NCBI RefSeq assembly: GCF_000003815.2
Contig: NC_049982.1
Location: 31,160,407 to 31,224,406, forward strand
Origin: Branchiostoma floridae
Taxonomy: Eukaryota; Chordata; Leptocardii; Amphioxiformes; Branchiostomatidae
Length of the DNA: 64,000 bases
Reading direction: 5' to 3'
A model generated the notes under the pieces. That model was not told the origin of the DNA. It did no database searches and worked only from the letters and a program-made list of their open reading frames with translations. Made by a program: the position numbers and the translations under genes. Numbering within the stretch: the first letter of the stretch is position 1; each line of letters opens with the position of its first letter. Shown here in pieces: positions 1-64,000 of the stretch.

Positions 1-860
1 AACTGATAAGATGTTTCATCAACTCAAATTTATAATCTGATGCTGAATTTAATAAATATTTACTCATATTTGAGAATATTTTGACGATAACTGATTAGAT
101 TTGCTAAAAAAAGGAACTGGCAATTTTGAATCTTCAGAATGACAGAGACATATCAATTTCTATTCCTATGAAATATTACCAAAGAAAAACAGCAATTAAT
201 GATGTCTTCTGTTTATTCAGTTCATTCAGACAAGACAGATCAGGATATATTTAAATTGCTACTGAAATAACAATTGTGAGTCTCACACAAACACACTTTA
301 AGCTGACTTTAAGTTGGTGATATATGTAATAGGTTTTAACATGAAATTCAACATTACAATGGTCAATCATTCCGAATTATAGTTGGTTGAAAAGTTAAAA
401 GTCCGACATCTAAGGTTTCTAAAAAGTCCATAACAAGGATAGCCACACAACAAATAAAGGGATTATAGAGTCAACCCCAAGTCACAAAGAGGGTTTTCAG
501 ATTAATTTTACCATTATTGAACTTATCTATAGATGTTAGAAACATTCCAAAATAATTACTTTGATATTTAGACCAAAATATCTGTTATAGTATTTGGTTC
601 TTTTACTGCTGGAACATGATCTAACAATTTGTATCATCGATCTAATAAATGATTTGTGTATTTTGCGCCCTTAAAATTAGCTGCTTATCTGGCTCTATTT
701 TCTCATATTGTATACTTTAACAAAGTTTTGATTTTCAACCTGGATACGGGTTGTTCTTTTGTAGTGAGACATCTATGCATGGGACACAGACATAATCAAC
801 TGTACTTTCCGGAGATTTGAGAATTGCTTTCTTCCCAAATTACTGATCCATTTAACGCTA
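1..860. other. No gene seen
   Basis: AT-rich sequence with no open frame of interest, no splice-bounded coding stretch and no repeat that I recognise. It lies downstream of the 3' end of the minus-strand ApeC gene. Confidence 0.5.
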
Positions 861-1071
861 GTTCACATTTATCCGCGGGGCAGGGTAACCTATATTCGTA
901 ATTTTCAATAACAGGTGCGTTTAGTGATAGCAAGTTAAATTGACGGACAGTGGTTTCAAACTGAAATATTGTAAAAATATCGCCGTTTGAAACAACCGAC
1001 CGCCGACTTCATTTCCCTAAATGCCCTGTTTTAAGAACAACGTATATAGGTTACCCCGCGGATAAAGGTGA
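861..1071. repeat. Hairpin MITE-like repeat
   Basis: Inverted arms are visible at 861-898 and 1040-1071. The left arm reads TTATCCGCGGGG then GTAACCTATA, and the right arm reads TATAGGTTACCCCGCGGATAA. The left copy has four extra bases in the middle. The spacer is non-coding. This is a short non-autonomous DNA-transposon footprint; no target duplication is clear. Confidence 0.7.
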
Positions 1072-1524
1072 GTCGGTGTTACAAGAAAAAAAAACAACTT
1101 TTGTATAATATTCTTAGACCAAATGGTTTTTCTATGCTGGAACAGTTTAGTGATCACCACATAATAATATATTCAAATGTTTCTAACATGTTTGAATATG
1201 GTAAAAATATTTGAAAAGTCAAACAAATCTTTTAAAACAATTACATATCTCAGATTGTTACAAAGGTTTCAAAATTGTTACAGAAAAAGCCAACAAACGA
1301 ATACGCGGTAAATACCTTTCATAAGGGCATACGCCTAGTATCAACCATACACGCATTATTTTTGTAACGTGCACTACTTTCTAAAATATACACACTCTGC
1401 CAAACAATAATAAAACTCTCAGAATTCATATTCCAAGTGTTTATCATCTGAAGTTGGCCAAAAATTCTGTCAAAAATATGTGCCTTTTTAGAAAAGGGTT
1501 TGGCCTTTTGCATAGATGAATGAG

Positions 1525-1530
1525 TTTATT
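1525..1530 (-). promoter_or_regulatory. Poly(A) signal of ApeC gene
   Basis: TTTATT on the plus strand is AATAAA on the minus strand, 40 bases after the ApeC stop codon at 1570-1572. Its position fits the cleavage signal of that gene. The short 3' UTR is inferred. Confidence 0.55.
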
Positions 1531-1569
1531 TTTTTATATCTTATCCACTTTTGACACTTCCTGCAGAGT

Positions 1570-1827
1570 TCACAGAACTAATAGCACAGCTACACCGCTG
1601 ATGGTGAGGCATGCAACAAAGCTGAGCACATTGTTTGCGTGTACAGGCATAGCAGCTGAGACGATTTCTGAAGTAGCCGGGATGTTGACGATGGAACCGG
1701 GTACGCGGTAGGAGCAGTAGTAGAGCTTGTGACTGTCGTCATCGCCATCATCATCTGGTGTCATGCCGGCCCTGTGTCCGTTACCTCTGTACACAATCCA
1801 TCCCTGACGAACATCCGCTCCGTCAAC
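1570..1827 (-). CDS. ApeC gene, terminal exon with hydrophobic tail
   Basis: 85 codons plus stop, phase 0, after a CTCTCTAG acceptor. It starts VDGADVRQGWIVYRG, continues TPDDDGDDDSHKLYYCSYR (end of ApeC) and finishes with SAAMPVHANN followed by VLSFVACLTISGVAVLLVL. A small-residue, polar spacer and terminal hydrophobic run is the pattern of a GPI-attachment signal; a single-pass tail anchor is the alternative. Confidence 0.86.
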   Translation of the reverse strand, partial: VDGADVRQGWIVYRGNGHRAGMTPDDDGDDDSHKLYYCSYRVPGSIVNIPATSEIVSAAMPVHANNVLSFVACLTISGVAVLLVL

Positions 1828-4800
1828 CTAGAGAGACAAGAAATAAAGGTCAACCTTTTCTTCATACAAACTATTCTTATAACAAAAAACAGATCTGCAG
1901 TTCCAGATACTAGCTGCTAGGGGGCCGAAAACTACGGAACCGCTCCTATACATCTAAAGCTAACTGCGACCAAAATATAAAGATCTCCATATTTCAAAGG
2001 TAGCAAAATATTGCACGCAGCAGCTTCAACTATTCCAAGGGTGAGTAACTTGCTTTACCAGCATGCATTGCTCCCTGTTCATGCGCATTGATAAGAAGAA
2101 AATGCCGCATGATTTAGAAGAAAGATTTAGCGAATGCAAGTCAATGACCAATCATTTCTGTTATTGCTCATAGAATAACGTAAATGTCAACATATTTCCC
2201 TCAAGCTCAATAGGAACGAACCATGTACGATTTTCGTTTTTATCCTACGTTGGCCTAAATAAAAAAAAATGAATCATTCATGAATGATGAGATCATTAGT
2301 AAACAATTCTGTACCTGCTGGCACTCTCCTCCAAGTCGAAACAGTTTCAATGATTCTCTGGCAGGTAGGCGGATGGGGTTGGAGGCAAAGCCGTCAATCC
2401 GGCAGCAGAACTCCACCTTTATGCCGTCACCGCTCACGCTGCCATCCGGCACAACTCCAGTCGTGGAACCACCGGGAAACCCAAGGCGACCCCACATGGA
2501 TCCTGAGGAGACAATCATGATGCGCACCAAAAGCAATTACTCAAGCAACTGGATATGATTTTGAAATGGTCAGACGTTTTAAACAACATCCGTTGTTTTT
2601 CGTAAGTGACGATTGAGAAATCTTTTTGGAGAGCGTCTGTGTAATCATTGGACCAGAATGAAACTAGTTTTAATGATTTCATAACATACCAAAAATCATG
2701 CTGATTTGTCTATCTCTTCTTGAGTAATTCTCTTCCGAAGTTTAAAACAAAATCAGCCCCATTTGTTATAGCAACGGCCGGGGCATAAAGATTTGTACTA
2801 CATATACTTTCTGTTCAAATCATAACCATAGTACGTCACGAACACGTAATATCAAACCAGATGCACTACAATACCGTAAAAAGCCGCTAGGAGACTTTAC
2901 ATATGTATTAGGTAATTATCAATATTATCAATAAGATTCATCAACGACGTCTGGGTTATGCCACAGCCACACATACATACATACGGACACACGCATACAC
3001 ATGGATACATAAACAGACAAGAGGCACCGAAAACATATCATGCATGGCTTAGAGTTAAATATTACCACCGTGACGTTATATCGCAATCTCCTGTTGTGTT
3101 CTTAAATAGCCATAACAACATATGGAGCAAATGACAAAAATTGTACTATGACTGGTAAATTGTGTTTTGCACATGTACATACCTGCTGGGCAGTTCCCGT
3201 GTTTGTAGATACAGTAGCTTCCTTTTGGCCAGTTTTCCTCGTTGTTATTGGAAGTTGTCTACAAAACAGAGAATGACCAGGTTTATGGTTCACCGGTTAG
3301 AGCTTTTACCTTTGTACAAGACAAAACTTTGATATCTTATATTTGATAAAGATACATTTATACAAGTATGCATGATGACACTCGTAATAGAAATACATGT
3401 GACTAATTGATCGTTATCATATAGACTTTAAAAACCTTTATGCAGACTCCCTGCTTCACTGCGTTGTTGGAGAGACTTCCATTTAGATACAGATGGTCTG
3501 ACCAATGGAAACTGTCATGTCCCTTAAACTCGTAGTGTCCATCCTCAAATGCCTTAGATGACCCACCAGGACACCCTCCGGATGGCATAGGGATACCATA
3601 CGTGCCCGCCGGCCAGCCTAATTGATGGGGACACTTAGTATCAGTGTAGGCATGTTTAAAATCATACAAAGAAAACATTCTTCTTGAGTGGTAAATGCCT
3701 TAGTATATACAGACGCTTTACTACATTTCAGGATGTAACATTGTGTAATAATTACAATTGTTAAAGGAAAAATTTTCGCTATGATTCTGTGTTTCCGGTT
3801 TTCACGTTGTCCTCTCATTGCGAATTTTCCTTTTTTCATCACGAAAATATAACCATCGCGAAAATGTTTGTGATCTATCTATGCATACCTTACCCTTCCT
3901 TAAACTGTGAACTTCAAACTACCACAAAAACTCCATCCCCATACCCTTATAGTGAGATTCAGAATAGGCTATCACTTCTCTTATTTCCAGTTTTTCGTAT
4001 CTAGCATCGCATGACACAAAGGTATCAACAAGGAAAGTTTTGCTCGCACAAACGACAAACTATTAAAGAAAATTGCTGAAATGGAATTCAAAATGTCCAA
4101 AACAATATTTTCTAAACATGACAGTCATATTCTCTGCAGTATTTCAAGTAAGCGGGGCAAAACTACCACTGAAGATGGCTTACCTATACTATAGCATAAA
4201 AACAATGGAGGCAGTCTAGCCTCGTTTTGGTGCAATGACCCCGGGGAATCCAAAATGGCCGCCACATCTGGCAATACACTTAAGGTCACACCGATTTAAT
4301 GTTATGGATGACATCCTCTGGAGACCACAAAACTAATGCGAGAGGGCGAAAAAAATAAAAATCCAGCAAAAAAAAAAATGTTGCTAAACCACAGGGCTAC
4401 AAAGGTGCTATTACGAATTGAACCACAGAACAGGGTGTATCAAACGAAACACCATTTACTACAGAATTTGCACGTTTCGGGGGAGATCTAGGACAAACAG
4501 GTAAATGCTGGCCTTTTGGATCGGCAATTTCCGGACTTGCGTGGAGCCTCGGAGGAGGTGAATTTTTATTTTTTTGAGAACAGGCGAAAACTAATTCTTG
4601 CGCGGATGTCATCCATAAAAGCAAGTCGGTGTGGCCTAAGTTACAATTAAATGGTTACAGTTCATTGCAGGCCCAAATGGTTACTTAAATGGTAACAGAT
4701 TTATTCACTAACCGTAGAAGAAGCGTGCAATGAAGCAGCTTTGTTTGCTCAGCTTGTTGTCCGCCCTATTCATGACTTCTTTAGCCCTGTCCATCTCCCC

Positions 4801-7343
4801 ATTTTGCTTGAGGGCGAGGATCCAGGAAACGTACCCGGAGAGTTGGAGGTCAATGATGTATTCACAGATTCTCTTCAGCTGAGTACGAATATAAAGTGAG
4901 GCAATTTAGTGGAAATAAACACAATCCTACGGTGGTAGGCATTCGTACCACTCACATGACTACGAAATAAAAAGCAATCATTAAATATTTTGCATAAATC
5001 CAATGTTGTTCCAGTCAATAAAAAAATTGAGGTACAATTTGCAAGATATGTCTGTCAATACGAATTTGCCAATAAACCTACAATGAGGTTCGACGTTTCA
5101 AATTTGCGCGTCAAATATGTCAAATTTTAAAGCTCCAACTGTTCCAGCTTTCAAGAGACATAAACAAAGCACATTTCTGGAGATGTTTGAACTTGTACCG
5201 ATAATAACTGATAACTTATAACAGCCACGACATTCTCCGCGTATGCGCACTTAGAACGATAAAACTCTTTTAGACTAATTTTTCTTACAATACGGGTTAT
5301 CAATCGATCAATTGAACGGAGCATTCACTGCTTTAAAACACGAAATTCTGGGCTGCAAACTCCTGGACAGGTGCTTGAAAACTCGACATTTCAGGGAATC
5401 GACGGGACGTGTCGACCCGTACAAATCACCTGTCCGGGCCAGGGACACACCCGACAGTGCCGGGAAACGAACCACTTCTGTTTTTGTCTGGAAGTATACA
5501 TAGACTCTAACAGAATAGCTTTATTAACCATTCAAATGTATTTCACGTTGAAGATTAATATGAATATCAATAAACTAATTTGAATAGCAATAAATGTACC
5601 TTCTCCGCGGCATTGGGGTGATTTCGCTTCCTCAGTAGAGCGTCCATTGTTTCAACGACGGACTTGCCGTCAAACACCGTCATAGTTCCCATTACCATGT
5701 CATGCATGTTGTTCAGGGCCTGGAATGAACGACAAATGATGAAAAATAAAAAAAAAATGACGTACCCTGGTTGACAGACGAATGACACGGTTTTCTGACC
5801 GGATGTCTTCGGCGGCCCTAGGAAGTCTGCCCGCTGATCTAAATTAGCCCTCAATGGAATTTAGACAGAGTGAGATTTTGGCTGGCCCTGTTGTACTTGG
5901 ACCAGGCAAAACTCCCTTGGGCTAAACTCCCTCATCGGCTGGCAGACTGTCTTGAGCCGTCGACTTGGGCCACCGAACGTCGGTCAGGGTATTAGTGTGG
6001 TAAACCAGGGTACGCCACTCACATGCAATAGTAGAAACTATATTTTCGCAACTGACCATAAATGAAAAACTATTTTTGCTTGAGCGTGAATGCACGGCGA
6101 TTTTTGCTTGCTGGCATTTTTTGAAAATCATTCCTTCTTCGAATGATATATGCAAACGTATTCAAAAAGCAATGATGGTACCTGGTTCATGCCTTCCGAG
6201 TCCTGTCTCAACACCGTTTCCACCCACACTTGAGCGAGGCTGACGGGCTCTAGTGTTCCGTTGATAGTTATCTGGAGTCGGTTTTGCAGGGTATCGTGCA
6301 AGTTCTTTATCCTTTGCTCGGAGGCAGCGTACAGTTGAGCGGCTATTTCTTTCTCGTGAAGCAATTCATCCATGATGCCTAGGTCCTGTATTTCCTGGTG
6401 GATGCCGTTGATTTTGCTCTCAAGCAGATTCAGCTTGTCCATGACTTCTTGATGTTGCTGTTCTCCCTCCACGGTCCCAACGATATCAAAAACCAGCCCC
6501 GCTATGTTGAAGAGTAGGTCGGTCACAAAGCTAGCGACTTGCTGTAAAGAAAAAATGTACAATGTATGTAAATTGTAGCATGTGTATGAGTCCGCCTTAG
6601 GCGTAAATCGGTCCTTTGCCCTAGATTGACCACAGAAGTAAAGTTGCAATACCGCGCGCCGTGGATGATTTTTTTTATAATGCAGTACTAGAATTTTCTT
6701 TATGCCAGGCTAAAAAATACGCAAGTTTTTTTTCTCTTTCTTGGTGTATGCGGAACAAATCTTTTCCATGGGTTCTATAGAACGCAAACCTGCCCAATTT
6801 TTGCGCTATATGATAGACATAAAAATGACATTTTTTTCTCTGTCATTATACAAAATTGGCAAAGTTGAGAGAACAGAACTCAACTGGTCTTGTAGCTGAA
6901 TATCTTCAAGAAATAAATTCCTAGAGGTCTCCTTCTATCTTTAGCTCCCTTACTTACGACCTTCCTCCTTAAACCCCTTAAACTCCTTACTTAAGTTTGA
7001 AGCATAGTCCTCCCTTCCTTGTCATCCTTTTTACCTTTCTATGAAATCAACAAGCAATATTGCACTGGTTACCTAGGGCGTTATTCTATGTCATAGTATT
7101 CAAGACATTTCGTGTTCTCAAATACCACACCTTAAGTGTGGTTTCTGGTATAGTTTTGCCATTTCGTTGGATCCATAAATAAATGAGGAGAAAATCGAAC
7201 ATTGCGAGCATTTAGACAAATGTGAGGAGTGTTGGTGCATAGTACCTTAAGGCCAGTTTTGATAGCCAATCCTGCCACACTTCTCCTGTGTCTGGTACCG
7301 GTATTTTCCTGGCTGACCTGAAGACCAAGTGGAGGTTGGATGG
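1570..7343 (-). CDS. ApeC-domain protein, helical N-terminus, likely GPI-anchored (5' incomplete)
   Basis: Eight exons join in phase: 7246-7343, 6182-6541, 5600-5719, 4713-4878, 3436-3617, 3183-3258, 2315-2502 and 1570-1827. They give about 482 residues, lacking the signal-peptide exon. In order: a basic RHRR site (about residue 18); a hydrophobic stretch then long amphipathic helices (34-248); a first WPAGTYG module (250-309); and an ApeC domain with NWPKGSYCIY, FCCRIDG, a CQQ junction and LYYCSYR. The protein ends in a 19-residue hydrophobic tail with no basic residues after it, as in GPI signals. ApeC proteins are abundant in lancelets, where studied members bind bacterial cell-wall components; a recognition role here is inferred. 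The acidic WDDED stretch common in ApeC is replaced by MWGRLG. Confidence 0.88.
2315..2502 (-). CDS. ApeC gene, ApeC domain core exon
   Basis: Phase 1 in and phase 0 out, 188 bases. It encodes GSMWGRLGFPGG, then VPDGSVSGDGIKVEFCCRID and PIRLPARESLKLFRLGGECQ. FCCRxDG and PIxLP are ApeC core motifs. The acidic WDDED found in many ApeC domains is absent here. Confidence 0.87.
2535..2736. repeat. Degenerate copy of the 50085-50533 hairpin repeat
   Basis: TTACTCAAGCAACTGGATAT and GGTCAGACGTTT match the left arm of the hairpin at 50085-50533, and TCTTGAGTAATT near 2718 is a remnant of the other arm. It lies in an intron of the ApeC gene. Confidence 0.6.
3183..3258 (-). CDS. ApeC gene, start of ApeC domain
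   Basis: A small 76-base exon, phase 0 in and phase 1 out, encoding TTSNNNEENWPKGSYCIYKH then GNCPA. WPxGSYCI...CP is the hallmark start of the ApeC domain. The acceptor is TTTGTAG and the donor GTATGT. Confidence 0.85.
3436..3617 (-). CDS. ApeC gene, WPAGTYG module exon
   Basis: Phase 1 in and phase 0 out, 182 bases. It encodes GWPAGTYGIPMPSGGCPGG and ends near VKQGVCIK. The WPxGTYGxPMPxxGCP signature belongs to a module that often precedes ApeC domains in deuterostome and cnidarian proteins (recalled from family knowledge). The HWSDHLYLNG stretch matches its middle part. Confidence 0.85.
4279..4640. repeat. Hairpin MITE with TTAGGTCACACCG-type ends
   Basis: The left end CTTAAGGTCACACCGATTTA and right end AAGTCGGTGTGGCCTAAG are inverted copies. 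GGATGACATCC on the left is repeated as GGATGTCATCC on the right. The internal sequence is non-coding. It sits in the intron between ApeC exons 4 and 5. Confidence 0.75.
4713..4878 (-). CDS. ApeC gene, helical exon 4
   Basis: A 166-base exon, phase 0 in and phase 1 out. It encodes LKRICEYIIDLQLSGYVSWI, then a charged helix and CFIARFFYG. The final G codon is split with the next exon, giving FFYG-WPAGTYG, which confirms the splice. This is the last part of the helical region. Confidence 0.8.
5600..5719 (-). CDS. ApeC gene, helical exon 3
   Basis: Exactly 40 codons, phase 0 on both sides, between CATTCCAG and a GTACAT donor. It encodes ALNNMHDMVMGTMTVFDGKS and a helix ending in PNAAEK. It extends the helical region upstream of the WPxG modules. 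Confidence 0.8.
6182..6541 (-). CDS. ApeC gene, helical exon
   Basis: A 360-base exon, phase 0 on both sides. It begins VASFVTDLLFNIAGLVFDIV, a hydrophobic segment, then continues with heptad-rich helix (LNLLESKINGIHQEIQDLG, then EKEIAAQLYAASEQRIKNL). The hydrophobic start followed by coiled coil recalls N-terminal helical bundles of rapunzel-like or pore-type proteins, but I cannot assign a family. Confidence 0.85.
7246..7343 (-). CDS. ApeC gene, first visible exon
   Basis: The exon runs from a TTTTCAG acceptor to an AAG|GTAC donor, phase 1 in and phase 0 out. It encodes IQPPLGLQVSQENTG followed by TRHRRSVAGL. The RHRR motif fits a furin-type processing site, so this could be a propeptide region just after the missing signal peptide. 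The outer edge of the giant inverted repeat is only 109 bases upstream. Confidence 0.75.
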
Positions 7344-7600
7344 CTGAAAAACACATGTAAAGATAAATAATCATGTCTGATAGAAAAAAAAATACATTCT
7401 GACAAAAGTCAATGTCAATGATAAGACTTTTTTGTCCAATAAGTTCTATTATAGAATCCAAAATAATAAAGGAAAATCCATTTTATTCCTTTTTTTTTAC
7501 TTGATAATCAGAAAACGCAGTGCGAATTTTTTTGAAAATCAAGCCATATTGGATTAGAATGCAACTTTTCAAGACACTCGAGTCCTGGGAATAGTGACTT

Positions 7601-7925
7601 GTGGGGGCGATTGCCCCGTACAAAGTCTGAATTGTCCAGTCGTGTCGTCTTGATTTCACAAAAGTGAAGGATACTTGGGGGCGATCGCCCTGCCTGTAGT
7701 CCGGGGCGATCGCCCTGTTGGTAGCTTTGGGTGGTCGCCCTACCTGTAGTTGGGGGCGATCGCCCTGTCAGTACTTGGGGGCGATCGCCCTGCTGGTAGT
7801 TGGGGGCGATCGCCCTGTTGGTAGCTTTGGGTGGTCGCCCTGCCTGTAGTTGGGGGCAATCGCCCTGTCAGTACTTGGGGGCGATCGCCCAGCTAGTAGT
7901 TGGGGTAAGCCAGTAGGTTTGCTCG
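7601..7925. repeat. Palindromic GGGCGATCGCCC tandem array, left arm
   Basis: About ten units, spaced roughly 25 bases apart, of a palindromic core GGGGCGATCGCCC separated by short linkers such as TGTCAGTACTTG and TGCCTGTAGT. Six cores keep an exact GCGATCGC; others are changed, e.g. GGTGGTCGCCC. The array starts about 150 bases inside the outer end, where transposase-binding repeats often sit. Confidence 0.9.
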
Positions 7926-8241
7926 GTCGACCTGTCAGTAGCTTGGATAAATCTTAAATATAAATATAAATATGCAAATATAATCAGCAATCACACACAC
8001 ATACATACGCAAATTACGCACTCTTAGTCCATTGCAATTAGGTGTATTGATTGGCAAGGAAAAAGGCAAAACTATACAACTGAAGACGTAAAACTACTGG
8101 TTACAATACAAATGGTGCAATGTACAGAGGGATGGACCCTTTACAGTTTATATCTAGCTTGATTATACTTGTATATATTATATGGCTAATCATCGGTTCT
8201 ATTGTAGCAATGCCTTGTTGCACATGTGTCAGCAAAGTATT

Positions 8242-8370
8242 TCAAGCTATTCGTTTGTTACTGATAGCTCTTATTACAAGTTTTAAATCCACATGCCCCT
8301 TATCAAACGATTCAAGTTCAGCTTGTGCTCGATACAATTCGATGTGTAAACGTTTGCGGTATAAACTCAG
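8242..8370 (-). CDS. Outward-facing conserved frame, left arm (putative)
   Basis: The minus strand reads SLYRKRLHIELYRAQAELES then FDKGHVDLKLVIRAISNKRI-A-stop. The right arm (21584-21718) encodes the same frame with few changes and the same stop. It may be a terminal coding exon or the end of a transposon protein. I do not recognise it, and the opposite strand is also open, so confidence is low. Confidence 0.3.
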   Translation of the reverse strand: MSLYRKRLHIELYRAQAELESFDKGHVDLKLVIRAISNKRIA

Positions 8371-8732
8371 TGCTCAAACATGGACACGAGAGAAAGAACA
8401 ATCAGAGACTACTGGCAACATGTGACATCACAACTTCACTACATCTTGGATTACACATTTCAAGAATTATGGTGTTACAAATATCATATGGCAGTACCCT
8501 AGCACAATATGATTAAGCCATTGAATGTATTGTTCGTGGAAAATGTAGTCAAACCGAAATCACATGTACTTGACGTAATATACAGGTTGCAATGTGTCGG
8601 TTTAGAAAGTTTGCAAGAACGTGGCATCGGTCGTAGTGGGGAGGATTCAAAGCGTGTAGGTGACGTGTTGGAGAATCTTGCTGCACGGGGTCTCGGTCCA
8701 TGAAAAAGGTTCCAATTCCTTTTGAACGGCAC

Positions 8733-8901
8733 TCAAGACGGCACATCGTCAGCGAACGCACGTTTTGATCGAATAGCATCTTTGCTGCGACCCACTGGAA
8801 GATCACAGTTCTCCTCTTTGTTTGACGTGAAAGTGTGACAGTTGCAAGCGCCTCCGCAGTCACATGTCTCCTCGCCATGAAGAGTCGAATCACCTGTTGT
8901 T
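8733..8901 (-). CDS. Outward-facing Cys-rich terminal exon, left arm (putative)
   Basis: After a strong acceptor (TTCAATTTTCAG) the minus strand reads GDSTLHGEETCDCGGACNCH, then TFTSNKEENCDLPVGRSKDA, and ends FADDVPS-stop. The CDCGGACNC cluster could bind metal. The right-arm copy at 21033-21185 has the same acceptor but a premature stop. A second frame through the same exon (ARRHVTAEALATVTL) is also open in both arms, so the true frame is unsure. Confidence 0.35.
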
Positions 8902-9560
8902 CTGAAAATTGAAGAACGTATTTAGGGTTTAGCGCTTATACACTAGCTACGTACGACTGAAAACTTTAGAAACAGTTGCAGTGATCAATTACACACATAT
9001 ACGTAGATTATGTGCACAAAACCATTGCAACATAATGCATTATAAATTAAAGTGGATATAAGGAATCAGGTAGGCGATATTATGTATGGAAAAGGAATGA
9101 AAGGTATCTTTTGTAACTGACAATAAATTTGAACTATCCGACTTAAGCTGTGTAAGGCTATAGCTAGTTTCAAATGATGTTCGAAACTGAGCGGCTGAAC
9201 TTCGGCACAACAACGATCTGTTGAGGAACGTGGGCGCTAGTTTGTTGGACTAAGATATCGGGACAATGCCAATATCACGCAAAATACATTATCCAGTTTG
9301 AATTCTCTGACAATGCTTAGGTTGTCTTTAGGTACTTGAGTAATTGTTTATGATCCTGATGCGGAAACAATGACCCCATGAATTAGTTCGCAGTAAGTGA
9401 AATGAAGTACTTGGTGAAAGTGAGCCGTTTTCAATGCGTGCTAATGAGGGGGGCGTGAGGGCACGCGCCAACACCACGGGGTCCGCACTTCAGTACAGCC
9501 AAGGAAATTATCGTCAATTATCTGCTACGGGTTACTCCTATGTGAAAACTGGCTGGGATG

Positions 9561-11476
9561 TAGTCTCCAAGCAGACCCTACGGTGCCTTAGAAATAGTAT
9601 CAAAGCTGGCAAGTCACCGGTGCCCGTTTGACTCCCTTAGGCTAGGGTCACAATTGGCCCAGTGCCCGTCAGGGATGTAGCCCCGGCCGGGCTCTGAAGT
9701 CGGGCGGACACCGGCTGTTTACCGGCTGTCGTGGTCACAATCAAACGTTGCCTTCACGCTCCCCCATGGGGGTCCCGGAGTGTTCCGGCGGGAACCCCGT
9801 CATTTTTCTTTAAAAAATTTCCACCTTCCTAGGTTCGTCTCCGGCAGACACCCGTCAGATGTTCTGACGGTGTCCTGTAGTCACCCCTGCGGGGTCCGAC
9901 AGGGTAACGTTTGTCTCTCACAGCCCGGTGGGGCAGTTATAGGGTCCCTGCCGCATGCCCTGCGAACAACGGCAGGGAACCAGGCAGGCTCCTGGTGGGC
10001 ACTCTTTAAGGGGTATAAAAACAAGCATTGCCTGCATTCACTTAAGGTAGTACATCACTGAACTTGGAGTACTGGTGCGGTACGTCGGGGTCCGTTCACT
10101 GCGGTACGGTTATTTTAGCCAACTTTTCCTCGCACTCGAACTGACGTGCGGCACTGTTACGTTTCTAAACTAAATGAACATGTTATTGGAATTTTAAATG
10201 TCGGCGTATGACTTGCCAAACTGTTGATGCCTATATTTTTATACTTGTGAAACGAAAAAAAATGGCTATTGGGTCCGAATGACTGCAAGTTTGGCGTTCC
10301 GTCGGCCCAATTGCAGAGGAAACGTCCTTCTTCAGCCAAACATCTTTTTTCAGCTTGTTTCTGTAGTCTGGGGTTGTAATATCGTAAAAAGCAGACTAGC
10401 TTTCTATGAAGGAGGCTATCTGTTCGTCCTGCTTCTCAGTTATGCAGCCTATTGTGTGGTCTGTTGCGTGGTGTGTTGTCCTATCCCCCTCTGTTGCCCT
10501 TGTCTGCAGAAGTTTCTGTAGCTGAATTCTTCCGCCTGCCTAGTGGGCTAAGGGCTGTTTCCCCTTATCTTCTCCTTTCCCTTGGTATAGCGCTATGGAA
10601 AGTTTATTGCAAGTTCATGCCCGTAGGCTAATTGCATGTACATGATAGAAACAAGATAGGGGATATGCATGTAACAATTAACAGTGATAAATATTATCAT
10701 AAAAAGAGACTACTAGTCGAATACTAGTGTTGACTATATCTAGATAGGTTAGGGTTGACTTCTTTTTTGGAAGCAGAGGAAGACAAAGAGTCACACTTTT
10801 TCTATGATTTGTGGGTTTTGTGATTTTAAGAGGAAAGTGGCTTTCTGTTCGTCCGTAAATGTGGGAAAGCTGGGGGATATAATTGTGATTTCTTTAAACA
10901 ATGTGGTTCTTTCGGTGTGGTTAAATGAACACTTGGAAATAAAATGTGTTTCATCTTCCACTGCTTTGGATGCACAGTATTTACAAATGATGCACTTAAC
11001 TCCACTGTAATACGCGTAGGAACTGCACTGCGATACGTGTAAGTTCACGGCTTTTGTCCTTTCACGTGATCTGTGACGTCACATATTTGACCCGGTGTGA
11101 CGAATTACACACTTTTATTCTGTAAACCTGGTCTTTGACGTAACGAATTTATTACGACAGACTGCCGGCAACCGGAGGGGTCCCTCTCGGTGTTGTCACG
11201 ATTAGGTCGCGAGGTGGCTGTACGAGCGGGTCCCTGGTTCATTTTAACTCAGACTTAAATTGAACCAGGGTCCCGGCCGGGCCTCAAAATACCCCGGCAG
11301 CCGCGAGGTGTCCCACAGGGCAACGCAGGGGTCACGCCCGAAAGTGGCAAAAAACAGCCCGTGAACTGCCCGGCAGGGCCCCTTTTTTCAATTGTGACCT
11401 AAGCCTTAGCCGGCTATCTCCCTTTGGCCGGCTATACTCCTTTGGCAGCTTTGATACAATCTCTGCTTGGAGACTA
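9561..11476. mobile_element. 1.9-kb DNA transposon insertion with 9-bp target duplication
   Basis: The ends are inverted: TAGTCTCCAAGCAGA at the left and TCTGCTTGGAGACTA (with one mismatch) at the right, followed inward by ATAGTATCAAAGCTGGCAA and its inverse. GCTGGGATG flanks both sides (9552-9560 and 11477-11485), and the right arm of the giant repeat has the uninterrupted site (GACTGGGATGATAG near 20510). A 9-base duplication is typical of Mutator-like elements. No transposase frame is visible, so it is non-autonomous. Confidence 0.85.
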
Positions 11477-12126
11477 GCTGGGATGATAGTTTTACAACCT
11501 TTCCGAGCCAGAATCTGGGAAAAACGCGGCGAGCCGCGCCAGTTCACAGCGGGGGCTTTCCCCAGAGATCGCTGGAATAGACGAAGACAAGTATCGACTA
11601 GGTCAGTAGGTGCGTTGTACACACACAACGCTTTATATTGTCTGGTTGTTGTGTATATGTATATTTTGCAATAAAAAGTGTGCTTAACTAAACACCTCCT
11701 GTGTCAGGTTTTCTTGTTTGCAACTTGGCATCTTTAGTGATCGTATTCACTTGGGTTTTTGAACTTCGCGGTGGCCAATGAAACTCCTCTGCCGACTAAA
11801 CTTCTTCCCCAGCCTTATGATGCTATCTTATGCCCCCATAAGATCTGCTTGGAGATTAGCGCTGTCTATCGTTCTGGCATGCTGGGCGTGACAGCACGCG
11901 CCAACACCAGGGTATCCGCACTTCACTACTCTCTAAGCAGAGGTTAGGCTCCGGTTGTTGTTGTTTTTTTTAAGTTTTTTAGTCGTGGTTATGGGGCTTT
12001 CTATTTTGTAATGCGTCTTGTATTGATTAAAAATCAATAGGGGTTAATGGTTAACAATTGTCAGTCAGTCAGTCAGTCTAGTCAATTGTACATGTGTACA
12101 AAAATAAAGCCTGAATAATTGACTGA

Positions 12127-13550
12127 TTGGGAGGTGTCAGTGCGGGCTGTAGCAATGAGGATTTCACGATGTGGTTAGCTCTCGGTCCCCTGTGGTTCTG
12201 CGGTAACCCAACCCGGGTCTCCACGGGGACAGTGTACATACAGACAGGACGGGGTGCCGTGTACACGCCGGTAAATATCCGGGGAAACTTACGGTGCCAA
12301 CTTCGACACTAGTGCTATCACGCCTAGATGCACCTGAAAACCCGGTAAACGTGTGGCAAAATCTACGGGAATAGGAGAAGATAGTGAGAAAAATTAGCCT
12401 AAACATCACCCCAAAACCGGCTGTTTTTTTAATGATTTTTTTAGTCGTTTCTATCGGGCTTTCTATGTTTTACTGTGTTGTGACAATACAAGCCTAACCT
12501 CTACTTGGAGAGTACACTTCACTGCAACAAATGAAATTATCGCCAATTATCGATCTGCTACGGGGGCGCTGTCTGTCGTTCTGGAATGCCCGAGCACCGT
12601 CAGAAGAAGTTGGGCTCTGCAGCATGTTCTCTATGATAAATTATGTCAAGCTGAAGGATTAGATCTACTGCGTTCGTTTCTAAACAAAGCCAGGCGCTGC
12701 TCGTTGTTTATTGGTACTAACTTATTACTGACTGGTTACTTTCGATCAGTTTTTGGTCAAACTATTTGTGAAGCATCCCTCATCACGGTTTGGTCAGTCA
12801 CTGTGGAAAAATAGGTAGGATGTTGACTCTAGCCTCCATAGCAGTCTCTCTATGGCCTTTATTGNNNNNNNNNNNNNNNNNNNNNNNNNNNNNNNNNNNN
12901 NNNNNNNNNNNNNNNNNNNNNNNNNNNNNNNNNNNNNNNNNNNNNNNNNNNNNNNNNNNNNNNNNNNNNNNNNNNNNNNNNNNNNNNNNNNNNNNNNNNN
13001 NNNNNGTTTGGTCGAGGATACTGATCTACTTAGATCCTCCCTGACAAGGATGACGACCCTGAAAAACGTTCATATAGAAATGAAGTGAAATAGTATTCAG
13101 GCATAGCTTGCAGGTTGGTAACAGTGCTACAGAAATCCAACGTTCAAAAGTTTTATGTGTCTTCTGAAAGTGTTCTTTCGTTTCCCGATAATCGTAACCA
13201 ATAAAATCTAACACAATAATACCTTGAATGAATAAATAAAATATAAGACAATAAAGGGGTGCCGGAATTCTGCATACAACGAATCTCATTTATTCGTTAT
13301 GTGCATACTTAGAATACCCGGGGCACGAAAATCTGTCAAGTTGACACCGATAATGTATTCAAAAATCTGTCATGAGAAAACTCAGAATTTTAGAATGAAG
13401 ATTTTGTTCGTAGTTTGAAGTATAGTTTGATTTTAATAATACTAATACTAACTAAAAATATTTTAAATCATGCCATTGAAATAACATTTATTTTATTCAC
13501 ACTGTTGCATGCGCAAATAGTTTAAAAACAGAGTTTTGAGAAGGCACAAC
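12127..13550. other. Centre of giant element, outer part
   Basis: Contains decayed MITE sequence with TAACCTCTACTTGGAGAG near 12498, an assembly gap, and AT-rich DNA. I see no coding exon that I can support. Confidence 0.4.
12865..13005. other. Assembly gap (141 N)
   Basis: A run of N inside the centre of the giant inverted-repeat element. The open frames that cross it are artefacts. Confidence 0.99.
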
Positions 13551-13589
13551 CTTGCGTAGTGAGTCACATCCTGAATAACCTTTTGACCG

Positions 13590-14480
13590 CCTTTATGTTC
13601 CGAAGGGAAGTCCCCGTGTTTATACGAAGTCCCAGGAAACCCAATGTAAATGGTAATCTCCAAGCAGATCCTACGGTGCAAAACTGGCCAGGAAGTATAG
13701 CCGGCCAAAGGGTGTGCATTTGCCAACCATCGCTATACCTCCCCGCTGCCTTGTTGTGTTGGAACATGCATTTAATACAAGAACCATTCACATTGAGTTT
13801 CCTGGGATTTCGGAACATAGGGATTGAACCACTTCGCCAGGAAATAACTCAGTTCAAACCCTATTTCTGTCCCCCTTGGACATTCAATGATCGGGAATGA
13901 CACTATTGTGTTCATTATACATGTATTTTCCCACTGAATTATTCATCTATCAACTCACAATTTCTTTCGGATGGATGCCAGACTGTTTCCAGGGCCTACA
14001 CAGGCCTGCTTTTTGGCTCCAGGGCCAACATGCCCCATAAGAAAATCTTATCCCCCTGCGGTAACCCCCGCCGGTCTGGTATCGCCCGTCCATTAGACGA
14101 GGGCTGAAAAGCTCAGCGCGCGGCTATTGTGTCAACTCTCGGAGTGGGACAAACCATTTTCTCATTTGTTTCTCAAGAAACCATAGCCTGGCATCCACCC
14201 TTATTATTGCGTATTAATTGCCCTCTTTGTGCTTAGATAAATACTGTTGGGGACAGGAGACAACTCGGGAGCTATATAACACGGCTAGCCTGGATACCAG
14301 ACCCTCACCCGATCTCAGTAATATCGTAATCTCCAAGCAGATCCTACGGTGGCATAATATAGTATCAAAACTGACCAGTGAGTTTAGCCTGCAAAAAGGG
14401 CGTGCATTTGCCACGCAGGTACACCCCTTGGCAGACTTAACTCCTTGGCCAGTTTTGATGCTACCTTATGTCATCGTATA
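13590..14480. repeat. Nested MITE remnants of the TCTCCAAGCAG family
   Basis: TAATCTCCAAGCAGATCCTACGGTG-type ends occur near 13650 and 14328, with GCCGGCCAAAGGG and AGTATCAAAACTG matching the inside of the 9561-11476 element. GTCCCAGGAAACCCAATGT near 13630 recurs inverted near 13795, so two insertions are nested. No coding sequence is supported. Confidence 0.55.
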
Positions 14481-14674
14481 TATATCGAAATATCACACAT
14501 CCAAATTAGGGTTTTCTCACTCCATCTTCTCGAATTATATTTCATTCACATTACAACGAAAATTAACAGTAAACAGCAAACGCACCTTTTTTGCCGGCCG
14601 TGAATATTTTGAACGAAGTCTTCGGCATTCCTGTGACATCCGATATTTTTTTCATAAATTTTGTCGAGTCTAGT

Positions 14675-15070
14675 TCAGTAGCCTTGATTTGAATTTGAAA
14701 CGCCCGTCTCCTGGTTGGAAGTACATCGATCATGTGCTTGAAGTTTTAGCATGGTGGCAAGGGGAACTTCAACTGGTAGAGTCAAGTAGAAAAGTATGAC
14801 AGTACAACGGAAGATAAAACGCCAGGCAGACAGCAACAACTCCCAAAACATGTCCATTAGGTGAATGATGGTCCGTGTGAGGTAGTAAACAGTGTAGAAT
14901 GCTACGACAATGCGCTTATCTCCGGCTCCGTACAAGAAAAGTCCACGGGGTAGTCCTGTGTTCGGATAATCCGGCGGGTCATGATGGCCTCCTGAAGTGA
15001 AGTGTAGAACGACGCAGACGGTGGTACTGGGAGGAAAGTTGTAACGTTCACCCCGTTTGCAGTGACGTGA
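14675..15070 (-). CDS. Membrane-type open frame in giant-element centre (putative)
   Basis: 131 codons are open after a TAA at 15071-15073, with no ATG near the start, so it is probably an exon or a decayed gene. It reads SRHCKRGERYNFPPST, GGHHDPPDYPNTGLPRG, then two hydrophobic stretches around IVVAFYTVYYL and FIFRCTVILFYLTLPVEVPL, and a short polar tail. It looks like a membrane protein fragment. I cannot name the family. It faces away from the plus-strand exons at 15691-16351. Confidence 0.35.
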   Translation of the reverse strand, partial: SRHCKRGERYNFPPSTTVCVVLHFTSGGHHDPPDYPNTGLPRGLFLYGAGDKRIVVAFYTVYYLTRTIIHLMDMFWELLLSAWRFIFRCTVILFYLTLPVEVPLATMLKLQAHDRCTSNQETGVSNSNQGY

Positions 15071-15690
15071 TTATGTTCTTTAACTTAGCTTGATAAGAGC
15101 ACTAGCAAACACAAATAGGTAGAACGACAGAGAATACATCGCGCGTGAATCAATCTAATGAATCTCTGGCTGTCAAAATCAACTCGCCTGCATGATGGGA
15201 AGGCGGTGAGTCACAACACATGACACATGACTCCGTGGCGCCGGCCGATTTCACGGATGGAGGTAGTCCCACTCCTAACTGAGTCATCTCAGACAAGGAC
15301 AAGAAATAGCAATACCTTCAAGTAGCAAAGACATAAAAAAAACAACCGAAGCCTAATGTCTGCTTGGAGAGTATTCTTTGATGCAAATTATCATGTCTGC
15401 CGTACAGGGCAGTTCTTTTTGGCTAGTTTTCCGCGAGTGAAGAGCGGAAAGGGTTTTTTTTTTTACAACAAAAGAACAAAAAGAACCGATAAAGGATTTA
15501 TAGCCGTATAGAATGTCGCTGTAGTAATAACAGCTTCTCGGAAACTCGTGTATGACGGATATCGCCCTCGTGTTAATTAGCCGTGTCTCCGCACAATGAT
15601 ATCACCAGCCGGTACACAAGGACCCGACGGACCGATGGGAGAGATAAGGCCATGACTCACTGCAAGAGGAGCTGCGTTTGCGGTCCACAG

Positions 15691-15932
15691 ATGCGTGCTG
15701 CCTAGTGCTCGTCAATACATACCAGACAGTTTTCGTTCGTTTCATACCCTTTGGTCAGAGTGCACCAACTTCGATGGCGAAGCCGCGCCTACACAACTGC
15801 ACAGATCAACATTGGTGGTTTGAAGTTGAAGATGGCGAGGTTAACGCTAACATTGCTGGCATTGTCATTGACTATCGTATAGTTGTTGTGCAAGTAGACA
15901 AGTGGACCAAAGACGATACAGTCGCAATACAA
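15691..15932 (+). CDS. Unrecognised exon A in giant-element centre
   Basis: The acceptor is GGTCCACAG and the donor CAA|GTAAGT; phase 1 in, phase 0 out, 80 codons. It reads ACCLVLVNTYQTVFVRFIPF, KPRLHNCTDQHWWFEVEDG, and IVIDYRIVVVQVDKWTKDD. The composition looks like a genuine folded beta-rich domain. The phase-0 donor fits exon B at 16139. Family unknown to me. Confidence 0.45.
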
Positions 15933-16138
15933 GTAAGTATGCGTTTTTAAGCTATTTTTTTTTTCAAATCGTGCTTCGCAATTACTTGTATGTATTTGTT
16001 GTAAGAATGTATTTCTGTATGTGATGTAAAATTATTCTGAGAAAAAGCCATCCTTACGATGGGTTCTATTACGTAGAGTTAGTTGGTGAACTCCAGTTAA
16101 CCTCTGGAGTAGATATTGACGAAGTGTTATTTTCACAG

Positions 16139-16351
16139 GCTGGAAAACGCCATCATGACCAGGATGCGGACGTGTACTTCGTCAAAGTCAAGAGATTCCT
16201 TGTGGGTGAGAACCTTTTCTGTCAGAAGTTTCGTGGATGTTTGACGGCTGATCAGTTTCGTGACAAGTAATATGATCTGGACGCGTTTGGACCATTCAGC
16301 AAGATACACCCGCGAAAAGGAAAAACACTGGAGCTCACGATCGTCGTGAAG
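16139..16351 (+). pseudogene. Unrecognised exon B with in-frame stop
   Basis: The acceptor TTATTTTCACAG and donor AAG|GTGAGC bound 71 codons, phase 0 on both sides. The frame reads AGKRHHDQDADVYFVKVKRF then NLFCQKFRGCLTADQFRDK, a TAA stop at 16268-16270, and resumes YDLDAFGPFSKIHPRKGKTL. The coding signal continues after the stop, so the stop looks like a recent nonsense change in a decaying gene. Confidence 0.5.
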
Positions 16352-16843
16352 GTGAGCTGCTATATATGAACCATTAAAGGCAACCTTAGCAATATTATGT
16401 AAGTCATGTTGTATTAAAACGCATTACATGCATTAAACGCATCTACATCAATATTTCGTAAATTGAGCCATTAAAGACGGCGCAGAATAGCCTGGGTACC
16501 ATCCGTATTCTACCGGGGCTCCTTACACTCGCTACCCCTAAAAAATTAGCCTGGATATACCACACCCCAGCCCGATCTCAAAAATATTTGATTGGACATA
16601 AAGAAAACTTAACAAAATGGAAAGCTCGACAAAACGCCTAAACACTCAAAAAAACAGCCTGGATACCAGACCCAGGCCCGACTTCAGTATGAGGGTGTAG
16701 CTCGGGGCCGGCTGTAGAATTTCCGTGTGGGCACGTTGGCCCTAGAGCTCAGGAGTTGGGGTGTACAGGAATCCAGGCTAGTCAAAAACAGCTGGGGCCG
16801 AACATCTGCTTGAAGAATACTCAAGCGTAGCCATTTCTTGCCC

Positions 16844-16998
16844 TTCAAGCAGAGGTTAGGTGACTGTTTTTTAAACGTTTTTTTAGTCGTTTTTATCGGG
16901 CTTTCTATTTTGTATGGTATCTTATGTGTCAAAACCTAACAACCCCAATAAAAACGACTACAAAAACAAAACAGCCGGAACCTAACCTCTGCTTTGAG
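16844..16998. repeat. Foldback MITE (AGCAGAGGTTAGG ends)
   Basis: The left end CAAGCAGAGGTTAGG and right end CCTAACCTCTGCTTTGAG are inverted. TTTTTAGTCGTTTTTATCGGG inside the left half is matched by ATAAAAACGACTA on the right. The same motif forms the inner edge of both giant-repeat arms (near 11935 and 19770). Confidence 0.65.
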
Positions 16999-16999
16999 A

Positions 17000-19270
17000 G
17001 TAGCTATTTCTGGGATCGATGATCCTGCTGATATGGCTACACCACAGGCGTTCAAACAGAGGGTGCCATTCAGCTTGCCAGGCCAAAATCCGGACAGATA
17101 ATTCACCCCGGTAAATTAACTCAGGCTACATCAGATGACCTACCCTAGTATAAAACAGCTGCCTACCCTAGCCTTTCTTTGTCATCTGCTGCCGCTGGCA
17201 AGGGACATAACTTTCGATCCGACATCTGAGTGATTAGAATATTGTAGAATCAAGGAAAAAGAGCATGATTAAACGTCATTCATCGCTCATCGGTCAGTTA
17301 GACTGTGCTTAGGAACATTGACCCCTCACCCTTAGGGTACATTTAAACTTGTGCGGGAAAAACGTTGTTTTTAAACTTTGATCCACCGTTGTGAAGTCGA
17401 AGACTTGTTATCTGACAAAATAAGTCGTACGCAAGCAAGACAAAAATAGAAAAAAAATGTATATATGTAGGAAGGGCGAAATTACCAAATTGTTTTACAT
17501 CACTTTGTTTCTAGTTTTGATGTGTTGTTTTCGTTAGGGCGAGGTAACTGTTTTCAAATCGCCTGTCACTGTTCATAGTGTGAAGCCTGCAAATTTACAT
17601 AATAATTGTATAGAAAACTGTGTCTAAATCACCGTGTAAGTGTTACATTTGGAGAGATGGATGTAAATAGTCCCCCTTTGACAAGTAAGTTGGTTCGCAC
17701 CAATATCCACGCATATTTGATAACCTTTGATGTTTAAGGGAAAAAGTTGTTTTTTTTCAGTTTATAGAATATCACTTGTGATGCTTATGGAATTGGATAC
17801 ATAGTGCGTCTGGTACATAGTAGGGACGGGCTTGCTAGTAGGGGAGTGGTGAGAGATCAGTTTTGTGACTGTGTGAGTCATGTGTCATGGCAGAGAGCGG
17901 ACACGTGTCTGTGGCTCTCCAGCAAGCATGCAGTCTATATGTGTGCGGGAGATGGGCCGTGTCTACACTCCTTTTTCCTCCATCATACATTTTTGTAGAC
18001 TCTCGGTAGCAATTCCTAATAGCAAATTGGGGACCTTTCCCCTCTTACAAATATGTAACTCATATATATGGACTTGAATATGGGCATAACTGTGAACAAA
18101 CCTTAAAGACTTTACAGGTACAGAGACAGATACCCATAGATGACTGAGAAGAAGCTAAGTGATTTTTCATAAGGTAAGCCCTTGAGGAAACGCAAGCTGT
18201 GCAAAGCTATTGACCCTTAAAAAGGTCATCCTCCTGATAGCCGCAAGTGGTCCTGGTCCTCGCCCCTGTCGTGTAGATCTTATCTACGTATCTATGTATA
18301 AAGAGGCTGCGTGGTTAATACAGGACACGGTTTTATCTGTCATACCGGATAATGGGTTATATTGCCGTCCAGCTGATAGGGAAATATGGGCACTAAAGTA
18401 TACGATGTTAACAGAAGACCAACGTAAAATGGCGGCGCCAAAACAGGCTTTGTGACCGACGTCGGACACAGTTTCACAATAAAGGCCAGTAATGGTAGGG
18501 TCCCTAAGCTAACGAAAGTGGCAGAGTGACATTTAGGAAGGTACACAAAATGTTTGAAGCCTTGCGACCCCTTGAATACAGACAATTGATCACTTTTTAT
18601 GGACCATTCTTTTATCTAAAATAGCTACTTTTGTACATGGGCAAATTACTAAAGAATGAACCACAATTAATTATGGAAACGTGTTGGCCGGCAGTTGTGA
18701 TGACGTTTGTACACAATCTACTCAAAAAGTCATCCTAAAACATTACCTGTTCCCATGGTCGAACTCACGTCGTCCCTTACCAGCGCACAATTAGAAGGGT
18801 CCTCAGAGGAATTCAAGAACTCGTTTGCTACAATATTCCCCCTTTAAAAAGCTTCAAGTAGTGGTAAATTTGACCAAACAAATTTGATTCAAGGTAAATA
18901 ATTTATTCTCTGAGGAACTATAACACTCTCTTGTGGAGTGGAATGCCCCTTGAGACCAAAGTAAAGGCTCACGCCATAACATTTCCGTCTACTTAATAAT
19001 TTCTTCAGTCTTCTAACCCCTTGATTTCAAAAGCTTTTATTTTTCATAACTATTTATATATGTATGTGATACATTTCTATTAAACACCTTGAAATATTCA
19101 TTAGACAGTCGGCTCCCGACAAGTCTATGTGTTATGGCGTCATAACCAATATGAAAACGGGTCTTCTGATTGGTCGACGTCGTCTGGCTATATATCGTGA
19201 TATTAGATACAACATCATATATTACCTTTTGTGCTTTAACAGTGACTAATAATCCGTTCTATTATACGCA
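17000..19270. other. Non-coding centre of giant element
   Basis: Apart from short chance frames I find no splice-bounded coding sequence here. TATA-like and A/T-rich tracts are common but not distinctive. Confidence 0.4.
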
Positions 19271-19274
19271 ATAG

Positions 19275-19446
19275 GTAATGTTGGGGCGGCAACATCTTTG
19301 GTTGCTTCAACGTCCACCGCTACCACCTCCAAGACAACACCGAAGGCTCCCAGGTCCACCTCGGTCCGATCCAAGTCAACACTGACGGCTTCCAAATCCA
19401 TCAACAGTGACGTCGACAGCGGGGACGGATTTGAGCGTCAAAAGAG
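19275..19446 (+). CDS. Ser/Thr/Lys-rich exon C (putative)
   Basis: It lies between ACGCAATAG and a GTATTT donor, phase 1 in and phase 2 out. It reads NVGAATSLVASTSTATTSKT, APRSTSVRSKSTLTASKS and DVDSGDGFERQKR. This is a low-complexity mucin- or linker-like segment. It lies just inside the right arm on the same strand as exons A and B, but continuity with them is inferred only. Confidence 0.35.
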
Positions 19447-20029
19447 GTATTTTCCGCACACCTGACAATATCTTTATACTAGAGAGTGGCATTATATACT
19501 TCAATCGTGGCTTTCATTTTCATCCCCATCAATAGTTTGGATGAATTTTTGTTTCTTTGACACAGGGCCCAATACCTCATTACCACATCCCGCACTGACA
19601 CCTTTCAATCAATCAGTCAAGCTTTATTTTTGTACACATGTACAATTGACTAGAATGACTGACTGACAATTGTTAACCATAAACCCCTATTGATTTTTAA
19701 TCAAAACAAGATACTCAATACGAAATAGAGAGCCCCATAAAAACGACTAAAAAAAGTTTAAGAAAATGAGCCTAACCTCTGCTTAGAGAGTAGTGAAGTG
19801 CGGAAACCTTGGTGTTGGTGCGTGCCGTCACGCCTGTCATGCCAGAACGATAGACAGCGCTAATTTCCAAGCCGATCTTATGGTGGTTTCAGATAGTATC
19901 GCAAGCTTGGGGAAGAAGTTTAGTCGGAAGAGGAGTTTCATTGGCCACCGCGAAGTTCAAGTTCTGTCTACATTTTTATACGCCGATTTCTGTCCGTCTA
20001 AAGTGACAAGCGCAAGCGTGGGTAAGATT

Positions 20030-20179
20030 TAGTCTCCAAGCCTGAAGAGATAGTATCAAAGCTGGCAAAGGAGTATAGCCGGCCAAAGGGAGTCAAACTG
20101 GCACCTGGTGCCGTTATACTAAGTCCCTTGCCAGCTTTGATTCTATTTCTAAGGCACCGTAGGGTCTGATTGGAGACTA
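20030..20179. mobile_element. 150-bp MITE with 9-bp target duplication
   Basis: It begins TAGTCTCCAAGC and ends TGATTGGAGACTA, with AGTATCAAAGCTGGCAA repeated inverted inside. GGTAAGATT flanks both ends (20021-20029 and 20180-20188). Ends and duplication length match the 1.9-kb element at 9561-11476, so it is a short member of that family. Confidence 0.85.
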
Positions 20180-21032
20180 GGTAAGATTGGGGACGGAGTT
20201 TAGCTGGTAGAGGAGTTTCATTGGCCACCGCGAAGAATCCAAGGCAATACGATCGGTAAAGATTCCAAGTTGCAAACAAGAAAACCTGACACAAGAAGTG
20301 CTTAGTTAAGCACACTTTTTATTGCGAAATATACATATACATAACAACTAGACAATATAAAGCGTTATTTGTGCACAACTCACCTACCGACCTAGTCGAT
20401 ACGTTGTCTTCGTCTATTCCAGCGATCTCTGGGGAAAGCCCCCGCTGTGAACTGGCGCGGCTCGCCGCGTTTGTCCCAGATTCTGGCTCGGAAAGGTTGT
20501 AAAACTATCATCCCAGTCAGATTTCACGTAGGAGTAACCCGTAGCAGATAATTGACGATAATTTCCTTGGCTGTACTGAAGTGCGGACCCCGTGGTGTTG
20601 GCGCGTGCCCTCACGCCCCCCTCATTAGCACGCATTAAAAACGGCTCACTTTCACCAAGTACTTCACTTCACTTACTGCGCTCTAATTCATGGGATCATT
20701 GTCTCCGCATCAGAATCATAAACAATGACTCAAGTACCTAAAGACAACCTAAGCATTGTCAGAGAATTAAAACTGGATAATTTTTTTTACGTGATATTGA
20801 CATTTAGTTCACTATATTAGCACATTTAACGTCTAGGGGGTTGTGATTATGTATTCATAACAATAATGGTCCCGATGTCTCAGCGCCCACGTTCCTCAAC
20901 AGATCGTTGTTGTGCCGAAATTCAGCCGCTCAGTTTCACACATCCTTTGAAACTAGCCTTACGAAGCTTAAGTCAGATAATTCAAATTCACTGTCAGTTA
21001 CAAAAGATGCATTTTTTCCCTTCAATTTTCAG

Positions 21033-21185
21033 AACAACGCCCATTCCAGACAAGGAACTGGTGATTCGACTCTTCATGGCGAGGAGACATGTGACTGCGG
21101 AGGCGCTTGCAACTGCCACACTTCCACGTCAAACAAAGAGGAGAACTGTTATCTTCCAGTGGGTCGCATCAAAGATGCCATTTGA
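21033..21185 (+). pseudogene. Right-arm copy of Cys-rich terminal exon
   Basis: The same TTCAATTTTCAG acceptor as at 8901. It reads GTGDSTLHGEETCDCGGACN, NKEENCYLPVGRIKDAI and then a stop where the left arm has Arg (CGA to TGA). The alternative frame (LVIRLFMARRHVTAEALA) stays open longer, up to 21306. Which frame was real is unresolved. Confidence 0.35.
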
Positions 21186-21583
21186 TCAAAACGTGCGTTC
21201 GCTGACGATGTGCCGTCTTGAGTGCCGTTTAAAAGGAATTGGAACCGTTTGCATGGACCGAGACCGCGCGCAGCAAGATTCTCCAACACGTCACCTGCAC
21301 GCTTGAATCCTCCCCACTGCGACTGATGCTCCGTTCTCGAGCACTGTCCAAAACCGTCCCCATTGCAACCTTTATATTACGACAAGTACATGTGATTGCG
21401 GTTTGACTACATTCGTCCACGAACAATAGATTCAATTGCTTATTCATATTGCGCTAGGGTACTGCCATATGATTTTTGTAATTTGTAATTTGTAATACAA
21501 TGTGTAATCCCAAATGTCGGGAAGTTGTGATGCCACATATGTTGCCAGTAGTCTCTGATTGTTCTTTCTTTCGTGTTTTTGCT

Positions 21584-21718
21584 TCACTGCTGAGTTTATA
21601 CCGCAAACGTTTGCGCATCGAATTGTATCGAGCACAAGCTGAATTTGAATTAGTTGATAAGGGCCATGTAGATTTAGAACTTGTAATTAGAGCTATCAGT
21701 AACAAACGAATAGCTTGA
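21584..21718 (+). CDS. Outward-facing conserved frame, right arm (putative)
   Basis: It reads LLSLYRKRLRIELYRAQAEF, ELVDKGHVDLELVIRAIS, NKRIA-stop. The left-arm partner at 8242-8370 keeps frame and stop. A pyrimidine-rich tract precedes it. It may be a helical C-terminus. No family recognised. Confidence 0.3.
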   Translation, partial: SLLSLYRKRLRIELYRAQAEFELVDKGHVDLELVIRAISNKRIA

Positions 21719-22059
21719 ATTACATTGCTGACGAATGCTCAACAAGGGCATGGCATTGCTGAAAATACAACCGATGATTAGCCATGACAAGTATAATCAA
21801 GCTAAATATGAACTGTAAAGGGTCCATCCCTTTACCTCTATACATTGCACCATTTGTATTGTAACCAGTAGTTCTACGTCTTCAGTTGTATAGTTTTCCC
21901 TTTTCCCTTGCCAATCAATACACCTAATTGCAATGGACTAAGAGTGCGTAATTTGCGTATGTATGTGTGAGTGTGATTGCATGCTCATTATATTTGCATA
22001 CTTATATTTAAAATTTATCCCAGCTACTGGCAGGTCGATCGAGCAAACCTACTGACATG

Positions 22060-22385
22060 CCCCAGCCACAGGGAGGGCGATCGCCCCCAAGTACTGAAAG
22101 GTTGATCGCCCCGAGCTACCGTCAGGGCGATCGCCCCTAACTACTAGCAGGGCGATCGCCCCCAACTATCAGCAGGGTGATCGCCCCTAAGTACTGACAG
22201 GGCGATCGCCCCCAAGTACTGACAGGGCGATCGCCCCCAACTACAGGCAGGGCGACCACCGAAAGCTACCAACAGGGCGATCGCCCCGGACTACAGGCAG
22301 GGCGATCGCCCCCAAGTATCCTTCACTTTTGTGAAATCAAGACGACACGACTGGACAATTCAGACTTTGTACGGGGCAATCGCCC
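22060..22385. repeat. Palindromic GGGCGATCGCCC tandem array, right arm
   Basis: Seven exact GCGATCGC cores (from 22077 to about 22310) and several altered ones, at about 25- to 50-base steps, with linkers such as CCAAGTACTGACA and ACTACAGGCA. It is the inverse of the left array at nearly the same distance from the element end. Confidence 0.9.
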
Positions 22386-22537
22386 CCACAAGTCACTATT
22401 CCCAGGACTTGAGTGTCTTGAAAAGTTGCATTCTAATCCAATATGGCTTGATTTTCAAAAAATTTCGCACTGCGTTTTCTGATTATCAAGTCGAAAAAAA
22501 GGAATAAAATGGATTTTCCTTTATTATTTTGGATTCT

Positions 22538-23221
22538 GTTTATAGCAAAGAACAACCTCGTTCCTTTGCCGAATAATAGGAGAGTTCAACTTATCATATA
22601 ACGCATTATACTTTTCAATGGTTTTGAAAATATGGTCCTCATTCGCATTTATATATTAGCTGAAAATCACTTCTCACAAATAACGTTATTGCCGTAGCGA
22701 CGATGGTCTCTGAATAGAGGTGAACATAAGAACATTGAAAGTGGGAAATGAACGGAAGATCCTGTCTTGAAGATTTTTTTTTTTGCTGATTCCGCCGCCT
22801 AATCATAAAAAAATTCTACTCTGGCTGGAATTTCATCGACCCTGCCCAACACTGGCTGCCTTTTTGAATACTGCGTTCTTGGTTGGAATGTCAGTGTCCC
22901 TGCCCAACAATGCCTCCCTCGCTGGAATTCCATCAATCTGTGGTCGACTGTCCAAGTTTTCAGGTCGAATGCCTAAACCCTAACCCCACCCCCTAGGAAG
23001 TCTGATTGACCCACTTTCTACCAGCGGTTGGAATACCAGCGTCCCAAACCAACACTGGCTTCCAGCTTAGAATTCCAAACATTCCTGTGGACATATTTCT
23101 GTGCAATGCCTAGTATTACTGCAGACTGCACACCATGATGTACCTTTAAGCTCGCCCCTACGGCGCCACCAAAAACAACATTCCCAAGCATACAAACACA
23201 CATGCACCAGAAAACATGACC
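22538..23221. other. Gap between giant element and lectin gene
   Basis: No supported exon. I searched the minus strand for the missing ApeC signal-peptide exon and for a further exon after the CUB domain, and found none with a suitable phase. Confidence 0.4.
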
Positions 23222-23574
23222 TTATTGGTGAAAGTAATAAATACCTCGGTAACTGATGTTGAAGCCGTGTGTGATCTGTAGCCCATTCGAGCTGAATTCG
23301 AGGAATGCTTCATGGGCGTTGTTGGTGATGTCCAGAGACGATTCGACAGATCCTGACAGAATTTTGACGCTGCGTCCGTATGGACAGAAGTCGAATATCT
23401 CCAGGAAGCCGTTTGGCCCCATTTGAAAGTCTTCAACCGTGAACTTGATGACCATACCGGTTGGGACAGTGATCTTCCATTCACAGTCAAGGTCTGCCGG
23501 GATGTTCAGATGTTGTCCATACCCTGGTGATGAGATGTGGCCAAAACTTCCGCTTACCTTTCCACCACATCGTA
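23222..23574 (-). CDS. Lectin gene last exon: CUB domain
   Basis: After CTTTCAG it reads RCGGKVSGSFGHISSPGYGQ, LDCEWKITVPTGMVIKFTVE, DFQMGPNGFLEIFDFCPYG and GLQITHGFNISYR. CGG, SPGY, CEW and the FxxF...L-I-D pattern define CUB. Three cysteines are seen; the fourth is missing. The frame continues to a stop at 23222-23224 (GIYYFHQ), which makes a natural end. A GGTATT donor at 23245 is an alternative, but no next exon is found. Confidence 0.88.
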
Positions 23575-26500
23575 CTGAAAGATGAAGAGGACAATTCCAA
23601 TGACATTTGCAACTTTTTCATGTTTGAACGAAAATTTTTCATCTTTCTTTATTTCTTGCCAAAGCTAATTATCACTGTTTTCAATTATTCCTGTATTCCT
23701 GTTGGAAATGAATACTTTCAAGACCTACAATTAGGTGCCTCCATTTCTGGTTACCTTTTTTTTCCATACTCGGTTCTTCAACTCCGTTCGCATCGCCAGC
23801 TTTTGCGTTAACTTCAAAATGACACTAGGTACAAACAAGTGGTGTGTTTTTTGGGAAAAAATGTGTTTTGGTCCTAGCGTTACGTCCGCATATTCTTCCG
23901 CTTTGAATGTAAACCTGAAGTGTCACCTCGATTAATTTAATTCAAATTTGCGCCATGGACTTTTAAAAGGCTGCAGTACTAGAATTTTCTTTATAATCGG
24001 CTCGAATATACGCAAAGTATCACTCTTGTAAAACGTCAGTCATTCTTGCCGACAAACCTCTCATATATTTTAGGATAAGCAAACATATCCAATTTCGCAC
24101 ACTTATTTTTACCTAAAATCATTTTTCCTCCAAGTTAGAAAAATGAAGAAGCAAAACTCAGTCGGTCTTGTAGCTGAAGGAATATCTTCTCACACTCGAT
24201 ACACAGATATTTTTCTTCAGAATAATTCCATTGAAGAGGCGGTCGGTAGATTTGAGGGTGTTCAGACTCCAATTAAAATCCGAATAAACTTGGGTTTCCC
24301 CACTATAGGGCTGACTATAACTTTGGCTGCCAAGTCATTTTAGATCTTATTGTAGTATAAAAAAATGCTGAGGATATTCAATTTATCACAAACTAGTACG
24401 TTTGACAAATCAATTAGGATTAGAATTACGATATGAACACCTTTATTGCTAACCATAATGGTAACAAGTCGTCCAATGTTTATCAGGAAAGACAAAGAGC
24501 ATACCTGTAGTGTGAGGTTCCATCTCACATAAGCTCTCATCGCCTAAAACAAAGAAAAGATGTGCAAAATTATATTTTACTGTCTTGCCAGATAATTATA
24601 GTATTGAGACGTCTAGTATAATGATGTCAAAATGTCAGATATGTCTTTAAACAATAGAAATAGGGGTTACTTGCCTATCTGACAAACGTAGAATGCAGTT
24701 TCATCGCAGTCCTTTACGCTCCATTCTCCAGCTGGCGTTGTTGTGACGCAGCCCTCCCCCGACGGTTCTCCCGGTGCCCAGCTGCTGTATGACGTTTCAC
24801 TCGGGGTACCATCAGACCATGACCAGAAGTCCTATAAGAACATGTACAGATGCTAGTCTCAATATGTCAGTGCAAACCACGAAGGTACTAGGTACATGTA
24901 CATACATTTTTTCGTCATTTCTGCAAGCTAGGCCACTGTATGCATCATAATTAATATCCGTTAGTGTCCTCTCCAATCAAACTTTAAGTTACATATTTTC
25001 TGATTATGAAGTTCGTGTCATTTTGCTTAATTTAATTGGGTGTTATTAGTGATAGGAATGAGTTAGGTTGATCACTCATCTTCTGAGTTGCAATGATCTA
25101 AGGTGAAATGTTTTGACAGCTGTTGGAGGCAATATTTTTGAATTTAACAACTCAACAGTACAATGACAGATCAATTGCGATATCTTCCCTTATCAGTTAA
25201 AGAATAGAATCAGTTAAAGAGTACACACCTCATACATCTTCAAACCAATCCAGAAGCTGCCATCAGCAGATGCCTCTCCTGCCACACTCATCAACCGATC
25301 ATTGAACTCCTTTGTTGTGGGCTGAGCAAGACGTCCTCCACCGAACTGATCACAGGCGACTTTAGCCTCTTCAAACGTCGTTTCTATCAGGAAAGCTGAG
25401 AGGAAAGCTCCGCCGTATGGTTGGTACCCGACAGTCGCAAGATCCACTGCAGCTGTACGTGTTGAAAGAATTACAATTTTAACTCTTTGCGTTGTCTACA
25501 ACAAAGTACGACGACATTTTGCTATAGAGAAGAAGTTGGCATTCGTCTGTCTCGGAAGACAATGGTAGGCAGACAGGGTGGGTTAGGCGCCCCGTACGTC
25601 TGCCTGGCCTGTACGTGACTTTTAAAGGTGAAGGAGAGGTGGGCACTTCCTTCTCCACCCTCTCGCCCACTGGCGCACTAAGTCCTACAGGGGCAACTGT
25701 GTGCAACGTGTAAAACGCCCCCAGCAGATGTAGGTTTGTTGTTCGGAGTATCCGTCTGCCAGGAGGACTTTTTGTTTTACACAAAACTGCATCATTGGAT
25801 GGTTTAACTTACTAGTTGCAAACAAGATGGTATTATACATCTTATCTGAAGATGTATCTCAAAATACCTCTAAGGTGTAAAGGCACGGTAGCATTCGTCG
25901 TAAGTCATCATACAATGTTGATGCCGTGGAATGTTCATACCGCCTGACAGAACCAGTCTACCGAAAGAATCTGATAAAACAGCTTTTTCCATAAGAGGAC
26001 AGCTAAAACCGTTAGGAAGAATGCACTACTATCACAAGATTCAACAATTTCATTAAATTTGCGATCGTACAAAGATCGTACTATGTATGTGACCGGGCCC
26101 CAATGACAAAAACGATCTATCACTGTGCTTAGTAAACATGAGTTTGGAGACCCCATACCTCCATGAAATATTGTAATTATGCAAATGACTTTCACATCTG
26201 CATAATTCATGTCTGGTTATACGTACACCTTTAAGTAACTTACACAGTTTACAGTCCAATCATTTACTGCTTGTACTTGTACACCAGGGGGCCCCAAAAT
26301 CGACCTTGACCTTCGTCTTTCCAACACCTACCCACAGACCAAATATCATTACAATCCATTCAGAGGTTCTAGAATTATGCTGACCACAAATATGCGGAAG
26401 CACAGGCAGATACACAGCTCAGACAAACACATGGACACACCAAAAACTATACCTCATTTTTTTCATGTTACACAAAATATCATTTCTTATCGACTCAACA

Positions 26501-29500
26501 GATTAAAGACAGATGCACTAACAAAACACAACATAGGGTGTACGTGAATATCCATCCATAACATGGTATATGCAGCGAGTGATAACAAATGCGGGTACAA
26601 CCTACTTTGGACCTGACAGAAGAACTTTGCTGTCGCCTCACAAGGTTCATCTTTCCAATTGCCGTCTAAGCGTAGTACTGCGCAGCTGTTTGATGTCGAC
26701 GGCATGCCTGCTCCCCATCCTCTGAACCCGCAGAGCAGATTCCCGTCCCTCCACGCCCACGACTCGTTCTGATTGGACAGCCCGATCCAGTAGTCACTTT
26801 GAGTGTCCTCGCGAATCGCCGTGTCGGTCAGGAACTGGTTGGTGTGGCGATGACGTGGCATTGCCAGCGTACCGCCATCTTCTTGGCATGTTGCCTGTGC
26901 GTCCGCGTGGGTCATCGGGGTCTCGTTGGGCTTGTAGCAGATACCCCCGTGGACGACGTAACCAGCAGGGCATCCTTAAAGTTCAATATCAATATCTATG
27001 ATTCATTTGTGTTATTCCGACAACTGTCATCTTCGCATTCTGACAAAGTGAAAATGGCAATAAAGAGGTTAGCAATTCTTAATACGTATGTGCGGCGAAA
27101 TCATTTGTCGGTCATACGGCAAAGGCCCATGAGGTATCCGGCGGGACATCTAGGAAAAATCTAATTACCAACCAATTAGTTTCATGTAAAGTACTACATT
27201 TTTAGCTTTTAACAGTGATCAATAAGGCCAAAATTCACTTAAGAGCTCTCAAACACATTACTTTTCGAGGAAAGGGAGATATATAACCCGGCAGATTAAA
27301 TGTTAATGAAAGTTACCTACCCAAGCCTGGAAACACCTCCACCTCACACACCGACAGCACGTCTGTGTCCGACCTCTCAGGCAGCTGGATTCGGACGTGT
27401 CTACCGACGATGGGGCGCCTACAGTCTACCGTGATGCTCTGTCCGTTGGCTGGCTTTTGGTCATACGGGGTCCCGCAGATTTCACTTGATTCCCACGACT
27501 GCCATTCTCCTTTTATTCGAACTTCAAAATTCTGGAGAAGGCGTCCTTAAAGAAAGATACGACTAGATGAAAACAAGCACAAAAGTTTCTAATCCCAACA
27601 GGATAAAAAGGCCCAAACCCCCTGTAACACCCAGCTCAAAAATGTCAACATTTGCAAAGAAAAAGGCATTTTACTTTGCTCTGAAAAGGCTAGCCAAATA
27701 AAAATGGACCCACAGGACAAGAGTATAATGGAATATCTTATACTTGGCGCAATCGGCAGCGCGTTGGTCTCAGACCCAAGAGGTCCTGAGTTCGAATCCG
27801 ACTGCCGTGTCACCGATCTTGTGCCCTTTGGAAAGGCACTTTACGGTACACGTCTGGTCATGTACACGACTTTCCTCACTTAATTCAGGTGTAAATGAGT
27901 ATCTAGCTGCGGCTAGTGGCAGTGACAGGCCTTTGTGGCAGTGACAGACCATAGGGGCATGCTCGGGAATGACGCGCTTACCATGACAGGGGTGGGAGGA
28001 ACCCCTTGCATCCTTGATCGGAATTCCTCCTAGGAGACGGAAACTCCAAACAACAAACCTGCACTGATCTGCTGGGGCCATCTTACACGTTTCAAATACT
28101 TGCCCCTGTAGCACGTAATGCGCCAGTGGACGAGAGGGTGGAGAAGGAAGTGCACACCCCAGGCAGACGGGTCGCCTTAAACACACTCCGTCTGCTTACC
28201 ATAATGTCTTCCGAGACAGACGGATGCCAACAACAACAACAACTTACCACAACAGTCCCCGCGGTTGAGAACTCGCACGGTTGAAACTGGCCAGTCTCTC
28301 CCGAGGTCAACTTGCCACCACGGGCCGGTCTCAGCGTTGGTCAAGGTACACTGTCCCTCAGGCACGGACGTCCCCTTCTCTCCGTCCACGGCCAGGTCAG
28401 CATTATTGGACCCATCGGTGCTGCTTTGCGAGGCGGGTTTTCCACGGGCAACGTTCTCCACTGTATGGTGATAATAAAATGTCATATGATTTTGTTTGTA
28501 GAACGTCAACTGCGAAATACTCCACTAGCTATGGGAGAAAGAAATCATTTCTTCCTAAGCGCCATGTTCTTACAACACGGCAAGGGTACAGGTACTGTAA
28601 TATTTGAAATGAATGTAGAATTTTCATGATCATATCACATGCATAGACAAAGAAATGCAATGGAGAGAGAGTTGATATAATTTTCATCAAAAGGTGACTA
28701 CTTTTTAAAGGTAAACACACGTACCTCTAAATTTTACCTTTAAAAAGTAGTCACTACCCGATGAAAATTATATTAACTGTCACATACATGACTAATAAAT
28801 CTCATCAACAATGAAGAGAGATTATTGGACAAAAAGCGCAAAAACAAACAGTGATTGCTATCCCGTGACCCTCTCACAATATTTACCAATGAGGCAGAAC
28901 ACCAATATATTCTGATTTCTAGCTTAAATGATATAAACATTAAGGTGTCCTAATCCTATTCATGAACCATTCAGATCATACGAACTCACCATCCCATACA
29001 CATTAGTCAGCAGTCTTATGTGTTATAACTGTACTGTTCTTTATTCGAATTTATATAGCCGGTATAACCGCCGGCCTTCGGCGTAACACACAGCGATTTT
29101 TATGCGTTAGAGCACCACGACGCTAGTAGAAATTTCGACAATGTTCCCTCCATTGTGGAAGATATGACGGTTGGCTACGAACTGACCATTTCAAACTAGG
29201 TAGGTGTCCTCAAAGTCTTACTAAACAATGAACAAGAAATTTTCTTTTATACCGAATCCGAAGCACACTGTCTGTTCAATCCAAGATTCCACATTAAAAA
29301 ACTAAATTTTCGAAGAAACGGTCTACTACTATAACCTAGACTCTGACCTAACTGAGTTGGACAGGATACCAGGTGTTCCCAGCTTTGCGTACCTGGGAGA
29401 AGATGATGGCCCTCCAACAACCATTGAGATACAGAACGCTCTTAAGAAATTGAAGAACCACAAATCTCCTGGAGTAGATGGGATAGCCAATGAACAGTTG

Positions 29501-30692
29501 AAGTATGGTGCGTCAGGACTAATCAAAGCTCTGGAAGTTCTTTTTGCCAAGGTTTGGTTTGGTGAAGCCATTCCCGAGGACTGGTCCAAAGGCATCATCA
29601 TTGTGCTACCCAAGAAGGGGGATACTACATATTGCGGCAACAACAGGGGAATAACACTCCGATCCACAGCATCAAAACTCTTTCAGATCATCATCCTGGA
29701 ACGCATCAACCTGGGGTTGGAAAGATTACTAAGGGAAAATCAATGTGGCTTCAGGAAGAACAGATCTTGCATCGATCAGATTTATTCCCTACAGACAATC
29801 ATCCATAAGAGTATTGAGTTCAACATCCCCTTGTATATAAACTTCATTGACTTTAAGGCTGCATTTGACAGCATCAAAAGGCAATTCATCTGGAAAGCTT
29901 TCTCCTTTTACGGGCTGCCTATGAAGTACATCAGAGTCCTGCAAGCCTTTTTCTACAATACTGTGAGCGCCGTAAGAGTGAATGGGGAGCAGTCAAGCTG
30001 GTTTAATGTCGAATCTGGTACTGGTCAGGGTGACATACAAGGCCCTCCAGTTTTCAATGTCTGCATTAATCTGGCAGCGTACCTTACTGAACAGAGGAAA
30101 CGTAACTATAACAGTATAAGCCGTTTAATTGCACTTCTTATTTGCCAGAACATTTTGTGCAATTATCCGAATGGTGCAACAAAGTGAACTTATTTAGCTA
30201 GACCACATCACTACGGGACTTTGGGATTCCGTGCAATCAACAGACGTAAGCAGTTATCCGTTTTACAATTAACTGGTTTCTACGGTACAAGTTTTGAATA
30301 CTATTAGGCTAGAAACAGTATCATCATAATTTCAATACCTAAACTCACCTGTACATGATACATGGACGTTTGGCGATGCTCTCCAAACACCATGGTATCG
30401 GATGAAGAAAGATCCAGTAATTTCGTCAGCGTTAAAGTGGTCACTCTTCACGAACATGGTGTACCCTTCCGTTGCACCTACAGTCTTACCAATAACCCAT
30501 TTGTCAGGGATGTGGTACAGGCGCCAGTCGCTGGTGTCGCTGCGGTACACCGGATGTCCGTCAGCGTGTAGGTTGTCATTTGAGTGGCGTGGTTGGGAGG
30601 ATAGTTGTTGGAGATGCGGACAATAGGGCATCCTAAAATCAGGGGTAAGGGGTTGTGAAAAATTGGTTGCAACTTCTCTGGTCATGTCTTAA

Positions 30693-30725
<33 letters not shown>

Positions 30726-30804
30726 ATCTCTCACTCTCTCTTTCTCGCTCTTTCCCTCTATCTCTCTCTAACTCCCACTCTTTCTCTCTCTCCCCCCTCT
30801 CTCT

Positions 30805-30844
<40 letters not shown>

Positions 30845-31059
30845 ACAACCTTAAACATTTCCATAGAACAAATTTCTTAATCGGAATACAACTTTAGGCT
30901 GCTAGGCAGTATAAAGGCACAGTAAGAAAACGTTGTTTTTTTTATTTCCCGATACCTCTATTTGGAAGGAGAAAAAATGGAACGGGTTTAGATCGATGTA
31001 CCCCACTTACCGTCCAGCGTGGTCACTGCGAGCAGAAGAAACAGTAGAATTGTCACCAT
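23222..31059 (-). CDS. Secreted F5/8C - C-type lectin - CUB protein (frameshifted in exon 2)
   Basis: Nine exons: 31011-31059, 30349-30632, 28248-28460, 27321-27545, 26606-26974, 25229-25452, 24675-24831, 24505-24543, and a last exon with its CUB core at 23245-23574 that reads through to a stop at 23222. They encode a signal peptide, a DGHPVY module, a fucolectin-like F5/8C domain over two exons, a one-exon CTLD, a two-exon CTLD, a 13-residue linker and a CUB domain, about 637 residues. Module boundaries are phase 1-1. Exon 2 is 284 bases where phase demands 285, so the copy is broken or has a sequencing error. The domains suggest a secreted glycan-binding recognition protein; ligand unknown. 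Confidence 0.87.
24505..24543 (-). CDS. Lectin gene exon 8: 13-residue linker
   Basis: A 39-base exon, phase 1-1, bounded by GTTTTAG and GTATGC, reading GDESLCEMEPHTT. It is too short to be a domain. The matching phases and good splice sites support it, and its single Cys could pair with the odd cysteine in the CUB domain. Confidence 0.65.
24675..24831 (-). CDS. Lectin gene exon 7: C-type lectin domain 2, second half
   Basis: Phase 0 in, phase 1 out. It reads DFWSWSDGTPSETSYSSWAP, GEPSGEGCVTTTPAGEWSV and KDCDETAFYVCQI. EPN is EPS and WND is WSV, so calcium ligands are altered. The donor is GC (ATAG|GCAAGT), a GC-AG intron with an otherwise good consensus. Confidence 0.9.
25229..25452 (-). 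CDS. Lectin gene exon 6: C-type lectin domain 2, first half
   Basis: Phase 1 in, phase 0 out, 224 bases. It reads TAVDLATVGYQPYGGAFLS, ETTFEEAKVACDQFGGGRLA and DGSFWIGLKMYE. TFEEAKxxC and FWIGL are CTLD core motifs. The N-terminal loop lacks the first long-form cysteine pair. Confidence 0.9.
25528..25780 (-). mobile_element. SINE 3' half, minus strand
   Basis: CTCCACCCTCTCGCCCACTG, CAGGGGCAACTGTGTGCAA and CGGAGTATCCGTCTG are inverse matches to the 3' halves of the SINEs at 27740 and 51930. The tRNA-like head is absent, so it is truncated. It lies in the intron between lectin exons 5 and 6. Confidence 0.7.
26080..26430. repeat. Dispersed repeat (ATTATGCAAAT / CTTGACCTTCG family)
   Basis: TTGTAATTATGCAAATGACT and GACCTTGACCTTCGTCTTTC, then ACACCTACCCACAGACCAAA, recur near 32960-33030, 33540-33700 and 38930-39540. 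It is non-coding and of unknown class; one possibility is a LINE 3' tail. Confidence 0.55.
26606..26974 (-). CDS. Lectin gene exon 5: C-type lectin domain 1
   Basis: Phase 1-1, 369 bases: a whole long-form CTLD in one exon. It starts GCPAGYVVHGGICYKPNE, with DYWIGLSNQNESWAWRDG, NSCAVLRLDGNWKDEPC and AKFFCQVQ. The six cysteines and WIGL core are present. The EPN/QPD calcium-sugar motif is replaced by GMPS, and WND is NWKDE, so classical calcium-dependent sugar binding is unlikely. Confidence 0.92.
27321..27545 (-). CDS. Lectin gene exon 4: F5/8C second half
   Basis: Phase 1-1, 225 bases, after an unusual CTTTCTTTAAG acceptor. It reads RLLQNFEVRIKGEWQSWESS, CGTPYDQKPANGQSITVDC, RRPIVGRHVRIQLPERS and LSVCEVEVFPGL. 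CG, V-x-C, GR-V-I-LP and CEVEV complete the fucolectin-type domain. The spacing after RGDCC is one residue shorter than I expect for this family. Confidence 0.9.
27740..28243 (+). mobile_element. tRNA-derived SINE, full length
   Basis: The head has a Pol III A box (TGGCGCAATCGG) and B box (GAGTTCGAATCC), followed by a body (TCACCGATCTTGTGCCCTTT, ACACGACTTTCCTCACTTAA), the shared 3' half and a (CAA)n tail at 28228-28243. It is inserted in a lectin intron, and its tail stops within a few bases of the exon 3 donor. Confidence 0.85.
28248..28460 (-). CDS. Lectin gene exon 3: F5/8C (fucolectin-like) first half
   Basis: Phase 1-1, 213 bases. It reads VENVARGKPASQSSTDGSNN, LAVDGEKGTSVPEGQCTLTN, GPWWQVDLGRDWPVSTVRV and NRGDCC. 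NxARGKPASQSS, PWWxVDLG and NRGDCC mark the eel-fucolectin/tachylectin-4 type of F5/8C domain. The usual CTHT is CTLT here, which removes the His expected in the fucose-binding motif. Confidence 0.9.
28668..28776. repeat. Short hairpin repeat
   Basis: TATAATTTTCATC..GGTGACTACTTTTTAAAGGTAA and its inverse TTACCTTTAAAAAGTAGTC..GATGAAAATTATA form a nearly perfect stem of about 45 bases. It is a MITE-like element in the intron between lectin exons 2 and 3. Confidence 0.75.
29340..30187 (+). mobile_element. Non-LTR retrotransposon reverse transcriptase fragment
   Basis: The frame reads NALKKLKNHKSPGVDGIANE, WSKGIIIVLPKKGDT, NNRGITLRSTASKLF, NFIDFKAAFDSI and SGTGQGDIQGPPVFNVCIN. These are RT motifs of LINE elements (catalytic Asp in FIDFKAAFD). 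The usual GVRQGD is GTGQGD. The copy ends before YADD, and endonuclease is absent, so it is a dead fragment, in the lectin intron on the opposite strand to the gene. Confidence 0.92.
30349..30632 (-). pseudogene. Lectin gene exon 2: DGHPVY module with 1-base deletion
   Basis: The exon starts in frame as CPIVRISNNYPPNHATQMT, then the coding signal moves to another frame reading ADGHPVYRSDTSDWRLYHIP, DKWVIGKTVGATEGYTMF and VSCT. Neighbouring exons need 285 bases; 284 are present. The shift falls near 30561-30575. A similar DGxPxY...LYY...W.IG module occurs in other lancelet and cnidarian secreted proteins (recalled, unnamed). Confidence 0.8.
30694..30842. repeat. (TC)n microsatellite
   Basis: An interrupted run of TC repeats. 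On the gene strand it is a GA tract within the first intron of the lectin gene. Confidence 0.95.
31011..31059 (-). CDS. Lectin gene exon 1: signal peptide
   Basis: The ATG at 31057-31059 opens MVTILLFLLLAVTTLD and ends in a split Gly codon before GTAAG (phase 1). The hydrophobic core with small residues after it is a typical secretion signal. The start is supported by the TATA motif about 70 bases upstream. Confidence 0.85.
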
Positions 31060-31124
31060 GATGGGTCTGAACTACGCTGCCATGATGTGCTGGAATTTCA
31101 TTTTTTTTTCTTTAATGGGCGATT

Positions 31125-31134
31125 CATATATAAG
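31125..31134 (-). promoter_or_regulatory. TATA-like box of lectin gene
   Basis: CATATATAAG on the plus strand is CTTATATATG on the minus strand, about 70 bases upstream of the signal-peptide ATG, leaving room for a 5' UTR of about 35 bases. The promoter function is inferred from position and motif. Confidence 0.45.
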
Positions 31135-34100
31135 AGTTTGGATAATTCAATCAACAACAAAAAAACAGTTTAACAATATTGCACAACAAAACAAGAAATT
31201 AATCATAATCTTATACCTGCGTGAAACACTTCAAACATCACATACTCTACTCCTCTTTACACCCTAGCACAGAAAATCCAAGGGGATAAAAAAAAAACCT
31301 GTAAAAAAGTCCTAGGGAGCAAACATTTTGAAAAAAAGCCGGTGGGAATGACCCCTGCAACATTATGTAAATGTATTATAGTATATAGTAATACATGTGC
31401 CTAGGTGATTGAGTAAAGGTAGCAAGGCTAAAATATTTTACATGGTAAGAAAGTGGTAGTGTAAATATATAGGGATACATGTGTGTAGGTTAGTCACAGT
31501 GTAACTAGTAAACTGTGCAATGTCCTGTATTTTATTTTTTACTTGTGAATAAAAACGTGGGGGAAAATCACCTATTTTACTCTCAAACCATATCCCGGGT
31601 TTCCTTACTTCGTCACCAGAAACACTGAGACCAAGGCGATGATTCTATTCCAGCTACATGTTGAATACAAAGAAGTCTCTTATTAGCACAATCCATTATT
31701 TCATTTATCCAAATCACATACGTTGCAAATATCTTTCTTCAGCAAGTCATTGCAGCCTTTCGTCCTTAATTTTCCAAATTTTGTTAAAATATGTGCCTGA
31801 TGATCGTCATATTTAGATAAACTATGAGTGACACCACTATGAATATGGTATCATTTACCATAAACGCGAAATAAATATAGTTTTTCTCATTTTGACATTT
31901 ACAATGCAAATTAAGTCACCATTTGCAAGCAGTATTCATATCGATGTTCCACTCGAAGCAAGTTATATATATTGAGCATAGAGTTTCTGTCATTTAGATG
32001 ATATAGATAATATAAGGAATTAAATATAGGTTTCTTCATTAATTATTTAAATAATCTTATTTGCATGTTGAAAATAACCATAAGTTGGCTTTGTTATAAT
32101 TTACCTACGGAGCAAAAATAATGAAACTTCATTTATATCAAATTTGTTACTTTTTTTCTGAGATTTCTACCACTCTAAAATAGTGGCCATAGCTTTTCAA
32201 GTACGAAGGAATATAAAAAGTAGAAGTTCCGCCGCAATACCACTGAAAGGCACTTGGGGAGTCAAAATCCAATTATTTCGAGGTTTCATCAAGACCTACC
32301 CGCATGCCTTATATCAATACAATTCATTCATATCCTTTCGAGTTACTGCGTTGACTGATGGACAGACAAACACTGCAAATGGCACAACCTTCTTGGCGAA
32401 GGTAATTAGCATAACACCATCTTGGATTACCATAGAAACTTACTGGTAAACACGGTTACAGATTAGGCGAAAAAAGTTTTTAGTACCACAAGTAGTATTT
32501 AATTTGTTATATCAATAACAATATCTATATGATAATAATTTGTTATATGTCACTGGCATAAAGACTATGTAAAACTAGTAGAATTTTTTTGCCTGTTTCA
32601 GCCGACCACGATCTAGATAAACAACCCCCCTTTACCACCGCCCCCCCCCCCCACACACACACACAGACAACACACACGCCTCCAAAATGGCACCCCCAAA
32701 ACCCACAGAGCAGTCAGCGATTTTCGCTACTCGGTGGCAATCAGCAAGAAGAGGAAGAGTAAGTCGATTAAGTTTTACTATAGTTGGTGTACTCTTTAGT
32801 GGTAGGAATAAAGTGTCTTAACACTAAACTGACAACCACCATTTTTATCTGAATCTATGACGTAAAGAAATGCCCGTACGTGTGATCATTTTTATCACTA
32901 ACTGCCGAAAGTAAAGTGACAAAAAGAAAAAAACGTTTGTCTCCCATGGTCCCAGTACGAAACACCTACCCACATACAAGTATCAAGACAATCCATACAG
33001 GCATTATGGAGTTAGCCTGCTCAAAGACGGACACGCAGAGATATACAAACAAACGCTGATACAAATATTAACCTTCTTTACAAAGGATATTATATTGTTG
33101 GTCATATCTGCATAATGCTGTACACAGTGTTGACATTTGCAGCTAAATCATTTTCGACAATGAAAGAAGCATCCTGCAAATTTATAAACTTGAAGTTACG
33201 AGAGGTTTCCAATGTGAGTTATTTGACATTTTGAGACGAATATAACTTGGTAACCACCACGCAATCTCCACCGGAGATTGTGTGCCCGTAGCTATGCTAT
33301 GACGTACAAATGGGAAATCCCGAACAAAATGGGCGTGGTTGTTTTGCTCTTTGGCAACTGAAAAGAAACTAACGACATTGAACTTCCGTAATTTATTGTC
33401 TGTAAGAACCATACAAACATACCCAGAATTTTTGTCGATCAAACACTTAACGTTTCGTATTTGAAGTCCTAGTCATGAGTGATAAGAGGAACGCTAGTGC
33501 TTAACAAGAATTCGGAGACCTCATATCCCCAATAGTCAGATTATGTAAATAACTTCTACATCTGCATAATCTATGCTTGGTAATGTACACCTTTAGATAA
33601 ATTAAAACGGTCACAATGTTGATTTTCCAATAATTTGCCACTTAGGAGACTCATGCCACTTTTACAATAATTATGCAAATTATGGACGTATTTGCATGAT
33701 TGGTATCTGCTTATGTTCCACTTACCGCCAACAACATATATAACAAGTATTTGAGTCCTACAATGAAAAACACTACAAATGAAAAATGTTCTTATTAAAT
33801 ATGAAAATCATATGCAAGTTTGCCTAGTTTGCACTTTATGATGTATATCTCTGTCTAAGCTACCCACATACCAAGTATCATGTAAATTTGTCGTTCCTTT
33901 GTTCAGTTATCCTCCAAAGAAGACTTTGACAAAAACACCGCTGTAGTGCAGAGCAACCTGTTAGAGACAAATATTCCTTACGTCATAAGCTAGCTATCTG
34001 CCACAAAAAAGACCCACCCCTTCTAATCCGTTATTCTTAAACGGCTTAACATATGACCAATTAGTTTTTACAGAATGATATAAAAGAGATGTTGCTCAAG

Positions 34101-34850
34101 GTTTTAAGAAATTTGACGCTCTTATGACGCAATATGATGTATTTATGACGTTTTCATTTGGATTGTATACGCTGGAACCTTAAGAAAAGGGTATTTTCAG
34201 AAAACATCAAGATATGCTGAACAAATGTGAGAGCAAGTGCAGATAACAGAATAATAATGTTTCTTATGACTTCTGTTGCCAATAGCAACAATATTGACGT
34301 AAAAATAAAGTCATAAAATGACATAATGCATATTCAAATTACCAGTTCGGCTCCACCATCTTAAATCCACCACCTTAAATCTAAAAAATGCATTTTTTTG
34401 CAACAAGATATCGAAAAAAGACAATGGAAATAGAGTTACTAAAACATTCATTGAAACGTTTTTTTTTAATGAAAAAATCCCAGATACTTTTAAATCCTAA
34501 GCGATAATGACTTAGTTACTGTTGATCTGGTAGTATGGTCCGTCATCTTGGATTTTGACCGGCAAAGTTATGAAATTAGCATAATTTATGCATATTTTAT
34601 TATAAAATATATTCTTGAAAACATAGGATTTTACACATGTAAGAACATAACAGTGATATGGCAAAAAAAATTAAAAATTTTGTTAGAACCGACTTTTGTC
34701 AAAATGCCTGTAAACAAAGGGTTGCCATGGCTACACGAAAAATTGGAATTTTTTCATACTATGTGAATTGGTGGCAACTAAATATTAGGAAAAGTTACCA
34801 AATTTAATGGCTCTGGCGTAATCCGTTCTGGCGTTATGCCACAAGCAAGT
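31135..34850. other. Intergenic, repeats only
   Basis: Upstream of the lectin gene. It holds the GGACAGACAAACAC..CTTCTTGGCGAAGGTAA repeat (about 32197-32408), a C/AC microsatellite (32639-32667) and ATTATGCAAAT-type dispersed repeats (32950-33740). No coding sequence is supported. Confidence 0.5.
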
Positions 34851-34854
34851 GATT

Positions 34855-35830
34855 GTTTACATAGCTCTGACTCACGTATTCATAGCTCTGACTCACGCGG
34901 AAAGTCCCGTGAGTTTCGCAACCTGCCGAATGTGAAAGTAAAAAAGACGCTACTCAAATCTTCTTGAAAATGTTTTTCAGCCTGGCTTCACATTTAACAC
35001 CAGGGTACGGCTTGCTTCTACGTGTTAGGTAGAAATTCCTTCTATCAATCTAATAACGCAAGTACATTTTGCAGCGGTAGCGGTCAGTGCTGTTCAGTAG
35101 AAATAATGCAATGTTAGATACATGTATGGCATTTTACATGTAGAGATTTACATCCGACATGCAGAATCAGTGAATTCAAGTTTATAGGTCTCGAGTCTCT
35201 GTCGGTGACGATAGTTATTCGATCTAAGTGATGGAATTCTGCCTGTAGAATCGCAATCGAAGTCTCAGATAGCCCTGGTAGAAGTGGAGAGTTGTACTGT
35301 TACAAATCGTGATTGGAGTCCATGCTGGCACAATCTTCGGTCACAATTTCTACAGGTGAAACGGGCGATTCAAGTAGTGGAAACTGCGATCAGTTCCAAA
35401 CACAGCACGTTAGCTACATTACATACTATTAAAAGTTTATAAAAGTTCTACTCACGCCAGGGACTGTTGATGCAAAGGAACTAAGGCTCGAAATGTAGAT
35501 TAAAAACCGCAGAACACAGTATCTATCCGAGACCCCGCCCCATTAGTAGTTCGGGTATAAAGTAGTACGCACACAAAAAAACGTAGACGAGATTCTTCTG
35601 TTTAAGGTGTTAAGTGTGCTGAACGGTGACAAAGTACGTCTGTTTTAAGACTGTATGTTTATAAGTTGGATTACGATGTTTGTTCTGTCAGCGTGAATTT
35701 TGCGCATTGATCTATTACGGACTATTCCTGTGCGTCTTCTACTGTTGAAAAGTCCCCTAAACGAAGTTTCGGGGGAGTATGCAATGACCTGACGTGTGGG
35801 AATCCCCAGGGGATTTTTTTGCCTCACCGC
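34855..35830 (+). repeat. Direct duplication block, copy 1
   Basis: CATAGCTCTGACTCACGCGG, GTCCCGTGAGTTTCGCAACC and CAGTGCTGTTCAGTAGAAAT reappear in the same order at 37905-38840. The copies are well diverged. It could be an old segmental duplication, a duplicated promoter region or a degraded LTR pair. Confidence 0.6.
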
Positions 35831-36199
35831 TTCAATTGAACGGCGTCAGTTACAGTAAGCAAATACAGTTAAACTTTTCGCTAGCCTTGACCGAAATCTA
35901 AATCCACGTTCACACTATGCGTATTATTGTTGGTTGTCAGGCGTCGGTGCTATTTGTTTTGATTGTTTTATTTATTTATTGATCTTTAGGGTAGTCCCTT
36001 CAGTTAACGTAGTAACTGATTTCCAAGGGAGCCCTATATACATGTTCGCACAACGACGGGTTATACCGCCCCGGGTGAATGATGTAGATCACCATGTGGC
36101 TGATACGAGACAGAGGACGCCAGGCCTTCATCCGGGTGATTTGAAGTGAATCACCAACTCCCGACAGAAGGATTTGCACCAACGCACACCGCACCATCG

Positions 36200-36405
36200 C
36201 ACGTGTGGGGGTTCTTTAACGTGCATGGGGTATGGCTCTCCCCATACACGGGACCTCCATTTAACGTCCTGTCCGAGGGACGACTCATTTTTCACTTGAG
36301 TAAAGTGAGGAAAGTCGTGTAAAGTGCCTTTCCCAAGGGCACAAGACCGGTAACACGACAGGCGGATTCCGAATACACTACCACTGTGCTACGCGGCCCT
36401 CATTG
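36200..36405 (-). mobile_element. SINE head and body, minus strand, degraded
   Basis: Read in reverse it has GGCCGCGTAGCACAGTGG (A box region), GGTCTTGTGCCCTTGGGAA and CACGACTTTCCTCACTTTAC, the same body as the SINEs at 27740 and 51930. The other half (TTCTTTAACGTGCATGGGG) differs from them, so it is a distinct subfamily or a chimera. Confidence 0.65.
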
Positions 36406-37394
36406 TGCAGGTGTATGTTGTTCTTGGCTTTTATGGCGTTTGCCTTTCTATTGCTCTTAAGAATGGCCGGCCCCACCTGTACGTCGCTCCACGACACCAC
36501 ACACTTTGACAAGACTGTTTACACGTAACGTTATAAGTCGGTGTGTGCATTGTCGGTGTGTGCATTGTGGTAATGGCACGAAAAACGTTTTATAAGCCTG
36601 CCTACCATTCTTAAGGTATATATTTCTTCTTTATGGATCTATACACCGCTTATACGAGTACGTAATGATTTGCTTTACGAAGTCTTTGCGTAAGTGCGGA
36701 TATATCCGTATTATCTAGTATACTGTATACTATTGTACAACGTATATTGTAATGTTACCAAGGCTAGCCCTTGATAATAGCCTCAGGCTAGTTGGGTAGC
36801 CCTGGCTGTATTTCTCATGATTATACAGCCGAATAAATCAAATCAAATCAAAATCTAGTTTTCAAGTTGCCTTTCAGCAGCGTAAACTTGTTGTAAATTG
36901 TTATTAAAACTCCTTTTAATTGCATTTAAGTGTTGCGTTTTTTCATCTATAAGCATAATTTCGAGTCATACGTAAGCGTAAAGATGATCATTAGGAGCGG
37001 ATACAGTCGTATTTTCCGGTTTTCCAGTTGCCTTTCAGTCTCAATCAGATAGTTACGTGCCTTTATTTTTGTGTCAAATTTCACCCGATTTGACTGAATG
37101 AAAAAACTCGTTATACCACTTACATTACTTTTTGACTTGCCCTGGTATAAAATCTAATCATATGACCTCACCAGCACAACGTAACATTGTTACAGTGGGT
37201 TTCCAGCCTTAGGCGCACATGGGGTGGAAGTATAGGAAAATGTCATATTCATGATAATAATATTGTTTTCTTTTCCGACACAGGTACAAAGTAAATCTTA
37301 TATCCATAACAAGAGCTACGTAGACCAATTTAGTAGACTTCTTTGCCTGATTTTAAGTATGCTGTGTTACACCGACCGTGATCGACGAACGGGT

Positions 37395-37520
37395 TTACAT
37401 GTATTCATAGCTTTAACTCACGCGGAAGGTCCCCCGTGAGTTTCGCAACCTGTCGAATGTGAAAGTAAAAAGACGAAACTCAAATCGTCTTCAAAAAGTT
37501 TGTCAGCCTGACTTCACACT
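37395..37520 (+). repeat. Third partial copy of duplication block
   Basis: CATAGCTTTAACTCACGCGG then GTGAGTTTCGCAACCTGTCG matches the start of the blocks at 34855 and 37905 only. It suggests repeated local duplication. Confidence 0.6.
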
Positions 37521-37904
37521 TCACAACAACCCCCCCTCCCCCCACCACCAACCAATCTATAGCCACACTCTAAAATGGCATGGGAGTCGCGAAATACCAA
37601 AACAATCACTGTATTTATGTGGAATGTTACGTTCCTTTTGCAACTAAGACAAAAAGTAGCGTACGCACATGTGTCGATCAAACGCTGGGCTTTTCTTATT
37701 TCAATGTCTTGATGTGGATACACGCGTAACTTTAAAGAGACACCCGCCGGGCCTTGCTATCAGGTTTTTGTCTATCTTCTAATATCTACAGAAAATTCGC
37801 TTATTCGCTTGTATCGTAACATGCGTCTCAGGTACGCCTTTGTTACAATAGAGAATACAGCATTTGGCTTATTAGTATAAACCTGACACAAGACTCCAGT
37901 GATT

Positions 37905-38840
37905 GTTTACACGTATTCATAGCTCTGACTCACGCGGAAAGTCCCGTGAGTTTCACAACCTGCCGAATGTGAAAGTAAAAAGACGCTAATCAAATCGTCT
38001 TCAAAATGTTTGTCAGCCTGACTTTACATTGCACTCCCGCGGTTGCGACTTGCTTATAAGCTAGAAAGCCTATTTTTTAAATCTTACAACGCAAGCAAAT
38101 TTTTGCAGCAATTACAGCATTCAGTGCTGGTCAGTAGAAATAATGCGATACACAAAATACATGGGTGTCATTGTACATTCGACATCTGGAAGAAATAGCT
38201 GTTCTACCGTCCGGTAGAGATCGCGATTTGAGTCTCTGTTGTTCACAATGTCGATAGGGATTGCGATCTAAGTGGTGCGATTCTGTCGGTAGAGGTCTAG
38301 ATCGGAGTCTAAGCTAGCGCTGACACAAGGAGCGAATTGTACCGGAAAAAATAGATCTCTTTGGAGTACAATCGTCTATCACAATTTCTACAATCCCCTC
38401 TCAGGTAAAATTCAACTTGTTCGCCAAATTACTTAACGTTACAAGTCTAAACAAAACAGCTGAAAGATCGTACTCACGCCTCCGGGTGTTGCAAAGGAAC
38501 TACTTGCGGGAAATCAGGATTTGATCCCGCAGAACACGACCTTGGCTCCGATAGTAGTTCGGTCACAAAGTGGTGGGACACGGTATTCGAAAAAGCGTCA
38601 GAAACCATTCTACGTACGATGGCAAGGTGGAGACGTTGGTAAATGGTGAATGAATCTATAATTTTTGAGACTGTTTAATTGGAGTAACGTGACGATGTTT
38701 ATTCTGTTAGCGGGAACATGTGGATTGATATGGAGCTACTGACTGTGCGTCGGCTGCATGCAGACCAATAAGCGGGCCCTCACAACGCTGAGAATATAGG
38801 AAAGTCCCCTGGAATTCGGTCCAAGTCACAGGGTATACTT
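37905..38840 (+). repeat. Direct duplication block, copy 2
   Basis: It matches 34855-35830 in order: CTCTGACTCACGCGGAAAGT, AGTGCTGGTCAGTAGAAATA, a GTAGTTCGGT stretch and CGATGTTTATTCTGTTAGCG. No open frame is shared, so it is probably non-coding. Confidence 0.6.
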
Positions 38841-38889
38841 TCACAGTACGCCTATACGCAAACTCGGCGTTTGTTTCTTTGTACAGAAA

Positions 38890-39540
38890 TATACATACCA
38901 AAAATCATGACGATACGTCAACACCCATTCGTATTTTCTCACTAGTTATGCAAATGAGGTCGTCATTTGCATAATGAATATGTATCGGCAATTTTCTCTT
39001 TCTCATCTATTATGTGAACCGTTTACAAGTCCTATCATGGAACGTAGTGGATTTAAAAACTTTCCTCATTAATTATGCAAATTAGTTGTTGATTTGCATA
39101 ATTCGTATTCCAATATGCACATAGTTACTTGGGCAATCTACATACCAAAATCATGACGATTTGTCAACACGTTCTCGGGTTATTCTCGTCCAAAATTGGA
39201 CAGGAAATTGGCGCCTGCAACTCCAAACAAGCCGCTAGGGGTCCAAACTCACAGCACTTATTCTCTGCCCCAATGGCTATCTACCACTTAAAAATTACGA
39301 CCACAGCATGTCCAGAACACGAAATATAAAAATGGAAGTTCCGCTGCAGTACCTTAGCAAGCCGTTAAGGGGCCCATTATTGAACTTGACCTTCGTTTTC
39401 CCGACCCCTACCCACCTACCAAATACCATCGGGATCCATCCATGGCTTCTCGAGTTATGCTGTTAACAGACAGACACACTCACAGACACACAGACTTACG
39501 CTCAAAACATAACCTTGCCATTCTGGCGAAGATAAAGAAA
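38890..39540. repeat. Dispersed repeat cluster with ATTATGCAAAT hairpins
   Basis: TTATGCAAATGAGG..CATTTGCATAAT and AATTATGCAAATTAG..GATTTGCATAATT are short hairpins, followed by GAACTTGACCTTCGTTTTCC and GACAGACAGACACACTCACA. The same blocks lie near 26080 and 33000-33740. Confidence 0.6.
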
Positions 39541-40424
39541 AAGGTACCGTTCTACATAAAGACAAGAATTTAATTATATTATGACAATTGCACACTGAAA
39601 TACAGTTGTTATAAAGTTTGTACATGAACATGTATCATGATACATGGCCTTTTTACATTGCAGTCTTGAATATCTCTTCACAATTGATTAATCTAAATGA
39701 CGATCATGCAAAAACTATGAATATCAAATATATTTGTCTTAAAAGTTATATTTATTCTAAAAACTTATCTACTTTAGTTATCAAGAGTCATGAACATACT
39801 CAATATTGCAGACATGTCCCGTAAGACATAAGTAATTTTAGTGTTGTTGTTACCAAATTGACTTTCCCATGCAATAAATGCTAAAACAAAGCAAAAACAC
39901 GGAGTCTGATTTCAAAACACATCTAATTACATTTCAAACCTCAAAGTCTTTACCCCTCACTACAAAGCTGGATTTGTCAGGTTTGGTTCGGTTTGGTTAT
40001 AGAAAGTGAAAGGTCCTCTCTGGTACCTTAATGACCTACAGCCAGAAGATTGAAAGTACACCGGGATTTAACCCCCTGTCCTATAATGGGTCAGTCCAGC
40101 CTGTGAGCTGCCCTTCAGTTTTTAGGGACAGGTCAAAACATGGCAAAGGTCACAATCTTTTGCCAGATTGTTACACTATACACAGAGTCATGCTTTTGTC
40201 CTACCTTGCAAAGAATTTAGACCTTTATTATCAAAAATTGTCCAGGAATAAAGATTATTAAATACATAAGTCATGAAAGTACAATGCTAAACTTTCTGCC
40301 AATGCAAAGGTATATACGGATAAAATTTTCTATGACCACTGTCACCTTATTAGTCAGGATCAATAATGAATTCACCTACATGTGATAATATACTTTTTAT
40401 GATCATATTGATCAAATGAACCAT

Positions 40425-40434
40425 TTTATTTATT
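40425..40434 (-). promoter_or_regulatory. Overlapping poly(A) signals of GTPase gene
   Basis: TTTATTTATT on the plus strand gives two overlapping AATAAA on the minus strand, about 390 bases after the GTPase stop. A hairpin repeat lies between, so it would be part of the 3' UTR if this signal is used. Confidence 0.45.
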
Positions 40435-40480
40435 AATTCATTCATAAGACATTTTCGGCTCTACAAGTGGCACAATCAAA

Positions 40481-40761
40481 CTCCTACGCAGACATTCATC
40501 CTACAGTGCCAGCAAAATCGCCTCTTGTCTGTACTCTGCTATCTCAACCGTCACCATCAGTTCCTGTGGGCGTCGCCACAAACCTGCTGTCAGCCAATCA
40601 GAGAATAGGCCCTTCAGTTTTCAAAAGGGACCTTGCATATATAAGGGTAAGCTGATCAATATTTATAAGCAGGGCAGTCAGGAACCGATGGTGACAGTTG
40701 AGATAGCAGAGTACATACAAGAGGCGGTTTGCTGGCGCCGTTGGATGTCTCTGCATAGGAG
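40481..40761. repeat. Hairpin MITE in GTPase 3' UTR
   Basis: Arms of about 80 bases: CTCCTACGCAGACATTCATC, CTCTGCTATCTCAACCGTCA on the left and TGACAGTTGAGATAGCAGAG, GGATGTCTCTGCATAGGAG on the right. It begins 57 bases beyond the stop codon of the GTPase gene. Confidence 0.75.
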
Positions 40762-40817
40762 AATATGGCACAATCTAAGAGGGGATTAGCAGTAAAACTA
40801 GTATTTAACAAGAACTT

Positions 40818-40925
40818 CTACGAGTGAGAAGATTTTGGAGATGTCATGATTTTGATGACGTTGTTGGATGGTCCGATGACCTCATCTTTCCTGACAACAC
40901 GTTTGTCTCCATTGATTTCTCTTGC
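40818..40925 (-). CDS. GTPase gene, last exon
   Basis: 35 codons and TAG. It reads AREINGDKRVVRKDEVIGPS then NNVIKIMTSPKSSHS. The VIGPxNxVxKI end closes the TGS fold. Confidence 0.9.
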   Translation of the reverse strand, partial: AREINGDKRVVRKDEVIGPSNNVIKIMTSPKSSHS

Positions 40926-43900
40926 CTGCATGAAGAGAAGACAAAACAAGCATCTATCTTAAAGCCTTGTCCTTTGCGCATGTTTATACACTGTCAGATT
41001 ACATAGTGATTTTTTTGTTACACAACCGTTTCTTTATTTCCACCCCCACTTTTGTGACCATCCATCACCTTCCTCAGTGCAATGCTGACTGGTTGACATT
41101 GAACTGCAGCTATAGGTGTCTGTGCATGCAGATGTGGTCCCAAACATAAAATAAAGCTTGAGGTCGCATATTCTGCTGGCTTATTTTGTAATTTTTATGT
41201 ATTTACTGTTTCACCAATCTATGAAAAATAATTTGACAAGTTTTGGTGTCAGTAGTTATTACTCATTATCATAATTTATGCAGAAAATGAGGAGAAACCA
41301 TATTTGCTCTGAAAATCTACCATACTCTATCTACTTAAACAATGTTTTGTCTTATCAATTTCTAAACAAAGTTTTTGATGCTGCAATAATACTTATAGCA
41401 TAATAATGCTATTTAACAACAAAAAATACAACATTTGTGAAAAGTAACGAATTTATTACTTAATTATGCACCATATTCCGCCATCGAAACACACACATAC
41501 AATAACTCTTGTCTATTTTCCCGCAAAGATCTTTCTTGTAGGTTCCTTCTGCACATTCTGTCCATATATTGTTTCTTCATTAATTAGAAACATTTTCACT
41601 TTCATTAGTAAAGGTAATTAGTGGGTATTATCATAATTTATGCAGAATGTCGAAAAACTGTGTTTTACACTAAAATACTAAATTTCTTTCAAAATATTCG
41701 GTGTTTACTCATCTAAGCAACTATAACTTATTGCTGTAATAGCAATAATGAGGGATGCCTGTTATTTTATTGAAATGTCTTGATATTTATGTAATTAATG
41801 ATTCCTAATTGGCTGGGGTCATTTTTGACCCCACCGAACCAGACACAAACTTTCAAGTATAGCTTATACAATAATGGACAAAACTCGGTGAAAAATTGGT
41901 AGATGTTGTAAGACATGTACACGAACAAATTCATGGAAGGAATTTTTTCTCCGATGACAAATGTTGCTATGACCGATAAAAATATACTCCTGGGGTCAAA
42001 AATGACCCCATACGGTCGGATGAGGGTTAATGGAACAAATGAAAAATAACATTCAAATTACCTCTGCTCGGACAAATGTTCCTTTCAAGAGCTCTAGAGC
42101 ATGTACCAGCACTGTGTGTAGGTGCCCCACTGTAGTACCTGGTCTCAGCACTATACAGTCCTGGAAAAGTACAGAAGGGACAAAGTAAATATCTCTGATG
42201 TGTTACGAAATGACTTAGCTGACTTTTATATGGAGTACATCAGTCCATTTCCACATTTCCAAAAAGAAAGAAATGTTTGTGACAATATCTTAAAAGAAGC
42301 AAATGCGCCATAAAAAGTCTTATAAGAAGTCTCATAAAAAGTTGTCTAAGAAGTTAGAAGATATGAAAGAATGAAAATCAAGAATTTATTGTTCAGTTCA
42401 CAAGGTTTGGACATTTGTATACCTTTCTGACCAAAAGACTTTTTGCCCAATTTTTTTCTTTTTTTGCATGCTCAGATCAATTGTGGGGTGCCATATAATC
42501 ATATAATCATATTAGAGTGTCTGAGTATAAATACACCAAATTCGATAAGGAACAGTTACTGTATCACAAGTGAAAAATATGTAATTCACAATCTGGTGTA
42601 GTTCAAGTTGGTACAGTAGGTTCAACTTCAGACTACATGTATTATGTACTAAACAAAACTTCGCTAAGACGCATAAGCCTCTCAAACTGATTTCCATATC
42701 TTAAGTGTTTACATGTAAGATAAAGATCTTTCACGTATACCTTAAGCACCCCTGGCACTTCCCCCTTCTGCCTGTGGTCTAGCGACATGAGTGTGTCCAA
42801 GTCTTGTACAGGGAAGGCAAAAGTAGGTGACTTCAAAGACACTGCAAGGTTCAGGGCATTGTGGACATTGGTGGAACCAAACCTAGTACAGCAACACATG
42901 CAAAGGTACCAGATTTGCAAGTTGATTTACGAAAACTACTAGAAAGGCAACATTTGCAAGCAAATTACATTAAAGTTAACATGACAAACTCAATTATGTT
43001 CATATATATGGTAACCAGCCCATCTAGCTCTGTCCTGCTACTTACTACAATCAAACACCACAGGGTGTCTGCTATCTTACAAGCAGCCGTGGTGACAGCT
43101 GTCTGTTTTAGCTAATTGGTCTGATTTGTTTCGAGAAGAGAAAGAAGGAAATAATAATTATATGAAAACCTTTTTTTCTAATTTTCAACAAACAGGTGCA
43201 GCTACTGTACAGTGGCAGTGCTTTAATTTTTCAAGTTGAGAACTTATCATTCAATACATTTTGTATCAGCTCTTATCTTAACTCAAGACATCTTGCAAAT
43301 TTCAAAAAGAAAAAAAAGTTTTACTTTGTCACTCCATATTTTTCTCTGAAAAACAAAATTGAGAACAATTAAGTTTAAAAAAATGGTGTGACCTTAGTTC
43401 ATAAATATATAATTAATGCTCTCACTGATTCAGTAGCCTGGTATCCAGCTATATTATAGCTCCAGAGTCTCTTCTGTCCTCTTTGCAAATACAGAGGACA
43501 GAAGAGACTTGTCTCAGATATAATACGGCTGGATACCAGGCTACTGATTCAGAAGCATTATGGACTTACTTAGCAAGTACATTGTTTTGTATCCTGTCCA
43601 GTTGCTCAACCGTTGTGGAAGACAGAGGCCTGAGGTATTCATCGTCAGTCAGGAATGATGGTTCTCCGTAACGGTAGTGCAGGAGGTTTTCCTTCTGCAA
43701 TTCCTGTAGTTTACATTCACTCAGGGCACTCATGGGCATGGTGGCTGCATTCGGATAGGCCTCCTGTATCCTGAAGGTAGAAGTGTAAAGCTGCATGATG
43801 ATTATATAAAAGCTCATCTGTGTTGACAATAATCATTATCGGACAAAACTAAACACATCAAAACTGGTTTACTCATCACTAGCCAGAATAAGTTGTGATA

Positions 43901-46900
43901 GTATACTGTAAATGCCCCTAAGTTCATGAGGATTAACTTTCGCGGTAGCAGGAAAATGGTGGTGGTGGTTTTAAGTTTGCGGTAGCGCCATAGACTGCAG
44001 TCTCATCCTACAATGGATAAATGTTTTTTGGGCTTTTTAAATTTGCGGTGAAGTGTTCACTGTGAAAACCGCGAACATTTCTGCATTTACAGTAACAGCT
44101 GCAAACAGCAGAGTTTGCATAACAAAGGTTAGCTTGTCCACAGTCCTGAGAAGAGAAGTTATAATGTGTTGTACAAAAACATACAATGTATACTCAGTGA
44201 TATAAGAATCATGGTGGACAGTGGGGAGGAAGATTTATTTATTCATTTTTTAATCTAAAGACAAGTGTGTAGCCTGGGTTAGGTTAAGCAAATCTATGAA
44301 AAAAACCCAACCCACCCTCTTTTTCTGTCAATTTTCTCTGTCCAGAGTCTCCAGACTGTGTAACTGTAAGTGACCTTTTGAGTGACACTCCAGACATTTT
44401 TGGCCCATATCTTAACCTTCTTCCAGAGTTTTTCCATGGGTAACTACAAAAAAGGCCATGAAAAATGGAATTCTACAAACAATTACAAATGTCATATAAT
44501 TGCAAACGTCAGTCCGAAAGTCTCTTTGTGACCGTTAAGTCCTTTGTTCCTGACCACTTTGATACCATAATGAAGACAACTTTTATTTTTGCCACACTTT
44601 TTCGATGCTCATGCTTTCATCAGTTCGGAGGTCATCCATAAAATCAACCTAACATGGCCTAATGTACAGCAACTATGATTACAAGTGAACAGACCTCTGT
44701 ATATTGTTTTCTGCCTCAGGTCGGTCTGACTTGTTCAGTCCCAGCACCATGGGGAAACGGATCCTGATGAACTCAGTCACCAGTTTGGGGAGGACGTTGG
44801 AGTCCCATCCAGGGAGGGTCTCTACCAACCTCCTATTGGACAAACAAAAATACATAGATATTAATGTCATTTATTCTATTGTTGAGCACAATGTATTTAT
44901 ACATACATGTATCCTTCACTGTGTAAAAAAAATTGCAAACAACATCTAGTGACCCTGATCTCGCAACGCCTTTTCAGCATAGGGGGCCCTATACATGCTG
45001 TGATTTGGATACCATATGCTGTGATAATGGCCCCTATACTATATTTCAACAAAGAAAGGGGAGTTTTCTGTAGCTTAACATTAGAATGATTACAAAAAGG
45101 TAAAATTAGGTTGGTCATATTTCCCTATATTTGGCCCTCAAAATGCAGGAAATGTTGTTTTGGCGGGTTTAAGATTAAAAGTTTTTAGGAGAAGGATTCC
45201 CCCTAGACCCTTTGCAGTGCTCATGTCTGCATCACATACCATTTGCTGCACTAAGATGTCCCAAGACTGTGAAAAAATCCTGGTGACCTAGACTTTTTCA
45301 GGACAATTACAAACCTCCATCAAGAGGTACTGTTGCACATTGAATACACAACTCAAAATCCGGGACTGTGCACATGTTGTAGCTCCACTTCAGCAAACAG
45401 CTATTTGCTAATTTCTTCAGTTACAAAGAAGTTTCCACCTGTTTAAGGCTTGACATCAATTGGGCTGGCACAGACTACAGTAGCATAGACTTCAGAACCA
45501 AGGACAAAACCTGGTAGAGAGTTATTCCTTTAAGCTCATAAAGTAAAGCCAACTAAATTCAAACAACTTACTTTGCACATCAAGGCAGCATATAGTTGTG
45601 ATGGAAATGGATTGGTAAGATTTGGGGGGTGAAGTAGTACAGGTTAAAATGAGATAATGGACCAGTTATTTTTTTGAGATTCTGTGCAATTAAGAGAAGT
45701 GTGGAAAACCATTGTGCAATTAACTGGCTTCTACTGTATAGAATTCACATGCATAGCTCAATTCAAGCATTATCCAAAGGGCTAGAATAAGATTTTACAT
45801 TTTACAGCTAACAGCAAGATACAGAAATATCTAAGATTTTGAGTTTCTTGATTTTTGTTAGTTGCTGTACCTTGTATCGATGCCAGCTGCAGTAAAGGCT
45901 GATTGGATGGTGGATCTAGAAGCATGGTACCCAGTAAACATGTCCAGCAGCTTAAGTGGTCTCTTCACAATGGACTCCCACTTGTTCATGATGTTGTCAT
46001 AGATCCAACGACTACAAGACAAACATGTCAAACAAAAGTTAGTGTCTTAGTATGAAAGTTCATCTGTGTTGGTAGAATACATTAAAGAGGAAATTGCTAA
46101 ACTTTACTTCCAACACGGAAAAATTATAGGGACTTACCCTCTAAATTTTCGGCCGAACTCCATCGGCCTTGTTCACAGAATGACCCTATCTCCAGCTGTG
46201 ACGTCAGGAACACACCACTTTTGTNNNNNNNNNNNNNNNNNNNNNNNNNNNNNNNNNNNNNNNNNNNNNNNNNNNNNNNNNNNNNNNNNNNNNNNNNNNN
46301 NNNNNNNNNNNNNNNNNNNNNNNNNNNNNNNNNNNNNNNNNNNNNNNNNNNNNNNNNNNNNNNNNNNNNNNNNNNNNNNNNNNNNNNNNNNNNNNNNNNN
46401 NNNNNNNNNNNNNNNNNNNNNNNNNNNNNNNNNNNNNNNNNNNNNNNNNNNNNNNNNNNNNNNNNNNNNNNNNNNNNNNNNNNNNNNNGCCGGGGTGAAT
46501 AAGTATCAGAAAGTCTATGCCGCCCCCCATCTCTGTTGAGTGTGGGCCGGTGGTCTCTAAATGATACTTATGACCCCCTCCTGCAAAAGTGGTGTGTTCC
46601 TGACGTCACTGCTGGAGATAGAGATTCTGTGAACAAGGCCGATGGAGTTCAGCCGAAAATTTAGAGGGTAAGTACCTATATTTTTTCCGTGTTGGAAGTA
46701 AAGTTTAGCAATTTCCTATATAAAAGTTAGTGTCAATGGTACAAGGAAAGTACCGTAGCAAAGTGCAGGGCTCGAAATACCACCTGCATAATATGCAGGC
46801 TAGTGCAGGTAAAATTGGAGCTGTGCAGGTATTTCTGGTGTCTACCTGCACCTAACCTGCACTGGTCCATGTACTGGGTTTTATACATTGATATCATATA

Positions 46901-49900
46901 ATGTAGGTGTATGTGGATTGCACGCATGCTATTAGCTGCATTGAATGTTACCACCTGTAAAGTATATATTAAGAAAAAAAAAAGCAATGGTTCCTGAACA
47001 ATTTTAGCATATTCCATACTTCCTACGTTCACAGTAGTGCAGGTAAAATTTGTCTGGTGCAGGTAATTTCCAATGTTACCTGCACCAGTGCATGGCAGAA
47101 AAGCATATTTCAAGCCCTGAAGTATAATAATTATTGTATGTCATCATCTTGAAATAGTAGTCCCTTCTATTCATGCACGAACTGCATTTATTGAAGAGAA
47201 AAGTTTCTAAACCCACATGCACTGCATTCCATGATAGGACTCTCAAACTTGTCACATTGTGTAACTGAGAAAGATCAAGTTCAGCACTGTTTTCATTTCA
47301 GCACTAAGGACAGGGAAAAGTGGTTGGCTGGCTAGGTTTGACTGTATAACCACATTAATAATCTATGGCTGGGTTTACACACAGGTTTTCCGAGTCAACC
47401 GAGGGTACACTCCACCAGAATCCGACTCAAGAATGCTCTGTACATGTATACACACAAGGAAGTGACTTGGAACTCCTAGCTGTGCCGGCAGTATAGTAAA
47501 TTGTACACTTTGAATTAGGTATAAAAAAGTATGGCATAAAGAGTAAGAAACAAATTTTTTCACATTTGTGCTTAAAGTGCCTTTACTGATTTCATATACC
47601 TCTGGCCTGAGCATTCCATAACTCTCTCGGGAAATGCTGACTGACTTGAGCATGGTTTCAAAGCTACTCAAGTTGGTTCTGGATTGAAATCACCTGAGTA
47701 GCCTGAATTTCTGCACGTTAAAGAACCCGCTGCATGTGCGAACATGTAGCGGATCAGACCATTCCGGCCAAAATGGGGTAGGGAATTTCCCTAGCAGCCC
47801 TCGTAACCCCTGCTTTGCCTATTCGGGTCAGTTAGTCCTCACTCATAGTGAGCAATTGGGCTGGTCTCAATCATGATGTTTCTGACCTAGGGCGAAGAGA
47901 TGCTGTTACAGTTCCAATCATGTAACCAGTAACCTTGGAGTGGCCTTCGGGCCTTGTTACGTGGTGTCCATTTATAAGTAAAAAAAAAAAATAAGAGTCC
48001 TGAGTTGACTACACTAAGACAGAATCGGTAGGGGTGTACTCCAAGTTGACTAAGAAAAAGTGTATTTAACATTCGCTTATTTCTACTTTTTGCGAAATGA
48101 TTGACAGAAAAGCCTTTTCAAGATGCCAACCCAGAGAGCAGACTGTAAGGTTTGATTCATTCAAACTGGGAAGGACACATTGGCTCTGGAAGAAGGGTAC
48201 TTGAGTAGCCTGAATTTCTGTTAATACAGTCTTGAGCTGAGTCAGAATCAGTAGGAATGTACTCCAAGTTGACTAGAAAAAGTGTGTAACATTATTCAGT
48301 TATTTAGTAGGTACTACTCTTTTCGATGTGTGACTTGTGTACCTCAAGCGTGTTTCTCCCAAACACTGCACCTAACTTTCTATCCGAGGAACAGCCCTAA
48401 GTGTGAATCTAGGTACTACGCATGAGTGAAGTGAGGAAAGTTGAATGTGTATTAAAAGTACCTTTCCCAAAGGGCACATCAGCAGTTTTGAACTCAGACC
48501 TCTGGGGTTTGGGCCAAACAACTTACCAATTCCCAAAAATAGTTTCATCAGGTTAGTAGAATATAGGACATAGGGGAATTCTTTTTAAGGAGGCTATCTG
48601 GATAAGAAAGTCAACCCCAGTGATGAACCAAGACGAGGCGGGATACAAGCTAAGCCATGTTGGGATTGTTTTCTCCCTGCAAAAGCGCCACCTACATCGG
48701 CTACATATAGCATGCAGTGAGAAGCAGAACTCCAGTTAGAAGCTCTGACGAAGGTGTCTGATAGACATCGAAACGTGAACAATGTAAGTACCTGCAGGTT
48801 GTGTAAAAGTAATTCTCCTATAACCTTACCAATTGACCCACACTATGCCACAATGAATCCCTGTATAAACCCTGGGCCCAGGACTTACTGTATTTCAATG
48901 TTGAGCCACCGGACATCCTTGGTTGGATCGTACCCTGTGGTCTCCTCCCCGTTCTCATCTGTCTGTCCTGATGCATCAATGATGTGGATCAGAACATCAG
49001 CATCTAACAGATCATTCAAGAACCTGGGAACAGACAGCAATGGGTCATCATCAATCTGAAAGTTACAACATTAACATGCTAATAGCTACAACAAACATGA
49101 CTAGTTTCATCAGGTTGATAGTGGTCATTAGATAAAGAGAGTTGTTTAACACAACCACAAATTTATTTACACCGATGTTTTGATGAAGACATAAAAAATT
49201 TGGTGGTGTCTATGCCTTCCAAAGTATCCCTGATTGAAGAATTTTACATTCCCAGTTTTTGCTGCAGTTTTGAGTCTGCAACGATAGCACTATAGTCACA
49301 TACTGCACATTACAACAGATAGACACAATTACTAGCAACTGGGCAAGGTTGCTACATTACCAAAAATGATTATTTTTGTGTATCTTGTTTTTCTTCCTCA
49401 CAGAAAATTTATCTTCCAGGAAGAAAATTATTCTGTCCCCAAGAAATCTGAGAAAAACGTGCTTGTCCATGGGACAAGCAAATTTTTGCTTGAATTTTTT
49501 TACACATCTTTGAGATTAATATTCTTACACGAAGAATACTTTTCTTCCATCAAGAGCAAAAATTCTTGTTTTTCTTAAAAGTTATAAAAAAGCAAGCATT
49601 TCTAGATTTTGCTTAAAGTTCTAGAAAATTCTTAGGTGTGAGAAAAATTTTCTTCACCAAAGAAGAATAAGAAAATTGTTCTTTGTGTGAGAATTAAGAT
49701 TTTTTGGTAGTTTCTTGTTTTGCTTAGAATTTTATTCTACATTGTCTTCTCAACAAGAATATTTTTCTTCATATAAGAATTGTCCATGGGGTAAGCAAAA
49801 CGAGCAAAAATCATTTTTGGTAGTGTACAAACAGACACTGTTGGCAGTGCTGGCATGATCAACTGTCATTGATCAAACCATGTCAAGCCTTGGGACATGT

Positions 49901-52900
49901 AGCAATCTAAATGTATTCAATGTTCAGGGATTTACTTGTTTATTTTGCATCTTCACCATAACAGTTCTGAAGCTTCCAACACATCACAATATGGTACAAT
50001 GTACATATACATGCAGTGTTTAGACACTAAAGAGGGTAGGCAAGGAGAAACAAGAACATTTCTGCCAAAAGGTATTTACTCAAGCAACTGGATATGGTTT
50101 TGAAACGGTCAGACGTTTCGGATAGAATCCACTATCCTTCGTCAGTGACACTGAAGTGATCTGGAAGAAACAGGTCTTTTATACTCTAACTATGAATGAA
50201 GACAATTTCAGATGTCCAATAGGAAACGTTGTAAGACAATTCAGACTGAAGACATTTGGATTCCAAAGAAAACAAACTTAAGGTAAGGCAAACTCAAGCT
50301 TAAGACAATTTGGATTTCAAAGGATAGCAAGGCTGAGACACAGTTATTGCAAAGTGCATTCAATTTGAATTATCTTACAACGTTTCCTATTGGACAGCTG
50401 AAATTGTCTTCATTCATAGTAGAGTATAAAAGACCTGTTTCTTCCAGATCACTTCAATGTCACTGACGAAGGATAGTGGATTCTATCCGAAATGACTGAC
50501 CGTTTCCAAAACCATATTCAGTTGCTTGAGTAACTACTTTTTGGTGTCTTATTACCTGGATGTCTAACCTACATCGACGTAGTTGTGGTAACAAAAGCAA
50601 AATACTTGAAAAATCGTCATACTTTACCTAAATTAAGGATGACAAAGAAGAAGAAGGTTGAGACAAGGTGTTAAATCATAAACATATTTGAATATTAAGG
50701 TATTACCTGTTTCCTCTTCCCTTGCCATCGGCTGCCCCAGGAACTAACCCTGCAACATCCTTCAACAACACAGGTACCAGTCTCTCCCCTTTGTAGTTAT
50801 GGCCATAGGCTGGAGAAATGTTTCCACAATTCATTTCATTTAAAGGCACATCGTGTAACATTTTGGGCCAAGAAAACAAAAATATTCTTGAGAAGAAAAC
50901 CTTCAAGTGACAATATGTCATGTACAACAACTTTTTAGCATGTTTGCATCATTATATTATCATGGCAGGTGTTTATGAACTGTAGAAAGCAAGCTGCGCA
51001 TTTTAGGCCTGCTAAGTTTCTGAAACAATCTTAAACTACACCCTCCTGTTCCAAACAACATACTGTAACAATGGCTTAAAACATCAAAGTCTGTATGGTG
51101 CAAAGGAATTATTGTAACCTCCCTTCATAAAAACTACGCAACTCTATAGCGTTGATTTCAAATACTAATTGTTAAGAAATGGTAGGAAAATGTACTTTCT
51201 ATATTTGTCTTAGTGTTACGTACTGGAAATTTATGAACAATGAATACTTTTCTAAACAGATGGAAGAGTGGAAAACTTCAAAGGCTTCTCTGATATCATC
51301 CAAATAAAAATGATGGGGGGGGGGGGGGTCATAAGCCTGACAGTATGTTCCTAACATTTACTTTGAACATTTGACCACAATCACATTATTATAAACATTG
51401 CATGATAGAAAAAAATTACCTGCTTCACATCGATGGTCCATCTTGGCACAAGGACAGGGCACACTGAAGTAGGCAATGCCAAAGTTGGGCTCTATAGTAG
51501 TGAAGGGGTGGGCCGCAGTTCTGGCCTGGTTTTGGGCCATGGCTGCATTGAAAAAGGTGGACTTTCCAGCAGAGGGCTTACCCTGGAGAAGAAATTAGTA
51601 AAGGACAATTCAGTACAAATAAACAAAGTACCTGAATAAAAGCAAGTTATTCAAATTCCTACTAGTACTAGTACCACACAGATCAAAATTAGCACTGGAA
51701 AAAGATGAAAGCATTTGTATCAAAATGTTAGGCATTGAAATCCACTCTCTGTTTTGAGCTTAGAGCTTGTCTCATAAGTGCCCGGTTCACTAAACCTAGC
51801 AAATATCATTCAATTTACTGTTTATGAATAATGTCTCTGTCGTCAATGAAAACCACTGTTGTTCAGGTTTGTCAAGTAAAGTTTCGGCACTTTAGATCAG
51901 TATATAAACCTCTGTTACTGAACGGTGTTGTGTGGGACCGCGTGGCGCAGTGGCTGCATTTGCGGCTCGAGACCGAGAGGTTCCTGGTTCGAATCCAGCT
52001 GCTGTGTCACCGATCTTGTGCCCTTGAGAAAGGCATGCCTTTACACGACTTTCCTCACTTAACTCAGGTGTAAATGAGTTAATCTAGTGGCCTTGTGTGG
52101 CTTGGTGGGGCTATGTGGCCAAGACAGGCCTTAGGGGCATGTTCGGGCATGAGCGGCCGCGACCCGCCATGGCACACGTGTCGGGGGGTAAGAGGAACCC
52201 CTTACATCCTTGGTTAGAAGTCCTCCTAAGTGACGGATACTCCGAACAACAAAAGCTGCATCTGCTGGAGCCGCCTCACACGTTGCATACAGTTGCCCCT
52301 GTGAGACTTAGTGCTCAAGCAGACGAGAGGGTGGAGAAGTAATTGCACACGCCTCCTTCACCATAAAAAGTCATGTGCAGGTCAGGCAAACAGGCAAATA
52401 GCCTGTCTGCCTCCTCATCTGTCCAATCGACAGCAGAAAACAAAAAACAAAAAAACTGAACGGTGTTCAGTAGCTCAGATGTTTTCTTAGGTTAACACAT
52501 CCCTACTTAGGCTTAAGTCACCTTTGCAAACTGGGGCCCGACTGGGATGTCTTAAGAAACAAAAAATCAAATTGTATACCTAGAAAAATACACAGATTAT
52601 ACCCTTAAATCTTATTTTGACATTTTGTGTATTTTGAATCTTTTATATCATTCTTTTCGCTCACAAAAGCTGCCTGGCCGGGCCCCTTTTTTAAAAATGT
52701 GACCTAAGCCTTTAAATGAACAGTTGAGTATATAAGAACAAGGCTTTTCTTAATGAGATATTTTGTTTGTCACATGAATATGGCGGTACATTGTGTGTGT
52801 GCGTGTGCATAAATGTGTATGTGTGTGAAAATAGCATGCATCCAGCCTGCCAGTATGTAAGGTGGAAATGGTGTATGAGGATACTTGGAGAATTGGAAAA

Positions 52901-55900
52901 TGTGGTTTGGCCCTGCTCCAAAGTTGTAGACAATCATAACTACACCCACACATGTCTGGGCATTAAGGATATAATATATACCCATGTAGAGCTTGTTTCT
53001 ATCAGTGTTAAGTAATGTTATGTATGAGCTTACCACCAGTCCTATGACAAAGTTCCATCTCCCTCCAGTGTTTCTGCTGTCTGTAACCTCAGGATCCACA
53101 GGTGAGGACAGCAGGTCTGAGAAGTCTGATGGTTCTTCTTCTGCCTGATCCTGACAGTAAAAACAAGAAATCAAGATGTCATATCTATGTGAAACATAAT
53201 ATAGACATTTTGTAACTTTTTTAACAAAACTGTGCATTTTAAACATTACATGTTTCATTCTGACTCACAAACCATCCTCAGTTTTCTGACTTCTTTACCA
53301 TCAATACATGATGTACAACTGTACATTATTTACCAAAATATAATATGTATATGCCAATATACTATATTACATAGGCATAGCCACCTGAGTGACAGGAATT
53401 TGAAGTGAAGGGAAAAATATCAGATTTGTAGGAGTGACAGAAAGTAGGTTTGAAATTCAGAAATGGTAAAATGAGTCATTTATCAACCTTGGCTGACAGA
53501 CATTCTATGTCATGGAAGACACCACTTATTCATGGGGAGGTATGTTTTGTTCTTTGAATTTTCAAATTAAGAGTCATTGCACGAGAAAACCAGGCAGAGG
53601 CCGGAAGATGGGGGTCGGCCAAATCGGCTCATACTTTGTATGTGACTGATTGTGTGATAGGTATGTGGAACTATGAACAGCCATATACTTAAAACCCTCC
53701 AGCTATTTTTCGTTATGGCGTTCTGGGACCCCCCTCAGGGACCCTCCAAAATCCAACAATTTATGCCTGAAAATTACTGAAATTTCGATGGCTATTCTGA
53801 AAAATCTAATTAAGGTACGAACAAAAGTTTTGCATTTCCATATAGCATGGGTTTTAAAGTGTTACAGACCAAAAGTTGAAGATGATGCATTAAAGATAAG
53901 AGGGTGTGCTAGGGGGTTACCTGAACCATTGAAAGCAGAATTTTTGTCACTGTAAATTTTAGTCATTTTTAAGAGTCATTGCAGGAGAAAACCAGGCAGA
54001 GGTCGGAAGATGGGGGTCGGCCAAATCAACTCAAACTTTTTATGTGGGATAGGTATGGGGAACTATGAACAGCCATATGATTAAAACCCTCCAGCTATTT
54101 CCCATTATGGCGTTGTGGGGTCCCCCTCTGAGACCCTCCAAAATCAAACTATTGATGACTGAAAATTACTGAAATTGCGATGGCTATTCTGATACATCTG
54201 ATTACGATATGACAAAAAGTTTTATATTCCCATATTCCATGTGTTCTTAAGTTTTACTGATAAAAATTTGAAGATGAAGTATTGAAATTAAGAGGGTGTT
54301 ACAGGGGGTTACCAGAACCAATGAAAACACGATTTTCAACTCTCTGAATTTCTGTGATCTTTAAGGGGCTTGTTCTCCGACAACCAGCAATTTAAATGAA
54401 TGGTTTTACCTTTACTAGAGAGAGGAATATCTACTAATTGAAAATCAAGCGTCGTCTAATTGGGCCATGTATACCACGAGCCGTGAGCTCGTGTCTTTAT
54501 GGGGATTTTCCAGGTTTTTGACTATGTTAAAACAGGTAATATCTGCTCACTAAGGGGTAATGGACGGCAACTTTTTGGTGTCCCTGTGTAGGATCACTGC
54601 TTAATTGTCAAAAATGCTTCAACCAATTGCAAGTAATTATTGGGGCTCTGTATTGGGGATATAAGGCTACTTGAAAATGAATTATGCTGGGTTTTACCCG
54701 TATTTGTTGCTCTGTAAGTGCTCAATATGGGGTAAGTTATGTCATTTATAGTATTCTTAACTGTCAAAAAAAGCAATACCTATTTACTGCTATTCATTTG
54801 GGCTCTGTATGGGGCATATAAGGATATGTGAAATGGAATTAAGCTGCTTTTACACATCTCAGTATCTCTAAGACGTCAATTAGTTTAAGTCCCTTACAAA
54901 GTGTGCTTTCCCTATGTGATACATAAGGAAAAAGGATCTACATGGGGGTTATCAGTATACTCCACTGCACTGCATTTACTGCACTGCAGGCCACATGAGT
55001 GACCGCATACAATGATAGGCAATCTACAACATAGAAACATGACCCTAACAAAGACTTTTAGCTATTAACAAAATACGATGTGTAAAAGAATACCAATGGT
55101 TTGTTAGTATGCCTGACTGTTCATTTATTCATCACCATAAGGACAGACTAGAAACATTAAGTTTATGAGAAACCTACATATAGAACCCTATTACAATGGA
55201 GCATTCTCTATGCACTGTTGAAATGCATATTTTCACAAATGCACACTTTCAGTTTTCTTGGACTGGTACGATAAGCTGGGTCTGATGTAATTTTTTACCT
55301 GCAAAGGGTAAGAGATTACGATTGTGGCTAGGCCTAAAAATTCACATGTTTGGTACAGAGTTTCTACACAGTTGTAAAAATCATGTTGCAAAACTTTGTC
55401 AAATTACAAAAAAAATCAACTTGCACATGTACATGTGGATAGGATGTTCTCTAATGCCTGTATGAAAGAGACTTTCCTTGTCGTAGAGCCTGTAGTGGGT
55501 AAATGGAAATGATCTGATATGCACTTCAGTTGCTTTAGCTTTATTGATTTGGGCCCTTTGGTTTTAGCCTGAGTTTGCACAAGTTTATGTCTTCAAACAT
55601 GACAGGATGACTGTAGTCAATACTTAGAATTAAAGTATACACTGTCTTCCGCAGCGCCTGCATGCCACTTGCTTTCCTCATCTATCGCTTCCATGTCAGT
55701 GACCATAAATTCTGTGCTTTCTTGCTGTCTTTGTGCTGCTGAAAGTTTGTAATAGCTTGTAATCTGCTTGGCCGTGTGCCCCCAAATTGAAAATGTCAGT
55801 CAGATAGGCCTAAGTTTTCATCTTGTCTGACATCCGTTGGCCGCATTTCCTAGTCCGGATTGCCCAGCCGTCATTGACAACTTGGTAGGACGCCCAATCC

Positions 55901-58900
55901 GGATTCTTCTCCTTGTGACTGTGAGGCTAGGCCAGGGCAATGAGTAGGGCTAGGTACCGGTACAAAACCGGTTTTTCTCATCGGACCGGTCCAGAAAAAC
56001 CGGACCTGAAAAAATTCGGTGGACCGGATGTTGGACCGATTGGAAAAGGAACTGATTATATGATCAGGCATTGACACGTTTTGGGGGTTATCGGTTAAGG
56101 CAAATAACAAGAGCGAAGCAGAGTACACTCTATAGTACTTTTACCAACTTTTACAGTCAATCGACCTACCCTTGTGGGATTTTTACAACACCAGTGGGAG
56201 TCGAATACTACACAATACAGATTTTTTTGCAGCAAAATGGACCATTGTTTTGCGAATCTTCCATTCACAAGTTTTCACATAATGAATCAGGATCAGGTCC
56301 AAACCTAGACCTGATCCTCTGGATCTAATCCGGACCTGGACCTGAATTTTCTGTACTGGTACCCACCCCTAGCCATGAGCTATATACCAGTCACAGCTTG
56401 AGCCCTTCTTGTGTATTCTGTTGTACAATGTATGTAACGTTGGACTCCTGCTCCAGTTCTTTAAAGTGTTCTCCAACGTCTTCTAGCTTGTTGGCTGAGC
56501 TGAAGGCTGTCACACATCCTGGCTCAGGGCAGCAGAACAACGCTGACTTTGACCAACTGCCGATGTTGTGATGTGACTCGTTTGTGACTGTGGGGTACCA
56601 AACGGTGCTGTGTCAGGGTTGGAAGGTCATGTATCTGTGGCACTGTGGCAAAGTTCACTACTTCTCCAACCCCAACACCAAAGGCTCTCTAGACTCGTAC
56701 TAGCATGTCTCAATCAGTTGCAAACAAGAAATTGTTCTATGACTTGAAATCTTCCCATTTTTGCCTTGCACTGCTCTTAACTTGCTTCACCTGTTTGTGC
56801 CACCGCAATTCTACAGTCCTCTATGCCTTCATGGGACCCCCCACGTTTCTTTCATGTATTCAGCGGTCAAGACAACGGTGTATTTCATTGACGTACCGCC
56901 TTATGTGAGTCTTCATTGATGCTATCTTGCGGTCACAAATGTCCTTGCCTCCTGAGGGTCTGAGAAGTCGAAGCACAGAACTTATATGCTAGTTTTCTGA
57001 CCGATCGCTGGCAGAGACAAAATCAGCGGAGCACTGAGGTAACACCTTGCAATTTCTCAAAAACACTTTTATTAGTAAAAGATTCTCGGACTTGACGGTC
57101 TGAAATACACTTTGTAGAATAGCACAGACACTGCTGACCAGTCCTATCGGCAGTTGTTGAAAATGTGGACAAAACACTCCACATACTTGCCTTCATCGTC
57201 CTTCGTAATTACTACAGCCATTGGGATCCATAACTCCATACTAAAAAAAATTGGGACTTTTAATTCGATGGCTCTTTATTCATAATTCACCAACCCACCT
57301 ATCTCACATGCAAAGTATGCGCAGAAGATTGCTGACCCAGTTCTTCTCGCTTCTGCCAAAGATTTCTGATGCAATGACGGTTAGAGTATATCATGTACGT
57401 GGAGACCTGATAACCCCCATGCAGAGCCTCTTTCATTAAGCACCACATGGTAAATACATAATCATTATGATTCTGTAAGGAATGTACTATTTGAGGACTT
57501 ACAGAGCAACAAATGCGGGTAAAAACCTGCATAATTCATTTTCAAGTAGCTTTATATCCCCCATACAGAGCCCCAATAACTACTTGCAATTAGTTGAAGC
57601 ATTCTTGACAATTAAGCAGTGATCCTACACAGGGACACCAAAAAGTTGCCGTCCATTACCCCTTAGTGAGCAGATATTACCTGTTTTAACATAGTCAAAA
57701 ACCTGGGAAATCCCCATAAAGACCCCCCGCTCACGGCTCGTGGTATACTTGGCCCAATTAGACGACGCTTGATTTTCAATTAGTAGATATTCCTCTCTCC
57801 AGTAAAGGTAAAACCATTCATTTAAATTGCTGGTTGTCGGAGAACAAGCCCCTTAGAGATCACAGAAATTCAGAGAGTTAAAAATCGTGTTTTCATTGGT
57901 TCTGGTAGCCCCCTGTAACACCCTCTTAATTTCAATACTTCATCTTCAAATTTTTATCAGTAACACTTAAGAGCACATGGAATATGTGAATATAAATTTT
58001 TTTGTCATATCCTAATCAGAAGTATCAGAATAGCGATCGCAATTTCAGTAATTTTCAGTCATCAATAGTTTGATTTTGGAGGGTCTCAGAGGGGGGCCCC
58101 ACAACGCCATAACGGGAAATAGCTGGAGGGTTTTAATCATATGGCTGTTCATAGTTCCCCATACCTATCACACATAAAAAGTTTGAGTTGATTTGGCCGA
58201 CCCCCATCTTCCGACCTCTGCCTGGTTTTGCCTGGTTTTCTCCTGCAATGACTCTTAAGGCGCAATAAAATCTATGCGCAGCGGGTCTGGTGAATGGTTG
58301 TAATGTTGATAGAGAGAGGAACATCTACTTATTCAAAAACAATCGTCGTCTAATTGGGCCATACATAACGCGAGCCGTGAGAGGGGGGTCTTTATGGGGA
58401 TTTTTCGGGTTTTGGTCTTTAGTAAATCGGGTGATTATATTACTCTATGGGGGGTAAGTCATGGCGAATGTTTGCGAAGTTGTTTGTGAACTATGCATAA
58501 TTGTCAAAATATCATGATTGATAGGCAATATTAATTTGGGCTCCATATGGGGGATTTGGGGATACTATAAAAGGCATTATGCTTATTATATACATGTTTA
58601 ATGTTACTTTTTAATGTTATTAAACTGGTATCTGTTCCTAAATTTATTGTTCATACCAGCTATGTTATGCATAATGAGGAGGCTCTACATGGGGGTTACC
58701 AGGACTCCACAAATGTGATACCATTTAATAGAAAGGGCACATGGATGCGGATATACTTCATGCATATTGAAAAATAACATAGAACAAGACCACAACAAAG
58801 GTCAAGATTAATGCTTTTGGGATGGATACGTGTACATTATACTTTTTTCATCAATGCGGGTGCACTATAAGTACTGCTATAGACAAACAGCATTACATCA

Positions 58901-61900
58901 ATGGTTTGTTAACATGCCTGACTATTCATTCACAACCATAAGGTCATGCTGATTAGGGAACTGATGCAAGTAGGCTAATAAAAAAATGGCCGAAAAAATT
59001 TGCACCCATTATGGTGAGGTGGTGTGGTCAGGAAAGCTGAACAAATGACAAACAGGGTAAGATATACCAAACAACAGATTCTTCATTTTCGTTCTATCAC
59101 ATCTTCTCGTTGGACCTTGGAATTGACGTTGGCATTTTTAGTAATTAGTACACATTAACGTTTGCCGATGTGTTTGCAATCTACTGCATATATTTGCTCA
59201 TTATATGCAGAAAGACTGAATGCAGCTATAGGACTTCCCAGACTATATGCAGAACACAGTGACTGATGATGATTTGCTCATTTTGTAGCTGCTTTGTATG
59301 AATTATAGTATGGTTTAAATCTAAATGTTTTTTTTTTCTGACAATGAAAAAAGCTTATAATTGATGTGCACACCACAAGCCAAAAAACAAAGTCTTTGAC
59401 GAATCCTTTACAAAGAACTACATTAGATTTTAAAAATCTGATTAAACATTTAGCTGTAATTGCTAACAGACCCTGGTAGGACCTAATACTAGACATATTG
59501 CAATTGGGTACAAAATCTCTTGAAAGCACTCCATCTAAATTTAGTTAATTGACTCCATGTTAGTGGCCTCAAATTCTGTGCTTTCATGCTGTCTCTGTGC
59601 TACTGAAAGGCTCAATATTGTAACCTGCTTAGCTGTAATTTTTGTAATTTGTTACTTTAATTTATTCTTTCGTAGCGTCAAAAAAGTGCTTAAAATTGTT
59701 CTATATGTAAAGGGTTTGTCATATATTTCGTTTTTGGTTTGTCCTTACGGTAATGAATGAATAGCAATTGATGTACAGCACTTTGTAACCTAAACTGTGC
59801 GCTATGGTATACCGTAGTTGACATGTGGTCATCATTTAAATAGCCTTATTGAATATTGACATGAGAAAGGCAACTTTTTCCGGGCATTTCTGTATTCGTA
59901 TACTCATTCAGTTCCACAAATCAGCATGACCTTATAGTGGTGAATGAATAGTCAGGCATATTAACAAACCATTGATGTAATGCTGTTTGTCTATAGCAGT
60001 ACCTATAATGCACTCATATTGATGAAAAAAAGTATAATGTACACGTATCCACCCACAAAAGCGTTAATCTTGACCTTTGTTGTGGTCTTGTTCTATGATT
60101 CTCAATATGTATGAAGTATATCCGCCTGCATGTGCCCTTTCTATTAAATGGTATCACATTTGTGGAGTCCTGGTAACCCCCATGTAGAGCCTTCTCATTA
60201 TGTACGACATAGCTGGTAGGTACAAAGTAATTTAGGAACAGATACCAGTTTAATAACATTAAAAAGTAACAGTAAACATGTATAAAATCAGCAAAATTAA
60301 TTTTATAGTATCCCCAAATCCCCCATATGGAGCCCAAATTATTAGCGCCAATTAATCATGATATTTCTACAATTATGCATGGTTCACAAACAACTTTGCA
60401 AACATTCGCCATGACTTACCCCCCATAGAGTAATATAATCACCCGATTTACTAAAGACCAAAACCCGAAAAATCCCCATAAAGACCCCCCTCTCACGGCT
60501 CGCGTTATGTATGGCCCAATTAGACGACGATTGTTTTTGAATAAGTAGATGTTCCTCTCTCTATCAACATTAAAACCATTCACCAGACCCGCTGCGCATA
60601 GATTTTATTGCGCCTTAAAAATGACTAAAATTTACAGTGACAAAAATTCTGCTTTCAATGGTTCAGGTAACTCCCTTGCACACCCTCTTATCTTTAATGC
60701 ATCATCTTCAACTTTTGGTCTGTAACACTTTAAAACCCATGCTATATGGAAATGCAAAACTTTTGTTCGTACCTTAATTAGATTTTTCAGAATAGCCATC
60801 GAAATTTCAGTAATTTTCAGGCATAAATTGTTGGATTTTGGAGGGTCCCTGAGGGGGGTCCCAGAACGCCATAACGAAAAATAGCTGGAGGGTTTTAAGT
60901 ATATGGCTGTTCATAGTTCCACATACCTATCACACATAAAAAGTTTCAGTCGATTTGGCCGACCCCCATCTTCCGGCCTCTGCCTGGTATTGCCTGGTTT
61001 TCTCGTGCAATGACTCTTAAAAATTATACATATTTTCTATAGGCTAGACTGGCTGAGGTGTTAGTGGTCTTTTAACTGTTCCTGAAATGTGTGTTACCTG
61101 TGGCTTTTCCTCGTCGGGTGTGTCTGGAGTCACGTTATGGTTGATCCAGTCCCTGGCTGCCTCCACTATGGTAAACACCATGGCCATGCCGACACTCTCT
61201 TCTGCCTTAGAATAAGGTAAGATAGAAACACTGTGTCACAATGAATCTATCTTCTACATTTCACATACTGTAAATACATTTAAGTTTGCAGGGATTTAAC
61301 TTCGGGGTAGCAGGAAAAAGGATTTTTTGCGGTGGTTTTAAGTTCGCGGTAGTACTTATGCAATGTAGTGTCTTACTGCCATGGAAAATGTTTGCGGTGG
61401 TTTTAAGTTCCCGGTGAAGCGGCCAAGGCAAAAACCGCGAACATCAAACCACCACGAAAGTTTCTGCATTTACAGTAGTAGCAGTCAATTAAAAATTATG
61501 GTCATAAAGACTCTACATTTATGTGCACGCATGTCTAACACTCACCTGAAAGGGATTACAGAACATAACAGACAGTGCATATTAAGTAAGTGTGAGTCAT
61601 CTATATTCAGAAAACTATATAGTCTGTATGCCAGCATTTTTTAGCTTAGGTTCAGTATGGTCTGAAGTTGCTCCCTGGGGCAAAAAGACTGGTCCCGCAC
61701 ATTATTCTTTTAACCTGTGGTTTGACAGAATGTGCAGAGATTTATTTACCCTTCCTGGCCACATAGATTTTAGCTAATCTACAAGAAGGTCTATCATTGG
61801 TTGAGGCAGGTATACTACTATATTGTTCACACATTTACATTCAGTTTCCTGAAGCTTAGAAGATGCCATCCATATAATCAAATCACTATTGCCTACACTT

Positions 61901-62073
61901 CTGTGAAAAAAAAACAACTGTTGATGTGTGCTTTATACCTACTATTGTTTTCAGATGGCCTAGCAAGTCTGCATGTTGCTGGGGGGTGAGAACGTGAGAG
62001 CGGAGAGGTATCTCTATAGCCGGGGCCTCGTCTGGGTATCTCTCCCTGTATGTTATCTTTACGTACACCGGAC
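40818..62073 (-). CDS. RWD-domain YchF/Obg-type GTPase (YGR210C-like), 5' incomplete
   Basis: Twelve exons join in phase to about 528 residues and continue past the right edge. Residues 1-80 are the C-terminal part of an RWD domain (YPDEAP, then AEESVGMAMVFTIVEAA). An acidic linker (81-110) leads into a GTPase: G1 GKPSAGKST (120-128), switch-I PFTTIEPN, G3 DVAG (191-194), G4 NKSD (333-336), G5 SAL (360-362), and a TGS-like end (DCIVLRPGTTV, 461-471). The GTPase matches the fungal YGR210C type of YchF relatives. NKSD keeps guanine specificity, unlike OLA1. No Met lies between the RWD part and the P-loop exon, which supports one fused protein. RWD proteins (Gir2/DFRP2) partner DRG GTPases, so a ribosome-linked role is inferred. 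Confidence 0.9.
41812..42015. repeat. Inverted pair of GGGGTCATTTTTGACCCC palindromes
   Basis: CTGGGGTCATTTTTGACCCC near 41815 and CTGGGGTCAAAAATGACCCC near 41990 bound a 200-base intronic segment. It is probably a MITE whose ends are themselves palindromic. Confidence 0.6.
42062..42160 (-). CDS. GTPase gene, TGS-like exon
   Basis: 33 codons, phase 0-0. DCIVLRPGTTVGHLHTVLVH then LLKGTFVRAE. The GTTV..LH pattern is that of a TGS domain, which often contacts ribosomal or RNA partners. Confidence 0.9.
42741..42882 (-). CDS. GTPase gene, FGST exon
   Basis: It reads FGSTNVHNALNLAVSLKSPT then FAFPVQDLDTLMS and KGEVPGVLK. FGSTxV...A is conserved in YGR210C-type proteins (recalled FGSTGV). Confidence 0.9.
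43431..43546. repeat. Perfect-end hairpin MITE (TAGCCTGGTATCCAG)
   Basis: CAGTAGCCTGGTATCCAG and CTGGATACCAGGCTACTG are exact inverses; CAGAGTCTCTTCTGTCCTCT and AGAGGACAGAAGAGACTTG continue the stem. It ends 23 bases from the boundary of the G5 exon. Related ends occur near 14288 and 16658. Confidence 0.85.
43570..43770 (-). CDS. GTPase gene, G5 exon
   Basis: It reads IQEAYPNAATMPMSALSECK then LLHYRYGEPSFLTDDEYLRP and ends near RIQNNVLA. SALSE holds the G5 position. The AA|GTAAGT donor at 43569 restores frame into KFGST; reading through would stop at once. Confidence 0.9.
43904..44094. repeat. MITE with TACTGTAAATGC ends, copy 1
   Basis: TACTGTAAATGC at the left and GCATTTACAGTA at the right are inverted. 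GTGGTTTTAAGTTTGCGGTA and AAAACCGCGAAC inside are shared with the copy at 61266-61477. Confidence 0.8.
44695..44832 (-). CDS. GTPase gene, G4 exon
   Basis: It reads RLVETLPGWDSNVLPKLVTE then IRFPMVLGLNKSDRPEAENN. NKSD is an intact G4 motif for guanine recognition. Confidence 0.92.
45871..46011 (-). CDS. GTPase gene, helical insert exon 1
   Basis: It reads RWIYDNIMNKWESIVKRPLK then LLDMFTGYHASRSTIQSAFT and AAGIDT. This is the helical insertion found between G3 and G4 in the YGR210C group. Phases 2 in and 2 out fit. Confidence 0.9.
46089..46716. repeat. Foldback repeat with assembly gap at its centre
   Basis: The left arm GGAAATTGCTAAACTTTACT..CTCTAAATTTTCGGC and its inverse (GCCGAAAATTTAGAG..AGTAAAGTTTAGCAATTTCC) flank the 264-base N run. 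GACGTCAGGAACACACCACTTTTG is also inverted close to the gap. Confidence 0.8.
46225..46488. other. Assembly gap (264 N)
   Basis: A run of N at the loop of a foldback repeat. The open frames crossing it are artefacts. Confidence 0.99.
46762..47119. repeat. MITE with GTGCAGG repeats
   Basis: GCAGGGCTCGAAATAC at the left and TATTTCAAGCCCTG at the right are inverted ends. Inside, (A)GTGCAGGTAAAAT occurs twice, and TACCTGCAC occurs repeatedly in the opposite sense. Confidence 0.7.
47695..48300. repeat. Decayed intronic repeats
   Basis: CTGAGTAGCCTGAATTTCTG occurs near 47694 and 48202. GTACTCCAAGTTGACTA near 48037 recurs near 48260. CACGTTAAAGAACCCGCTGC near 47716 resembles the second half of the 36200-36405 SINE. 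Non-coding. Confidence 0.5.
48412..48520 (-). mobile_element. SINE fragment, minus strand
   Basis: GAGTGAAGTGAGGAAAGTTG, ACCTTTCCCAAAGGGCACAT and AACTCAGACCTCTGGG are the inverse of the SINE body and B-box region seen at 27740 and 51930. Confidence 0.6.
48889..49023 (-). CDS. GTPase gene, FLNDL exon
   Basis: It reads FLNDLLDADVLIHIIDASGQ then TDENGEETTGYDPTKDVRWL. FLxDLxxADxxIHxxDxSG is the conserved stretch after switch II in YchF-type proteins. Confidence 0.93.
49355..49823. repeat. Large hairpin MITE with TACCAAAAATGATT ends
   Basis: ATTACCAAAAATGATTATTT and AAAATCATTTTTGGTAG are inverted ends. The interior is rich in AGAAAATT/AATTTTCT and CCCATGGACAAG-type inverted pieces, giving a long imperfect hairpin. 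Confidence 0.7.
50085..50533. repeat. Long near-perfect hairpin repeat
   Basis: TTACTCAAGCAACTGGATAT, GATAGAATCCACTATCCTTC, GTCACTGAAG-type, AAACAGGTCTTTTATACTCT and TCCAATAGGAAACGTTGTAA on the left are all inverted on the right, giving arms of about 160 bases. A decayed relative lies at 2535-2736. Confidence 0.85.
50707..50809 (-). CDS. GTPase gene, switch II exon
   Basis: It reads YGHNYKGERLVPVLLKDVAG then LVPGAADGKGRGN. DVAGLVPGA..GxGxGN is the G3/switch II region of Obg-family GTPases. Split codons on both sides fit the neighbours. Confidence 0.93.
51420..51582 (-). CDS. GTPase gene, P-loop exon
   Basis: Phase 0 in, phase 1 out. It reads GKPSAGKSTFFNAAMAQNQA, then HPFTTIEPNFGIAYFSVP and CPCAKMDHRCEA. 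The P-loop and the TTIxPN switch are classic for YchF-type GTPases, and the CxC...C cluster is typical of the YGR210C kind. Confidence 0.93.
51930..52456 (+). mobile_element. tRNA-derived SINE, full length, with A-rich tail
   Basis: GACCGCGTGGCGCAGTGGCT (A box) and GGTTCCTGGTTCGAATCCAG (B box), then TCACCGATCTTGTGCCCTTG, the shared body, and a tail of AACAAAAAACAAAAAAAC type. It lies in the intron between the P-loop and linker exons. Confidence 0.85.
52787..52830. repeat. TG-rich simple repeat
   Basis: An interrupted TGTGTG run including GTGCGTGTGCATAAATGTG. No other content. Confidence 0.8.
53034..53150 (-). CDS. GTPase gene, acidic linker and start of G domain
   Basis: 39 codons, phase 0-0. 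DQAEEEPSDFSDLLSSPVDP is acidic and Ser/Pro-rich; RNTGGRWNFVIGLV is the first beta strand leading into the P-loop. It contains no Met, so the G domain cannot start here. Confidence 0.88.
55945..56373. repeat. MITE-like repeat in inner spacer (GGTACCGGTAC ends)
   Basis: TAGGGCTAGGTACCGGTAC and GTACTGGTACCCACCCCTAG are near-inverse ends. Many CCGGACC/GGTCCGG-like words lie inside. It is nested in the spacer of the inner TTAA element. Confidence 0.65.
56440..56703 (+). pseudogene. Protein-coding relic in inner transposon spacer
   Basis: 88 codons in one frame with one internal stop (TGA at 56569-56571): LLAELKAVTHPGSGQQNNAD, then FVTVGYQTVLCQGWKVMYLW, HCGKVHYFSNPNTKGSLDSY-stop. The second half reads like a genuine protein C-terminus. 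The family is not recognised; it is possibly a captured host gene piece or transposon protein relic. Confidence 0.4.
61098..61205 (-). CDS. GTPase gene, RWD exon 2
   Basis: 36 codons, phase 0-0. AEESVGMAMVFTIVEAARDW aligns with the last RWD helix of RWDD1 (EENLGMVMIFTLV, recalled), followed by INHNVTPDTPDEEKPQ. The intron that follows is 7947 bases, and the TTAA element fills 7446 of them. Confidence 0.88.
61266..61477. repeat. MITE with TACTGTAAAT ends, copy 2
   Basis: TACTGTAAATACATTTAAG and GCATTTACAGTA ends, with TGCGGTGGTTTTAAGTTC twice and AAAACCGCGAACAT inside. Same family as 43904-44094. It lies in the intron between the two RWD exons. Confidence 0.8.
61943..62073 (-). CDS. GTPase gene, RWD exon 1 (first visible)
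   Basis: Phase 1 in, phase 0 out. It reads PVYVKITYRERYPDEAPAIE then IPLRSHVLTPQQHADLLGHL and KTI. YxxxYPDEAP is the RWD signature. The donor is ATA|GTAGGT. The earlier RWD exon with the usual ELEALESIY motif was not found before 64000. Confidence 0.85.
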
Positions 62074-64000
62074 CTACAGAAGATGGTAGAGGAAAGTGGG
62101 CTTGGTCAGTGTAAAATCGAAGGTTTAAGCCCGCACGGCTCATAGAAAGATCAAGGAGGCCATCCACATCCAGCTAGAGGGTGCAGAGCTGAAACAAAAT
62201 GAGGGTTGGGAGCTGCCCAAGTCCTAAAAACAAACAAACAAACCCTGACCCCTACTCCGCCAGGAGGTGGGGGAGAGGGCAGATGATCTACGCAAGCCTG
62301 TCCTAGTCTCGTGTTCTCTCACGAGATCGACACTACGTCGTAGGTCATTCTCTGTGATCAAGATGTGCTGTTAGACATTGAAAATTTGGAGGTTACGTGT
62401 ACTCAACGTTTAAAAACAGTCATTGCTTGAAGAAAATTTGGAGTAGCCGAAGGTCTAAGAAGCTAAAAATTTTCTCAAATTCACTTGTTCTATTGGGCAA
62501 GCGCATGAAAAATTTACTCTCACCTCTCAAATAAACGTACCGGTACGTTTATTTTTTTCCGCCTCAGATTCCACCCGGTACGTCCTTATTTTAGACGGTA
62601 CGTTTATTTTTTTTTCAAATTTGGGCTTTTTTGACTAACCAGGGAACTCACAAATATTGAAAGTTGGAATTTTCTGCCCATATTTCCGCAGTATTTTTGC
62701 TCAAAATTCACTAAATCTATCTAAAAAGTATCATTTTCCCCACGTAAATCTGTTGTTTACATTGTTGAAAGTTGCCGACAGTCAGCAGTGGCGCGTGCAG
62801 GGGCCTGCCCAGAGACCAACGCCCCCTGAAGGGCGGAGTTTTCTTGAGAGAAGCAGCTTGAGAGCTTTTCCGGCAAAAGTCTCAAATTACCCACTAGCTT
62901 GATTTCACACTAACCGGCAAGTAAATTTAGGAGTGTGCAACTAATCTTGGACAAGTAAAAAAAATCCAATAAAGATATGGAAAGGTTTCAAGTGTGTTCT
63001 CTTCGAATTTCCGATGTATTTTATCTCCGTTTACATTGTTTGAGGCCGGCAGTGATGCCAGCCCATGTAGGCCTCCCCTAATGGAACACGCCTCCAAGGG
63101 GGCGGAGTTAAATAACTCAAGCTTTGTGAGCCGGTGCTGCCTGTGATCATGGAGCCGGGAAGTCTACTAGGGGTGTGCCGTTGGCATGGGAACCATCACA
63201 ACATTTCTGTTAGATGTCGCATTCTCAGCTATATGTCGATCTTTCCCTGGTAACTTCTACACTAAAATGTATTTCTTTTTACCAACTTGCAGGTTAAGTT
63301 GTGGATAGAGAAAAAATTCTAGTTCATGCTGCTTGTAAAGTTGTTTGAAAACTAAAAGATTATCCTTGCTCCAACAGAGTTCTCAGGTCTCTCATGCATG
63401 TAACACTTTTGGGGGAGTGGCTACAGTGCTGAGTCTATGATCGAAACATTTGGGGAAGTTGTGTTTATTTTGGTTACTACTCCGTAACCTTTTCTAAAGA
63501 TAAACATGGCCAAATAACAATTTACTATTGTCTCTAAGTTTCCACTCAGTATTTTGAAATACAATATTACAAAATACCCTTTTGTTTTTCTATAAACATG
63601 GAATCTTTTTCTAACTTGAAATGTGTTCTTTCCCTGCATTCAAGTGAACTGTTCCCCTAGATAATAGATGAAGTACAATGAATGGCATGAATGAAAGAGC
63701 TCTAACTTGTAGGAATTACACTGGGGATTGCTCTGGAAGGCTGTGAAACTGTCAGTGCTGTCCAGCTTTCTTTCTGAACTGGGGGTTATTTATTTTATAA
63801 ACATGTACATGTAGTCATGCATAGTCATGTTTGCCAAAAATAATTTTTGCCATAAGTGTTTTTACAATGTCCAATTAGTTTATTATTTATTTACTTACTA
63901 CAAATTCTTAAGATGTAAAGGTAAATCTTAAAGATATGAGCTGACAAGTTGCCCAAAATACACCAAAAACCACTGGTACTCAGGCATAAATAAGTAAAAA
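62074..64000. other. Intronic or upstream sequence of GTPase gene
   Basis: No supported exon. It holds a 26-base perfect palindrome (62529-62554) and a diverged tandem pair (about 62770-62850 and 63040-63130) sharing GCCGACAGTC/GCCGGCAGTG and GGGCGGAGTT. The first RWD exon of the GTPase gene should lie here or beyond. Confidence 0.45.

Follow-up and report, generated by a model that had tools for sequence, protein, structure and literature searches.

How can the limits of a transposon, and the site that it duplicated on arrival, be known when no second genome is at hand? A predicted intron of Branchiostoma floridae offers an answer. In the window (the whole stretch of DNA analysed here, 64,000 nucleotides of contig NC_049982.1, numbered from its first base), one transposon has inserted into an arm of another. 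The second arm of the older element was left undamaged and serves as the locus's own empty-site control, so that boundaries and target are known from the locus itself. The most interesting part lies elsewhere, in arms that have been evened out while a difference between their extreme ends has been spared; otherwise this is ordinary transposon biology. With arms that were evened out and a left-right difference that stayed, one can ask by what means long-armed elements maintain similar arms, and whether movement requires ends that are not alike.

Nested Insertion and Empty Site

The locus holds a real nested insertion, an unusually clear case of an ordinary kind of event. The ends GAGTCATTGCA...TGCAATGACTC are common to the outer and the inner element, and TTAA stands on both sides of each. 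All four ends are exact (53571, 53973, 58254 and 61016), and TTAA adjoins every one of them. The parts are as follows, from left to right:

53567..53570 (no strand): TTAA flanking the outer element on the left (target-site copy)
53571..61016 (no strand): outer element, 7446 bp in its present state and 3160 bp once the insert and one TTAA are removed
53571..53972 (+): first part of the outer left arm, ending at the insertion
53969..53972 (no strand): TTAA flanking the inner element on the left (target-site copy)
53973..58254 (no strand): inner element, 4282 bp
53973..54725 (+): inner left arm
57491..58254 (-): inner right arm, matching the inner left arm in inverted orientation at 94.8%
58255..58258 (no strand): TTAA flanking the inner element on the right (target-site copy)
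58259..59003 (+): second part of the outer left arm, past the insertion (outer positions 403-1147)
59870..61016 (-): uninterrupted right arm of the outer element (outer positions 2014-3160), matching the left arm in inverted orientation at 92.7%
60615..60618 (-): TTAA in the outer right arm, marking the preserved empty site
61017..61020 (no strand): TTAA flanking the outer element on the right (target-site copy)

When 53972 is joined to 58259, a 3160-bp outer element with inverted arms of about 1.15 kb is restored, and these arms align as a single inverted repeat of 1162 columns at 92.7% identity, running across the junction. The inner element, 4282 bp long, has inverted arms of about 0.75 kb with 94.8% identity. 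Among 676 joins tried near both boundaries and compared with the other arm, the best four remove 4286 bases, that is to say, the 4282-bp inner element and one 4-base TTAA, with a small margin in score (231-230 for these four, 228 for the next join). Terminal inverted repeats are thus present at both ends, as in TIR DNA transposons of the cut-and-paste type, and a target-site duplication is demonstrated against the empty site for the inner element only.

In the window, GAGTCATTGCA has 4 exact matches, and 6 when one mismatch is allowed, against a mean of 1.30 in 100 shuffles, one of which also reached 6. Inverted pairs of 11-mers beside TTAA number 20 in the window, and 18 of them lie within the two elements, so that the empty site is a stronger argument than the ends by themselves. 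In the rest of the window, blastn found no further copies of either element. The first-pass annotation had proposed the nested insertion with these boundaries, the TTAA target and the preserved empty site, and the exact ends, the TTAA flanks and the arm alignment spanning the junction bear it out on each of these points.

Two other readings of the same letters have to be weighed here. It could be supposed that palindromic or allelic sequences were misjoined during assembly, since inverted repeats are difficult to assemble and the window contains two runs of N. Those runs (12865-13005 and 46225-46488) fall outside the nested region, the arms are distinct (95.7% identity within the outer pair against 69-74% between elements), and both elements end exactly at TTAA; an assembly artefact is therefore rejected as extremely unlikely. 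The length of the duplicated site is a finer matter. The target is a palindrome, so the precise limit may be placed at more than one point inside TTAA, and the same letters fit a 4-bp TTAA duplication with ends beginning in G, a 2-bp TA duplication with ends beginning in AG, or no duplication at all. The earlier statement that the target duplication is fixed thus holds for TTAA as the site, while its length is formally 4, 2 or 0. If TA were duplicated, the ends would read AGAGTC and TTAA would be merely a preferred context, as in TA-targeting families. The letters cannot tell TA from TTAA, but the T and the A outside TA recur at both insertions, and also at a third family end (described below) if one change is allowed, and a TA family would require them by preference. 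For this reason TTAA is the simplest reading, and we regard TA as a very unlikely target.

Predicted Host Intron and Its Neighbourhood

Both elements lie in one intron, which is predicted from the sequence:

53151..61097 (-): predicted intron, 7947 bp, holding both elements

Its donor is GTAACA and its acceptor TGTCAG, with phase 0 on both sides, and the figure given earlier, that the two elements fill 7446 of its 7947 bases, is correct. The intron had also been assigned to a GTPase gene. The prediction of a 7947-bp intron stands, but the GTPase gene is not established, as the preceding exons code for an RWD domain (37.3 bits, exon pieces joined). Farther downstream, and also on the (-) strand, exon pieces at about 51594-48888 encode a GTPase domain, MMR_HSR1 (E 6.9e-10, pieces joined); they begin about 1.5 kb past the next exon after the intron.

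Several other features were seen nearby. Between the RWD and the GTPase exons, a tRNA-Ser (cga) is predicted on the plus strand at 51936-52008, which may be a tRNA-like repeat. Farther away, the region 7483-22507 shows signs of a large inverted duplication: ORFs that resemble each other lie on opposite strands (8549-8935 and 20830-21306; 7483-7867 and 22198-22507), and two inverted 11-mer pairs stand beside TTAA at 12031/12055 and 19672/19696.

Relatedness and Evening of the Arms

The inner and outer arms are 74-75% identical over 715-870 bases in local alignments and 69-74% identical in a four-arm alignment, in which the outer arm pair reaches 95.7%. The two elements are distant members of one family. 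The first-pass annotation had spoken of insertion into another copy of the element's own family; the family is the same, but at 69-75% in the arms the relationship is distant.

The four-arm alignment has 846 gap-free columns, of which 574 are invariant, 81 are singletons and 22 fall into other classes; of the remainder, 168 pair the arms by element, 1 pairs them by side and 0 crosswise. The sole column pairing them by side sits where the two inner arms align poorly. The columns group by element (168 against 1), so the two arms of each element have been homogenised after the lineages separated. One feature groups the arms in the opposite way. At positions 19-28 of the right end, both elements carry a 10-bp duplication which is found in neither left end, and this single 10-bp gap groups the arms by side, against the 168 columns:

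58227..58236 (-): 10-bp duplication of the inner element, right end only (four-arm alignment)
60989..60998 (-): 10-bp duplication of the outer element, right end, one base different (four-arm alignment)

The likely explanation is that gene conversion between the arms left the extreme end untouched, or that selection favoured ends which differ. Alternatively, instead of one ancestral duplication that was spared, two independent 10-bp duplications may have arisen at the same place.

Contents of the Inner Element

In addition to its arms, the inner element carries other material, and the outer element shares a small part of it:

57223..57383 (-): third, decayed family terminus; 117 of 155 aligned bases equal to the outer left end
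56418..57242 (-): broken reading frames with stops and frame changes; no Pfam or PDB match
55659..55775 (-): remnant of a 39-aa peptide; 32 of its residues align with the outer copy (tblastn E 2.8e-8)
59544..59636 (-): counterpart of this remnant, located centrally in the outer element (tblastn against the window)
55945..56371 (no strand): 427-bp hAT-like non-autonomous insert within the inner element

The third terminus scores 87-107, where the highest values in 50 shuffles each were 36-44. At 57383 it faces left and abuts the inner right arm, and its edge is the place where both outer arms keep TTAA; the edge itself reads CTAA, and the inner left arm is without TTAA at the corresponding place. 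A left end of this third, decayed copy was not found in 54500-57600.

The broken frames are read as the remains of a gene. Their three joined pieces, decayed as they are, gave 0 Pfam matches at E up to 10 and no match to a solved structure in the PDB. The 2 peptides, and those six of a set of nine ORFs which fall within the elements, likewise gave 0 Pfam matches, and Rfam at gathering scores gave 0 matches in the window. In the 56-base core shared by the two peptide remnants there are 7 substitutions; read in the frame of that peptide, they fall at codon positions 2, 3, 3, 1, 2, 2 and 1, and the lack of a third-position bias speaks against a coding signal in the shared piece. A 134-residue query found 2 pattern matches in viral contigs and 40 in prokaryotic contigs, with 0 confirmed in either, which is the expected outcome for such collections. 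The 15-base end TTAAGAGTCATTGCA matches 76 viral contigs, and by a rough estimate these matches are due to chance in so large a collection; with blastn, neither element matched those 76 viral loci at E 1e-3.

An element of the hAT type is expected to have an 8-bp target duplication and inverted ends. The 427-bp insert, located between the broken frames and the 39-aa remnant, is flanked by the near-repeat GCAATGAG (55937-55944) and GCCATGAG (56372-56379), in which 7 of 8 bases match, so that its 8-bp duplication is a near-duplication; 19 of 23 bases match in its inverted ends. Two ORFs overlapping it (55871-56140 and 56056-56328) have no Pfam match, and the insert is short enough for a non-autonomous element. 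The first-pass annotation had mentioned neither the third family end nor the broken frames, and neither the hAT-like insert nor the homogenisation of the arms.

Probable Order of Events and Proposed History

The differences between the outer arms are distributed very unevenly. Positions 1-80 hold 4 differences and two 10-bp gaps, the 539 bases of positions 81-619 hold only 3 differences, and positions 620-1099 hold 38. For 3 in 539 against 38 in 480, Fisher's test gives p 4e-10, a value to be read with the fact that the limits of the near-identical stretch were picked after the differences had been viewed and that the denominator of 480 was entered by hand. This stretch spans the insertion site at outer positions 402/403, so it most likely formed before the inner element landed; the insertion would probably be later and recent.

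The inner arms differ by 29 within 753 bases (p 8e-5 against the near-identical outer stretch); beyond the arm as drawn by blastn there are 3 more differences, giving 32 in about 780 (p 3e-5, the denominator having been entered by hand). Provided that mutation has affected the two elements equally since the insertion, most of the differences between the inner arms, and most of the damage to the inner frames, predate it. With its frames damaged before the insertion, the inner element would have moved with a transposase made elsewhere. This order of events would be less secure if the stretch arose by two separate conversions, one halting on each side of the insert.

The preferred history is the one in which the near-identical stretch came first. 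Very probably, these are two non-autonomous, long-armed transposons of one diverged TTAA family, whose full history would run as follows. The outer element would have entered the intron at a TTAA, and its arms would later have been evened out, most likely by gene conversion. The inner element would have arrived already with its broken frames, the remnant of an older family member and the hAT-like passenger, and would have inserted at a TTAA in the outer left arm, duplicating that TTAA. Its mobilisation, presumably by cut-and-paste, would have depended on a transposase supplied from elsewhere and acting in trans.

Family Assignment and Comparison with Known Systems

The ends had been described as unlike the usual CCC ends of piggyBac, with Kolobok or an undescribed TTAA family suggested in its place. 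The first part is confirmed: piggyBac shares the TTAA target, but its ends are CC...GG and begin with CC, and here all four ends are GA...TC, so that membership in piggyBac is rejected. In the second part, the end rule of Kolobok agrees with the locus, but no transposase was matched.

Another candidate is the Sola3 group of the Sola superfamily, which has a TTAA target and GAG ends and whose transposase carries three aspartates. The ends GAG...CTC are present here beside TTAA. The strings FDFSDPQ and GGKDICD in the broken frames are, as we take them, reminiscent of three-aspartate transposases of the Sola3 type. Against Sola3 stand the broken-frame pieces, with no Pfam match at E up to 10 and no solved-structure match, and the rule for Kolobok ends, which is obeyed equally well. 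Sola3 in place of Kolobok is a real possibility, though somewhat short of an even chance, and it would be compatible with the nested reading. The candidate superfamilies are Kolobok, which fits by a published end rule, and Sola, whose Sola3 group would fit by target and ends.

According to passages of PMC9587614 and PMC6004289, Kolobok elements target TTAA and have ends of the form 5′-RR...YY-3′. The GA...TC ends of our elements follow this rule as printed in PMC9587614, and the TTAA target duplication of Kolobok is present too, ambiguous in length because TTAA is a palindrome. Kolobok, including the non-autonomous T2-MITE of Xenopus, resembles the present elements in its TTAA duplication and its start with two purines, as far as these passages describe it. 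In contrast, AG is the start of the ten full-length Xenopus copies that Table 5 of PMC6004289 lists, and here the ends begin with GA. The arms here are about 0.75-1.15 kb long, and no Kolobok DDD/E transposase was recognised in the decayed pieces. In Repbase, as PMC4455052 states, a non-autonomous element is assigned from the length of its target and from the first 11 bases of its end. Among the matches listed in a literature search, no title or opening part of an abstract named this element.

It is also conceivable, though unlikely, that ends, long arms and broken frames all come from a TTAA family whose transposase lies outside the described superfamilies, with arms kept alike by repeated gene conversion and a 10-bp right-end duplication spared from it. 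If this were true, the duplication was perhaps spared since pairing by the transposase needs unlike ends. In outward form, the foldback elements FB, Galileo and Tetris, which have very long inverted arms and a small or broken centre, are similar to the elements described here, and the similarity is one of architecture only. Galileo itself is a member of the P superfamily, according to the abstract of PMC4168063.
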